Positions 1 through 53,820 of a stretch of 53,820 bases of DNA are shown piece by piece. Below the pieces are notes generated by a model. That model did not search any database, was not told where the DNA came from, and was given only the letters and a program-made list of their open reading frames with translations. Position 1 is the stretch's first letter. Each line of letters starts with the position of its first letter. The DNA is taken from contig JADFZZ010000034.1 of the NCBI GenBank assembly GCA_015232315.1, forward strand, positions 1 to 53,820, in the 5' to 3' direction. A program made the position numbers and the translations under genes. This DNA is from SAR324 cluster bacterium (GTDB taxonomy: Bacteria > SAR324 > NAC60-12).

Positions 1-1314
1 GTCTTCTCCCTGAGTGGCAACATCTTCAGTTTGGGCTTCGACATCTTCCTCAGCCGTTCCGTTCCCTGTTGTATCTTCCTGAACAGTCTCCCCAGCTTGT
101 ACCTCAGCCCCGTCGCGGTTTTCAGATGTTCCGCTTTCGGCCTCATCTCCATCAATCGCTTCTTGATCTTGAGAAACAACATCTTCAGCGTGTGAGGCGG
201 CATCTTCCTCAGCCGTTTCGTCAGACATGGTTTCATCTATTGTATCTTCCTGAGATGCCTCAACAGCGCCTTCCCGATTTTGGGAGGTTTGGCCTTCGGT
301 CTCATCGCCTTCAACCGGGTTTTCGTTTTGAGCAGCAACCTCGTCAGCCCGGGATTCCCCCTCAACTATAGTTTCTTCACCCTCAGCAACACTTGCGGTA
401 GTTTCCAGAAACACCTCATTTTCCAAATTTGTTGCCTCAATTTGAGAATTATTTTCTGCAAATGGTACATCAGAAGATTGGTCGGTTGCCTGTGTACTGC
501 AATTCTGTCCAGCGGCGGGAGTCGTATTTTCGGCAGAAGCGGTATCAACGGATGTAGAACCTGTGTCAGGAATTGTTCCGGTGGTTGCATTCGCTGGAGA
601 CGCCTGAACAGGTTGGTTTATCGTCTGATTGGTGTTGAATGAGGGATTGACAATATCGGGGGCTGATGAATCCACTTGAACGGTTGTGGCATCAGCTTTT
701 TGATTGATACTTTGATTCTGTGCACCTGTATCAGAAACAGGAGTTCCTACAAAAGAAAACTGAGTGGCTGTATTCAATGCCGCAGGTTCACTGGTTTGAA
801 CGGTGGCCGTCACATCAGACACTGAAGATTCGCTGGTGCTGGTGTTATTGGCACCAGAAGCCTCATCAGGCAGAATTATTTCAGCAAATGACATTTCTGA
901 AACAGAATTTTCATTATTTGACAAAGATTCTAATGCCACTTTTTGAGGGATTGGTTCCTGATTATCCGTTACGATAGGGTTCTCTGTTTGCTGTGATAAC
1001 TCATTCCCTGTTGTCGAAGAGACCATCGTGGCAGGAGGTTCTGCACCGCCCTCTATTCCAGGCGTTCCTGCACCAAAGGTTGTGTTCGACGGTTCCGTGA
1101 TGGTGCCATGATAGGCAGTATGGCCTGCTTCCCCTTCGATCACCGCCGTTCCAGGAGTAATAGTGACCAGCATTGGTGTGTCATCTTCATCTTTTTCGAT
1201 AACTATTTTCTCAAATTCTCCCGAAGATAAATCACCTTTGTCCAACTCTGTCGTGAAATCCAGATCTTCAACCGATGATGCAACAGAGAAGTTTCTTTTT
1301 TGTTCAATGGCCAT
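1..1314 (-). CDS. N-terminal part of a large acidic, repeat-containing protein, probable secreted adhesin (partial)
   Basis: The minus frame is open for 438 codons from an ATG at 1314 to the window edge, so the C-terminal part is missing. The protein starts MAIEQKRNFSVASS and has no Sec signal peptide. Residues 1-95 look structured. The rest is Ser/Thr/Glu/Asp-rich low complexity, with a degenerate 53-residue repeat near the edge (unit core TAEEDA...AEDV). A PAAG tetrapeptide at residues 266-269 resembles the di-alanine sites cut by LapG-type proteases in giant adhesins. No Sec signal, acidic composition and a T1SS operon 3 kb away suggest a T1SS cargo; this is inference, because no RTX repeats or C-terminal secretion signal lie in the window. 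It could instead be another surface or FimV-like acidic protein. Confidence 0.65.
   Translation of the reverse strand, partial: MAIEQKRNFSVASSVEDLDFTTELDKGDLSSGEFEKIVIEKDEDDTPMLVTITPGTAVIEGEAGHTAYHGTITEPSNTTFGAGTPGIEGGAEPPATMVSSTTGNELSQQTENPIVTDNQEPIPQKVALESLSNNENSVSEMSFAEIILPDEASGANNTSTSESSVSDVTATVQTSEPAALNTATQFSFVGTPVSDTGAQNQSINQKADATTVQVDSSAPDIVNPSFNTNQTINQPVQASPANATTGTIPDTGSTSVDTASAENTTPAAGQNCSTQATDQSSDVPFAENNSQIEATNLENEVFLETTASVAEGEETIVEGESRADEVAAQNENPVEGDETEGQTSQNREGAVEASQEDTIDETMSDETAEEDAASHAEDVVSQDQEAIDGDEAESGTSENRDGAEVQAGETVQEDTTGNGTAEEDVEAQTEDVATQGED
21..400 (-). repeat. 159-bp in-frame degenerate tandem repeat (53 residues per unit)
   Basis: The segments beginning at 21, 180 and 339 align with a period of exactly 159 bp. 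Units 1 and 2 are clearly related (GDE-E-TS-NR-GA ... QEDT ... TAEED ... EDV). Unit 3 is more diverged and only part of it aligns. The array may continue beyond the left edge. Confidence 0.7.
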
Positions 1315-1761
1315 AAATATCCTTTTTATAATCTCTGAGGTTCATAACATTGCCATATGATGCGATGGAAGTTGAAGGTGCTGTCACGGTAACGATTGCA
1401 AAATATAAGTTGTCTGGAGGTCCGTGTATTGTCTGAACCATGCTTTATGATAGTTTGATTGCATCAATGTTCAGTTTTGGACACAAGAAACTCCTCATTA
1501 TTCATAAAACAGGATCATACATACAAAATTAATTAAACAAAAGTATGTTTTTTTGTGATTATTCGTTTAGATAATTTACGAATTTAGGTAATTTTACCAA
1601 TGATCTACTCTCCCTTTCTTGTTTTAAAAATTGTTTGACTGGTGTGTTTTGTGTTATGAGCAAAATAGAGAAGTAACAGCATGTTAGCATTGTTTTTGCA
1701 GTTGTACTTGTGAACATCTGTTTTGCGTAATACCGATTAATGCCAGTTAGGAGTGAAAATT
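1315..1761. other. AT-rich intergenic region
   Basis: This is the divergent space between the acidic repeat protein (minus) and the rightward genes. It is AT-rich and presumably holds promoters in both directions. I found no convincing -35/-10 pair, RNA gene or strong hairpin. TTGACT at 1635 lacks a well-spaced -10. Confidence 0.5.
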
Positions 1762-1866
1762 ATGTTTGATCATCAATGTGCTGAAAATGAGAAAAAGTGT
1801 CACGTCGAACTTGATCCGGCATCCAGAAACTCTCAGCAGGGTGGTGGATTCAGTGTCAAGCCCTGA
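1762..1866 (+). CDS. possible 34-residue small protein
   Basis: The ATG at 1762 is preceded by a good Shine-Dalgarno sequence (AGGAG about 9 bases upstream). The frame encodes 34 residues starting MFDHQCAENEKKCHVE and ending GGFSVKP. Two cysteines (C6, C13) lie next to histidines, which might bind metal, but nothing else supports that. It ends 29 bp before the HEAT-repeat gene and could be a leader peptide or the first gene of that transcript. No family recognised. Confidence 0.3.
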   Translation: MFDHQCAENEKKCHVELDPASRNSQQGGGFSVKP

Positions 1867-1895
1867 AGGACACGCTATTTCAATTCTAAATTCGC

Positions 1896-3215
1896 ATGAT
1901 TAGTGAAAAAATGAAAAACAACCTGGTTGACTTACGTTCTTACAGAGATAAATCCCCAATAGTTGAAAAGGCGCTCTCGATTTTAGAGAAGTGGGATTCT
2001 TCAGAAACATCCGCACAATGGAACGAGGAACGGTCTAAGCTAATCCCTCTCCTGCCAGAATTGTTTCAAGAATTAACCCACAAGGAACCTGAGTTAAAAA
2101 CCAGAGTAATTTCCCTATTGGAACGTGCGAAATTATCAGAATCGGCCTTCTTTCTGGTTCGTTATCTGGAGGATGTTGATGACGAAGTCAGGGCCTCGGC
2201 TATTCAGGCATTAGGTCAGATTGGAGAGAATTTCGCGATAATCCCCTTAAAAAACGCCTATGAACTTGCCACACAGGAACACAGGCAACTCATTCTTAAA
2301 TCTTTAAATCAATTGGTTGACGATCAATTTATTTTTAAATTTTTAGGAACTGACTCCAATCTGGATCAACTCATTGTTGCTTTGGAGATCCTGGATTTGC
2401 TACTTACAGACAAACATCTGTTACTAACGGCCGCCGGGTATAGGGCATTATTCGACCGTTTGGTGCCGCAGGTGCGTCAGGCCAGAGAAGCTGGATTTGA
2501 TCTGGAAACCTTGAATGAAACGATTAACGACCTTCAGGCCCGATTACGTCACCATTTGGATAAGAATCGGCGTTCCCGAGAAGAAATGAAGTTTCAATTG
2601 AAGCTTCAGCATACACAATTACAGAATTTTTTGTCTCGACCAGGGGAGGCGGATTCCCTAATCGAAATTGAAGACGCGACACCGCTGTTGGAAAGATTGC
2701 CAGCACCCTCTGCTGACAAAGAACCGAAGGCACTACCCCCTGTTGTCCAGAGCGATGCATTGCCCTTGCGTGAATTGATCATTGCGGCAAATCGAAGAGC
2801 CTATCTGGAGGATGCTGAACGGAAACAGGTGAACAAAAAAGTAAAATGCAAGGAATCGTTTCGGGTTGATTCAGAACATGAGAAGGCAATGTTTCAAGGT
2901 CTTCAAGTGCTGATTTCAATGGCCAATTTTTTATCCGTTCCGGGGCAAGCGGTTCTAATAGAAATTGATGACGCCCTGGACAATGTCGTCGCTATCAGCC
3001 TGAACGGAACATTCTCCAGAAAATCCATATTCAAACATTTCCTGAATGAACATGAATTTAAACTCCATAATATTCCAGAGATTCAGGCCAGACTGAAAGA
3101 GTTGGAACAACCTGTTAAAGAGTTAAACGGAGCGTTCGAAAGTAAATTAAAAAATGATAGATTCTTGATCAAATTCAAACTTTCGTCAGGTATCAAGACA
3201 ACCGGAAATTCTTGA
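1896..3215 (+). CDS. HEAT-repeat protein of unknown function
   Basis: 439 residues with no signal peptide, so probably cytoplasmic. Residues about 70-125 form HEAT-like helical pairs (LVRYLEDVDDEVRASAIQAL and the next helix), which usually make protein-protein contacts. The middle (about 200-250) is charged and probably coiled-coil. The C-terminal 130 residues are well-ordered in composition but not recognised. No strong ribosome binding site precedes the ATG; the in-frame ATG five codons later is an alternative start. The CNB-domain gene begins 71 bp downstream on the same strand, so the two are probably co-transcribed. No enzymatic motif is visible. Confidence 0.75.
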   Translation: MISEKMKNNLVDLRSYRDKSPIVEKALSILEKWDSSETSAQWNEERSKLIPLLPELFQELTHKEPELKTRVISLLERAKLSESAFFLVRYLEDVDDEVRASAIQALGQIGENFAIIPLKNAYELATQEHRQLILKSLNQLVDDQFIFKFLGTDSNLDQLIVALEILDLLLTDKHLLLTAAGYRALFDRLVPQVRQAREAGFDLETLNETINDLQARLRHHLDKNRRSREEMKFQLKLQHTQLQNFLSRPGEADSLIEIEDATPLLERLPAPSADKEPKALPPVVQSDALPLRELIIAANRRAYLEDAERKQVNKKVKCKESFRVDSEHEKAMFQGLQVLISMANFLSVPGQAVLIEIDDALDNVVAISLNGTFSRKSIFKHFLNEHEFKLHNIPEIQARLKELEQPVKELNGAFESKLKNDRFLIKFKLSSGIKTTGNS

Positions 3216-3286
3216 GTCCGCTGTGATATGACCGCCATTGATGGCAAAAATTTAAACTCTGAATTGTTGAAAAAAGGACGCTGAGC

Positions 3287-4345
3287 ATGGGAAATCATGA
3301 CGCAAGCAGTAAAGATATTGCCTTAGAACAAAAAAGAAAAGCTGAACAAACCATGGCGGCCAAGGCAGAGCATTACCAGAAAATTGTGTTGGCACAAAAA
3401 AAGAAAATTCAAGATCTGGAAGTAAAGATTTCATTGTATCTGAAAAGAATCGTCCTGCTGGAAAACAATCAGGAGCCTGATGACAGCGATGTCCAATTGC
3501 TGAAATCAACAATATCCCGGCAGGAACTACAAATTCAGCGACTGGAACAGGAAATCGTATTCCTGAAAGGCGAAGATGTGCCTGAAATCACAGACCCTAA
3601 AAGGAAACAATTATACAACTACCTCAAAGACAAACGATCTTTTCAACAAATGTCCGATCGAATGCTGAGAATACTTGTGAATAATCTGACTACACAAAGA
3701 TTGACAAAGGGGGAGATCATCATTCAGGAAGATACCGTCAGTTCCCATGTGTTTCTCATTCTCAAAGGGAAAATCGCGGTTGTTAAAAATGGCGTGGAAA
3801 TCTATGAAATGCAACGGATTGGCGATATTTTTGGTGAGATAAGCATGCTCACGCAAGCTCCAGCCAGCGCCTCCATCATCGCTAAAGAAAATCTTGAATT
3901 GATGAATATCTCTCATGAAATATTGAGCAAAATTGGAGACAAGGATTTTTATTTATGGCTGGGCCGCATCCTGTCAGATAAGTTACAGCGAACCACCCTT
4001 GAGTTGACAGGCGTAAAAAAAATCCATTCGCAGAAAGAACAGGATATTATCCTCGATACCATTTCGATGCTCAACGCCATTGATACTCTGGCAAAACAAC
4101 AAATAGAACATGACAGCCAGGAAATAGTTCCCGAACCAGTTCAGGAGGATTTTGAGCAAAAGGATCGGCTCCTTGCCGCAGTCAGTAAAATGCTGAAAGA
4201 CATGGCGTCTATCCGGGAAGAGGACTGTTTTTCCATAGAAACTTATGAAGAAGACGCAGAGCAAGGCCATATGCTCACAGAGATTGTCCTCAACAATCTG
4301 AAACAAGACCACCAGGTCATTACAGTTCGTAAGTTTCCCTGTTAA
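3287..4345 (+). CDS. coiled-coil protein with cyclic-nucleotide-binding (CNB) domain
   Basis: 352 residues. Residues 1-100 are Lys/Glu/Gln-rich coiled coil. Residues about 115-235 form a CRP-type CNB beta-roll, with the phosphate-binding cassette reading FGEISMLTQAPASAS. The Arg that normally contacts the cyclic phosphate is Ala193, so cAMP binding is doubtful. No HTH follows, so this is not a CRP-type transcription factor; the C-terminal 110 residues are unrecognised. Start: ATG at 3287, with weak SD-like purines upstream (GGACGCTGAGC). Follows the HEAT-repeat gene and probably works with it as a signalling or scaffold pair (inference). Confidence 0.8.
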   Translation: MGNHDASSKDIALEQKRKAEQTMAAKAEHYQKIVLAQKKKIQDLEVKISLYLKRIVLLENNQEPDDSDVQLLKSTISRQELQIQRLEQEIVFLKGEDVPEITDPKRKQLYNYLKDKRSFQQMSDRMLRILVNNLTTQRLTKGEIIIQEDTVSSHVFLILKGKIAVVKNGVEIYEMQRIGDIFGEISMLTQAPASASIIAKENLELMNISHEILSKIGDKDFYLWLGRILSDKLQRTTLELTGVKKIHSQKEQDIILDTISMLNAIDTLAKQQIEHDSQEIVPEPVQEDFEQKDRLLAAVSKMLKDMASIREEDCFSIETYEEDAEQGHMLTEIVLNNLKQDHQVITVRKFPC

Positions 4346-4380
4346 AAACGTGTGAATGTAAAATGAATCGCTCATCGGGC

Positions 4381-4510
4381 AGGGCTGTTCATTTCTCCTT
4401 ATTTTGAACGTCAACCGGAGGGTAGGCGGGGATTACATGCCCCGCAAACGCCAAAAATCGTATGTTTGACGGGCACGTAGTCCCGTCCTACCAGAGAAGT
4501 GAACAGCTCT
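4381..4510. repeat. MITE-like nested palindromic element
   Basis: Outer arms 4381-4397 and 4494-4510 are inverted copies (15 of 17 positions pair). Inside, GGTAGGCGGGG (about 4431) and CCCGTCCTACC (4482-4492) form a second inverted pair. The element fills almost the whole gap between the convergent CNB and TolC-type genes and may also act as a bidirectional transcription stop. Confidence 0.65.
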
Positions 4511-4513
4511 GGC

Positions 4514-5935
4514 TCATCGGGGAACTGCTTCAGGAGGATAAATCAAGGACAACGGCAATTGCAACCGATCCAGTTGATCCAGCAGAAGTAACCAATAAAT
4601 TTTCTGACTGGAAATCAGGTCTGTTTCAGACTGAAGCGCTACTTTTCTGGCTTCGATCAGTTGATCAAAGGTGATTTCGCCCACATCAAACTGAAGTTGT
4701 CGTTGTTTGGATTGCTGTTGTCGAAGCTCTGTCTTTTGTCGTGCAAACTCTACCTTTTTGTATTCCATCTGGATTTTGTGATACAAATGAGCCGCCTCGG
4801 ACTCCAGTTTATTTTTCTGAGTGATTCGTTGCCATTCAAGTTGTCGAATATCCAGCAACGTGATTTCTTTTTTCTCGGAGTCACCCCCCCAAAAATTATA
4901 AACCAAACTCACATACGCACCGACATTGGTACCACTGGAAGCATTCGCGGAGGCCAGTCCAGCGTTTCCTCCCACTGTTATTTCAGGATCGGTCTGGGCG
5001 GCATTCAATTCGAGATCCCGATTCAACAATTCAAGACGGGTTGTGAGTTGGTGGTAGGCGGGATCCCGCTCAAGAAACAACTTGATAAACGCGTCACGAG
5101 TCTTTTCAAACACAGGTATTTCCGGCGCCAATGGCGTGGTGTCCAGGGCCGGCAATCCGATATACATGGCCAGTTGTTCCCGGGCAAAGCGCAGGGTAGC
5201 CTCCTGAAGGGCAAGTTCATTCTGCAGTTCAGCATATTCAAGTTGCAGTTTTTGCGTGTCAAGATCTGTGTTTTGGTGAGCCAGAGCTTGTTGCTGGGCC
5301 TGTTGTTGTTTCATCCAAACCATATGCATCCGGATTTGGCTAAATTCCTGATAACTGATCAGGACATCCCAGAAACGACGGGCCACCAGTGAAGACAGGG
5401 AAGCTTTTTCTCCTTCAAAATCGAGCCGTCCTTCCTCTAGTTGTATTTTTTCCTTCTCATAGCCGATTCGGCCTGCCTTAGCCCCTTGGCCATAAATCGG
5501 CATGGCCGCACTGAGTTGGACTTGATTGAAGGTTGTCGCGGAATCGTCAAAAGCGGTTTCATCCCGTTGCAACAGGCGTAATTGCCAGTAAAATCCATTT
5601 TGGAAACTCTGACGATACGCTGTTGACAACTGTTGTGCGTCTGCGGCACCACTCACTGTGATGTCTCGAGAATCAGAAACATCATTGCTGGTCAGAGACA
5701 ACGTTGAGGAAACCTGATGCCGAATCTTGCCTTCTTCCAGTCGCTCCTCCTGAAGTTGAAATCGAAGTTCACGGTCCTTGAGCGCCTGTGTTTCTGAGGC
5801 GGCCTTGGTGGCCAGGGCAAGCGACTGAAGGAGATCAAGGGTCGGCGCCGTAGTTTCCTGAGCCTGCGTGGCAACAGAAAGACAGACGATCCAGAAACAC
5901 AGAAACAATCCCAGTTTTTCAAGGTAAATAGACAT
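4514..5935 (-). CDS. TolC-type outer membrane efflux protein of a T1SS
   Basis: 473 residues, the usual length for the family. Residues 1-25 form a signal peptide (hydrophobic FLCFWIVCLSVA, likely cleavage after TQA). The remainder has long alternating helices rich in Gln/Glu/Leu, with the two-fold repeated layout of the outer membrane factor fold; helix breaks around DPAYHQLTTRLELLNRDLELNAAQTDPEI are typical. It would be the outer-membrane exit duct of the secretion system. It is the last gene of the leftward T1SS operon and its start overlaps the upstream adaptor gene by 17 bp, indicating translational coupling. Confidence 0.88.
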   Translation of the reverse strand: MSIYLEKLGLFLCFWIVCLSVATQAQETTAPTLDLLQSLALATKAASETQALKDRELRFQLQEERLEEGKIRHQVSSTLSLTSNDVSDSRDITVSGAADAQQLSTAYRQSFQNGFYWQLRLLQRDETAFDDSATTFNQVQLSAAMPIYGQGAKAGRIGYEKEKIQLEEGRLDFEGEKASLSSLVARRFWDVLISYQEFSQIRMHMVWMKQQQAQQQALAHQNTDLDTQKLQLEYAELQNELALQEATLRFAREQLAMYIGLPALDTTPLAPEIPVFEKTRDAFIKLFLERDPAYHQLTTRLELLNRDLELNAAQTDPEITVGGNAGLASANASSGTNVGAYVSLVYNFWGGDSEKKEITLLDIRQLEWQRITQKNKLESEAAHLYHKIQMEYKKVEFARQKTELRQQQSKQRQLQFDVGEITFDQLIEARKVALQSETDLISSQKIYWLLLLDQLDRLQLPLSLIYPPEAVPR

Positions 5936-6749
5936 TGGTCAGCATCCCGGGAGAATAGCGTTTTTCGACATTGTTGATTTCCAGTTTGATCAACAGGGTT
6001 TGACGAATAGCATCCACCTCACTGGAAATAAACACCACAGAACCCCGGGTTGTATCAACAGCATTTCCCATGTTGATCTCCACTTTCAGTATTTTTCCAC
6101 GAGTGAGTTTGGCTGATTCAGACAAAGGGATATAGACCTCCATCTGCAAGGGGTGAACGCCGATAAGTTCCATGATTTCCTGCCCCTGCCGCACCCATTG
6201 GCCCGGATAAACCCTGATTCGCTGAATCACTCCGAAATTGGCGGGTGCCAGTTCACTGGTTTTTTCAATGGCGGCCTGCGCCAACAGCATTTCGCTGTGT
6301 TTCAGTTTCACTTCTTCTTCGGCAATGGCGATGTCTTCTGCTCGAGTGGGTGTGATTTTCATCTGATATTGACTTTCCACCAGACCAAAGGCTTCCGGCG
6401 AGATGGCCCCGGCTTCAAATTGCTTTTTTTTCTGGGAATAAATCAATTCAGCGTTTCGGCGTTCCTCTTCAGAATAAGGATTTTTTACCTTGCTCAGATA
6501 TTGCTGGGCTTTTTTCCATTGGGCTTCAGCCATTTGCAGTGCAATCTGCAATTCCTGACGTTCAATCTCGAACAACGGGGAGCCTTGTTTGATGGGTGTT
6601 CCTTCAGAGAGCAATAAATTGATTCTGCCAGACTGCTGGGCCACCAGCGTGATTTTATAATTTTCTCTCAAGATGCTGGCATAGGGATTGGCCAGCACGA
6701 CCCCTGCGTTTAGCAGAATAATCAGAATTGTTGAGATGAATGAATACAT
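5919..6749 (-). CDS. HlyD-family periplasmic adaptor, second adaptor of the T1SS
   Basis: About 276 residues from the ATG at 6749, chosen because AGGAGA lies 8 bases upstream; an in-frame ATG at 6770 lacks a comparable site. It begins with a cleavable signal peptide (MYSFISTILIILLNAGVVLA) rather than the permanent membrane anchor of classical HlyD. Lipoyl-like halves (VAQQSGRINLLLSEGTPIKQGSPLFEIE and FGVIQRIRVYPGQWVRQGQEIMEL) flank a coiled-coil hairpin, and a beta-barrel segment follows. Overlaps the 3' end of the first adaptor gene or abuts it within 10 bp. A two-adaptor T1SS is unusual; this one may be the periplasmic bridge to the TolC-type channel (inference). Confidence 0.82.
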   Translation of the reverse strand: MYSFISTILIILLNAGVVLANPYASILRENYKITLVAQQSGRINLLLSEGTPIKQGSPLFEIERQELQIALQMAEAQWKKAQQYLSKVKNPYSEEERRNAELIYSQKKKQFEAGAISPEAFGLVESQYQMKITPTRAEDIAIAEEEVKLKHSEMLLAQAAIEKTSELAPANFGVIQRIRVYPGQWVRQGQEIMELIGVHPLQMEVYIPLSESAKLTRGKILKVEINMGNAVDTTRGSVVFISSEVDAIRQTLLIKLEINNVEKRYSPGMLTNVYLP

Positions 6750-6759
6750 GGTGGTTCTC

Positions 6760-7860
6760 CTATCGTTCATGCAGGGCCTTTTTGGCAGATGCGAAAATGG
6801 GTTTGAGCAGATATTCCATGACGGTTTTTTCGCCAGTCCGGATATCTGCCTGCAAGGTCATGCCCGGCAGGATCGGGGTGGTTTCCTGACTGACCAGAAA
6901 AGAATTGGGCAATTTGACGATGCCTTTGTAATAGGGATTTCCTGTCCGATCCAGAAAGGTGGAAGGTGAAATCTCATCCAGTTCGGCTTTCATGCCTCCA
7001 TAGCGGGAAAAATCATAGGTGGTGAATTTCAGCGTCACCCCCTGACCAATACGAACATGACCAATATCCCGTGAGGAAATCTGGATTTCAGCAATCATTA
7101 GAGTGTTGAGCGGAATGATCTCCATGATCACTTCTCCGGGTCCGGTAATTTCTCCGGGCGAATAGAGCTTCAGCCCGTGCACCACCCCGTTCACAGGGCT
7201 TTTGATAGACAGGTTTGCCAGTTTTTCCTTGATGCGTTTGACGTTTTCTCCGGTGTGAAACAGTTCCTCATTCACCGCTGACAGTTCCATGATCATTTTT
7301 CGTTGTTCAGCCAGATCATCCAGATCAGCACGGTATTTGTCATTCTGGTTCTGAAATACCGTTCTCAGCGAGCGCTGATAGGATTCCAGATGCGCAAAGA
7401 TCCGTTGTTGATCTTTGACAAAATCCTGATGTTCGGTCGTGATTTGTGAAAAATTCGGAATTTTGCCTTCAATCAGGGATTCCAGCCTGATTTTCTGGAG
7501 CATCAGCGAATCCTGCCGGGTGGTGTACTGCTGAAGCTCAGACATCACCATATCTGTGTTGAATTTGAGCAACACCTGCCCTTCGGTCACAGGCGTGCTT
7601 TCCTGCACATACAACTCGGATACGATCCCTCCGGTCACATGCTGGATCCGATGGGATTTCCCAACGGGCACCACCTGTCCCGGAGCTACGGCGGTTTCTT
7701 CAATCACGGTGTTATTGGCCCACATGATGAAAACAAACACAATGACGGTACAAAACACAATGATGAGGCGGATGATCACGGGACTGCCGCTTTCTTCCAG
7801 CAGTACGGATTTGGCCAGATAACGAGATTCCTTGTCGCCCAGTTTAATATTTTTTTTCAT
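6760..7860 (-). CDS. HlyD-type membrane fusion protein of T1SS
   Basis: 366 residues, shorter than the roughly 430-480 typical of HlyD/PrtE proteins, implying a short coiled-coil hairpin. One transmembrane helix near residues 30-48 (IIRLIIVFCTVIVFVFIMWA). Split lipoyl domain: IQHVTGGIVSELYVQE...VTEGQVLL and LSIKSPVNGVVHGLKLYSPGE. The C-terminus carries the characteristic HlyD ending GEKTVMEYLLKPI. It links the inner-membrane ABC exporter to the outer membrane channel. Lies 6 bp downstream of the ABC subunit gene at 7867-10020. Confidence 0.9.
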   Translation of the reverse strand: MKKNIKLGDKESRYLAKSVLLEESGSPVIIRLIIVFCTVIVFVFIMWANNTVIEETAVAPGQVVPVGKSHRIQHVTGGIVSELYVQESTPVTEGQVLLKFNTDMVMSELQQYTTRQDSLMLQKIRLESLIEGKIPNFSQITTEHQDFVKDQQRIFAHLESYQRSLRTVFQNQNDKYRADLDDLAEQRKMIMELSAVNEELFHTGENVKRIKEKLANLSIKSPVNGVVHGLKLYSPGEITGPGEVIMEIIPLNTLMIAEIQISSRDIGHVRIGQGVTLKFTTYDFSRYGGMKAELDEISPSTFLDRTGNPYYKGIVKLPNSFLVSQETTPILPGMTLQADIRTGEKTVMEYLLKPIFASAKKALHER

Positions 7861-7866
7861 AAGCTC

Positions 7867-10020
7867 TCAGTTGATTTCTTTCATATAGGTTGGCAGTACC
7901 TGATCTTTGGTGCCATACATCCGCACCCGTCCCTTTTCCATCCATAAAATTTTATCAGCCAGTTCAAAATATTCCGGTTTGTGTGTCACCAGAATCAGGG
8001 TTTTATGTTTTTTGTTCTTCTTGAGTCCTTCAATAAATTGTGATTCTTCCAACGGATTGACTCCCTGTTCCGGTTCATCGAGTAGCATGACATCCTTGTT
8101 GCGCAGGAAGACTCTTGCCAGTCCGATTCCATTGCAGAAGGTGTCGGTGAACATGGATTGGTTCTGGCGGTTGTAATATGTTCCGAATTTTTCATCCAAG
8201 GATTCAATATCCTCCAGAATACCGGCATTTTGAGCGGCAGTCTGAAGGGCTTCGAGATCGGCGCCAGGCAGGGCAAGGCTGATATTGGAGGCAATGGAAC
8301 CATGAAACATATAGGCGGTCTGGGGCGCATAGGCGATAGATTGTCGTAACACGATCGGGTCGATCTGCCGGACATTCATGTTGTCCACCAGCACTCTTCC
8401 CGCCTGCGGTGGATACAAACCCAGAATCAGTTTGAGGATGGTTGATTTCCCTGAGCCGTCGTGCCCTACAATCACCAGTGTTTCTCCCCGGTGGATTTCA
8501 AAGGAAACGCCGATCAATGCCGGGTGAGCATCAGGCGAATAGCGGATGGAAACCTGGGCAAAGGCGATATGTCCCTGGAGGCTTTTGCTCAAGGCCATGG
8601 AACTTTCCAGATTGTGTTCGAGTTTCATGTTCATCAACCGGTTGATCTGGCTCACACTTTTGAGGATTCGCTCAATCTGTGCAATCACCCCGAAGCCGGT
8701 CTTCAGCGGGGCCAGCAAGCGCCAGAGCAATAATGTGCAGGCCATGAGCGCACCCACACTCATTTTTTTATCAATCACGTTGACCACTCCCACAAACACA
8801 GTGGCCAGTCCGGACAAGGTCACAATCACCTGGGAAAACGTGTTGATGAGCGCATTCAACCGGTTATTCAGGTAGACGCCCATGGCCGCCTGGGCAGAGA
8901 GGTCCCTGTAGCGTTTCAGCCACATCCGGGTGCTACCGGTGTATTTGATGGCCCGATAATTGGTCAGCATTTCAACCAGCAGTTCCTGACGGGCTGATCC
9001 GGATTTTGAGGATTCCACCGTGATTCTCCTGGTGATGGGAATGATGATGAATCCAAACAGAATGAACACTCCGATTCCGGCCAACGGGACATAGGCCACA
9101 TTTCCCCCCAGAACCACGATAGCTCCCATCATCAGGGCAATGAAGGGCATTTCGAATAAGGCAATGACTGCGTTTCCCGCAAAAAATTCCCGGACTGTTT
9201 CAAAATCCTTGATACGGGAGACCTGTGCGCCAAGGCCGGCAGATTCGGTGTAAGCCGGAGGCAGATAGAGAATACGGCGCAAAATTTCATTGCCCACAAG
9301 GTTTCCCAGTCGCACACTGATGAATCCAAAAACATGAGTCCGTAAAATCCGGAAACCTGTGTCGCACAGTATAAAAATGAAGATTCCCATGCCCAGAAAA
9401 TATAGGGATTCGGATGTTTCAGCCGTTAGGATCTGGTTGTAGATGGTCATGATGAACATGGGCGAAATCAGTGCGACCACACTCAGAAACATCGTGATCA
9501 GCAAACCCGTCAGCATCAACTTTCGAAACCTGCCCAGAATCAATTGAAACCATTCGGTTTGTTGTTTCAACAGTTTGACAGTGTTGCTTTTCATCAATTC
9601 GAACAGGATGATATTTCCCCGAACTGACCGCAAAGGCATTTCACTGTAAGTCAGGGCTTCGGCATCAAACATCAGCACACCTTTGTCAGTGTTTTTGATC
9701 AGCACTTTGACGCTTTCTCCGGGCACGACAAAAATGCAGGGCAACAGCCGTTCATCAAGGGTGTCCATTTTTTTGTAGAGCATGGAACTCTCAAATTTCA
9801 GATTGGCCATCGTATTCATGAAATCGACCAGATCCATTTGTTCCGACATGTAGGGCCTTGCCTGACTGATATCCGACTGTTTTCCATGCCAACCCAAGGA
9901 ATCCAGCAAGGGCAACAGGCATGGGGCATAATCATGAACTGTGCGTGTTTGCCCATGCATCGGGTCAAACAGGGTGATCAGATATTGATAAAATCTATAA
10001 AAAGGATGCTCATGATTCAT
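7867..10020 (-). CDS. T1SS ABC exporter subunit A: intact Walker motifs, degenerate signature
   Basis: 717 residues. Residues 1-140 resemble the peptidase-C39-like (non-cleaving) N-domain of T1SS exporters, without a catalytic Cys/His pair. Six membrane helices span about 165-440. In the nucleotide-binding domain (about 480-717): A-loop Tyr, Walker A GHDGSGKST (K525), Q-loop YAPQ, Walker B VMLLDEP (E649) and H-loop VTHKPE (H680) are intact. The signature expected as LSGGQ reads FTDTF, so this subunit cannot complete an ATP site on its partner. The start overlaps the hemerythrin gene stop by 4 bp (ATGA), indicating translational coupling. Probably heterodimerises with the product of 11585-13261. 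Confidence 0.9.
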   Translation of the reverse strand: MNHEHPFYRFYQYLITLFDPMHGQTRTVHDYAPCLLPLLDSLGWHGKQSDISQARPYMSEQMDLVDFMNTMANLKFESSMLYKKMDTLDERLLPCIFVVPGESVKVLIKNTDKGVLMFDAEALTYSEMPLRSVRGNIILFELMKSNTVKLLKQQTEWFQLILGRFRKLMLTGLLITMFLSVVALISPMFIMTIYNQILTAETSESLYFLGMGIFIFILCDTGFRILRTHVFGFISVRLGNLVGNEILRRILYLPPAYTESAGLGAQVSRIKDFETVREFFAGNAVIALFEMPFIALMMGAIVVLGGNVAYVPLAGIGVFILFGFIIIPITRRITVESSKSGSARQELLVEMLTNYRAIKYTGSTRMWLKRYRDLSAQAAMGVYLNNRLNALINTFSQVIVTLSGLATVFVGVVNVIDKKMSVGALMACTLLLWRLLAPLKTGFGVIAQIERILKSVSQINRLMNMKLEHNLESSMALSKSLQGHIAFAQVSIRYSPDAHPALIGVSFEIHRGETLVIVGHDGSGKSTILKLILGLYPPQAGRVLVDNMNVRQIDPIVLRQSIAYAPQTAYMFHGSIASNISLALPGADLEALQTAAQNAGILEDIESLDEKFGTYYNRQNQSMFTDTFCNGIGLARVFLRNKDVMLLDEPEQGVNPLEESQFIEGLKKNKKHKTLILVTHKPEYFELADKILWMEKGRVRMYGTKDQVLPTYMKEIN

Positions 10021-11393
10021 GACGGTATTGTCCGTGGTTGGGAAGATTTTACAAAGGTTTCATAATCAATGCCATTGATATGATTGACCCACCAGTCCAG
10101 CACCATGGCTTTCAACCGGTGCGAAAGGGAAATTCTGCCTGCGGCAAAATTTTGCCGGAAGTCGTTCAGTTTCCGCAGATAATTTTCATGGAGTTGCTTG
10201 TGTAGTTCAACATTTGGCAGATTTTTTTCCAGAAGGACCATCTCTTCCCGGCGAAAATGATCGGCGGCCAGTTGATATAAATCGTCAAAAATCCGGCGGG
10301 TGCGCTCCACTGTTTCAGCATCAGGTGTCACCTGATTTTCATACAATTCCACAAGGTGACTCAAGTCGAGGGTGATTTCTGCCATGTGGCGGTGGTCGGC
10401 ATCCAGAGCTTCATGATTCATGGAATGGATGACCCCTGAAATATCGTTCCAGGAACGGGCATCTTCCATTTTTTGCAGAACCCAGTTGTTTTCGCAAAAT
10501 GTCTGATAATCGACCATGTTGATATGATTCAGCCACCAGTCCAGCACTTTTATTTTCAGTTCGTTGCCAAAATCAATGTCGCCTTGTTCAATGCGTTCAC
10601 GGTAATCCCTCAGCATATCCATAAAGATCTGATGCTGTTTTTTCTGGTTATCATAGCCTGTCAGGCCAAATTCCCGGATGATCTGTTCTTCATGTAAAAA
10701 ATGCTCGTCGGAACAACGATAAATCGCATCAAAACTTGCCAGTAATCCTGCTCGATCCAGCATTGAAGGGTCTTTTGCGTCCAACAGGAGTTTCTGGAAA
10801 TCAAAGGTGTAACGCGCCATCATTTCATGTTCATGATCCAGTGCTTCAATGCCGATGTGTTTGACCAGTTCATGCATATCGTTCCATTCCAGGGAACGAT
10901 CCAGCACTGCGCCTTTCCAGTTTTTGACACCAAACGTATGGTAATCGTATTGATTGATATGTTCGATCCACCAGTCCAGGATGGTCAGTTTGAGTTCCAT
11001 GGAAATCGTGATTTTGCCGGCCTGAAAATCATGAATGAAGGTCCAGAGCATTGATAGAAACCGGTCATGAGCTTCCTGTTGCCGTTCCATGCCATCCAGA
11101 TGAAAATCCCTGATCAGGTTTTCTTCATGGGCGAAATGCTTTTCTGCGGCTCGATACAATTTACTCAGCAATTCCTTCTGTTCGTCAATCTGATCCATCG
11201 CAAGTCCGATTAACCCATTGCGTTCGATCAACTGATTTAATTCCAGTGCCAATTCGGTCATGCCCTGGTGTTCCTTATCAATTGATTCAATGCCGGTTGA
11301 AATGATGATTTCCTCAATATCCTTCCAGGTTCTGGCTGTCTGCATGATCCAGCGAGCCCATGACCTGTCCACCTGTTCATTGTTGTTTTTCAT
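10017..11393 (-). CDS. triple-domain bacteriohemerythrin
   Basis: 458 residues made of three tandem hemerythrin domains of about 145 residues, each introduced by a W-[KN]-D-[IM] segment. Diiron ligands by domain: Hr1 H42, H86, E90, Q105, H109, H145, D150; Hr2 H189, H231, E235, Q250, H254, H290, D295; Hr3 H334, H379, E383, H398, H402, H438, D443. The first His of the HxxxH pair is Gln in Hr1 and Hr2, so only Hr3 has the full seven-ligand set. No signal peptide or membrane helix; cytoplasmic. Family roles are O2 binding, O2 sensing or iron/redox handling. AGGAAG precedes the start. Its stop overlaps the ABC subunit A start, placing it inside the T1SS operon. Confidence 0.92.
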   Translation of the reverse strand: MKNNNEQVDRSWARWIMQTARTWKDIEEIIISTGIESIDKEHQGMTELALELNQLIERNGLIGLAMDQIDEQKELLSKLYRAAEKHFAHEENLIRDFHLDGMERQQEAHDRFLSMLWTFIHDFQAGKITISMELKLTILDWWIEHINQYDYHTFGVKNWKGAVLDRSLEWNDMHELVKHIGIEALDHEHEMMARYTFDFQKLLLDAKDPSMLDRAGLLASFDAIYRCSDEHFLHEEQIIREFGLTGYDNQKKQHQIFMDMLRDYRERIEQGDIDFGNELKIKVLDWWLNHINMVDYQTFCENNWVLQKMEDARSWNDISGVIHSMNHEALDADHRHMAEITLDLSHLVELYENQVTPDAETVERTRRIFDDLYQLAADHFRREEMVLLEKNLPNVELHKQLHENYLRKLNDFRQNFAAGRISLSHRLKAMVLDWWVNHINGIDYETFVKSSQPRTIPS

Positions 11394-11420
11394 AGGCTTC
11401 CTAATACCTCAAGAGTTGTA

Positions 11421-11578
11421 AGTTTTCAGTTATCAGCTTTCAGCTTTGTGTAAGTCATTGAGATTAAAAGTTTTCTGAATATCAAATTTTCAAAGAAACT
11501 TTTATGCTTATATGAAAATCGTAAGAATTTTAATCAGTTCAAAAAAAACTGAGAACTGAAAGCTGAGAACTGACCACT
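11421..11578. repeat. inverted repeat in the gap between ABC subunit B and the hemerythrin gene
   Basis: The arm at 11421-11443 pairs with 11556-11578 (20 of 23 positions), separated by about 110 bp of AT-rich DNA. It is built on the CTTTCAGCTTTCAG-type simple motif common in dispersed repeats. It breaks an otherwise tightly packed operon and may host a promoter or processing site. Confidence 0.6.
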
Positions 11579-11584
11579 GTCGAG

Positions 11585-13261
11585 CTAATACAGACTTTCC
11601 AGAGTATCGCCTGCCAGTTGATACACACCATCGACCATCATCAGCAGTTTGGGTTGATTGGTCACCAACACGATGGTGCATTTCCCCGTCAGTTTCTTAA
11701 TGAGATCCAGCACCACTTCTTCGGTTTCCTTGTCCATCACCCCATTAGCCCTGTCAAACAACAGAATTCTTGGACGATGCACGAGGGCACGTGCGATAGC
11801 GATTCGCTGAATGAGTCCGGTCGGAAGAAAATTGGTGCTTTGTCCGCCAACCCTGGTTTGATATCCCAGCGGCAAATTGGCCACATGCTCATCCAGACCA
11901 AGGAGTGCGGCCGCATCCATCGCCGCAAAATGTTTTGAATGATCAAACATGGTGATGTTTTCCATGATTGTTCCGGAAAACAAGACACCGGTTGGTGGAA
12001 AATAGGCAATCTTTTGACGAAGTTCCGTCGTATCCCATTGAGTGATATGGTAATCATCAATCAACACACTACCCGTTTCCGGTTTCAGCATACCCATCAG
12101 CAGATACAGCAGGGTGGTGGTGGTTCCAGAATTTTCGCCCATGACCGCAATGATATGGTTGGGTTCCACTTTCAGATGGGCATCCTTGACCACCCAGGCA
12201 CTTTGCGGATCGTAACGGAAAGAAACGCCTTTCAGTTCTATCGCTCCTTCAAAATCCAGCGGCAAAGGTGGTGTGTCTGGCATCGTCTCCAGTTCCATCG
12301 CGGCTAATTCCTGAAGGCGGGATCGGGCCAGGTTTGCTTCAGAAAACCTCATCCAAAAGCCGGCCGCGCTCTGAATCGGTTGCATGGCGCGTCCACCGAG
12401 CATCATGCAGGCTGTCAGGCTCCCCACCGTCATGAATCCATCGAGAACAGAACCCGCTCCGATTCCAATGATGCCATACATGGTGATTTGGGAGAACAGC
12501 ACTCCCACATTGGCTGGCAACATGCTCCAGCGGGACGTTTCCATATTTATTTCAGCAGATTGTCCTTGCAGACGAGCATAACGCCGGAGGATCTGTTCTT
12601 CCATGTGCATGGACTTGATGGCGTGGATTCCGCTCAAAATCTCGATGATAAAATTGAATCGACGGTCATTCACGACCATTTGATTATCCCGGGCCGCCTG
12701 AAAATTGGTTTTGAAATACGAGACAATGCCCAGAAACAGAATCATCAAAATGATCGGAAAAAACACCAGATTACCTGCCAGAAACCAGATGGCAAACAGA
12801 AATATGAGGGCAAACGGCAGATCCAGCAACACCTGAAATACCTGTCCGGCATAAAAACCTCTCAAGGTAGAGATGGCATTCAAGCGGTCTAAATGAACCC
12901 CGGTTTCAAACTGCTCAAACTGCTCAATCCGGCTGGTCATGAGGCGTTCCACCGCACTGCAACTCACAATGTGTTCAAATCGGGCCGCCATCCATCCACT
13001 GATGAAGGATCGGGACAGACGCAGGACTGCTTCGAGAATAACCGCGGTGGTGCAACCAATGGTCAGCCAGGTCAGGGTACCCATGGATTCATGCGGGATG
13101 ATCCGGTCATACACCTGCATCAAGGTGAGTGGGAGGGCCAGCGAAAGGATGTTGATGAAGGCTGAGGCCAACAGCAAATCAAAGGTGTTCTGAGCAAAGT
13201 GCGGCATTTTCATCAGGCCTTTGACCCAGTTTTCATTTTCTCTGAATTGATCAATCAGCAT
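11585..13261 (-). CDS. T1SS-type ABC exporter subunit B: degenerate ATPase
   Basis: About 558 residues from the ATG at 13261; longer in-frame starts would run into the upstream gene and add non-conserved sequence. No C39-like domain; membrane helices begin near residue 25. Type I exporter fold is clear (EQFETGVHLDRLNAISTLRGF, FSEANLARSRL). The NBD is almost entirely degenerate: Walker A reads GENSGTTTT (Lys replaced by T381), Q-loop Gln is Pro (YFPPTG), catalytic Glu is R504 (LLFDRANG), H-loop His is N535 (VTNQPK). The signature reads LPTGL and keeps Leu and one Gly. It probably supplies the signature for the ATP site of subunit A. Follows the solute-binding protein gene by 23 bp. No frameshift, so not a decaying gene. 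Confidence 0.88.
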   Translation of the reverse strand: MLIDQFRENENWVKGLMKMPHFAQNTFDLLLASAFINILSLALPLTLMQVYDRIIPHESMGTLTWLTIGCTTAVILEAVLRLSRSFISGWMAARFEHIVSCSAVERLMTSRIEQFEQFETGVHLDRLNAISTLRGFYAGQVFQVLLDLPFALIFLFAIWFLAGNLVFFPIILMILFLGIVSYFKTNFQAARDNQMVVNDRRFNFIIEILSGIHAIKSMHMEEQILRRYARLQGQSAEINMETSRWSMLPANVGVLFSQITMYGIIGIGAGSVLDGFMTVGSLTACMMLGGRAMQPIQSAAGFWMRFSEANLARSRLQELAAMELETMPDTPPLPLDFEGAIELKGVSFRYDPQSAWVVKDAHLKVEPNHIIAVMGENSGTTTTLLYLLMGMLKPETGSVLIDDYHITQWDTTELRQKIAYFPPTGVLFSGTIMENITMFDHSKHFAAMDAAALLGLDEHVANLPLGYQTRVGGQSTNFLPTGLIQRIAIARALVHRPRILLFDRANGVMDKETEEVVLDLIKKLTGKCTIVLVTNQPKLLMMVDGVYQLAGDTLESLY

Positions 13262-13284
13262 AAGAGCATGGGGATGATTATTTT

Positions 13285-14025
13285 TCAGAAGCCGTGTTTT
13301 TCCATGATTTTCATGATCATGTTTTCCTTGGTGATCTTTTTTAGGCCCTGATTGAAGGCGTTGAGTTTTTTCTGAAATCCCGATGTTTTTTTGGCGATTC
13401 CCAGGTATTGGGATTCCGTCCTGAGTGGCGGGGACATCCATTCCAGTTGATTCATTTCAGTCCGAAATTCAGTTTTAAGGAGATATTGGCACAAGGCTTT
13501 GTCAATTATGATCAGATCCACCCTGTCCTGAAGTAGCATAGCAATGTTCTGAGCGTCTTTTTCAACTTTTGTGGTGTTGAGAAACGTTGCTTTTTCAAAT
13601 TCCGGGAGACTGGCATATCCCGCGACAGTGCCAATGATATAAGGTTTGAGAGCCTCAAACGTTGTGAAGGCGATCTGATCACTTTTTCTTTTATAAAAGC
13701 CAATTTCATTGGCTGGCAACGCCTCTGAAAAAACGAAGTTCTTCTCCAGTTCCTTGCTATACCAGACGCCAACGATTCCATCATAGTCACTGTTCGCTTT
13801 TTCCTGAGCGTCAGCCCTTGGAAAAAATGATATTTCCAAGTTATAGCCAGCTTTTTTGAAAGCTTCCACTACAATTTCGGTGATGAATCCCTGATTAGGC
13901 AGGTTGTCACCATAATAGGGCGGGTATTCCATCGCAACCAGTTTGATGGTTTCAGCAAAAGCGGGAGTCCAGACACTGGTGAAAAGGAGCAAAACAATGA
14001 CGTTCACAGAAAAATTTTTCAACAT
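13285..14025 (-). CDS. periplasmic solute-binding protein, family 3 (amino-acid type)
   Basis: 246 residues with a signal peptide (MLKNFSVNVIVLLLFTSVWTPAFA). The mature part has SBP_bac_3 features: VAMEYPPYYGDNLPNQGFITEIVVEAFKKAGY at the N-lobe, then YDGIVGVWYSKE, and VDLIIIDKALCQYLL in the second lobe. Such proteins bind polar amino acids or act as sensor inputs. No cognate permease genes are present; the neighbouring ABC is an exporter, so it may be an orphan sensor or signalling component. Its start overlaps the thiH stop by 7 bp, with AGGAA just upstream. Confidence 0.82.
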   Translation of the reverse strand: MLKNFSVNVIVLLLFTSVWTPAFAETIKLVAMEYPPYYGDNLPNQGFITEIVVEAFKKAGYNLEISFFPRADAQEKANSDYDGIVGVWYSKELEKNFVFSEALPANEIGFYKRKSDQIAFTTFEALKPYIIGTVAGYASLPEFEKATFLNTTKVEKDAQNIAMLLQDRVDLIIIDKALCQYLLKTEFRTEMNQLEWMSPPLRTESQYLGIAKKTSGFQKKLNAFNQGLKKITKENMIMKIMEKHGF

Positions 14026-15212
14026 ACGTTTCCTGAGGATGATTGAGGTGTGAGGGTTCCCGCTGGATGGTCAAGGTCTGGCATGGTCAAGCCGGTGTCC
14101 CAGTCTTTCCAGACAGGATCAAAGCCCTGTTTGCGCAACATGGCGGCCACTTCATCCGGGGTTCGTTTGTCTTCGATTTCAAACTGTTTTCCTGTGTGAT
14201 TTTCTTCGGAATAGCCTCCGGGGGTAGTTCGGGATCCAGCGCTCATCTGGGTCACGCCCAGTGACACAAGATGATCCCTTAGACTCGCGGATTCACGGGT
14301 GGAAAGGGTGATGCCCGCATTGGGCAGAAACAGACGCAAAGCGGTCATCAACTGGACAAAATTTCTGTCTGTGACCTGAAACAGTTTGTGGTGTGCTCCG
14401 GCCGCCTGTCTCATTCTGGGAAGGGATACCGAAATATGCGACTGCCAGAATTTTTTTTCCAGAAAAGACGCATGGAGTCCGGCACAAAAGCCATCATACC
14501 GCCAGTCACTCAGGCCCAGCAGAGCGCCCACATTGATACGTCTCATTCCCGCTTCTCCGCCTCGTTCCGGTGTTGCCAGGCGATAGTCAAAATGTTTCTT
14601 TTTGCCGGCGAGATGCACCAATGAATAAATCTCACGATCATAGGTTTCCTGATACACCGTCAACCCGTCAATTCCAGCCCGAACAAGTCTTGCATATTCC
14701 TCAGTCTTGAGCGGTTGAACCTCAATGGAAATGGAGGAAAAATACGGACGAATCCATTCCGCGACGTCTGCCAGTGTGGTGTCATTGACATAGCGGGCGT
14801 CTTCGCCGGAAAGTAGCAGAATATGCCGGAATCCCATGCGGTGCAGGGCCAGGCTTTCTTCCAGAATCTGGTCTTTATTCAGGGTCAGTCGTGCAATGCT
14901 GTTGTTTTTGGAATAACCGCAATAAGTGCAGTCACACAGGCATTCATTGGAAAGATACAACGGCACATAAAGTTGCACAACATTTCCGAAACGCTGGCGG
15001 GTGTTTCTCGCGCTGATTTGGGCCATCTGTTCCAGTTGCCTGTCTGCCTGCGGCGATAATAAGGCCAGAAACTGCTCCGGTGACAAACTGTGTCCTGCGG
15101 TAACCTGTTTTAAAGTATTCCGAACTTGATCCTCAGTGGTTGATTCAAGCTGTTTCAGAATCTGGTCTTTGGTGAATTGGAGAAATACTTCATTGAATGT
15201 CATGGAACTCAT
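14019..15212 (-). CDS. thiH: 2-iminoacetate synthase ThiH
   Basis: 397 residues. Radical-SAM enzyme that cleaves tyrosine to dehydroglycine (2-iminoacetate) and p-cresol for the thiazole moiety of thiamine. The [4Fe-4S] CxxxCxxC motif is C91-C95-C98 (SNECLCDCTYCGYSKNN). Family segments LLSGED, IEVQPL, GLTVYQETYDRE and SAGSRTTPGGY are present. Length is normal. Lies 33 bp downstream of thiG on the same strand; an alternative start is the in-frame Met4. thiS, thiF and thiE are not in the window. Confidence 0.93.
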   Translation of the reverse strand: MSSMTFNEVFLQFTKDQILKQLESTTEDQVRNTLKQVTAGHSLSPEQFLALLSPQADRQLEQMAQISARNTRQRFGNVVQLYVPLYLSNECLCDCTYCGYSKNNSIARLTLNKDQILEESLALHRMGFRHILLLSGEDARYVNDTTLADVAEWIRPYFSSISIEVQPLKTEEYARLVRAGIDGLTVYQETYDREIYSLVHLAGKKKHFDYRLATPERGGEAGMRRINVGALLGLSDWRYDGFCAGLHASFLEKKFWQSHISVSLPRMRQAAGAHHKLFQVTDRNFVQLMTALRLFLPNAGITLSTRESASLRDHLVSLGVTQMSAGSRTTPGGYSEENHTGKQFEIEDKRTPDEVAAMLRKQGFDPVWKDWDTGLTMPDLDHPAGTLTPQSSSGNVC

Positions 15213-15245
15213 GAAATGAAATGTGCGTGGGAAAATATCTGCGGT

Positions 15246-16040
15246 TCAGGATGAAATGGCATCAAGAAAACCTGTGAGTGGTGAGGATGCCCGTGCTTCA
15301 TTTGCCACAGAACCCATCCCGCAAAGTCGTGCCATTCTTCCTGCCTGAACGCCCATTTTGAAAGCGACCGCCATTTGAACCGGATCGCCGGCGATCGCCA
15401 GGGCGGTGTTGACCAGCACCGCATCAGCACCCATTTCCATTGCGGCCGCGGCATGACTTGGCGTTCCGAGCCCCGCATCGACAATGACAGGCACATTGGA
15501 CTGCTCAATGATCATTTCCAGAAACAACCGGGTCTGCAACCCCTGATTGCTTCCAATCGGAGATCCCAAGGGCATCACCGCCGCCACTCCGATATCTTCA
15601 AGCCGTTTTGCCAGAATCGGGTCCGCGTGGATATAGGGCAAGACATGAAATCCTTCCTTGACCAGGACTTTTGCCGCTTCCAGCGTTTCTACGCCATCGG
15701 GCATCAGATAGCGGGGTTCCGGGGTCAGTTCCAGTTTGACCCAGTCGCCGCATCCAGCTTCACGTGCCAGCCTTGCCAGCCGGATCGCTTCTTTTGAGTT
15801 GGCCGCTCCAGAGGTGTTGGGCAGTAAAGTAACCCGTGATCGGTCAACAGCGGAAAGCAGGGATGTATTGTCATTGTTTGAAAAATCAACCCTCCTGAGT
15901 GACACGGTCACCATTTCTGTTCCGGAGGCTTCAATCACCTGTTTCAGAATTTCCGCTGATGAAAACTTTCCGGTACCCACAAACAGTCTTGAGGTAAAAA
16001 CCGCTGGGCCTAACTTGAACAAATCTTCCTGAGTTTGCAT
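15246..16040 (-). CDS. thiG: thiazole synthase ThiG
   Basis: 264 residues, normal length. Forms the thiazole phosphate from deoxyxylulose phosphate, dehydroglycine and ThiS-thiocarboxylate in a TIM barrel. Visible signatures: FVGTGKF near the N-terminus, the Schiff-base Lys in WVKLEL, YIHADP, VMPLGSPIGSNQG, VDAGLGTPSHAA and DAVLVNTAI-like DAVLVNTALA for phosphate binding. AGGAT precedes the ATG. Followed by thiH; preceded at 5 bp by a small coiled-coil gene. Confidence 0.95.
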   Translation of the reverse strand: MQTQEDLFKLGPAVFTSRLFVGTGKFSSAEILKQVIEASGTEMVTVSLRRVDFSNNDNTSLLSAVDRSRVTLLPNTSGAANSKEAIRLARLAREAGCGDWVKLELTPEPRYLMPDGVETLEAAKVLVKEGFHVLPYIHADPILAKRLEDIGVAAVMPLGSPIGSNQGLQTRLFLEMIIEQSNVPVIVDAGLGTPSHAAAAMEMGADAVLVNTALAIAGDPVQMAVAFKMGVQAGRMARLCGMGSVANEARASSPLTGFLDAISS

Positions 16041-16045
16041 AAATC

Positions 16046-16345
16046 CTATGATTCGAGAATCTCTTTAGTGAGATTTTTGGGTGAAATAATGGCAACAATC
16101 CGGTTGATGACTTCGACCAGATCGACAATCGCGGAATCCAGATCTTTGATTCTTATTTTGATCACATGCAGCATACGGACGATTTTGGGGTCTCGCTTGA
16201 CTTCGACATCCTTGTCCAAGACCTCTTCTTCCTTAATCAGTGCCTGTTTTTGAGCTTCAAGACGATCAAGTCGTTCATACAACTGAGAAATCATTTTGCG
16301 CATCTGCTCGTCATCAGAGCTTACTGTTAAATTTTTTCCTTCCAT
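16046..16345 (-). CDS. small coiled-coil protein upstream of thiG
   Basis: 99 residues from the ATG at 16345, chosen because GGGAG lies 6 bases upstream; an ATG 24 bp earlier lacks such a site. Composition is strongly helical and charged (LYERLDRLEAQKQALIKEEEVLDKDVEVKRD), with a second helix IVDLVEVINRIVAII. It loosely recalls chorismate-mutase-like all-helical folds, but no active-site pattern is visible. Function unknown; first gene of the thiGH/T1SS gene run and only 5 bp from thiG. Confidence 0.6.
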   Translation of the reverse strand: MEGKNLTVSSDDEQMRKMISQLYERLDRLEAQKQALIKEEEVLDKDVEVKRDPKIVRMLHVIKIRIKDLDSAIVDLVEVINRIVAIISPKNLTKEILES

Positions 16346-16436
16346 ACAGACTCCCGTAGCATTGAACAATCATTATTGGGTTTCTTATTTTTCCCCATTA
16401 ATTCTCAGGCTCCTTTCCCGGAATTAACAAACATGC

Positions 16437-16581
16437 CAGTCGCTGTCGCATAATTCAAAAGTGGTGTCTTCTCGACCAAAGGGAGAAATCTTGAATATAG
16501 TAAAATCAGTGGCTTAAAAAGTTAAAGATCCCACACAGGCGTTCGGGATGATACAAAAACACAATTTTGCGACAGCGACCA
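16437..16581. repeat. palindrome-ended element carrying the GTCGCTGTCGC motif
   Basis: GTCGCTGTCGCA at 16439-16450 is repeated in inverted orientation as TGCGACAGCGAC at 16568-16579, with partly matching flanks. The same core recurs at 27602-27615 and 29438-29451, so it is a dispersed family in this genome. The element occupies the divergent gap between the thiG operon and the SDR gene. Confidence 0.6.
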
Positions 16582-16719
16582 GCACTCCCTGATGCTCAAC
16601 AAGATAACAAAGTCTTAATGAAATTCAAACTTTCTTTTTGTAATCAAAAGGGTTTGCAGTTGCCGTATAATTTGTTACAAGGCAACAGCGATTCGTTATT
16701 ATCATTATGGAGACACTTG

Positions 16720-17460
16720 ATGAAAAAAATCATGATCACCGGAGCTTCCTCCGGATTGGGAAAAGCATGTGCCATGGAATTTGCCAGGCGAGGATATGCG
16801 TTGGGACTCACCGCAAGAAGGTTGGATCAACTGGAACAGATCAAGCAGGATATCACCGCCAAATATCCCCATATCCCTGTTGAAATCAGAATGCTGGATG
16901 TCACACAGTATGCTACGATTCCTGAAATACTGAGGGATCTGGCCAACCATCTGGGTGGACTCGACATTGTGTTTGCCAATGCGGGTATCGGACTTGGTGG
17001 TAAGGCTGGTAAATCTCCGTTTGAAAATGTCCGAAAAACCATTGAAACCAATTTGATCGGTGCCATGGCAACGGTGGATGCCGCGGTGGCGTACTTTCTG
17101 GAACAAGGGAGTGGTCAGATCGTGGGAACTTCTTCCGTTGCGGCCTTTCGTGGATTTCCAGGTAATGCGGCGTATTGCGCATCAAAATCAGGATTTTCCA
17201 CCTACCTTGAAGGAGTTCGCGGTGAAGTTGCCCAGAAAAAAATCTCGGTCACCATTCTTCATCCGGGATTCATTGACACCCCCATCAATGATACTCTGCC
17301 CAATCGCCCGTTTGTGGTTCCTGTTGAAAAAGGAGCCATCGAAATGGTCGATCTGATTGAAAAGAAAGTGAAATCATCCACAGTTCCACGCATGCCCTGG
17401 AGCATGATTGGCATGCTGTTAAAAACCATGCCCGATGCGGTACTTGGTAGAATCAAATGA
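16720..17460 (+). CDS. short-chain dehydrogenase/reductase (classical SDR)
   Basis: 246 residues from the ATG at 16720, selected because GGAG lies 8 bases upstream and because the Rossmann motif then begins at residue 7; the open frame extends upstream without homologous sequence. NAD(P)-binding TGASSGLG, NAG motif (FANAGIG), catalytic Ser in GTSSVAAFRG and YxxxK (YCASK) are all present. An Arg pair after strand 2 (TARRLDQL) suggests NADPH preference. Substrate not predictable; related to YdfG/DltE-type oxidoreductases. Monocistronic, or paired with the acetyltransferase gene 57 bp downstream. Confidence 0.9.
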   Translation: MKKIMITGASSGLGKACAMEFARRGYALGLTARRLDQLEQIKQDITAKYPHIPVEIRMLDVTQYATIPEILRDLANHLGGLDIVFANAGIGLGGKAGKSPFENVRKTIETNLIGAMATVDAAVAYFLEQGSGQIVGTSSVAAFRGFPGNAAYCASKSGFSTYLEGVRGEVAQKKISVTILHPGFIDTPINDTLPNRPFVVPVEKGAIEMVDLIEKKVKSSTVPRMPWSMIGMLLKTMPDAVLGRIK

Positions 17461-17517
17461 TGATCATGTTGGGCCGTCAAATACAGCTTGGTCGTGACAA
17501 GATAGGGTGAGGTTATT

Positions 17518-18066
17518 GTGAACGTGAATCTGCCCGCAGAACTTCAAACAGATCGGATGCATCTCCGACAATGGGTATTTAATGATCGAGTATCATTTGC
17601 CAGGCTGAACTCAGACCCACAGGTGGTAGAATTCCTCCCCAAAGCACTATCTCAGGAAGAGAGCGATGGTTTTGCAGAACGCATTGAGGAACATTTTCAA
17701 CAACATGGGTTTGGTCTTTGGGCTGTTGAGATTCTTGGGGTCACACAGTTTGCGGGGTTTATTGGCCTTTCGATTCCAACATTTGAAGCACATTTCACTC
17801 CATGTGTTGAAATTGGTTGGCGTCTCGCCCCTGCATACTGGAATTGTGGCTATGCGACGGAGGGAGCACTAGCAGTGCTAAAATTTGGATTCAAGTTTTT
17901 GAGAGTAAACGAGATCGTCTCATTCACGGTCCCAAGCAATGTTCGGTCAAGGCGGGTGATGGAAAAGATTGGTATGACGTATGTACCAAGCGATGAATTT
18001 GACCATCCAAAACTTCCAGAAGGGCATCCGCTTCGGCGACATGTTTTATACCGAAAGGTTTCATGA
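17518..18066 (+). CDS. GNAT N-acetyltransferase (RimJ/RimL type)
   Basis: 182 residues from a GTG start at 17518 with GAGG just upstream. RimL-like features: LQTDRMHLRQWVFNDRVSFARLNSDPQVVEFLP at the N-terminus, EIGWRLAPAYWNCGYATEGALAVLKFGF for the acetyl-CoA-binding core, and NVRSRRVMEKIGM. Family members acetylate protein N-termini or small amines. The central CoA-loop reads WNCGYATE, close to the usual R/QxxGxA/G pattern. Substrate unknown. Confidence 0.88.
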   Translation: MNVNLPAELQTDRMHLRQWVFNDRVSFARLNSDPQVVEFLPKALSQEESDGFAERIEEHFQQHGFGLWAVEILGVTQFAGFIGLSIPTFEAHFTPCVEIGWRLAPAYWNCGYATEGALAVLKFGFKFLRVNEIVSFTVPSNVRSRRVMEKIGMTYVPSDEFDHPKLPEGHPLRRHVLYRKVS

Positions 18067-18077
18067 TCTTGTGCTCA

Positions 18078-18394
18078 CTCACCTCCCTTGCCCGTCAAAA
18101 ACAAGGGCGTTCCGCCACACGTTCCTATGGAATCGTCGATTCCCAAAATGTGAAAACCCAATATGATAGCGACGATCGTGGCATTGGACGGCGGGAAAAA
18201 AGTGAAAGGCCGCAAACGCCATATCTGTGTCGACATTCTGGGAAACCTGCTCCATATCATCGTACATGCCGCCAATAAATCCGACACGGTGGAGGGATGC
18301 CGTGTCTTCCAGGAAGCGCTGGAACGTTATCCTTCGCTTGACGCTTTTTCCGCCGATGGCGGCTACCAGGGAACCTCCGTGGACTTTTACAACT
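18078..18394 (+). pseudogene. IS5-family transposase remnant, frameshifted and truncated
   Basis: Frame 1 carries ARQKQGRSATRSYGIVDSQNVKT (first catalytic Asp) through DDRGI near 18183. Frame 2 continues with GGKKVKGRKRHICVDILGNLLHI ... SADGGYQG (second Asp) to about 18394. One extra base around 18184 separates the two halves. Both ends of the transposase are missing and no terminal inverted repeats were recognised. It sits directly between the acetyltransferase stop and the queA start. Confidence 0.85.
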
Positions 18395-18415
18395 TATTCT
18401 TTTGCCATTCCATAG

Positions 18416-19483
18416 ATGCTCATGTCTGATATTATCCATCCTCAATGGAACCTTCATTCTTACCATTTTGACCTGCCGGAAAACCTGATTGCCCAGCATC
18501 CACCTCCGGAACGTGGAAAATCCCGCATGATGCGGTTGTCACGGGAAAACCAGACCTGCCAGCATGATAGCTTTGAAAATATTGTTGAATGTCTCCCGGC
18601 CAACACCACCCTTGTGTTGAACAATACCAGAGTTTTGCCCGCACGACTCAGAGGACAGCGCGCAACCGGAGGATACATTGAAATTCTTCTGATTGAGGAA
18701 CACTCCCGGGGAGTCTGGGCGGCCATGATGAAAAACGCCCGAAGCGTCAAACGCGGTGAATTGCTGACCTTTGCGGAGGGATACATCCAGGCTCATGCCA
18801 GAGAACGTAACGCGGAGGGTTTGTGGATTCTTGAATTTGACGATCCTGAATTATTTTTAAAACGTCTGGAGCAACACGGCGAAATGCCGTTACCGCCCTA
18901 CATCCAGAGAAAACAACCTGAAAAAACACTCCGGGAACAAGATCAGACAAGGTATCAGACCTGTTTTTCCAAAAACATCGGCGCCATTGCGGCCCCAACC
19001 GCAGGTCTGCATTTCACCCCTCAAATTCTGGAACAGATACGCCATCGAGGTATTGAAGTTCTGGAAGTGACACTCCATGTGGGACGCGGCACTTTTGCGC
19101 CCTTGCTGCATGAAGACATCCGGCAACATCCGATTCATACGGAATATTTTCATATTTCCCCCGAAGCCCTGACACAACTGACGGAATCCATGAGGAATCA
19201 CCGGAAAATTGTAGCCGTTGGAACGACCTCCGTTCGGGTGCTGGAAACCCTGGCCCTGCATGAGTTCAAAAAAAATGAGGGTTGGACCAATATTTATATT
19301 TATCCGCCCTATACGTTCAAGGTTGTTCAGGGAATGCTGACCAACTTTCACCTGCCTGAATCAACACTGATCCTGCTGGTTTCCGCCTTTTATGGAAAAG
19401 ATGAACTCCTGCTGGCATATCAGCAGGCGATAGCAGAGCATTACCGTTTTTACAGTTATGGCGACTGCATGTTGATTCTATGA
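18416..19483 (+). CDS. queA: S-adenosylmethionine:tRNA ribosyltransferase-isomerase QueA
   Basis: 355 residues, normal length. Transfers and isomerises the ribosyl group of SAM onto preQ1-tRNA to give epoxyqueuosine. Family segments: YHFDLPENLIAQHPPPERGKSRMM at the N-terminus, VLNNTRVLPARLRG, GEMPLPPYI, RYQTCF, GAIAAPTAGLHFT, HVGRGTFAPL, VGTTSVRVLETLA and TNFHLPESTLILLVSAF. ATG codons at 18416 and 18422 are both possible starts; neither has a good SD. Its upstream DNA is the transposase remnant, so its expression signals may derive from that insertion. Confidence 0.95.
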   Translation: MLMSDIIHPQWNLHSYHFDLPENLIAQHPPPERGKSRMMRLSRENQTCQHDSFENIVECLPANTTLVLNNTRVLPARLRGQRATGGYIEILLIEEHSRGVWAAMMKNARSVKRGELLTFAEGYIQAHARERNAEGLWILEFDDPELFLKRLEQHGEMPLPPYIQRKQPEKTLREQDQTRYQTCFSKNIGAIAAPTAGLHFTPQILEQIRHRGIEVLEVTLHVGRGTFAPLLHEDIRQHPIHTEYFHISPEALTQLTESMRNHRKIVAVGTTSVRVLETLALHEFKKNEGWTNIYIYPPYTFKVVQGMLTNFHLPESTLILLVSAFYGKDELLLAYQQAIAEHYRFYSYGDCMLIL

Positions 19484-19586
19484 ATGATTGTCATGCCAGA
19501 TGTTTCGTAGGGCTTGCATGACATGGTGAAATCAGCAATAAATAACCCAGGTCATTTCTTTTATTCCTTTCCTCACCCAAAGGCGC

Positions 19587-21290
19587 ATGGCAACAATTCT
19601 GATCGTTGATGATGATCCCCAGGTCATTCAGCAGGTACAAATACTGCTGGATGAGTTTGGCTATGAAACAGCGTTTATTTCAAGACCACGTTTTTTATTT
19701 CAACGACTGGAATCCAAACGTTTTGACCTGATATTGATGGATATCGGTATGCCTGATATTGATGGGCTGACCTTGTTGAAACAATTGAAAGCACACGATC
19801 TTTTTAACAAGATTCCTGTCATCATGTTGACCGGGGAAGATGATGAAAATTTTGTGACCACCTGTTTTGAATCCGGTGCGACGGATTATATCAATAAACC
19901 CGTGAGTCGCAGTATCCTGGAAGCCCGAATCAAAACAGCGATCACAGCCCATCAGGCCATGGAACTTCTGGAAAACAAGGTGGAAGAACGCACTATTGAA
20001 CTTCAGCGCACCAATGACTTTCTCGGAAATATCTGCGGGGAGTTGGAGCGCATCAATAAATCGTTTCAGATCTTTGTTCCCAAACAGTTTGTTGATCGCA
20101 TTTTATCAGAACAATTCATTCAGGCGGGAGACTACGAAGAGGAAATCCTGTCCATTCTGTTTGCGGATATCCGGTCATATACCAACATTGCGGAACAGAT
20201 GAGTTCCGAACAGATTTTTCAATTCCTCAATGGCTTTTACAGCCTGACAGAACCCCTGATCAGCAAAAACCACGGCTTCGTGGACAAATTTATCGGAGAT
20301 GCCATCATGGCGCTGTTTGATCAGGAATTGTCCGGGGTCAATGCCGTCAGGGCGGCGGTCGATATTCAGCATGAAACACAAGACTACAATGAATTTCGTA
20401 GAAAACTGGACCAACCCCAGATCCAGCTTGGGATCGGCATCAACACAGGTCCCGTCATGGTGGGCACCCTTGGCTCAGACACCCGCATGAATTCTACGGT
20501 GATTGGTGATCCTGTGAATCTGGCATCACGCCTCGAAGCCCTGACCAAAAAATACAATGCGCGCATTCTGCTTTCGCATCACACCAGAGCAGAGCTGAAG
20601 GATGAGAATTTTCTAATCAGGGAAATTGATTCTGTACGGGTTCGTGGAAAAAATCAGACCGTTGGTATTTATGAAATATTTGATTGTGACCCGCCCCATC
20701 TCAAAGATAAAAAACTGGAAACCCGACAAGCGCTCATGAACGCCATTACCCTTTACAAAAGCGCCATGTTTGAGGAGGCGCTGGAACAACTCGAACACTG
20801 TTTTAAGGTGTATCCTCAGGATGTGACGGTGATTGAACATATCCAGCGTTGCCGTTATTTCAGCAAATATCCTCCCGCCTCTGATCAATTCTGGACCGGC
20901 GTGGTTGGCGAATCTGAATTATTCAAAGACCGTACTCTGCGCCGTCGAACCGAACGTTTTGATCTGGAACCTCCGGGGAAAATTAAAATTGATCTGATGG
21001 GAACGATGGTTGAGGGCACCATTCATGATATTTCCGCCGATGGCGCCAGAGTTCGATTTTCAGGTCCACTGTCTCAGGGAGAAACCATTTTATTGAATCT
21101 GGATTTCAGGGGCACTGTGCTGGAAACTGAAACAATCACAGAAAATTTCAGGGTTCTGGGGCAGATTGCCTGGCGAAAACAGGAAGACAATCACGGACAG
21201 CATGCCTATTGGTTTGGCATCTCCTTCACCATGATGCTTCAAGAACAGGAAGAACAGTTGATCAGGATCCTCAACAACCGGGCCTCCTGA
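19587..21290 (+). CDS. response regulator-adenylate cyclase-PilZ protein
   Basis: 567 residues. Receiver domain 3-120, phosphoacceptor D52 ([10 protein letters not shown]), switch Lys in INKPVS. Coiled-coil linker 125-170. Class III cyclase domain about 180-360: metal Asp in LFADIRSYT and in [12 protein letters not shown], whose Lys fits ATP rather than GTP, and transition-state residues in [12 protein letters not shown] helical repeat segment ([22 protein letters not shown]) follows. C-terminal PilZ about 450-567 with an Arg cluster (RRRTERF) and DISADG, the usual c-di-GMP-binding pattern. The protein could integrate phosphorylation and c-di-GMP to control cAMP synthesis. The hybrid kinase gene begins 43 bp downstream. 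Confidence 0.9.
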
Positions 21291-21333
21291 TAATCCGGCT
21301 TTCTTCTCTCAATCACTCACGTTCAAGGTCCTC

Positions 21334-24300
21334 ATGCTGGTAGCCACTCTCTCTTTAAGAATAAAATTTAATGCGGTCGCTATTGTAATCAGCGGCGCGA
21401 TTTTTATCATCTATGGCCTTTTCTGGAATATGCTGTTGCCTGTCAGGAGTGAGTTCTGGATGAGCATGGGCTTCTGGGGTGGAATTCTGTTTCTGGCGAT
21501 TTTATGTTTGAATATCATGTTCTCTGAACTGGTATTGTCACCGCTTTCCCGGCTCAATCACATGATGCGGCGGATTCAGTCCGGACATTTGGGCGAACAG
21601 ATTCCTGTAATGAATCAGGATGAAATCGGAATTCTGTCCAGCACCTTCAATGCCATGTCCCTTGAGTTGAAAAACACAACGGAACGTCTCAAAAAAGCGG
21701 AATATGAACGGGGTGCCGCAGAAAAAAGAACCGAAGCAAAATCCTTGTTTCTTGCCACCATGAGTCATGAAATCCGCACCCCCATGAATGGCTTGATCGG
21801 TATGACTGAACTGCTGATGCGAACCGAACTGAATTCACGTCAACTCCATTATCTTGAGACCATCCACAACAGTGGACAGAATTTACTCACACTGATCAAT
21901 GATATTCTGGATTTTTCCAGACTGGAATCAGGAAAAATTGTTCTCGAACAAAAAGACATGAATCTGCATACCTGTTTGAGAGGCGTCATGGACCTGTTCA
22001 CACCGTTAGCCCGCGAAAAACATCTGGATTTTCAATATTCCCCGGATCCGTTGCTGCCGCCCGTCATTGTGGCAGATGTGACACGCCTGCAGCAGGTGCT
22101 CATGAATCTGGTCAGCAATGCCATAAAATTTACCAGTCAGGGAAGTGTGGTTGTGTCAGTCAGGGTCCTCAATGAACCTGTCCCGGAACAGGAAGGACAA
22201 CAACTGAATCTCCTGTTTTCCATAAAAGATACCGGCATCGGAATTCCTGAGTCCAGGAAGGCACACTTGTTTCAGCAGTTTTCTCAACTGGATGTATCCA
22301 TAGCCCGGCAGTATGGCGGTAGTGGACTGGGTTTGTCGATCTGCCGACAACTGGTTTCCATCATGGGTGGAGAAATCACGGTAGACAGCAAAGAACAGGA
22401 AGGTTCCACCTTTTCTTTCACCTTTCCCACACGTATTGGCTCTTTGTCTACCATGGTGGCAGATTCCAGGGAAAACACGCCGTCTACGCAATTGCCCGAC
22501 ATCAAATTCCTGTCATCTTTTGCCGAACATTATCCCCTGAAAATTCTGGTGGTTGAAGATGACATCATGAACCAGCGCATGATCATGGCCATGCTGGAAG
22601 AAATGGGTTATCATCCCGGCCTGGTTCAAAACGGAAAAGAAGCACTGGAAGAAATGGAACAACAGCATTTTGATATTCTGCTTCTGGATCTGAAAATGCC
22701 TGAAATGGATGGTTTTGAGACGGCTGTCAATATTCAATGCCAATGGCCACTTTATGAACGACCCCGCATCATTGCCATGACGGCTGAAGTTTTGCCCCAC
22801 ATCCAGGAACAATGCATCACAAACGGCATGGATGATTTTTTAAGCAAACCCTTTCATATTCGTGATCTGACAAAAATCCTGAAACACTGGTACAACCGGC
22901 TGGACAAGATCGACAATGACCGCCCTTCCATGTTACAGGAGCAGGAGGAGAAAGAGACGGACTCCGCAGAGCAGATTCCGGATGATATTCTGTTTTTACA
23001 ACCGGAAATGCGCTATCAGGATACGTTTCTGTTTGATGAAAACAACAGGATCCTGAGATATCTCAAAGAATCTCGTTTGTTTGAACACCTCGGGCAGGAA
23101 ACTCTGGAAAAAATGGCACCCCTTTGCAGTTTTCAAAAATATCCCGCGGGAACCGTGATTCTGGAAGAAGGCTATGTCAATGACCATATCTATCTGTTGC
23201 AACGTGGTGAAATCGGGATCTACTCCAATGGCAATTATATCATCAGTCTCAAACGCAAAGGCGATTTGTTTGGAGAAATGAGTGTGATCAGTTCCAAACC
23301 GGCCTCTGCCAGTGTTGTAGCTGAAACCGCTGTCACTGTTTTCAGTTTCAACGCCAGAAATATCAAACCTTATGCCGGTATTGATCGAAGTGAAGTGGAA
23401 AGTGTCCTTTATCGAATCTTTGCCATGATTCTCACGGAAAAACTGATTTTAACAACGCATAAGGCCGAAAAATATGAAACAGTGAACCGGAGACTTGAGC
23501 AGACCACCCAGGAATTGTATGAGGCGAAACGTCAGGCCGAGTCCCTCAATCGTTCGAAGTCACAGTTTCTGGCCAACATGAGTCATGAAATCCGCACTCC
23601 GCTGAACGCGATCGGCGGCTTCAGTCAAATTCTGCTTCAGCGCCTGTCACCTCTGCCACATTATGAATCGGTCCGTCAGTATTTTGAAAATATTTTATCC
23701 AGTGCGAATCATCTGGCTGAAATACTGAACAATATCATTGCACTCTCTCAAATTGAGACGGAACGGAAGGACGTTTTGCAGGAAAATGTCCATATCAAAA
23801 CATTGTTGCAGGGAGTTTATCATGCCAATAAGTCTTATGCGTTGCAGAGGGACGTGCATTTAACTTACAGCATAGTGCCCGACGCTCCGGAAATCATTCT
23901 GACAGATCGCGGAAAATTGAACCAGATTCTGTTCAATCTTATCAACAATGCCATCAAATTTTCAGCAGAAGGCCAGACGGTGCAATTGAAGATGGAGGTT
24001 GAAGGAGAAGAACTCAAATTCATGGTGGAAGATGAGGGTGTCGGGATACCGGAAGATAAACTTGAAACCATTTTTCAGCCAATGGAACAGGTCGATAACA
24101 GCACAAAACGCAAATTCGGGGGTACTGGCATCGGTTTGGCCATTGTCCGTGAATTGGTCCGTCAGCTTGGCGGTCGCATAGAGGTTCGCAGTCAACTGAA
24201 TGCAGGAACCTGTTTTACGGTGACCTTGCCCTGCGTAATTCAGTCAGAAACAAGTCCTGTTCTGCATTTCGGGGATTATGTGTTTCATGAAAGCAATCTT

Positions 24301-24930
24301 GTTCTGGTGATTGAAGACAACATCATGAATCAACTCATGATCCAGGCGCTGTTTGACGAATTGAAGATTCCAGTACAAATCGTTGCCGACGCGGCCCGGG
24401 GAATTCAAATTGCGCTACAAACGCCTCCCGATCTGATTCTGATGGATATGCATATGCCGGACATGGATGGGGTGGAAGCCACCCGGATCCTTCGTCAGTC
24501 GCCCGGAGGACAGGCAATTCCCATTGTCGCCATCTCGGCAGATGTGCTCAAAGAGCAGCAGGATGCCGCAAAGCAGGTGGGTATCAACCATTATCTGCTA
24601 AAACCGCTCGAAGTGAACAAACTTCTGCCTGTGCTGGTTCATTACCTCAAACATACGCCGGTTGTGACTGTTTCCACAGAAACTTCCAGCAATGCTTTCA
24701 ATATGGAAATCCTGCCTGAAGCAATCAAACAGAAAATGATTGAAATAGCTGAAACATTGAATGCTGTTCCCATTTATGAAATGGAAATTCTGATTGCGGG
24801 ATTGCGGAACATGATTGAATTATGTAAGGACTACCCTGGCATTAGAACAGGACTGAAGCATATGGAAAACGCTGTTTATGAGGGAAATGAAAGGCTATGG
24901 AAGACCATGCTCCATCAGCTTTGTGGTTGA
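21334..24930 (+). CDS. double hybrid histidine kinase with internal CNB domain
   Basis: 1198 residues. Order: two membrane helices (about 10-32 and 42-64) with almost no periplasmic loop, HAMP (65-118), HisKA-1 (H145, [11 protein letters not shown]) and HATPase ([13 protein letters not shown]), receiver-1 (D452), CNB domain (about 570-680), second HisKA (H751, [11 protein letters not shown]) with HATPase ([20 protein letters not shown]), receiver-2 (D1038), and a helical tail about 1110-1198 without a clear HPt His. Two complete kinase modules in one chain are uncommon. The CNB cassette reads [15 protein letters not shown], with Ala657 where Arg usually binds phosphate. It may phosphorylate the upstream receiver-cyclase. 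Confidence 0.92.
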
Positions 24931-25022
24931 TGCCTTTCCCTGGAAATGAGGCCTTCTGCTGTTTTTTGCGTTTTCTCGGGAATATTTGAGTTGATTGATT
25001 TGAATGGATTAGGAGAGGGGAC

Positions 25023-25053
25023 GGCAGAAGTTTTTACTCCTGCCTCTTTTTTT
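25023..25053 (+). terminator. rho-independent terminator after the hybrid kinase gene
   Basis: GGCAGAAG (25023-25030) pairs with CTCCTGCC (25037-25044) with one mismatch and a 6-base loop, followed by TCTTTTTTT. It is placed between the convergent kinase and PUD-domain genes. Confidence 0.7.
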
Positions 25054-25054
25054 A

Positions 25055-25681
25055 CTACGCTTTCAGGGCGGCATCCTCAGAGGTGAACAAGGCAGAATTA
25101 CCCTGCACAATCCAGACTTCATTCTTGCCGGCTTTGACATGCACAATCATATCATTTCCGGGATCCTTAGCGTCCCCGTTATGAACAATAATTCCGACAG
25201 AACCAGGCCCGGTGACGTTCGCTTTGGCAATTTTACCAAAGTTGTCACTTCCTGAAAATTCCGCGGGTTTATCCCAACTGGTAGCGGCTTTTTCAGACAA
25301 TGGCGTGCCTGAAACATTCCAGATATGAGCACCCCATCCATCATAGTCTTTTCCAGACCGTCGATAATGAATCACCAGCGTACTGGCTTCTTTCTTTTTG
25401 GGTTCAGCGGCTTTTTCCGGTTCAGCTTTTTTGGCAGCCGGCTTGGTCGCTGCTGTTTTGGGTTTTGCAGAAGCTGAAGAAGCTTTTGCGGAAGTTTTTT
25501 TATTCTCGGTTTTGGTTGGCATCCTGTCCTCCAATTTTAGTTTAATCATGGTTTCACAAAGTTCAATAAGCTGTTCTCCCGGAGAACCGCTTTCGCGACT
25601 TTGAAGTGCAATACCCGTTCCCTTAGCATTTCTAAAAAGACGACTACAAGTAAATTTTTTCACAAAATCATCAACTGTCAT
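25055..25681 (-). CDS. cytoplasmic PUD (pullulanase-associated, starch-binding-like) domain protein with Lys/Ala tail
   Basis: 208 residues from the ATG at 25681. An internal ATG at 25522 has a strong SD (GGAGG) and would give a 155-residue form; both starts are plausible. Residues 54-95 are histone-H1-like Lys/Ala/Pro-rich (SAKASSASAKPKTAATKPAA). Residues about 97-205 match the PUD/CBM41-type beta-sandwich: LVIHYRRSGKDYDGWGAHIWN, PGSVGIIVHNGDAKDPGNDM and NEVWIVQGNSALF. The family binds alpha-glucans when fused to pullulanases, but here there is no catalytic domain and no signal peptide. Might bind intracellular glycogen, or nucleic acid through the basic tail (inference). Confidence 0.75.
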   Translation of the reverse strand: MTVDDFVKKFTCSRLFRNAKGTGIALQSRESGSPGEQLIELCETMIKLKLEDRMPTKTENKKTSAKASSASAKPKTAATKPAAKKAEPEKAAEPKKKEASTLVIHYRRSGKDYDGWGAHIWNVSGTPLSEKAATSWDKPAEFSGSDNFGKIAKANVTGPGSVGIIVHNGDAKDPGNDMIVHVKAGKNEVWIVQGNSALFTSEDAALKA

Positions 25682-25900
25682 GAATTATTCACCTTTTCAA
25701 ACTATCATGCTGAAACGTATTTTACGCACTTTCGGCAAAACAGGAATAAAACTCAACCTGAAACTCATGCGTGCATTGATTTCGGTATTCTCAAATTTTC
25801 CAGATTGCCTTTTTTTTGTCTCAATGACAAAAATGAACCATTGACACGGTTTTGCCTGTCCTTGACCATTATTCTTTCCATAACATCCAATGAACCTGCT

Positions 25901-27553
25901 ATGAATGAGGACCCCAATTCTAAAAACTGGAAATTTGACCTGAAATTTCCTCGTGTGACCGATATTCCCTCTGAATTCTCGAATCCTCGCCAAATCACTT
26001 CATGCCAATATCTGATCGATGGAGATATTCCGCGGTGGGAAGGGCCATTTCAGGAAATTTTTTCACCTGTTCAACTTGAACAGCAGGATGGCATTACACC
26101 TTACAAACTGGGAAGCTATCCTTTGCTCGATTCAGAAGAAGCGTTCCATGCCTTGAAATCCGCGGTAAAAGCCTACAATGATGGCCGGGGTCTCTGGCCC
26201 TCCATGAGTACGACCATGCGGATTGAGTATGTGGAAAGTTTCATCAAGCGTGTCCTCAAACAAAAACACAACATTCTTGCACTGATGATGTGGAGTTTGG
26301 GAAAACCACTGGCACATGCTGAAAAAGAGTTTGAACTGGCACTGAACTATATTGAGGATACGGTCAGAATCATGAAAAGCCTGATCAACGACACCTCCCG
26401 GTTTTTTCTGGATGATGATGCCATGCTGCATATCCATCGTTATCCGGTCGGGGTGGTTCTGATTGGTGTGGAATCCAGCCAGCCGTTGCTGGACTTGTTC
26501 ATGATGATCATACCAGCCCTGATTCTGGGAAATTCACTGATCATTCGTGCGCCTGAATATGGCGGGATGATCTTTACCCCCCTGCTCAATCCGTTTCGTG
26601 ATTCCTTTCCACGAGGCGTGGTCAACGTGATTTGCGGCAACAATGATGAAGTGATTGTGCCTCTGCTAAACTCACGCAGAATCCACTCTTTAGGCTTTGC
26701 CTGGCACAGTTCGGTGACCACCAGGATTCTTTCCCGTCATCCTGCGCCCTGGAATCTGCATTCTGTGTTTCGCCATGAATCAAAAAATGTGGCCCTCATT
26801 CTGGCAGACGCGGATGTGGATGAAGCGCTGGAAGATTGTGTTCAGGATTTTCTGGGCTTCAGTGGACAATACCGGAGTACCTTCAAAATTCTGTTTGTTC
26901 ATGAAAAAGTTCTGCAGGAAGTGCAACAAAAACTGATACAAAAAATTGATAACAATAAAATTGGCTTTCCCTGGGAACCAGACGTGAACATCACGCCGTT
27001 GTGGGGCGAGGGACGGGTGCAGGATCTGGAAGAAATGATCCGAGACGCTGTGGAAAAAGGCGCTTCTGTCATCAATCCGCATGGAGGGGAATCGTTGCAT
27101 GGCTTTATGTATCCTGCGGTGGTTTCCGGAATCACAGAAAAAATGAGAATGTACAGCGAAGCTCACAAGGGCCCTGTGATTCCCATCATCGCCTTCGAAC
27201 ACGTTGAAACCCTGTTGCAGTATGTGATCCATGCCTATGAAATTTATCAGGTCAGCATTTTTGGCAACGACAGTGAAAGTATTGCCAATCTGGTCGATTT
27301 GCTACTGCACCATGTGGACTGGATCAACATCAACAGTGCTGGAAAGTCTCAGATTGAAGACATACAGTTCAGTCAGAAACAACAGATTGCCCAGAAAATT
27401 CATCCGATTGTTGAATCACTCAATATATTTTCCAGCTATTCTCTGGTGACCACCGAAGATCTTCCCCAAAACCGCAATATTCTCAGAGAAATTGTGGAAG
27501 ACACCAAATCCAGTTTTATTCATGGAGATCCTGATAAACCTGAATTGCTGTGA
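25901..27553 (+). CDS. aldehyde dehydrogenase-fold protein lacking catalytic residues (probable pseudoenzyme)
   Basis: 550 residues from the ATG at 25901; the frame is open further upstream but without homologous sequence. ALDH landmarks align end to end: PVGVVLIGVESSQPLLDLF, ALILGNSLIIRAPE, FPRGVVNVICGNN, ALILADADVDEAL, FLGFSGQYRSTFKIL, GFMYPAVVSGI, GPVIPII and WININSAGK. The residue at the catalytic Glu position is R291 and at the nucleophilic Cys position R325, exactly the 34-residue spacing of active enzymes; the oxyanion Asn is Ser and the cofactor Lys is Arg. Closest in style to GapN-type dehydrogenases. Full length and uninterrupted, so a maintained non-catalytic role is likely. Confidence 0.85.
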   Translation: MNEDPNSKNWKFDLKFPRVTDIPSEFSNPRQITSCQYLIDGDIPRWEGPFQEIFSPVQLEQQDGITPYKLGSYPLLDSEEAFHALKSAVKAYNDGRGLWPSMSTTMRIEYVESFIKRVLKQKHNILALMMWSLGKPLAHAEKEFELALNYIEDTVRIMKSLINDTSRFFLDDDAMLHIHRYPVGVVLIGVESSQPLLDLFMMIIPALILGNSLIIRAPEYGGMIFTPLLNPFRDSFPRGVVNVICGNNDEVIVPLLNSRRIHSLGFAWHSSVTTRILSRHPAPWNLHSVFRHESKNVALILADADVDEALEDCVQDFLGFSGQYRSTFKILFVHEKVLQEVQQKLIQKIDNNKIGFPWEPDVNITPLWGEGRVQDLEEMIRDAVEKGASVINPHGGESLHGFMYPAVVSGITEKMRMYSEAHKGPVIPIIAFEHVETLLQYVIHAYEIYQVSIFGNDSESIANLVDLLLHHVDWININSAGKSQIEDIQFSQKQQIAQKIHPIVESLNIFSSYSLVTTEDLPQNRNILREIVEDTKSSFIHGDPDKPELL

Positions 27554-27932
27554 TTTAAAGTGAGTTCAGTGGCACCCCTAATCATGAATTCACAATAATT
27601 CGTCGCTGTCGCTTAATTCAAAGTATCTGACACAATTATCAAATTCTGTTTTTTATTTTTTCAACAGAAGATTGGACCGTATAGTTTTTAGAATGGGAAT
27701 CTATCGGTTGGGCTATCAACGTAAGCCGATACACTTTGTAAATTCAATGAATTAGAGAACCCATGCAAGGTCAGGCAGGACGGACAATTTTGTCTACAAT
27801 TTTACGACCATCTGTATCGGGTTAAGTTGGTAGCCGAAAATGGCAGCATAAACAGTATGTTAAAAAATCAGTCTGCTTTTAAAAATGAACTTTTAACCTT
27901 TGGAAGGTGAGAAAGTATAGATCAGCTAAAAG
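27554..27932. other. intergenic region with one copy of the GTCGCTGTCGC repeat
   Basis: AT-rich gap between convergent genes. The repeat core GTCGCTGTCGCTTA lies at 27602-27615. No open frame with a start site, RNA gene or clear terminator was found in the rest. Confidence 0.6.
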
Positions 27933-29324
27933 TCAGGAAATCGCCTGAATTTCTTCTCCGTGAGTGACTGTTTCAGGACGGTATAGCGATTTCAAAATCC
28001 CGCCGATAAACAAAATCACACCAAACACTGTGATCAATCCACCAAGGCCCATCAAGGTCATACCGGCGATTTTTTGCCAATGATCCAGTCCTTGAGCCGC
28101 ACCAGGAACTTTTCTGGCAACTCCGTGAGATCCAGCCCAGAACATGCCGGTTACAAAAAAAGCACCGCCCAATCCGCAGAGAACCGGTTGCCAGCGTAAA
28201 AAACGCCAGGTCAATTTCCGTCCATTCAGGAATGGGAGCAACTCAAAACTGGCTCCCATGAAGGCGATGGTCACAGCACCTATCACCCCATGATAATGTG
28301 CTGGAATGGTTGTATTGCTGGAATCAATCATTGTCCCGACGATGCCGCCATAACCAAACAGTCCCATCGAAATGAGCACTGAAAGCAGGCGAGGATCCCC
28401 CCAGGGCGTTTCATTCCGTCGATTCCAGAGCAGGCGGGTGATACCCGCGGCGGTCAAAATGACACTGCCCCCTAAGCCCCATCGCATGAGAAATGTGAAA
28501 GCGTTGGTCAGTTCAGGAGTCCCGGTGTCCCAAATGAAATAGAAGAACGGACCTGGAAGAGCAAACAGGGGAATCAATCCCAATAATCCATAAATCAAAA
28601 AATCCGGAAGAATGGTCTGCTGGTAAATCCGATGGATCAGAAAAATCCAGCAAGATAGCATGGCCAGTGTATTGACCGCCTGAAGGAGGTGTCCTCCGCC
28701 CCAGAATACAGTTTCAAACGCATTGAGCGAGTGAGACAGGGGGGCCATTTGATAATATGCCAGTCCAATGCAGCAAAGAGCCAAAATGAAAGTGATTCCG
28801 GCGCAACGTGTACCGAACGCGAAAAAAGGCTCAAGCGGCACACAATTCTGTTTTTTCATCAGAAATGGCAGACTCACACTCAAGGCCGCGCCAGAAAAAA
28901 ACAGAAACAAGGCTGTGAAAAACAAGGGATGATCGAGTACAGGTACATAATTTGACATGATGGGTGTTCCTTCACCAATAAAGGGAACCATAACCATCAG
29001 CAAGGTACCCACAACCTGAAGCGTCAAGCCTGACTGACCCACCCTTTTGATCAGAGTCTGAGGGCCTGTTTTTAATTGAAAACTGAGCACATACAACAGA
29101 CTGATAAACGCCAGAAACCAGATGACAATCGCCAGGTTCACGTGTATGACCAAGGCCACATAAAAGAAATTTTTATTTCCCATCAATTCATGGAACCATG
29201 GTGTTCTGGCACCTGCGGCAAACAAGGCAAACATTTCCGCAAATACAATGGTGAAGATGGCAAGAGACAACCAGTTTCTGGCTAAACGGATCTGCTCCGG
29301 ATGAAGAGATTGATCATGTTTCAT
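27933..29324 (-). CDS. heme-copper-oxidase-like subunit I membrane protein without the CuB HH pair
   Basis: 463 residues with about 12 hydrophobic helices. His residues typical of the superfamily: H61 in helix II (VIHVNLAIVIW, cbb3-like), H212 in WGGGHLLQ (helix VI CuB ligand position), and H343/H345 in AHYHGVIGAV (high- and low-spin heme ligands in helix X); H400 follows in GSHGVA. No adjacent His-His pair appears in the helix VII region (LFALPGPFFYFIW). No subunit II or III gene is nearby. It could be a divergent oxidase or NO-reductase-like protein, or a heme-binding sensor. Probably a single-gene transcript; a perfect palindrome lies about 95 bp upstream. Confidence 0.75.
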   Translation of the reverse strand: MKHDQSLHPEQIRLARNWLSLAIFTIVFAEMFALFAAGARTPWFHELMGNKNFFYVALVIHVNLAIVIWFLAFISLLYVLSFQLKTGPQTLIKRVGQSGLTLQVVGTLLMVMVPFIGEGTPIMSNYVPVLDHPLFFTALFLFFSGAALSVSLPFLMKKQNCVPLEPFFAFGTRCAGITFILALCCIGLAYYQMAPLSHSLNAFETVFWGGGHLLQAVNTLAMLSCWIFLIHRIYQQTILPDFLIYGLLGLIPLFALPGPFFYFIWDTGTPELTNAFTFLMRWGLGGSVILTAAGITRLLWNRRNETPWGDPRLLSVLISMGLFGYGGIVGTMIDSSNTTIPAHYHGVIGAVTIAFMGASFELLPFLNGRKLTWRFLRWQPVLCGLGGAFFVTGMFWAGSHGVARKVPGAAQGLDHWQKIAGMTLMGLGGLITVFGVILFIGGILKSLYRPETVTHGEEIQAIS

Positions 29325-29416
29325 AGCTAACCTTATTTACTGTTGAAATAGGCTTCAGAATAACGCATGAGTCCATGCATGAGATTCCGCATTGTGCCAA
29401 GTTTCACGCAGTCCTG

Positions 29417-29434
29417 TTATGACAATTGTCATAA
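29417..29434. promoter_or_regulatory. perfect 18-bp palindrome, candidate operator
   Basis: TTATGACAATTGTCATAA is a perfect palindrome about 95 bp upstream of the heme-copper-oxidase-like start. Its half-site spacing resembles operators of CRP/FNR-type dimers (TGAC-N4-GTCA arrangement). The cognate regulator is not in the window. Confidence 0.5.
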
Positions 29435-29437
29435 TAA

Positions 29438-29451
29438 GTCGCTGTCGCTTA
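29438..29451 (+). repeat. GTCGCTGTCGCTTA dispersed repeat core
   Basis: Same 14-base sequence as 27602-27615, also preceded by AATAA-type sequence; the first 11 bases recur at 16439. The two copies flank the oxidase-like gene in direct orientation. The rest of the gap to 29755 holds the palindrome and a GC-rich repeat-like stretch near 29546-29580, with no supported gene. Confidence 0.6.
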
Positions 29452-29755
29452 TAATTGGAACTCCTGGTTATTTTATGCATGATGGTTCACCTGGGCCTGT
29501 CGGGACATATAATGGATTCGTCTGTTTATTAAGTTGATGACATTGCCTGAAGGCCCCCTTGGCGAGGGCTCGCTACAGGGTCGTTTAATTTTCGAAAAAT
29601 GGTTCCGTACACCGATTTCGCCCTTGCTTTTCGCATGGTGAACATGGCAATCATTACATAAAGGACACAGTTTATTCACTGTTTTCTGAAAGGATTCCTG
29701 AATATCCCCAATCAAAATCCGACGTTGTAACCCATGCAAATTCAAAGCAGGTGGA

Positions 29756-32700
29756 ATGATTAAAATCTCAAAATTAATGATGCTGTTGATTTCTATGCTC
29801 TTTGTGGGTTGTCAACAACAATATTCAGGAAAAATCCCACCCAGAGCCATCAATGGCGTGCTGGATTTATCCGGTTGGAATTTTGAGAAAGACGGACCTG
29901 TTAATCTGGATGGCGAATGGGAATTTTATTGGAAGAAATTGCTGGAAGAACAAAATTTTGAGGCTGAAGAGTTACCCCGGAAAACAGGTTTGATAACGAT
30001 TCCTTCGGTTTGGAACAATGGTGCGATGGATGGAATAAAGCTGGGTCCAGATGGATATGCCACGTTCAAACTGGAAATCAAAAATCTGGCTGGTGATGGC
30101 GTAATGGCTTTAAAAATTCCGGAAATGGGAAATGCCTATCAGCTCTGGATCAATCAGAAAAAACTGGCCTCAAACGGAGTGGTTGGCACCAGTAAAGAAG
30201 CGATGATTCCATTATGGTTACCTCAGGTCGTAGCCTTCAATGTTCATGCAACATCTCATCAGTTGATTCTTCATGTTTCCAACTATGTTCATCGACATGG
30301 CGGCATTAAAAAGAGTTTGATCCTTGGAGAAAACCAGCAGATTCAAAACATCCGGGAGAGAAGGGTGTCATTGGAACTGTTCCTGTTTGGAAGCCTGTTA
30401 ATCATGGGCCTGTATCATCTGGGGCTGGATGCCCTCAGAAGAAAAGATCCTTCTGCGTTATATTTTGGATTCTTCTGTCTCCTGGTGGCCGTCCGTATTC
30501 TGACATCTGGAGAGCGACTTCTTGTGTTCTATTTTGAGCCACCATGGGAACTCACCATGAAGCTGGACTCTCTCGGGTTTTATTTGGCTGTGCCCATATT
30601 CAATTTATTCATCTACTCGCTCTTTCCCGGAGAATTCTGGAAGCCGTTTGTTAAAATCTCACTGGTTTTGGGGGGATTGTTCAGTTTGGTCGTTCTGTTG
30701 ACTCCAGCGAATATATACACCACCTATACCCTTGTTCCCTATCAGGTCATTGCTTTAATCCATATGGGGTATGGATTCTATGTGTTGGGGCAGGCTGTTT
30801 TCAGAAAAAGGGAGGGATCGCTATTGTTTCTCCTGGGATGCCTCATTCTGTTTTTCGCCATGATCAATGATATTTTATATGGGCGAATGATGCTCCACAC
30901 CGGCGATTGGATGCCCGTTGCCCAGTTTCTCTTTATCTTCTGTCAATCCCTTGTGCTCTTCAAACGGTTCTCCAAAGCGTTTACCGTTTCAGAAGAATTA
31001 TCAGAAAAACTGGAACAAAAAGTGGCCGAACGTACCGATGAACTCCATCAGTCACTTCAGATCACTCAGCGAAAAGAACAGGAAATCACTCATATCAATC
31101 AGGTCGTTCAGGTGATAAATTCCACACTGGAACTGGATAAAGTCATGGAATCCATCATGGACGCCTTACATGAGATTTTTCAATTCAGTGCTATTAGTAT
31201 CCAATTGGTGAATGAGGCGGAAAACCGTTTGGATATTTACAGCGTTTATGGGGAAGGTGTGAGCGAAGATGATATCAAAAAATGGAGAGGACTACACATT
31301 TCTTTAACAGAAGATAGCATTTCCAATTATGTGTTAAAGTCAATGGAACCGTCTTATTTTCCTGACGTGACACCTGAATTGCCCATGACTGCGGTTGACA
31401 GGAAAATCTACGAAGTAAAGCCTTTCAGTTCATATTTAGCTCATCCTCTGGTCGTGCACAATAAAGCCATCGGAGTTCTGTGTTTCTTCAGTATGACGAA
31501 ACATTTCGATTTAGAAGACGAGGACATCCTCAAAATCCAGCGTTATGTCACTCAGATTGCAACATCGATCAATAACGCCCGACTGTACGAAGATTTGAAA
31601 ACCTCCCAGATGCAAATCCTGGTGAGCAACAAAAAGCTGGAAGAACTGGATAATGCCAGAGAACAATTTTTGAAGAAAATGAATATTCTGGATGAGAAAT
31701 ATTTTCCCTCCATCAAAGAAAAATTGAACAATCTGTTGACTGGTGCAGAATCCAACAGCAAGGAACTTGTGCGTCAGGCTGTCCGGGATATGCATTCCAT
31801 TGATGAAGCCTTATTACCCTTCAGGTCATTGTTCATCACCGAACAGGCGATCCAGAGCAAGCAGGTTTTATTGGCAGAAACCAACAAAAAACAGCAGATC
31901 ATTGCCCAAATGGCTTTGGGCGGCACAGGGGTGGAACTGGATATTGTTTCCGACATGGAGCAGGGACTACGTTGTCTTGATGAAAAGAAGTATGACATTA
32001 TTTGCAGTAATTCGGAGTTGGTTGAACTCACCCGTCATGCGGTTGAAAAATTTCCTGATATTAAATCAGTGTTCATGACCTCTGAAGATGCCACAAACTA
32101 CCTGCCTCTATTAAAAAAATATCCCTTTTTATCCAATATTGTTTCACAGAACGAAGAAGATCGAACCTTTACCCTCAAAAACATTTCAACCACGATCAGT
32201 AAATTGATCACGAACGATCTGTTTGGACTGGAAAAATACTTGAATTGGGGGGTTGATGTTCATCAAAAGTCCATTGGCAACAGTGAGGTTCGAACTGAGT
32301 TGGTTGATGAAATGGAACAATACTTTACGAAACTGGGCGTGCGTCGCCCCATTCTAAAAAAATGTTCGATGGTTGTTGAAGAATTGTTGATGAACGCGAT
32401 CTATGACGCACCTGTGGATGCGGAGGGAAAATCCCTGTATAATCATTTGCCACGCACCGAAAAACTGGAATTAAAACCGGAAGAACAGGCAACCTTCCGT
32501 TATGCCTGTGATGGACTTTTATTAGCCGTTTCAGTGGAAGACCCTTTTGGCGCCTTTCATCGAGAAACGATTCTTAAATACCTGGCCAGTTGTTACGAGG
32601 GCAGAGAGGGCACGCTACAACAAAACAAGGGGGGCGCAGGTCGTGGACTCTTTCAAATCATCGAAACGTCCGACCTGGTTGTGTTTAATGTCAAACCCAA

Positions 32701-32791
32701 AGTTCGTACTGAAGTGGTTGTTATTTTCAATATTGATCCCAATAAACCCAAAAGTGCCAAAACCACTTCGTTCCATTATTTTTATGGATGA
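29756..32791 (+). CDS. 7TMR-DISM/GAF lipoprotein sensor with pseudo-receiver and serine-kinase-like ATPase
   Basis: 1011 residues. Lipoprotein signal with lipobox LFVGC (C19). Extracytoplasmic 7TMR-DISMED2-like beta domain about 35-200, seven membrane helices about 205-410, coiled coil 410-450, GAF domain about 455-615, helical linker, then a receiver-like domain about 710-820 in which the phosphoacceptor Asp is N752 (YDIICSNS). The C-terminal ATPase (about 840-1011) is HATPase_c_2/RsbW-like (VVEELLMNAIYD and GGAGRGLFQII) without a HisKA His. Output may therefore be Ser/Thr phosphorylation of an anti-sigma partner or a non-kinase switch. Heads the signalling island; separated from the B12 gene by a 304-bp repeat-bearing gap. 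Confidence 0.85.
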   Translation: MIKISKLMMLLISMLFVGCQQQYSGKIPPRAINGVLDLSGWNFEKDGPVNLDGEWEFYWKKLLEEQNFEAEELPRKTGLITIPSVWNNGAMDGIKLGPDGYATFKLEIKNLAGDGVMALKIPEMGNAYQLWINQKKLASNGVVGTSKEAMIPLWLPQVVAFNVHATSHQLILHVSNYVHRHGGIKKSLILGENQQIQNIRERRVSLELFLFGSLLIMGLYHLGLDALRRKDPSALYFGFFCLLVAVRILTSGERLLVFYFEPPWELTMKLDSLGFYLAVPIFNLFIYSLFPGEFWKPFVKISLVLGGLFSLVVLLTPANIYTTYTLVPYQVIALIHMGYGFYVLGQAVFRKREGSLLFLLGCLILFFAMINDILYGRMMLHTGDWMPVAQFLFIFCQSLVLFKRFSKAFTVSEELSEKLEQKVAERTDELHQSLQITQRKEQEITHINQVVQVINSTLELDKVMESIMDALHEIFQFSAISIQLVNEAENRLDIYSVYGEGVSEDDIKKWRGLHISLTEDSISNYVLKSMEPSYFPDVTPELPMTAVDRKIYEVKPFSSYLAHPLVVHNKAIGVLCFFSMTKHFDLEDEDILKIQRYVTQIATSINNARLYEDLKTSQMQILVSNKKLEELDNAREQFLKKMNILDEKYFPSIKEKLNNLLTGAESNSKELVRQAVRDMHSIDEALLPFRSLFITEQAIQSKQVLLAETNKKQQIIAQMALGGTGVELDIVSDMEQGLRCLDEKKYDIICSNSELVELTRHAVEKFPDIKSVFMTSEDATNYLPLLKKYPFLSNIVSQNEEDRTFTLKNISTTISKLITNDLFGLEKYLNWGVDVHQKSIGNSEVRTELVDEMEQYFTKLGVRRPILKKCSMVVEELLMNAIYDAPVDAEGKSLYNHLPRTEKLELKPEEQATFRYACDGLLLAVSVEDPFGAFHRETILKYLASCYEGREGTLQQNKGGAGRGLFQIIETSDLVVFNVKPKVRTEVVVIFNIDPNKPKSAKTTSFHYFYG

Positions 32792-32796
32792 TTTTT

Positions 32797-32947
32797 GGCA
32801 CCTTTCAAAATCAGTCAAAAGTACGTTACAGTTTGCCTGTGTCATCCCGACAGAGCGAGGACCGAGCGACGAGGGATCTTGAAGCGTGGTGAACCGGATC
32901 TCTCCTTCGTCGAGATGACAAACGTCAACGGGGATTTGAAAGGTGCC
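32797..32947. repeat. nested MITE-like palindromic element
   Basis: The outer 13-bp arms GGCACCTTTCAAA (32797-32809) and TTTGAAAGGTGCC (32935-32947) are perfect inverted repeats. Inside, GTCATCCCGAC (32841) and GTCGAGATGAC (32909-32919) form a second inverted pair of the widespread GTCATCCCGA...GAGGGATCT repeat class. A diverged copy of the outer arm occurs near 52975. Confidence 0.75.
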
Positions 32948-33095
32948 TTATTTTTTGAATGTTCATAAGTTATTTTTTGAGCGTTCCTTGGGATGACACG
33001 GAGACCTGAATAGCCGAAATATGGAACCGTGCCTGTTTCCCTATTATTTTGTCACGGAGACACCATGACCTTTGCTTCATTAACAGGAGTGAACT

Positions 33096-33734
33096 ATGAC
33101 GACTACAGAAGAACAGTATAACAATTATCTTTCTTTTCTACTTTCAGGCAACAAAACTGAATGCACAAAGATTATCAGGGAACTGATTGATCAGAAAATC
33201 GCTGTTAAAGATTTATATCTTAATTTTTTTCAGAGATCCATGTACCAGGTGGGCAGTCTGTGGGAGCATAACAAAATTTCTGTTGCGGTTGAACACATGG
33301 CGACCGCCATGACTGAAAGCCTGTTGAATTTGGCATATCCGTTGATATTTTCCGCGGAGCATTGTGGCAAAAGTGCCATCATCAGTTGTGTCACCAAAGA
33401 GTATCATCAAATTGGCGCGAAAATGGTCGCGGATATTTTTGAATTGAATGGATGGGATGGATACTTTGTGGGAGCCAATACGCCTACCGAAGAACTCCTG
33501 AAAATGATTGATGAAAAGAACCCTGATATGCTGGCGCTCTCCATGAGTCTTTATTTCAGTTTAGGGTGGATGGAGGAAATGCTTCAGGCTGTATCCGCGA
33601 CATATCCAAAGTTGGATATCATTGTGGGTGGGCAGGGTTTTTTATGGGGAGGACTGGATACGCTCAATAAATATCCTCAAGTGGAATATGTGGATTCCAT
33701 TATCAAATTGGAACAATTAATTAAAAAGGGATAA
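33096..33734 (+). CDS. stand-alone B12-binding protein with CarH-type light-sensor motifs
   Basis: 212 residues. N-terminal four-helix B12-cap domain (about 5-90) with W56 followed by nine residues and E66-H67, the Wx9EH motif that covers adenosylcobalamin in CarH/LitR photoreceptors. Rossmann-type B12 domain (about 92-212) with lower-ligand His H104 in KEYHQIG (ExHxxG), SMSL and IVGGQGF. There is no MerR DNA-binding domain and no methyltransferase partner. Output is probably by contact with the PAS kinase, whose gene starts 1 bp after this stop. It may also be a general corrinoid sensor. AGGAGTG precedes the start. Confidence 0.85.
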   Translation: MTTTEEQYNNYLSFLLSGNKTECTKIIRELIDQKIAVKDLYLNFFQRSMYQVGSLWEHNKISVAVEHMATAMTESLLNLAYPLIFSAEHCGKSAIISCVTKEYHQIGAKMVADIFELNGWDGYFVGANTPTEELLKMIDEKNPDMLALSMSLYFSLGWMEEMLQAVSATYPKLDIIVGGQGFLWGGLDTLNKYPQVEYVDSIIKLEQLIKKG

Positions 33735-33735
33735 C

Positions 33736-35742
33736 ATGATTCCCGGGATGAAGACTCAGCTTATTTATCAATATGTCGATCAGAAAGCCGCGATTTTTTT
33801 GCTTTCACTGGATCACCAGGGGGAAATTCTGACCGCAAACGCTTATGCCAGGGAACTGGTCGGGCCGGAGTTAATGTCCAAATACATGAATTTGTATGAA
33901 GTGCTGATTGATTTTGGTCAGCTACCGACATTAAAGGAACTTCTGGAAACCGGGGAAACTCCAAGAATGTTGAATGTGAAAACCGCAAACGGTTTGCCTC
34001 AAACCCTTTATTTGAATTTCCATGAGCAAGTGGATGAAATCATTGTCCTTGGACAATTGGATAAAGATGAAGTGGAAAGTCTGCGCATGAATCTGTTAGA
34101 CGCGAACAATGAAGCCAACAATTTGTCGAGAGAACTGCAGAAAAAAAATGTCCAGTTAACCAAGCTCAATGACTTAAAAAATCAGTTTCTGGGAATGGCG
34201 GCTCATGATTTGCGAAATCCAATCGGCATCATTCAGCAATACAGCGAGTTTTTACTGGATGAAACAAAAAATTTATTGGAAGAAGGCCACCGGGATTTGT
34301 TGTCCAGAATGAAAACTTCCAGCCGTTTTATGCTGAATCTGTTGAATGATCTCCTGGATATTTCCCAGATTGAATCAGGTAAACTGGAATTGAAGTTTGA
34401 AACAATCGATATGAGCGAGTTGATCAAACGGAATATTTCGATAAACCAGGTGCTGGCCACCCCAAAAGGAATCAAACTTTCCTTTCAACCTCCTGAAAGA
34501 CTGCCTCAACTTGAGGTTGATCCGGAAAAAATAGAACAGGTGCTCAATAATCTGTTGTCGAATGCCATCAAGTATTCTGCGGCTCAAACCACCGTTCAAA
34601 TCAACGTGTTTCAAAGTGAAGATCGTTTAGTAGTCGCCATTCTTAATCAGGGAAAGGGGATTCCTCAAGAGGAGATTCCAAAACTGTTTCAACCCTTTCA
34701 AACCACCAGCGTGAAAAGCACCGCCGGTGAAAAAAGTACGGGGTTGGGACTGCATATTGTTCAGAAAATAATATCCGGACATCAAGGGAAAATATGGGTT
34801 GAGAGTCAATTGGGTTCTGACAGTAATTTAGGCAGGACTACTTTTTTCTTCAATCTTCCGATTCCGGAAAAAGAATTAGAAAAAATCAGATTGGTTGATG
34901 CTGAAAAGAGCGCATTCTCTTCACAAACAGATTCAAACATTGCCAGCAAATATCCCATGAAAATTCTGGTGGTAGACGATGATCCAGATCAACTCCAATC
35001 CATGTATTTAATGCTGAAACAATCAGGTTACACTGCTAAGTTGGTTCACAATAATCATGAAATGCTGGAAGCCTTGAACAGAAAATACTATCAGCTTGTA
35101 TTCCAGGATATCAACATTCCGGATATCGACGGGATAACCGCTACCCGTCATATCAAACAGCACTTCTCCGGGAAAAAATCACCCAAAATTGTGGCCATTA
35201 CCGGAGGCCCTAAAACCAAAGAAGAATGTCTTCAGGCTGGAATGGATCATTTTCTCAAAAAGCCTGTCAGTCAGGAAGATATTAAAGCGGTCATTGCCCA
35301 AATGTGGGAAGAACTCTATTCTACACAGGCATTTACCGAAACCGGAAATGAGGATCAGAGGACTTCTGACGTTGTCTCAGAAATGTCCTTTCCCCATGAA
35401 TTTCTGAATGAACACACGATCCATGAATATAAATCTATTGATCCTGGATTTTTTAACGAGCTCATTGATACGTTTTTGGAACAGACACCTCAATTACTCA
35501 ATGATTTGCATCAATTCATTGAACATCAGGATACAGATAAGTTTGTTCAAAGCGCAGAACATTTTCGAGGATCAAGTTCCAGCATAGGTGCAGAGCCGTT
35601 GGCTCAGTTGTGCACTCAAATGATCGAAAATCAAACTTCTGGGGACAAACAATCGGTACAAGATTTTCTGCATCAACTGGAAACCCTGTTTGACCAAACC
35701 AGAAAAAGTTTGCTATCGTTGAAGCAGCAGGATGGTGTTTAG
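33736..35742 (+). CDS. PAS-type hybrid histidine kinase with receiver and HPt-like domain
   Basis: 668 residues, soluble. PAS-like region about 15-115, coiled coil 116-145, HisKA with H157 (MAAHDLRNPIG), HATPase (NNLLSNAIKYS, GKGIPQEEI, STGLGLHIV), receiver about 412-530 with D458 (FQDINIPDIDG), and an HPt-like helical bundle about 560-660. In the HPt motif AEHFRGSSSSIGA the His (H609) is one residue closer to the Gly than in the standard AHxLKGSS pattern. Start codon follows the B12-protein stop by one base, so the two are translationally coupled; the B12 protein is the likely sensory input, since the kinase has no recognised chromophore domain of its own. Confidence 0.9.
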   Translation: MIPGMKTQLIYQYVDQKAAIFLLSLDHQGEILTANAYARELVGPELMSKYMNLYEVLIDFGQLPTLKELLETGETPRMLNVKTANGLPQTLYLNFHEQVDEIIVLGQLDKDEVESLRMNLLDANNEANNLSRELQKKNVQLTKLNDLKNQFLGMAAHDLRNPIGIIQQYSEFLLDETKNLLEEGHRDLLSRMKTSSRFMLNLLNDLLDISQIESGKLELKFETIDMSELIKRNISINQVLATPKGIKLSFQPPERLPQLEVDPEKIEQVLNNLLSNAIKYSAAQTTVQINVFQSEDRLVVAILNQGKGIPQEEIPKLFQPFQTTSVKSTAGEKSTGLGLHIVQKIISGHQGKIWVESQLGSDSNLGRTTFFFNLPIPEKELEKIRLVDAEKSAFSSQTDSNIASKYPMKILVVDDDPDQLQSMYLMLKQSGYTAKLVHNNHEMLEALNRKYYQLVFQDINIPDIDGITATRHIKQHFSGKKSPKIVAITGGPKTKEECLQAGMDHFLKKPVSQEDIKAVIAQMWEELYSTQAFTETGNEDQRTSDVVSEMSFPHEFLNEHTIHEYKSIDPGFFNELIDTFLEQTPQLLNDLHQFIEHQDTDKFVQSAEHFRGSSSSIGAEPLAQLCTQMIENQTSGDKQSVQDFLHQLETLFDQTRKSLLSLKQQDGV

Positions 35743-35781
35743 TTCCAGAGTGCAGTCATTTCACAATCTGAAGAGGTTCTT

Positions 35782-37053
35782 ATGGTAACATTGATGGATC
35801 AGTTAAAAAATGAAACCAGATCTTCCCATGAACGTATTGAACAGTTTCCCTATTTCAAGGCCCTAGCTGAGGGAAATCTGGAACTGGACAGTTATATCGC
35901 GCACCTTCGAGCATTGGCAGTGATTCATGGTGTTCTGGAAGATGAGGTCATGAAAACCAATGACCCTGTGCTGGGATCGGTCTGGAGTGAAAAATTGAGT
36001 AAATTTCACTTGCTGACCCAGGATCTTCGTGATTTGGATCATGAATATTTTCCAGACATTCCTGTCGTAGTGGATGCTTCTGTGGAATTGACCAGGAAAA
36101 TCCGGTTACGGCGTCTGAGTGATCCCATGAGTTTATTGGGATACATTTATGTGCTTGAAGGTTCAACCCTTGGCGGAGCAATTTTGAAGAAACACATTGT
36201 AGGAACATTCGGATTTCAAAATGATCAGGGCTTGTCTTATTTTGCCCAGTATGGAAATGAAAAACTCAAGCATTGGAATCTATTCAAACAGCAAATGAAT
36301 TCACTGCATCTTCAGGAAGAGGAACATGCCCGTATTCTGAAAGCGGCCAATGAATTGTTTGAGGGGCTAATGCCCATTTTTGAAGGGTTGCATCCCATCA
36401 CGAAAAAAATATCGTTTTATAATGTAACCAGTTTGAATCCGGAAAGCGGAAATCAGCCTATTCCTGAAGACCCCCAGGAAATCAGCGCGGCCCTGCGTGC
36501 CGGTAAAATCACATGGAAACAGTTTCCCTATTATGAATATCGGTATTCAACCCGGGGAGAGCAATATACCCGGAGCGACAGTTCATGGATCACAACACTG
36601 GTGCAATATCCTGTAGAACGCGTCAAACAGCAGATCCGATGGCTTGGAAGAGTTCTATCTACAAGGGGAATGCCACAATGTCTGTTGGAAACGCATTTAC
36701 AAAATATGTACAATGAGTTGGTCAAGGTGCATCCTGAAAAGAAAGATAAATATGCACTGCTCCTCGAAGGCGCGACAGAATTGCGTAAAATGCGGCAGAC
36801 TTGTTTTGACGATAAAACCATCGAAGAGCTTGCTGAACAATTTGAAATTCAAGCAGGAAACGAATGGGCCCGACGATTGAAACACATGGGCGTGTTGCTG
36901 GTCAATGCTGTTGCGGATGAAAAAGCTGGAATCACTGGCGCGGTTTCCAGTATTGAAGACTGGGCGACTGATCCGGATCGATTTCCTGAAATATTTATCT
37001 CCGCAGTCAAAAATACGATTAAGGAAGCAAAGAAGCGCGCAAAAAATGATTAA
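35782..37053 (+). CDS. heme oxygenase fused to an uncharacterised C-terminal domain
   Basis: 423 residues. Residues 1-205 are a bacterial BphO/HemO-like heme oxygenase: proximal His H16 (ETRSSHERIE) and distal-helix motif YVLEGSTLGGAILKKHI. This would release biliverdin, iron and CO. Residues about 230-423 form a second conserved-looking domain (FPYYEYRYSTRGEQYTRSDS, IRWLGRVLSTRGMP, LLETHLQNMY) that I recall as a separate protein in phytochrome-rich bacteria but cannot name. The gene follows the PAS kinase by 39 bp with AGAGG upstream. Placement beside a B12 light-sensor-like gene suggests tetrapyrrole or light signalling. No phytochrome gene is in the window. Confidence 0.87.
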   Translation: MVTLMDQLKNETRSSHERIEQFPYFKALAEGNLELDSYIAHLRALAVIHGVLEDEVMKTNDPVLGSVWSEKLSKFHLLTQDLRDLDHEYFPDIPVVVDASVELTRKIRLRRLSDPMSLLGYIYVLEGSTLGGAILKKHIVGTFGFQNDQGLSYFAQYGNEKLKHWNLFKQQMNSLHLQEEEHARILKAANELFEGLMPIFEGLHPITKKISFYNVTSLNPESGNQPIPEDPQEISAALRAGKITWKQFPYYEYRYSTRGEQYTRSDSSWITTLVQYPVERVKQQIRWLGRVLSTRGMPQCLLETHLQNMYNELVKVHPEKKDKYALLLEGATELRKMRQTCFDDKTIEELAEQFEIQAGNEWARRLKHMGVLLVNAVADEKAGITGAVSSIEDWATDPDRFPEIFISAVKNTIKEAKKRAKND

Positions 37054-37076
37054 CTGAACGAACACATCACGGTGAT

Positions 37077-37257
37077 AAGTACCCGACCATAAATCTTTAA
37101 CCCTTTTTTTCTGGTTCCCTACCTCTGGTGGGGAACCCTCCTTAGCCCACCTCCGGTGGCTTGCCGGGGAGCATTGGAAGGGCACCATCGGTAGAGACGG
37201 GTTTCAAACCCGTCTCTACAGGGAACGGTTCCCGACGAGACTTTTGATCGGGTACTT
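37077..37257. repeat. 181-bp compound palindromic element
   Basis: The outer arms AAGTACCCGA (37077-37086) and TCGGGTACTT (37248-37257) are perfect inverted repeats. Nested hairpins include GGTTCCC/GGGAACC (37113-37119 and 37131-37137) and a perfect 14-bp stem GTAGAGACGGGTTT/AAACCCGTCTCTAC (37191-37219). It fills the gap between the heme oxygenase and the next kinase gene. Confidence 0.75.
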
Positions 37258-37299
37258 AGGATTGGAAATTTTGCTGAATCTGGACATTAAGGAACACTG

Positions 37300-39747
37300 A
37301 TGAATCACGAAATGATGGAAACGATCGATACGCCGAAAATACTCGTGGTCGATGATGAAGCTGATAATATAATTGCTTTGGAGCAAATTCTGAAAGATCT
37401 GAAGTTGTCCATTTTCAAGGCCGATTCCGGAAAAGACGCAGTCAACCTCGCAAAATCCCATGAATTTGCCATCATCATTATGGATGTCCATATGGCTGGA
37501 ATTGATGGTTTCAAAGCTGCCGAACTAATCCGCTATTTTGGAAAATCCCAAAAATCGCCCATTATTTTTCTGACCGCCTCCGCAATTCGGGAAAATCAGA
37601 TTTTCAGAGGATATGACGTGGGTGCCGTGGATTATTTATTCAAACCGCCATCGCCGTATATTCTTAAGAGCAAGGTGAAAATCTTTGTCGAGTTGTATCA
37701 GCAAAAGTTACTGATTGAGATTCAGCGAAAAAATTTGGAACGTTCTTTAGAGGTGCAGAAGCAAGTCTCTGAAGAATTAAAAATCGCTCAGCAACAGGCG
37801 GAAATTGCTCGACAGAATTCGGAATCCGCCAATCAGGCCAAATCCACTTTTCTAGCCAGTATGAGTCACGAAATTCGAACGCCCATGAATGGCATCATTG
37901 GTATGACAGGCCTCCTGTTAAAAACCGGGCTGACATCCAAACAACGTGAATTCGCTGAAATGGTCCGTGTCAGTGGTGTGCATCTGCTGAACCTCATCAA
38001 TGACATCCTGGATTTTTCCAAGATTGAAGCCGGGAAAATGGAACTGGAAAAGCAACCTTTTGATCTGAGAAACTGTGTGGCGGATGCTATGGAGGTGCTG
38101 GCGATTAAAACCGCGGAAAAAGGGATTGAATTGACAAGTTACATTGAACCCGATGTTCCTTCGTTCATTGAGGGGGATGTCACCCGTTTGAGACAAATCC
38201 TGGTCAATTTGATCGGCAATGCCGCAAAATTCACAGAAAGAGGTGAAATACTGGTTTCTGTAAGTCTGGAAAAACAAAACCCTGACAATGTCGAACTCAA
38301 GTTTGCTGTCAAAGATACTGGAATCGGAATTCCTGAAGACAAGCTGGATCAATTATTTGCCGCTTTTAGCCAGATCGATGCCTCCACAACCCGCAAATTT
38401 GGCGGTACAGGGTTGGGCTTATCGATTTCTCGAAGATTGGTGTCATTCATGGGAGGAAACATCCGGGTTGAAAGTAAACTCAACGAAGGAAGCACTTTCT
38501 TGTTTACAATAAAAGCACACATTGCTCAGGAACAACCAGCTCCATACCTGAAGCCCAGGAATCATGAACTCGAAGGAAAACATGTTTTAGTTGTGGACGA
38601 CAATGCGACAAACCTTCGCATTTTACAATTGCAGTGCGAACATTGGGGGATGACAACTGAGTCCACTACTTTTCCCAAAGAAGCATTGGCGTGGATAAAA
38701 AGCGGAAAAAAATATGACATCGCCATTCTTGATTATAATATGCCTGAAATGGATGGCGTACAGCTTGGTGAAAATATTCGAACCTTTGTTTCCATGGAAA
38801 ACATGCCCATGGTTTTGTTTTCATCCTCAGACCAACTTGAGCAAATTGAAGACTCCGTACTAAAAAATATTTTCAACGCACAACGCACAAAACCTGTTCG
38901 TATTTCAGCGCTATTTGACTGTTTAACCGGCATATTGATCAAGCAGAAACCTTCGTTGCCAGAAAAAAATCAAAATGATTCCAGCAAACTTTCTCATGAA
39001 ATGCCCTTACGCATTCTGGTGGCAGAAGACAATGAAATCAATCAAGTTCTGTTGATCAGCCTACTGGAATCATTCGGCTATGTTCCTGTTGTGGTATCCA
39101 ACGGGATAGAAGCATTAGAGGCGTTGGCACAGCAAGATTATGACTTGATTTTAATGGATGTGCAGATGCCGAAAATGGATGGATTTGAGACCACCCGGAA
39201 GATTCACCAGACACTCCCCAAGGAAAAAAGACCCAGGATCATTGCGGTAACAGCCAATGCACAACAGGAAGATCGGGAAAAATGCCTTGTCATCGGCATG
39301 GATGATTATATCAGAAAACCCATTATCGAAGAGGAACTCATCTCAGTTTTGAAACAATGGGGAAACCCGGTTTCTCAGCGAAAGGCCCGTGATTCCCTGC
39401 AGAAATTTGAGGCTGCGCCTGTTCTCGATAATAGCGTGTTTTCAGGCTACAAACGTCCTCTTCAGAAGAGACTGATAGATATATTTTTGAATAGTGTTCC
39501 AACATCCCTCGAGAAGCTCCAACATTACATTGAAAACCGGGATTTTCTGCAGATCCATGACGAAGCACACTTTCTCAAAGGAAGTTGCCTGGGAATTGGC
39601 GCAAATCGAATGGCACAAATCTGTAAAGTCCTACAGCAGAATGCTGAACTTCAGGAAATGGCTAACGCTGAGAACTTTCTGTTACAACTCAAAGAAAATT
39701 TTGAAATGGTTCAGCAGGAATTTCACTTGATAACCAATCAGGAATAA
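37300..39747 (+). CDS. REC-histidine kinase-REC-REC-HPt phosphorelay protein
   Basis: 815 residues, soluble. Receiver-1 about 10-130 with D62 ([12 protein letters not shown]), coiled coil to 175, HisKA with H190 ([11 protein letters not shown]), HATPase ([22 protein letters not shown]), receiver-2 about 425-545 with D478 ([11 protein letters not shown]), receiver-3 about 565-685 with D620 ([11 protein letters not shown]), HPt about 715-815 with H757 ([13 protein letters not shown], canonical). All phosphotransfer residues are present, so a complete relay could run within one chain. No sensory domain; receiver-1 may take phosphate from an upstream kinase, for example the PAS kinase. Nothing recognisable lies between its stop and the fructosamine kinase start. 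Confidence 0.93.
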
Positions 39748-39937
39748 CAAATGTCTGTGTAAGGAATACTCCAAAAAATAATTTCCATAATTTTTCTAAC
39801 ATCCTTTCCTGCCGGGCATGCGTTGAGATGTGCTTGCGTCTTTCTCTACAGACCAGGCAAAGAATGTGGGTCAAAAAACTTTGGGCAGTTATTCTTTTGC
39901 AGTTTCCGGTGAATCATTACGCACAACAGGGAATCTC

Positions 39938-40813
39938 ATGCAATCAACCGTCAAGGATCTCATCGAAAACTGGGCAGGCGAGCGAATCACCCAAGTTGAA
40001 TCGCTTGGAGGAGGCTGTATTACCCAGGCCAAACGGCTCTGTACGGAGTCCGGCAAGGAGTATTTTGTCAAAACCGCTCAATCGCATCATGGAATGTTTG
40101 ACGCAGAGGCCAATGGTTTGAGAGAATTGGAAAAACCGGGTGTGATCCGTATTCCGGAAGTCCTTTTACAGCACGATTCCTTTTTACTGCTGGAATATAT
40201 TTCTCCCGGAACACCACGTGATAGAACCACCTTTTTTAGAACATTCGGAGCACGCTTTGCCAGACTCCATCAGTTTACCGCCCCTGAGTTTGGGTTCTAT
40301 GAAAACAACTTTATTGGCAGTACCCCTCAAGCCAATAGTCCTTCCAGACAGGAAGCGCGGAACTGGAGTGAATTTTATTACAACAAACGCTTGCTGTTTC
40401 AACTGAAACTGGCAGAAAAAAATGGTGCAGCCAGTCCGGAAATGATCCGGGGCTTTGCCAAACTTGAATCTGCAATCCACAAAATTCTGGGCGGTACCGA
40501 TGAGCCGCCTTCGCTGTTGCATGGCGATCTTTGGTCGGGCAATTTTCTGACAGATGATTCAGGAGAACCCTGTCTGATTGATCCGGCGGTTTATTATGGG
40601 CACCGCGAGGCGGATCTGGCAATGACATCATTGTTTGGCGGATTTTCAAATGAGTTTTATCAGTCTTATCAGGAGACGTTCCCGTTGATTGCTGATTATG
40701 AATACCGGGAACCGTTGTATCAGCTTTATCATGTGATGAACCACCTGAATCTGTTTGGCAGTGGCTACTATGGTCAGGCATTGTCCATTTTAAGATTTTA
40801 TCAATTGTGCTGA
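39938..40813 (+). CDS. fructosamine kinase family protein
   Basis: 291 residues from the ATG at 39938 (AGGGA 7 bases upstream); the frame extends 108 bp upstream without homologous sequence. FN3K/YniA features: LGGGCITQAKRL at the nucleotide loop, YFVKTA with the ATP-binding Lys, LLEYI hinge, catalytic LLHGDLWSGNFL, CLIDPAVYYGHREADLAMT and the C-terminal NHLNLFGSGYYGQA. Phosphorylates sugar-amine adducts (deglycation repair) or related ketosamines. Independent of the flanking signalling genes. Confidence 0.92.
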   Translation: MQSTVKDLIENWAGERITQVESLGGGCITQAKRLCTESGKEYFVKTAQSHHGMFDAEANGLRELEKPGVIRIPEVLLQHDSFLLLEYISPGTPRDRTTFFRTFGARFARLHQFTAPEFGFYENNFIGSTPQANSPSRQEARNWSEFYYNKRLLFQLKLAEKNGAASPEMIRGFAKLESAIHKILGGTDEPPSLLHGDLWSGNFLTDDSGEPCLIDPAVYYGHREADLAMTSLFGGFSNEFYQSYQETFPLIADYEYREPLYQLYHVMNHLNLFGSGYYGQALSILRFYQLC

Positions 40814-40847
40814 AATTTTGACACGAACATTCCGATACAGGGAAAAA

Positions 40848-41105
40848 ATGCCAGAAATCAGTCGTTTTTTAGGGATAATCATTCGAATGTATATTCGTGA
40901 ACATGCGCCTGCACACTTTCATGCGGAATATGGTGAATATGAAATTACTGTGGAAATTGATACAGGTATTGTAACAGGTAAATTTCCAAGAAGAGCACTA
41001 AATGCTGTTCTTGAATGGTACTTACTGCATCAAACAGAACTCAAGGCCAATTGGAATGCCGCCCTGGAACGAAAACCATTGTCACCCATTGAACCCTTGG
41101 AGTAG
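40848..41105 (+). CDS. DUF4160 protein
   Basis: 85 residues from the ATG at 40848 (AGGGA upstream). Shows the DUF4160 pattern: MPEISRFLGIIIRMYIREHAPAHFHAEYGEYE, with His-rich PPHFHA-like AHFHA. Function unknown; usually next to a DUF2442 gene, as here (5 bp gap). Confidence 0.85.
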   Translation: MPEISRFLGIIIRMYIREHAPAHFHAEYGEYEITVEIDTGIVTGKFPRRALNAVLEWYLLHQTELKANWNAALERKPLSPIEPLE

Positions 41106-41110
41106 AAAAT

Positions 41111-41341
41111 ATGTTTATTCATGTAACACAGGCTAAATACATTGATGAGTATAAAGTATGGTTGTCCTTTAATGATGGCGTAGACGGGTCGATTGATTTG
41201 TCTGAAGAATTGGATGGTGAAATTTTTGAACCATTGAAAGAAAAATCGTATTTTAAAACTTTTGTACTTGAAGGGCATACCTTGTCCTGGAGTAACGGAG
41301 CTGATTTTGCTCCGGAGTTTTTACGGGAAAAAATCATTTGA
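41111..41341 (+). CDS. DUF2442 protein
   Basis: 76 residues. DUF2442 hallmarks: YKVWLSFNDGVDGSIDLSEEL, then FEPLKEKSYFKTFVLEGHTLSWSNGADFAPEFL. Function unknown. Forms a two-gene unit with the DUF4160 gene immediately upstream; such tight small pairs recall toxin-antitoxin or regulatory modules, but no evidence here separates these possibilities. Confidence 0.85.
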   Translation: MFIHVTQAKYIDEYKVWLSFNDGVDGSIDLSEELDGEIFEPLKEKSYFKTFVLEGHTLSWSNGADFAPEFLREKII

Positions 41342-41403
41342 ATACACCCTCTCATTCGCAAATTTGACGTAACTCAATCCGTCTCTTTTTCATGGAGAAG
41401 CTC

Positions 41404-42177
41404 ATGAAAGTGATCCCAATTAGCTGTTTGCACGATAATTATTCCTACCTGATCATTTGTCCAACGACAGGGCAAACCGCGGTGGTGGATCCCTCAGAAG
41501 CCGTACCGGTTCTGGAACAACTCAAGTCTCTCAACCTGACATTGCATGTGATTCTAAACACGCACCATCATTGGGATCATGTGGATGGAAATCCCCGTCT
41601 GACCAAAGAGTTTCCCGGAATCCCGGTGTATGCTCATGTTTCAGACAAGGAACGACTTCCTCAGCAAACAGTTTTTCTGGAAGAGGGAGACACTGTCCAG
41701 ATCGGTGAGCTGAAAGCCCGTGTGATTCATAACCCCGGTCACACAACCGGAGCCATTTCTTATTATTTCGAACACGGTGTTTTCACTGGCGACACATTAT
41801 TCGGAGGCGGATGTGGAAGATTGTTTGAAGGTTCCCCGGAAACCATGTATCACTCGCTCAATGAAAAACTGGGGAAACTTCCAGAGTCTACCCCGGTTTT
41901 CTGTGGGCATGAATACACCGAGAACAACCTCCGTTTCGCCGCGTCCATCGAACCCGGAAACACTACCTTACAGCAACGCTTGCAACAGGTTCATCAATTG
42001 CGTGCCAAGGGACAGATGACCGTGCCTTCAACTCTTGGCGAAGAGAAAGCGACCAATCCTTTTCTGCGCTGTGACAGTCAGGAAATACAGCAATATGTCA
42101 GGAAAAAAACGCCAGCCTGTGACCTTACACCTGTTGAAGTGTTCAGGGTTATCAGGGAACTAAAGAACCATTGGTGA
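41404..42177 (+). CDS. gloB: glyoxalase II-like metallo-beta-lactamase hydrolase
   Basis: 257 residues from the ATG at 41404, preferred over 41392 because GGAG lies 7 bases upstream. HxHxDH metal site NTHHHWDHVDGN, NPGHTTGAISYY, FTGDTLFGGGCGRLFEGSPE, VFCGHEYTENNLRFA and a glyoxalase II C-terminal helix region with KATNPFLRC. Hydrolyses S-D-lactoylglutathione in methylglyoxal detoxification. Length and motifs are typical of GloB. Confidence 0.92.
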   Translation: MKVIPISCLHDNYSYLIICPTTGQTAVVDPSEAVPVLEQLKSLNLTLHVILNTHHHWDHVDGNPRLTKEFPGIPVYAHVSDKERLPQQTVFLEEGDTVQIGELKARVIHNPGHTTGAISYYFEHGVFTGDTLFGGGCGRLFEGSPETMYHSLNEKLGKLPESTPVFCGHEYTENNLRFAASIEPGNTTLQQRLQQVHQLRAKGQMTVPSTLGEEKATNPFLRCDSQEIQQYVRKKTPACDLTPVEVFRVIRELKNHW

Positions 42178-42214
42178 AAACAAATTTTCATTTTTTAAAC
42201 AAACAGGAACATTT

Positions 42215-42781
42215 ATGCGATTTATTGAAACTCCACTGAAAGGAGCGTTTGTGATTGAACCGGTGGTGCATCAGGACCATCGTGGATTTTTTACTGAAAC
42301 CTACAAGGAACCCCTGTTCAGAGAGCATGGACTGACCGCTGTTTTTATTCAGGATAACCACGCGCGTTCCGAGCAACCCGGTGTGTTGAGAGGACTGCAT
42401 TATCAGGAACCGCCCCATGCCCAGACCAAATTCATCAGGGCTCTGCGGGGGAGTATCTTTGACGTGATTGTTGATATTCGCAAAGGTTCACAAACCTATG
42501 GACAGCATTTCAGCATTGAGTTGAGTGATAAAAACTTCAAAATGTTGTGGGTGCCTGTCGGTTTCGCCCATGGCTACTGCACCCTTGAACTCGGCACCGA
42601 AGTGGCCTATAAGGTTGATTCCCTGTATGCCCCAAAACAGGAAGGCGGGATTATCTGGAATGATCCTGATCTTGGCATTCAATGGCCTGTCGAACAACCA
42701 GTCCTGTCGGACAAGGATGGAAAAATGCCTCAGTTGAAAAATTTTGATTCCCCCTTTTCCTGTCATTCTTCTGAAGTCTGA
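42215..42781 (+). CDS. rfbC: dTDP-4-dehydrorhamnose 3,5-epimerase
   Basis: 188 residues, normal length. RmlC cupin epimerase of dTDP-L-rhamnose synthesis. Motifs: GAFVIEPVVHQDHRGFFTETY, FIQDNHARSEQPGVLRGLHYQ (catalytic His region), GSIFDVIVDIRKGS, VPVGFAHGYCTL (catalytic Tyr region), IIWNDPDLGIQWP. AGGAAC is upstream. Other rhamnose genes (rfbA, B, D) are not in the window. Confidence 0.95.
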   Translation: MRFIETPLKGAFVIEPVVHQDHRGFFTETYKEPLFREHGLTAVFIQDNHARSEQPGVLRGLHYQEPPHAQTKFIRALRGSIFDVIVDIRKGSQTYGQHFSIELSDKNFKMLWVPVGFAHGYCTLELGTEVAYKVDSLYAPKQEGGIIWNDPDLGIQWPVEQPVLSDKDGKMPQLKNFDSPFSCHSSEV

Positions 42782-43706
42782 TATCGGCTTCCGGAAAAGT
42801 TTTTCCGGAAAGTTTCCGCACGCTGACATAAGCCTGCTGATCACCGCGGGTATCATCCTCTGGCTCATGCTTTTCCCGCTGGCCCATCGAACAGCCTCAG
42901 CTTTTGAGCAACCGATGATCGAAGCGGGGATGGGCTATTTCGAAGGCTATTCTCCACATTATCTGGGGTCCAATCATTATCATTTCGCCAGTTTCCCGTT
43001 TCCGGTGCTGGTGGTACGTCTCGACCGATTGCAGGCCGGAGACAACACACGTTTGTTCCTGTTTGAAAACGACAATCTTCTGCTGGATATCAGTTTGGAC
43101 GGACGACTCCCTGTGGACAGTGATCCTGTGGATGCGGGACAGCCTAAAGGTGCCGAACGACAGGATTCCATGCTGTTCCGCAACACCAACTACACCCGTC
43201 GTGGCATGCCGAATCTTCCGGTTGCCGGATTTGCCGGGCTAAAGCTCAAATGGTACATGAATGAATGGCTTTATGTGAAAATACCATTTGTAACCGGAGT
43301 CACGTTGGGAAACGGGTTTTTACCGGTTGGAAACACCATGGCCCCTGAAATCAGTCTCGATCTCTTCGGACGACATTCGTCCAACATGCTCAAATTTAGT
43401 GTTTCATCCACGTTGGCTGATTCCAGTTATATGAATTATTATTATCAGGTTTCCCCACAGTATGCCCTGCCCGACCGACCGGTATTCAAACCGGAACCGG
43501 GTCTGGTGGACATCACCTGGGAATTGATTGCGGGCATGAAATTGAAACCGTTTTTATGGATTGGCGGAGTTTTGTATCTGCATGATATGCGCAACTCCAG
43601 AGTTTTGGACAGTCCGCTGGTGGTTGCTCCGATAAGTCACAGTGTGGGCGTTGGCTTGACCTTTCATTTCTGGCAAAGCGACATCATGGTCTATTCCTGG
43701 AAATAA
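42744..43706 (+). CDS. MipA/OmpV-like outer membrane protein
   Basis: 320 residues if started at 42744, overlapping rfbC by 38 bp. The N-terminal 55 residues include a hydrophobic segment ISLLITAGIILWLMLFPLA ending RTASAF, usable as a signal sequence; a later Met at 42867 would leave it too short. The mature part begins MIEAGMGYFEGYSPHYLGSNHYHFASFPFPVLVVR, a pattern resembling the MipA/OmpV barrel N-terminus, and continues with alternating beta segments to a C-terminal aromatic (VYSWK). Function unknown; probable barrel. Ends 12 bp from the convergent kinase-cyclase gene. Confidence 0.6.
   Translation: MIPPFPVILLKSDIGFRKSFSGKFPHADISLLITAGIILWLMLFPLAHRTASAFEQPMIEAGMGYFEGYSPHYLGSNHYHFASFPFPVLVVRLDRLQAGDNTRLFLFENDNLLLDISLDGRLPVDSDPVDAGQPKGAERQDSMLFRNTNYTRRGMPNLPVAGFAGLKLKWYMNEWLYVKIPFVTGVTLGNGFLPVGNTMAPEISLDLFGRHSSNMLKFSVSSTLADSSYMNYYYQVSPQYALPDRPVFKPEPGLVDITWELIAGMKLKPFLWIGGVLYLHDMRNSRVLDSPLVVAPISHSVGVGLTFHFWQSDIMVYSWK
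42789..42810. other. perfect 10-bp-arm hairpin just after rfbC stop
   Basis: TTCCGGAAAA and TTTTCCGGAA are exact inverted repeats separated by GT, starting 8 bp after the rfbC stop and within the N-terminal codons of the MipA-like frame. No T-tract follows, so it is not a standard terminator; it could attenuate or stabilise the transcript. Confidence 0.6.
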
Positions 43707-43718
43707 GATTGACCGGGC

Positions 43719-46700
43719 TCACTTGTCCTCAAAACTGGTCACACCTTGCCAGTCTGAAACAACCCCGACCTGCTGATAATGTTGGCAGCGTTTCAGATGA
43801 ATACCAGCGCAACGGTCTTCAGGAACCTGAATCAGGTAATCCTCATACAATTTTGCGGCCTCGATAAACCGGCCGGACTCATACAGACTCCGTGCCTCTT
43901 CAAAGCTTGATAGATTCAGAGTTTTACGATCCCGCAATTCCTGATGATCCGCATCAAACACTTCATACACCGCCGTGGGTTTTTCCTTTCCTTTGAACTG
44001 AACACGATCAATGAGCCTGATACGATATATTTCGGGTTGTGGTAACTGGAGAAGGGTGTCTTCGCTCATCAACAGCGGAACACCATAGGTTTTGGTCAGG
44101 CCTTCCAGTCGTGATGCGCTATTCACAGCATCGCTGATCACTGTGCCATCCATCCGGTTCTTGCTGCCGATGGTTCCCAGCATCAAATCGCCAGTGTTGA
44201 TGCCGATACCGATTTTGATTCCGCTATAACCCGATTCCCGGCGGACTTCATTGTAGATTTCAAGTCGTTGTAACATCTGTATTCCTGCATCCACAGCATT
44301 TTGAGCGTTTCCTGAAAACAACGCCATGATGGCATCACCGATGTACTTGTCGATGAAACCACCGTTGCTTGTGATCACAGGTTCCATCTGGCTGAGATAG
44401 GCATTGATGAACCGGAAGGTATCACGGGGCGTCATGGTTTCAGAAAGTGTGGTGAAGGAGCGGATGTCAGAAAAAAGAATGCTCATGTTTTCCATCACGT
44501 TGTCTCCCAGACGGACGTCCACGATGCTGTCTTTGTGCAGATGTTCCAGAAATTTATGCGGCACAAACCGGTTAAAAGCGTTGCTTGTGCGTGACAGTGA
44601 CAGATGGGTGCTGATGCGGGCCAGCAATTCTTCCCGATTGAAAGGCTTGATCAGATAATCATTGGCTCCGTCTTTTAAGCCCTGCAACAAATCATTGATC
44701 TGACTTTTTGCCGTGAGCATGATCACCGGCAATTCGGTGGCTGAGTAATCCTGTCTTAATTTCTGACACACTTCATAGCCACTCATCCGGGGCATCATGA
44801 GATCCAGCAGGATCAGATCCGGACGCTCTTTTTCCATCAACTCCAAAGCATGGATACCATCATTTGCCTGTATCACATGATAGTTGCTGGCACTCAGGTA
44901 GTTGTTCAATACCTGGAGATTTACCGGTTCATCATCCACAATCATGATCGAACCCACGGCATTTTTGGGAGAAATGGACCTGGTTACAGAATATCCGGAA
45001 TTCTCGCGGGATTGTGCCTGGGTGTCCGTATCGAAGGAATTCCTGATACGTGATAATTCAAGAAGGGCATCCCGTGTTTTTGCGGATTCCTGTGATTCCC
45101 GCATGTCAGAAATTTCGAGGTCAAAGGTAAACGTCGTGCCAATTCCAAGTGTGCTTGAAACTTCAATCGTCCCGCCGTGCAATTCCACCAATTTCCGGGT
45201 GATTGCCAACCCAAGGCCCGTTCCTCCATATTCACGGGATACAGAGCCATCGGCCTGTTCAAAGGAATGAAAAATCACTTCCAGTTTTTCTGAAGCAATC
45301 CCGATTCCTGTATCGGTAATGCTGATTCTGGCACGTCCATCCCGTTGTTCCGCATGCAGGGTGATTTCGCCCTGATGGGTGAATTTCAGGGCATTGCCCA
45401 GAAGATTCAGCAAAATTTGCTGTAACCGGTTTTCATCTGCCATTAAAAACGGAAAATCGGGTGGAATCTGATTGAGGATGAGGACCGATTTATTCCGCAT
45501 CAGGGGTTTCATGAGCATCTGAATCATGGTCAACATGCTGAAAAGATCGACCGGTTGCAGTTTCAATTCAAGATCATGATGGCGCATTTTGGAGAAATCG
45601 AGAATATCATTGATCAGGTTGCTCAAGCGTTTGCCGCTGGTAACAATCATTTCCAGATTTTCCCGAACCTGCTCAGAAATTCGTCCTGCGGTTCCTTCAA
45701 GCAGTGAATCCGCAATGCCGATAATGCCATTCAGGGGGGTTCTCAATTCATGCGAGGTATTGGCCAGAAATTCATCCTTCATGGCATTGGCCTGCTTGAG
45801 CGCGAATTCTGATTCTTTTCTGGGGGTGATATCTCTCAGGCCAACAACCCTGACAGGTTTTCCCTGATAGATCTGGGCACTGACCACAATTTCAGCATAA
45901 AAAGTCGTTTTGTTTTTCCTGATCCCTAAAAGTTCATAGGAGCTATCTGTATCAGTATACATTTTATTGCGGGCGATTTCCTGAAACTTGGGGTGAATGA
46001 GTTCAATCACGGTCATTCCCTTGAATTCCTCCAGTTTATAGCCCAGCAATTTGGCACTGCCGGGATTGGCTTCAAGCACCACCCCTTTTTCATGAATCAG
46101 GATTCCGTCAAAGGCCGTATCAATCAGTCGTCGGAAGCGTTCCTCATTTTCTTTGGTTGCCTGGCGGGCCATTTGTTCCTGTTTCAGCAATGCCGCCTGC
46201 GTCTTGTCATTTTCCTGTTTGATGACGCTGATTCGATCAGCAAGTGCCAGTGACAGCAAGACGACTTCCAGCATGGAGCCAATCTGAATGCCATATTCTG
46301 TGACGAAATTATGTGGTAGCAACCCGAAATTTTTCAGAATCGTCAAAGCGATACCGATCAACAGAGAAGTCCAGGCGATCATGAAATAACGGGCAGGTCG
46401 GTATTGACGGAACAGACAGAGGATTCCATTGATTAAAATAACAGCAGAGGTCAACAGTGCGGTCAACACCAGCGGACGGATGATCAGTTCGTAGGGCAGT
46501 GTCAATGATAGAATCAACTCAACCGCAAGAAGCCCCATGAGTCCGATGGAAATTTTATTGAGGTTTGGCGTAAAACGGGCTGATTGCAGGAAGGATCTTG
46601 AAAACTGGAGCATCCAGAACCAGGTGAAACATAAAAAGAAAGGGAAACTGTGATTCCCCCACCAGATCTGCTCAGGCCATAAATATTGAAAGGCCAGACC

Positions 46701-47417
46701 GTTATAAATGCCCTGGAGCAAGGCATAGCCCATGATATAAAGCACATAGAATAAATAGTTCCGGTCCTTGACCGTCAGGAACACAAACAGATTGTAGACA
46801 ATCATCACAATCATGCTTCCATAATAGATTCCAAGTGCCAACTGCTCACGACTGACTTTTTCGGCAAGTCCTTTGGCGCTTCGGAGATTCAGTTCAATAT
46901 TGACCGAACCTGTCGTTTTGAACCGCATGTAGTAATCTTTCTGCTTACCTGAAGGAACCTTGAGAGAGAAAATAAAATCACGGTGAGAAATATCCCGCAT
47001 ATAAAACGGGTAATGATCTCCGGTTTTACGTACATCGACATCGCCATACCCTGACAATGTGTAGAGTTCAATGGAGTCAATGAGAGGGTATCCATTTTCG
47101 AGAAAGAGTTCCATGTCATGGGCACCCGTGTTGATGATGGAAAATCGCACCCAATGAGCCGCACTGGCAAAACCGAAACCGGGTGAATCGGTCGAGGACG
47201 GCTGGAATTTTTCTGTCAACTCAGGAAATTTGAGAAACTTCTGGATGGTTTCACTGTGGTCAGGATCTACCAGAATATCCAGCGATTTTCCCATGGACTG
47301 ACTGACAAAATCTTCATTCACCCTGACGGGTTCAGCGGCCTGAACCCATGGGCTTATCCACAACACAAAGGCTAACAACCACCCTGCCTGTTTCAGTCGG
47401 GATTTTACTAAATTCAT
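43719..47417 (-). CDS. 7TMR-DISM sensor kinase fused to receiver and adenylate cyclase
   Basis: 1232 residues. Signal peptide 1-27, 7TMR-DISMED2-like extracytoplasmic domain about 30-180, seven-helix membrane domain about 190-400, coiled coil, PAS about 432-545, HisKA with H556 (NTSHELRTPLNG), HATPase (NLLGNALKF, DTGIG, GGTGLGLA), receiver about 845-965 with D872 (LLDLMMPRMSG), class III cyclase about 975-1150 with [21 protein letters not shown] (Lys fits ATP) and DAVNSASRLE, then a helical repeat tail (ARSLYESGRFIEAAKLYEDYL) like that in the receiver-cyclase-PilZ protein. An integral-membrane route from an extracellular ligand to cAMP within one chain. Monocistronic. Confidence 0.93.
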   Translation of the reverse strand: MNLVKSRLKQAGWLLAFVLWISPWVQAAEPVRVNEDFVSQSMGKSLDILVDPDHSETIQKFLKFPELTEKFQPSSTDSPGFGFASAAHWVRFSIINTGAHDMELFLENGYPLIDSIELYTLSGYGDVDVRKTGDHYPFYMRDISHRDFIFSLKVPSGKQKDYYMRFKTTGSVNIELNLRSAKGLAEKVSREQLALGIYYGSMIVMIVYNLFVFLTVKDRNYLFYVLYIMGYALLQGIYNGLAFQYLWPEQIWWGNHSFPFFLCFTWFWMLQFSRSFLQSARFTPNLNKISIGLMGLLAVELILSLTLPYELIIRPLVLTALLTSAVILINGILCLFRQYRPARYFMIAWTSLLIGIALTILKNFGLLPHNFVTEYGIQIGSMLEVVLLSLALADRISVIKQENDKTQAALLKQEQMARQATKENEERFRRLIDTAFDGILIHEKGVVLEANPGSAKLLGYKLEEFKGMTVIELIHPKFQEIARNKMYTDTDSSYELLGIRKNKTTFYAEIVVSAQIYQGKPVRVVGLRDITPRKESEFALKQANAMKDEFLANTSHELRTPLNGIIGIADSLLEGTAGRISEQVRENLEMIVTSGKRLSNLINDILDFSKMRHHDLELKLQPVDLFSMLTMIQMLMKPLMRNKSVLILNQIPPDFPFLMADENRLQQILLNLLGNALKFTHQGEITLHAEQRDGRARISITDTGIGIASEKLEVIFHSFEQADGSVSREYGGTGLGLAITRKLVELHGGTIEVSSTLGIGTTFTFDLEISDMRESQESAKTRDALLELSRIRNSFDTDTQAQSRENSGYSVTRSISPKNAVGSIMIVDDEPVNLQVLNNYLSASNYHVIQANDGIHALELMEKERPDLILLDLMMPRMSGYEVCQKLRQDYSATELPVIMLTAKSQINDLLQGLKDGANDYLIKPFNREELLARISTHLSLSRTSNAFNRFVPHKFLEHLHKDSIVDVRLGDNVMENMSILFSDIRSFTTLSETMTPRDTFRFINAYLSQMEPVITSNGGFIDKYIGDAIMALFSGNAQNAVDAGIQMLQRLEIYNEVRRESGYSGIKIGIGINTGDLMLGTIGSKNRMDGTVISDAVNSASRLEGLTKTYGVPLLMSEDTLLQLPQPEIYRIRLIDRVQFKGKEKPTAVYEVFDADHQELRDRKTLNLSSFEEARSLYESGRFIEAAKLYEDYLIQVPEDRCAGIHLKRCQHYQQVGVVSDWQGVTSFEDK

Positions 47418-47756
47418 AGATCCTCGTTCTTAAAAAAAAGATTTCAGTATTTGCTGAGTTGGTCTGCTGAGCAGACGCAAGGAGTTCATCACCTATTAGT
47501 GAAATTACAGGTCGTATAACATACTCACCCCTGAAACGCATTACAAAAAACAGCGAAGGCTTTTTGAATGATGACCTATGGCACAATCGATACGATGCGT
47601 TTCATTCTTGAAAAAATAATTATAATTTCTTGGATTCCACTGTTGACATTTCAATTATAAATTGATTACAAGCGATATAAGCATGTTGTGTGCTATCAAA
47701 ATTGCGGATTGTGTAGTCTGCAATTATTCATGAATGTCGTTAAAATGGGGAGATGT
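47418..47756. other. divergent promoter region between the kinase-cyclase and the porin-like gene
   Basis: 339 bp, AT-rich, between two divergent genes. TATAAT occurs at 47621 and TTGACA at 47643, but neither has a well-spaced partner, so no promoter is called. No open frame with a start site was found. Confidence 0.5.
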
Positions 47757-49457
47757 ATGATAATAAAAAAACTGTTTTATACCGCGGTGGCTTCGATGCT
47801 GTGTGGGGGAACACTCTTGGCTCAGGAAGCACCAAAAAAGACAGAGGCTACTTTGATCACCAAAGGCTCTGTCAATGCTTATGCCAAAATGCAGGACAAT
47901 TATATCACTCCTCTTGATCTCGGATCAGGAGACCGTCATGGCGCCAATAACCGCTCCAATCAGACATCCCGTGCCACCGGCAATCTGACGTTCATCACGA
48001 CCAGCGGCAGTGTCGGTGAATCAGACGGAAGAAATATTCCGCAGATGGTGGGTGTGGCCGTCATTAAAATGGATGCCAATGATCCGGATCATCCCTCAAC
48101 AATTCCAACCGCGACATCCGGTGAAGCCAGTGCCGGAGGAAAAAATGACACCCGTGTTTACCTGGGCGATGTCTGGGCACGTTATTCACCATGGCTACCA
48201 TTGGGCATCAAGATTGGATACCAGTCGTTTGCGTCAACTTCTGTGGCCGCGGGTACCAAGGTGTATGACGGCGATGCTGAAGACGACTTTCAGGCATTTC
48301 GTGGTGCGACCACACTCAAGGAAGTTCCTGGAATCAGCCTTGATTTTCACCCTATGAAAGAGATGGAAATCGGGATCGCTACCACCAGCGGAATGGGCGA
48401 TGCCTCCAAAATCATGACAGGTGGCAAAGCGAATGAAGCCTCCAACAATGTGGTTTGGGTCAACGGAAAATTCAGTATGGTCAAATTTGATGTCGGGATG
48501 CAGCAGGTTGCCGTTGGCAAATATACCTCGGGTGAAAATGCACCTTATGAATATGCCCATACCTACAAGCACACACTCATCAATGCTTCCGTCATGATGG
48601 ATTTCGGAATGGTCAAACCCTATGTGGGATACCAGTCCGCAAGTGGTGACAAAGCAAGAGCCATTGTGACCGCAGGTACGCTGGACGCACTTCCCGGTCA
48701 ACTCAGGGCAGGTCTCGGAGCCAGTGTGGATAGTGCCGTTAAAGCCGGTTATAAAACTCTGCTGGTTGCCGCTGGTATGAGTTCCACCAAGGCCGATGAA
48801 TTCATTGCCGCAGATTCAGCTTTTTCTGAGGCCGCGATCACTGCCGCTCTGGAAGCTGATGGAAAAAGTGCTGCGTTAGCCGCCGCTTCCGCGAATGCAA
48901 TTTACAATAATGCCGCGGCCGCAAGTCTGAAAGATGTGACCCCCAGTGCCGCTGTTTCCGCCAATACTACAGCCCAGTTGAGCTCAACCGGTATCGGTAA
49001 TTTCAAGAACCTTGAAGTGTCCGCCAATGAAGATCTGGCTTTTGAAGGAAATATCATCACAGCCGGATTGATTCTGGACTTCAATGACAATGGTGCTTTA
49101 GGAATCGATTACACCATGATCAACGCTCCGGCTTATGGCGAAAGCGGATACATGCCTGCTTTGCTTGAAGTCAAAACAGCACTGATGACCAACTACACCA
49201 TTCCTCTCAAGGAAGGCGCTTCCGTAACCTTGTTCTATCATATGCTGGGAATCCAGGAAGACAGCAAACTGCGCAGTGATCTTGATACCGCGGCAAAAAA
49301 CGCGGCTCAAGCTGATGACGCCGCGACAGTGGCCGCCCTGGGAACCTCCACTTCCGGTGCGGTTAAAGGTGGCTATGAATCATTTGTTAATGCCGCTGGA
49401 CGTTTGAAATGGTCCAATACCGCATCCATGGGCGTGGCATTCAATGTCAAATTCTAA
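47757..49457 (+). CDS. porin-like outer membrane protein with Ala-rich insertion
   Basis: 566 residues from the ATG at 47757, chosen for GGGGAG 5 bases upstream and the signal peptide that follows (MIIKKLFYTAVASMLCGGTLLAQ). Alternating beta strands with aromatic ends (VYLGDVWARYSPWLPLGIKIGYQ, VKPYVGYQSASG) suggest a barrel, and the chain ends MGVAFNVKF with a terminal Phe typical of barrel proteins. Residues about 305-405 are an Ala-rich, predicted helical insertion between strands, unusual for a porin. Solute unknown. Followed 115 bp later by the large lipoprotein gene. Confidence 0.78.
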   Translation: MIIKKLFYTAVASMLCGGTLLAQEAPKKTEATLITKGSVNAYAKMQDNYITPLDLGSGDRHGANNRSNQTSRATGNLTFITTSGSVGESDGRNIPQMVGVAVIKMDANDPDHPSTIPTATSGEASAGGKNDTRVYLGDVWARYSPWLPLGIKIGYQSFASTSVAAGTKVYDGDAEDDFQAFRGATTLKEVPGISLDFHPMKEMEIGIATTSGMGDASKIMTGGKANEASNNVVWVNGKFSMVKFDVGMQQVAVGKYTSGENAPYEYAHTYKHTLINASVMMDFGMVKPYVGYQSASGDKARAIVTAGTLDALPGQLRAGLGASVDSAVKAGYKTLLVAAGMSSTKADEFIAADSAFSEAAITAALEADGKSAALAAASANAIYNNAAAASLKDVTPSAAVSANTTAQLSSTGIGNFKNLEVSANEDLAFEGNIITAGLILDFNDNGALGIDYTMINAPAYGESGYMPALLEVKTALMTNYTIPLKEGASVTLFYHMLGIQEDSKLRSDLDTAAKNAAQADDAATVAALGTSTSGAVKGGYESFVNAAGRLKWSNTASMGVAFNVKF

Positions 49458-49572
49458 GGCACATGATCATTACCTGACATAATCAATATTCCCTGTGTTT
49501 GAAGGCAAAATACAATTTGCTGACTCGAATAAAACACAGACAATTATCTAAAACCAATACAAGGAGTTTTGT

Positions 49573-52500
49573 ATGAATAAACATTCATTGAAATATTATT
49601 TAAACCGTTTCCTGGTCATAGGATCAGCGATCGGCTTAATTGTGACTGCTGGATGCTCGCCTGAAGAGAAAAGCATTCCTGTGTCGTCCATCACGGTCAA
49701 TGCCAGCGCGACTTCCGCCAATGACATCCGGTCCTTCAAATTTGATGGACAAGCTGGAAAATCCTATATGTATGAACTCAGTGGCAGTTCCGCTACTGCT
49801 GGATTTTATTCCAATCCAGAACAATCACGCTCTTTGGGCACCACACTCAGTGCGGATAAAACCGGCACGTATTATCTCGGCGTGCAGGCTGATGGTTCCT
49901 ACAGTGTCCGTGTGGTTCGCGCCCTGACAGGCGGGGATACGCTGGAAAATCAGTCGTTGTCAAAAGGCAAAACCATGCGTTATCCACTGTCCACCACGCT
50001 CAACAAAACCATTCTGGTGAGTTTGACGCCTAAATTGCTGGCGGCAGATACGACCGCTACTGGCACAGCGTCCTTATTCATATGCACGGATATGGCCCGC
50101 ACCAATTGTAGCAGTTCTGTTACAAACGCAGCAGGTCGCCAGACGATCCGATATGTCGGCGTGATGACAGGAACAGCCTATCTGTTCATCGATGCGGCCA
50201 CTTCAGCCGATATCGTTTATAACCTGAGTGTCAGCAATCCGACAGCGCTGATCTCCGGCGCCGCGACTGCTGAAATGACTCTGGAACCGCGGGATCAGAT
50301 ATTGTATAGTTTCAGTACCACTAAAAACACGGTATACAGCGTGACCCTCACTCAGATAAAAACCACTACCAAAGCAGGTGTGAGTGGAAGCATCCGAAAA
50401 AATGATGGGACATCTGTTGTATCTTCTTTCACACCAGCACAAACCGGTGCGAACATAATATCAAGCACTTTTCTTGCTGATGAAACCACAACCCATGTGA
50501 TTGCATTGAACAACACTGATGATGTTGAAACCGCGACTTACACGGTCAAATATCAAGAAATTCCGGCCAGTGTTTCCGCATTCACCGCAGAGGCGCCTAT
50601 CACAGGGAAGGCACTTGGAGCTAATGGTGCATGGATTCACACCTTGGCGGTAAGTGCTGGGACTTTCTATAAAGTTACCCTGACACCTTCTGCTGGCAGT
50701 GCTGCATCCTTCACTCAGACTGGATCAAGTAATTTTACCATGAACGATTCCAGTAAAGCCTATTTCACACAATCCATGGTCTTTCTGGCTAACAGCACCG
50801 AAACTCGCTATTTCACCGTAGCCGCAGGAACTGGCGGGTTGACCTATTCTCTGTCAGTAAGCACCATCACTCCTGAAACAGCGTTGACCGTGGGAACACA
50901 GTCGGCTGAGATTTCAATTGCTGAGGGCGATGTGAAGATTTATCCAGTTTCTGTAACAGCCGGGTTGCCCACACTTGTGGAACAAACCTCTGTTTCTGGT
51001 CCAGCGGTAACCACCGCCGCCTTGTTGGGCGATTGGCCTGCTATGTATCAGGGGGCTCTGGAAGCAACCAGTTCCACCTCACCGTATCTGAGTTCAGGCA
51101 ACCTCTATGCGTATACCGGGACTCAAGTTCCAATCGTTGGAACAGTGACCAGTGGTGGAAGTACGGCAACGGTTGCATCAGCAACGGTTTATAGTGGATT
51201 CAAATTGGCTTCAAGCAGTGGTACAGGATACATTGCGCTGTATCGACCGCTGACAACCAGTAATAATACATCGGCGGACAAGATCAAATTGAAGCATATC
51301 ACGGTGAATTCACCAGTTGCCTTGACTGTGGACGCAACAGCCACAGCGGCGACCATTGGTGCGGGTGAGATCAATATGTATTCTTTCACCATGACTCATG
51401 CAGGGCAGACGGCCACCACATACAACAGTTATACGGCCACAGTCAGTTCCGCCAGCACTTCGCAAATACAGTCAGGAGTCCATGCCGGCGGTGATGGATC
51501 CTATGCTGTTTCTGCTTATGATACAGAAGGTGATTCTTCGCTTTCCATCACACCCACCTATGATGGTCAAAAGGGAATGCTGGTGGTCAGAAACTCCTCA
51601 ACTGCCAGTGCCACCGCTTCAGTTGGTGTGGCTAAATCAAGCACTGCCGTGACGATCAATGGCAAGCCGTTGGGTCCATCAGAAACTGTATCAGGTTCAT
51701 TGACCTATGGTAGCAGTGCGACTCATGCTCTGACCTTGCTGGCACCTGGATTCTATAAACTCACGTTAACTCCTAGTAGCGGTAACGTTGGTTCCTGGAG
51801 CGCTTCGACTTTAACCACGCTGGTTACGATGACCGATGCCGCTGATGCATCGTCATATTACACTCAATCCAAAGTAGTGATTGCCACGACGGCTTTTACA
51901 TCTACTATTACTGTTACAGCCGCCTCCACTGTGGCAGGATTGAGCTATAGCCTGAGTGCGACCCCAATCACACCGGAATCCTTTTTAACACCAGGAACTG
52001 CCAGCGGTAATATTTCTGTTGGGGATGGTGATGTGAAAGTGTTCCCGGTCTACATGAATAAGGGTTTACCTAGTACAGTCATGATCACCAAAACGACTGT
52101 TTCAGGTCCTGCGTTGACTACATTTACCCCCGCCTCATTGATCTCGACAACTGTCACTGCGGGCATTCCCGGGAACACCGGGATTGCGGCTTTGTATAAT
52201 GCGTTGGGCAAGACGCAGGGGCAATCCGGAGCGTTGGCTGCCAGTGATTCGACTTATTATTATGTGGCAACTCGTCCAGTGACAAAAACCCCGAATACAA
52301 CGGCTGATGTATTCACATTGAAGCATATCAACGTGACCAGTTCAGGAACATTGTCCACCACAGCGACCAACATTACAGTTGCCGCAGGTGCAATGAATCT
52401 GTACACATTCAGCACAACACAACAGACACCTCCTACCGCACAGGGAACCTATTCTCTGGCAGTGACAGGTGCGTCACTGAATACTGGTGTTAAGCTTTGC

Positions 52501-52665
52501 ACCACTACCACAAGTTGTACTGATTCCGGAAGTGTGCTTGGAACAACCGGTGCTACAACTTATACCATAACCCCCAATTATGGTGGGCAGGACGGATATC
52601 TGTTAGTATATAACGGAACAACGGCCAGCATCACAGGCACTGCTACATTGACCAAAAATTTCTAG
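49573..52665 (+). CDS. large Ser/Thr-rich surface lipoprotein with internal duplication
   Basis: 1030 residues. Lipoprotein signal peptide with lipobox VTAGC (C28). Nearly all-beta, Ser/Thr/Ala-rich composition. Residues about 343-694 and 695-1030 are two tandem copies of a roughly 340-residue unit (markers: ITGKALG / INGKPLG, FYKVTLTPSAG / FYKLTLTPSSG, VSGPAVTT / VSGPALTT, KLKHITV / TLKHINV, then a terminal subdomain). Shorter N-terminal segments (about 35-340) recall PPC-like beta domains. No catalytic motif recognised. AAGGAG precedes the start. Probably exposed on the cell surface or periplasmic side of the outer membrane. Confidence 0.8.
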   Translation: MNKHSLKYYLNRFLVIGSAIGLIVTAGCSPEEKSIPVSSITVNASATSANDIRSFKFDGQAGKSYMYELSGSSATAGFYSNPEQSRSLGTTLSADKTGTYYLGVQADGSYSVRVVRALTGGDTLENQSLSKGKTMRYPLSTTLNKTILVSLTPKLLAADTTATGTASLFICTDMARTNCSSSVTNAAGRQTIRYVGVMTGTAYLFIDAATSADIVYNLSVSNPTALISGAATAEMTLEPRDQILYSFSTTKNTVYSVTLTQIKTTTKAGVSGSIRKNDGTSVVSSFTPAQTGANIISSTFLADETTTHVIALNNTDDVETATYTVKYQEIPASVSAFTAEAPITGKALGANGAWIHTLAVSAGTFYKVTLTPSAGSAASFTQTGSSNFTMNDSSKAYFTQSMVFLANSTETRYFTVAAGTGGLTYSLSVSTITPETALTVGTQSAEISIAEGDVKIYPVSVTAGLPTLVEQTSVSGPAVTTAALLGDWPAMYQGALEATSSTSPYLSSGNLYAYTGTQVPIVGTVTSGGSTATVASATVYSGFKLASSSGTGYIALYRPLTTSNNTSADKIKLKHITVNSPVALTVDATATAATIGAGEINMYSFTMTHAGQTATTYNSYTATVSSASTSQIQSGVHAGGDGSYAVSAYDTEGDSSLSITPTYDGQKGMLVVRNSSTASATASVGVAKSSTAVTINGKPLGPSETVSGSLTYGSSATHALTLLAPGFYKLTLTPSSGNVGSWSASTLTTLVTMTDAADASSYYTQSKVVIATTAFTSTITVTAASTVAGLSYSLSATPITPESFLTPGTASGNISVGDGDVKVFPVYMNKGLPSTVMITKTTVSGPALTTFTPASLISTTVTAGIPGNTGIAALYNALGKTQGQSGALAASDSTYYYVATRPVTKTPNTTADVFTLKHINVTSSGTLSTTATNITVAAGAMNLYTFSTTQQTPPTAQGTYSLAVTGASLNTGVKLCTTTTSCTDSGSVLGTTGATTYTITPNYGGQDGYLLVYNGTTASITGTATLTKNF

Positions 52666-52692
52666 ATTTTTGAGTTAATGCGGGTTCAAACT

Positions 52693-52717
52693 CATTCCCG
52701 ACTCCTGGTCGGGAATG
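52693..52717 (+). terminator. hairpin after the lipoprotein gene
   Basis: CATTCCCGAC and GTCGGGAATG are perfect 10-bp inverted arms with a 5-base loop, starting 28 bp after the stop. A short T stretch follows; a stronger terminator lies just downstream. Confidence 0.6.
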
Positions 52718-52746
52718 TTTCTCATGGGATATTGATTCCCTTTTTC

Positions 52747-52788
52747 AAAGACAGGTCATCCTTTCGAGGGTGCCTGTCTTTTTTTTTG
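52747..52788 (+). terminator. rho-independent terminator
   Basis: AAAGACAGG (52747-52755) pairs perfectly with CCTGTCTTT (52773-52781), directly followed by a run of T. Confidence 0.85.
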
Positions 52789-52865
52789 CGGAGAGTGAAC
52801 AAAAAAAGAGTCTTGCAAACGCAATAATTGATCTTGGATTTTCCACCTGGTTTGGGTTTTATCCC

Positions 52866-52924
52866 GTAGGGGCAGACCTGTGTGTCTGCCCAGGATCAGG
52901 GCGAACACACAGGTTCGCCCCTAC
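52866..52924. repeat. 59-bp GTAGGGGC palindromic repeat
   Basis: GTAGGGGC (52866-52873) and GCCCCTAC (52917-52924) are inverted arms enclosing GCAGACCTGTGTGTCTGC and GCGAACACACAGGTTCGC hairpins. This is a widespread intergenic repeat class in bacterial genomes. No gene is supported in the gap 52789-53115. Confidence 0.85.
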
Positions 52925-53115
52925 AATTTGTGACCCCAAATATGACCAACCCCCTAAATTACTTTTGGTCATTTTTGAAAGGCGCCAATTTTTTTAAATT
53001 TTTCTGTTTCAAACCATAGACTTGAACGTAAAATATTTGATTTGAAAATGGTGGCTATGTCTGTAATGTCAAAAATATCTCTTGTTGTTCAATTGATAAC
53101 AGAAAAGGTAAAACC

Positions 53116-53418
53116 ATGCTGATATTTGATACATTGATTTACGCTGAAAAACTCCAGAAAGTCGGTGTTCCACCGGAACAGGCCAGAGTTCATGCAGAAC
53201 AACTCAAGGAACTTGTCGAGAATGATCTGGCCACCAAAAGCGATATCGCTGAACTGAAGAGAGATATCAGGCAACTGGATCTTAAAATTGAGGAAGTCAG
53301 AAAAGAAGCGGGACAAAATCAAAAAGATGTGATCAAATGGATAGTGGGTATGGGGTTAACAGTTATTCTAAGTTCTACGGCCATGCTTTTCACGGCCATA
53401 TCCATGTTTGCCAGATAA
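53116..53418 (+). CDS. DUF1640-like coiled-coil membrane-anchored protein
   Basis: 100 residues. N-terminal FDTLIYAEKLQKVGVPPEQARVHAEQLKEL, then LATKSDIAELKRDIRQLDLKI (coiled coil), and a single C-terminal membrane helix KWIVGMGLTVILSSTAMLFTAI. This is the layout of short bacterial DUF1640/CCDC90-like proteins. Role unknown; they often sit next to mobile or repeat-rich DNA. AGAAAAGG lies upstream of the start. Confidence 0.85.
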   Translation: MLIFDTLIYAEKLQKVGVPPEQARVHAEQLKELVENDLATKSDIAELKRDIRQLDLKIEEVRKEAGQNQKDVIKWIVGMGLTVILSSTAMLFTAISMFAR

Positions 53419-53480
53419 ACCATCCGGGGGCCGGTAAAGGAACTGCTGGAGGCATCGAGGGGAAATACACTTTCGAAGAG

Positions 53481-53552
53481 GGTAGCATCGGGTTACGTCC
53501 CGATGAAATTACAAGGTTTGTCGTCTTCCCCGGGACGTAACCCGGGGCTACC
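53481..53552. repeat. 72-bp palindromic repeat with GGTAGC/GCTACC ends
   Basis: Arms CGGGTTACGTCCCG and CGGGACGTAACCCG are perfect inverted repeats framed by GGTAGC and GCTACC. Confidence 0.85.
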
Positions 53553-53625
53553 GTTTCCGGTATCGTTCTGCCCGGCTTGAGTTCAATGTCATCAACTTAA
53601 GCATTCTGAAGGGTACTGTGTTTCA

Positions 53626-53693
53626 ATTCCCCCTTGGTTCAAGGGGGTTAGGGGGATGTAATTCCGAGCGTTAAATCCCCCATGCCCCCTTTG
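53626..53693. repeat. CCCCCTTG-type palindromic repeat
   Basis: CAAGGGGGTTAGGGGGATGTAA-like sequence (from 53640) pairs imperfectly with TTAAATCCCCCATGCCCCCTTTG-like sequence (to 53693). A common dispersed intergenic class. From 53694 to the window end nothing was recognised. Confidence 0.75.
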
Positions 53694-53820
53694 CAGTAAT
53701 TATGGGTGAACTTTTTTTATACGGTATTGCTGTATAAGCCGAGAGGATCGAATATTTTTTTCAGTGTATTTTTTCAAGATGGACTCACGAAGTGAATGAA
53801 GATATGTTTTCCCGATAACC

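Follow-up and report, generated by a model that had tools for sequence, protein, structure and literature searches.

An operon in a SAR324 cluster bacterium probably encodes a split photocobilin that works as a two-component system, in which the adenosylcobalamin (AdoCbl) switch and the bilin antenna would reside in separate proteins, signaling would run through a kinase, and the antenna would make its own biliverdin. The operon lies in the window, the stretch of 53,820 nucleotides that was analyzed, in which the gene order is B12 protein, hybrid histidine kinase, heme oxygenase-photoglobin fusion (HO-PG), and second hybrid kinase (HK2); all features of the window described here are on the + strand. 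The first three open reading frames (33096..33734, 33736..35742, and 35782-37053) were found where an earlier note on this DNA had placed them, with gaps of 1 bp and then 39 bp. HK2 (37300..39747; REC-HisKA-HATPase-REC-REC-Hpt) has homologues directly behind the photoglobin gene in three related loci (L009, L010, and L015), so it is possibly part of the module. Promoter and terminator scans gave counts no higher than those in shuffled sequence, and PADLOC returned no match.

The B12 protein and its neighboring kinase

The stand-alone sensor protein of AdoCbl type (212 aa) holds B12 domains only, a helical cap (PF02607, residues 11-78) and a Rossmann B12 domain (PF02310, residues 94-182), as found with Pfam. 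Both motifs that had been read from it are present: Wx9EH, with W56 and E66-H67 (33261..33296), and E102-x-H104-xx-G107 (33399..33416), in which His104 is the predicted lower axial cobalt ligand. In an alignment of 77 rows, made up of the window protein, the window's own duplicate (L007), and 75 relatives, W56 and H67 are each conserved in 77/77 and E66 in 76/77. E102, H104, and G107 are conserved in 77/77 each, but the use of short exact peptides to fetch the related loci has in part selected for conserved residues around H104 (residues 97-116); W56, E66, and H67 lie outside every peptide used.

These near-invariant motifs agree with the claim that this B12 protein is of the light-sensor type, and so do its best solved matches, which are photocobilins (8J2W, 8J2X, and 8J2Y; E = 7e-19 for 8J2W and 8J2X). 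CarH and LitR, to which the protein had been compared, are thus not the closest systems. They share the AdoCbl-binding cap and ligand motifs, but the window protein has no MerR DNA-binding domain, and it probably acts on a kinase in trans. From the SignatureFinder signature of light-responsive B12 proteins (PMC11796333), GxxW (G53-W56), EH (E66-H67), and GxxxP (G126-P130) are present, whereas the GxxH element reads K101-x-x-H104 in the window; in the family this first position is mostly N and the H is invariant. In CarH and in photocobilins, Wx9EH touches the adenosyl group (PMC10979010), and proven B12 photoreceptors combine Wx9EH with the ExH ligand (PMC10979010, PMC11796333). We give almost no credence to the idea that the protein is instead the corrinoid protein of a methyltransferase system: its weak matches to MtgC/MtaC-type models reach at most 39.5 bits against cutoffs of at least 215, no methyltransferase is present among the neighbor genes examined, and the W-x9-EH cap motif is retained in 76/77 rows.

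The adjacent kinase has the Pfam architecture HisKA-HATPase-REC-Hpt and is a hybrid kinase, as had been claimed. The PAS domain that was also claimed did not hold up, since no Pfam PAS is found in the first 155 aa and the relatives give only weak, sub-cutoff PAS_8 matches, so that the N terminus is PAS-like at best. This PAS-like domain with its helical linker (residues 1-147; 33736..34176) is likely the receiver of the sensor signal. In Desulfotignum, the same PAS-like module is fused to GGDEF rather than to a kinase beside the B12 gene (L033, 9636-10625), and kinase and GGDEF are thus swapped on one PAS-like module among relatives. Measurements have shown a photocobilin to control a GGDEF enzyme in trans (PMC10979010).

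The heme oxygenase fusion and its photoglobin-like domain

The third gene encodes a heme oxygenase fusion, in agreement with the earlier note. Its heme oxygenase domain (residues 1-205; 35782..36396) matches PF01126 with an E value of 8e-28 over residues 4-201 and is followed by about 218 aa without a Pfam match. Proximal His16 and distal G127xxxG131 are invariant in 12/12 proteins, and from fold and motifs this N-terminal half is predicted to be a heme oxygenase that converts heme to biliverdin. Heme oxygenase chemistry depends on both O2 and heme.

The C-terminal half (HOC; 36397..37053) is all helical (AF2 pLDDT, 90.6), and profile comparison indicates homology with photoglobin, the globin that binds biliverdin in photocobilins. 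In hhalign, the HOC profile matched the photoglobins of fused globin-B12 proteins at 91.9% (P = 6.9e-7), compared with at most 1.6% for 100 column shuffles, 0.1% for the reversed profile, and 0.9% for the heme oxygenase domain. A photoglobin HMM finds the HO-PG proteins of L029, L038, and L068 at 3e-7 to 5e-7; the copy in the window itself escapes a plain HMMER search with the photoglobin model. Foldseek gave photocobilin 8J2W the top probability among the matches listed (0.77), at E values for HOC that are not significant, so the homology of HOC rests on the family profile. The direct match to the stand-alone photoglobin profile is weak (4.3%, P = 0.009), and the link thus passes via the photoglobins of the fused proteins. 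Two residues that are invariant in 12/12 proteins, D61 (36577..36579) and W82 (36640..36642), align with Asp270 and Trp296 of SasPcob, of which the former contacts biliverdin and the latter packs on its D ring (PMC10979010). HOC gave no significant match to a known Pfam or PDB sequence family, profile controls for a duplicated heme oxygenase or B12 cap helix bundle were negative, and a plasmid search for the heme oxygenase C terminus returned no match.

The earlier note had overlooked this globin, and its proposal of a light, B12, or tetrapyrrole-status pathway, supported in part, now becomes a specific model, the split photocobilin. Here the B12 protein would bind AdoCbl and act as the primary light switch, with light breaking the Co-C bond and altering the protein's shape or assembly. 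The heme oxygenase domain would open heme to biliverdin, which would be held by the photoglobin domain on the same chain. The globin would dock in trans on the B12 protein in the manner known from fused photocobilins and would add red-light sensitivity. The complex would then control the adjacent kinase through the PAS-like N terminus and helical linker, and the signal would exit through the REC and Hpt domains. More tentatively, we suggest that this is a modular, two-chromophore two-component system whose separate antenna protein is a heme oxygenase making its own chromophore. Such an antenna would need no outside source of bilin to mature and, given the O2 requirement of heme oxygenase, might be sensitive to red light only when oxygen is present.

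Conservation of the module and pigment supply

Across 75 related loci from many phyla, a kinase usually adjoins the B12 gene, and the co-conservation expected from the earlier note was thus found. A stand-alone photoglobin is near the B12 gene in 41/75 loci and an HO-PG fusion in 11/75, which also bears out the proposed link to heme oxygenase. Together, a photoglobin domain, free or fused, occurs within 5 kb of the B12 gene in 52/75 loci; the other 23, some of them on short contigs, have no photoglobin within that distance. Photoglobin open reading frames were near a B12 gene in 52 cases versus 1 far from it (Fisher p = 1e-15), and the B12-photoglobin-kinase branch is present in about ten phyla. 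L009 and L010 have the order B12-HK-PG-HK2 (PG, photoglobin). In SAR324 relatives, a stand-alone globin occupies the slot that HO-PG holds in the window, and the window's genome has no free photoglobin. The B12 proteins linked to HO-PG are scattered on the B12 tree, where strongly supported branches force at least four changes.

It could be argued that HO-PG degrades heme and binds the product in its second domain, as a bilin carrier or sink, and that it has no more than a transcript in common with the B12-kinase pair. In two related SAR324 genomes (G028 and G029), the B12 gene indeed has no HO-PG next to it on the contigs examined, and the slot is taken by a free photoglobin. We consider this explanation very unlikely, given the repeated adjacency in several phyla, the exchange of PG and HO-PG, and the correlation of B12 and HO-PG distances (r = 0.84), although linked genes share history. 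Four HO-PG genes of Desulfobacterota were found without selecting for B12, and three of them adjoin a B12 gene and a kinase.

Pigment supply bears on two further explanations. Ten heme oxygenases were found among 49 genomes that carry the B12 protein, and every one of them is an HO-PG fusion; in the window's genome, HO-PG is the sole heme oxygenase found. Most genomes examined, including many with a stand-alone photoglobin, show no heme oxygenase, so in those genomes biliverdin does not suggest itself as the ligand. Provision of biliverdin to a phytochrome and bilin reduction were both rejected for the window's genome, whose assembly is 95% complete and contains neither a PHY domain nor a bilin reductase (PF05996). 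A PduO-type cobalamin adenosyltransferase is present.

The first of these explanations is a green-light-only system, in which the B12 protein alone would sense light via AdoCbl and control the kinase, with the globin structural or regulatory and carrying no functional bilin. AbDPcob, whose globin binds biliverdin poorly and which responds to green light at about 20% biliverdin occupancy (PMC10979010), seems to be partly such a case, and both the loci without a nearby photoglobin and the many genomes without heme oxygenase fit it. For this lineage we think it unlikely: the globin is fused to the only heme oxygenase found in the genome, and its Asp and Trp for biliverdin contact are invariant, both of which argue for bilin use. 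Alternatively, the set may report AdoCbl, heme, or O2 status to the kinase in the dark, with light incidental. The need of heme oxygenase for O2 and heme would suit such a role, as would the many relatives with free photoglobin and no heme oxygenase that belong to mostly anaerobic groups. The photoreceptor constellation of the B12 protein and the photoreceptor-type family of its partner globin speak against it, and we regard it as quite improbable.

Relation to known systems and implications

The proposed split photocobilin resembles the photocobilins, B12-globin fusion photoreceptors such as SasPcob and AbDPcob (PMC10979010; PDB 8J2W/8J2X/8J2Y), in its B12 domain with W-x9/10-EH and E/DxH, in a globin-like domain that has the Asp and Trp for contact with biliverdin, and presumably in control of a partner enzyme, which stand-alone photocobilins exert in trans. 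It differs in that B12 protein and globin are two polypeptides, that the globin is fused to heme oxygenase, and that the partner is a histidine kinase. On the Azospirillum plasmids of L102 and L103, the gene for a photoreceptor-type B12 protein is also followed directly by a kinase gene, but that B12 domain is fused to its globin, and a heme oxygenase fusion was not seen there.

The BBAG-2/pre-2 clusters of Myxococcales associate B12 protein, globin, and heme oxygenase (Rockwell et al. 2023, PMC10151467). As in the window, separate genes encode the B12-binding protein and the biliverdin-binding globin, generally with heme oxygenase in the genome, and both share an RGM stretch (RGMC in BBAG-2 and RGMP in the window). 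In those clusters the globin is free and a bilin reductase is included, whereas the window has heme oxygenase and globin in one protein, a kinase partner, and no PF05996 protein in its genome. The earlier view that the set has not been described as a unit therefore stands only in part. Fused photocobilins and the Myxococcales association are published; the searched passages of PMC10151467 and PMC10979010 do not mention an HO-photoglobin fusion or kinase partner. In the literature that our search covered, neither the heme oxygenase fusion nor the kinase module was reported.

With this module, the young field of B12-bilin photoreceptors gains a branch that is genetically split and linked to a kinase, and most hosts of this branch are not known as phototrophs. 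Stand-alone photoglobins in genomes without a detected heme oxygenase raise the question of which pigment they carry. The model also offers a testable role for photoglobin/BBAG-type globins, whose function a 2023 paper described as not yet known (PMC10151467). If it is correct, a single gene would encode a bilin holoprotein in which the chromophore-making enzyme and the domain that binds its product form one chain, a design of use in optogenetics.

The B12 protein and its gene neighborhood

Three genes on one strand of the window (33096-37053) are separated by gaps of 1 bp and then 39 bp, the same genes and gaps that the earlier note had read. The first encodes a 212-amino-acid B12 protein (33096-33734; PF02607 and PF02310 in Pfam), the second a 668-amino-acid hybrid kinase (33736-35742) with HisKA, HATPase, REC, and Hpt domains, and the third a 423-amino-acid fusion (35782-37053; HO-photoglobin), in which residues 1 to 205 are a heme oxygenase (HO) and the last 218 residues form a C-terminal domain with no match in the Pfam search. 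A second hybrid kinase gene (37300-39747) starts 246 bp after the HO-photoglobin gene. Directly 5' of the B12 gene (304-bp gap) lies the gene for a GAF-containing 7TMR-DISM membrane protein (29756-32791), whose conservation as a B12-gene neighbor was not seen. Elsewhere on the window, the minus strand encodes a 463-amino-acid COX1-family protein, heme-copper oxidase or NO-reductase-like (27933-29324), and one large sensor combining 7TMR-DISM, PAS, histidine kinase, receiver, and adenylate/guanylate cyclase domains (43719-47417); two long open reading frames (ORFs; 49573-52665, 1,030 amino acids, and 47688-49457, 589 amino acids) have no Pfam match.

The best solved relatives of the B12 protein are not CarH (E 3e-4, with a far lower score) but the photocobilins, fused B12-globin photoreceptors (8J2W and 8J2X, E 7e-19; also 8J2Y). 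Scanning 84,980 species genomes by short exact peptides yielded 75 related loci. In an alignment of 77 rows, W56 and H67 are invariant and E66 is present in 76, which bears out the Wx9EH cap motif proposed earlier. E102, H104, and G107 of the proposed ExHxxG ligand motif are also invariant, but the stretch around H104 was among the peptides used, so only the conservation of W56, E66, and H67 is unaffected by this choice of loci. Of the four elements of SignatureFinder, the published signature of light-responsive B12 domains, three are present; in place of GxxH, the window's protein has KxxH and the family mostly NxxH.

The heme oxygenase fusion

In the HO domain, all 12 family members have the proximal His16 and the distal GxxxG, as would fit an active enzyme. 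The C-terminal domain has the conserved stretches RYGxRG, SDxxW, and QxxWLGRVLxxRGMP, and its AlphaFold2 model is all helical (pLDDT 90.6). Foldseek against the PDB gave no significant E-value for this model; among the matches listed, the top probability was that of photocobilin 8J2W (0.77, E-value not significant), the next among other proteins was a plant hemoglobin (0.41), and neuroglobins were listed too. Reference photoglobin (biliverdin-binding globin) domains were cut from globin-B12 fusion proteins on plasmids of Azospirillum, Skermanella, Ilyobacter, Streptomyces, and Nonomuraea. In a profile comparison the C-terminal family matched them at 91.9% (P 6.9e-7, 84 columns); among the controls, column shuffles never exceeded 1.6%, the HO domain scored 0.9%, and the reversed profile and the B12 cap scored 0.1% each. 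According to passages of PMC10979010, biliverdin in the photocobilin SasPcob is contacted by Asp270 and Trp296. Because an Asp and a Trp in the plasmid photoglobins have the same 26-residue spacing, we infer from sequence that they correspond to this pair. In the profile alignment, the biliverdin-contact Asp and Trp fall on D61 and W82 of the C-terminal domain, each invariant in 12/12 members.

The module across related loci and genomes

With the photoglobin HMM used on the HO fusions, stand-alone photoglobin genes (~155 amino acids) were found adjoining the B12 gene. A model of this globin (pLDDT 93) matched globins and phycobiliproteins in Foldseek with probabilities up to 1.00 and E-values above 0.01. 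On B12 loci, 52 photoglobin ORFs are no more than 3 kb from the B12 gene, against 1 that is farther away (Fisher p 1e-15). A kinase-like ORF occurs within 600 bp of the B12 gene at about 67/75 loci, and 42 kinases can be aligned to the window's through its N-terminus. The neighborhood search suggested in the earlier note supports co-conservation of the B12-kinase pair. Within 5 kb of the B12 gene, HO-photoglobin is found at 11/75 loci and stand-alone photoglobin at 41/75.

L009 and L010, from SAR324 relatives, have their genes ordered as B12, kinase, photoglobin, and then a second kinase. The window has HO-photoglobin in the photoglobin slot, and its genome has no stand-alone photoglobin. On the B12-protein tree, HO-photoglobin loci are scattered and well-supported branches force at least four changes; row L007 of this tree represents the window and should not be scored as having none. 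The shared slot and this scatter are why the two globin forms seem to be interchangeable in the module.

Further arrangements were observed. Desulfotignum L033 (9636-10625), L027 (9645-10601), and further loci of that genus carry, directly 3' of the B12 gene, a gene that joins GGDEF (diguanylate cyclase) to the PAS-like module of the kinase. At L147 (6714-10045; G052, Desulfobulbaceae), a second, more distant B12 protein occurs together with HO-photoglobin and a kinase, and the same genome carries the B12-kinase pair of L011. At L144 (7413-10959), HO-photoglobin adjoins a 356-amino-acid B12-domain protein, followed by a kinase; photoglobin models did not match the ~145 residues preceding that B12 domain.

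Surveys independent of B12 selection found HO-photoglobin to be rare (3/52 SAR324, 2/388 Verrucomicrobiota, and 5/395 Desulfobacterota genomes). The three found in SAR324 coincide with the genomes whose B12 protein has 70% or higher identity to that of the window. Among Desulfobacterota copies not reached via the B12 protein, 3/4 have a B12 gene and a kinase next to them, and nearly all stand-alone photoglobin matches are fused to, or adjoin, a B12 domain. In 49 genomes with the B12 protein, 10 heme oxygenases were found, all coinciding with the 10 HO-photoglobins. One genome accounts for both the phytochrome domain (1/17 genomes) and the bilin reductase (1/21); the window's genome has neither, and a cobalamin adenosyltransferase is present in it. 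Absences are provisional, as most of these genomes were assembled from metagenomes. The stand-alone photoglobins beside the B12 gene at L059, L061, L064, L065, L067, L071, L072, L080, L081, and L082 have a DNHxNHxRF-type stretch. The searched genomes of these loci mostly have no heme oxygenase, and the ligand of these globins may be other than biliverdin.

A proposed photocobilin-like system in separate proteins

Photoglobins are reportedly known as a family, from Schneider et al. 2022. In the literature searched, we found nothing relevant on a B12-biliverdin-kinase combination or on a heme oxygenase domain fused to a bilin globin. To this extent the earlier suggestion of a pathway undescribed as a unit stands, but fused photocobilins are already known (Zhang et al. 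2024, PMC10979010) and so is the photoglobin family, and an association of B12 proteins, globins, and heme oxygenase in Myxococcales has been published (Rockwell et al. 2023). As PMC10979010 describes for the fused photocobilins, the globin lies over the corrin edge, biliverdin excitation triggers Co-C cleavage, and the light states control a GGDEF enzyme, also when mixed in trans. By analogy, the same mechanism would operate in the window's operon with a globin acting in trans; the attached heme oxygenase would make the biliverdin, and the kinase would be the output. The likely receiver of the signal is the kinase's PAS-like N-terminus with its linker, because L033 has the same module on GGDEF next to the B12 gene. 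Whereas a photocobilin is by definition one polypeptide, here B12 and globin are in separate proteins, and the HO-globin fusion and the kinase output are additional. The system should work like a photocobilin.
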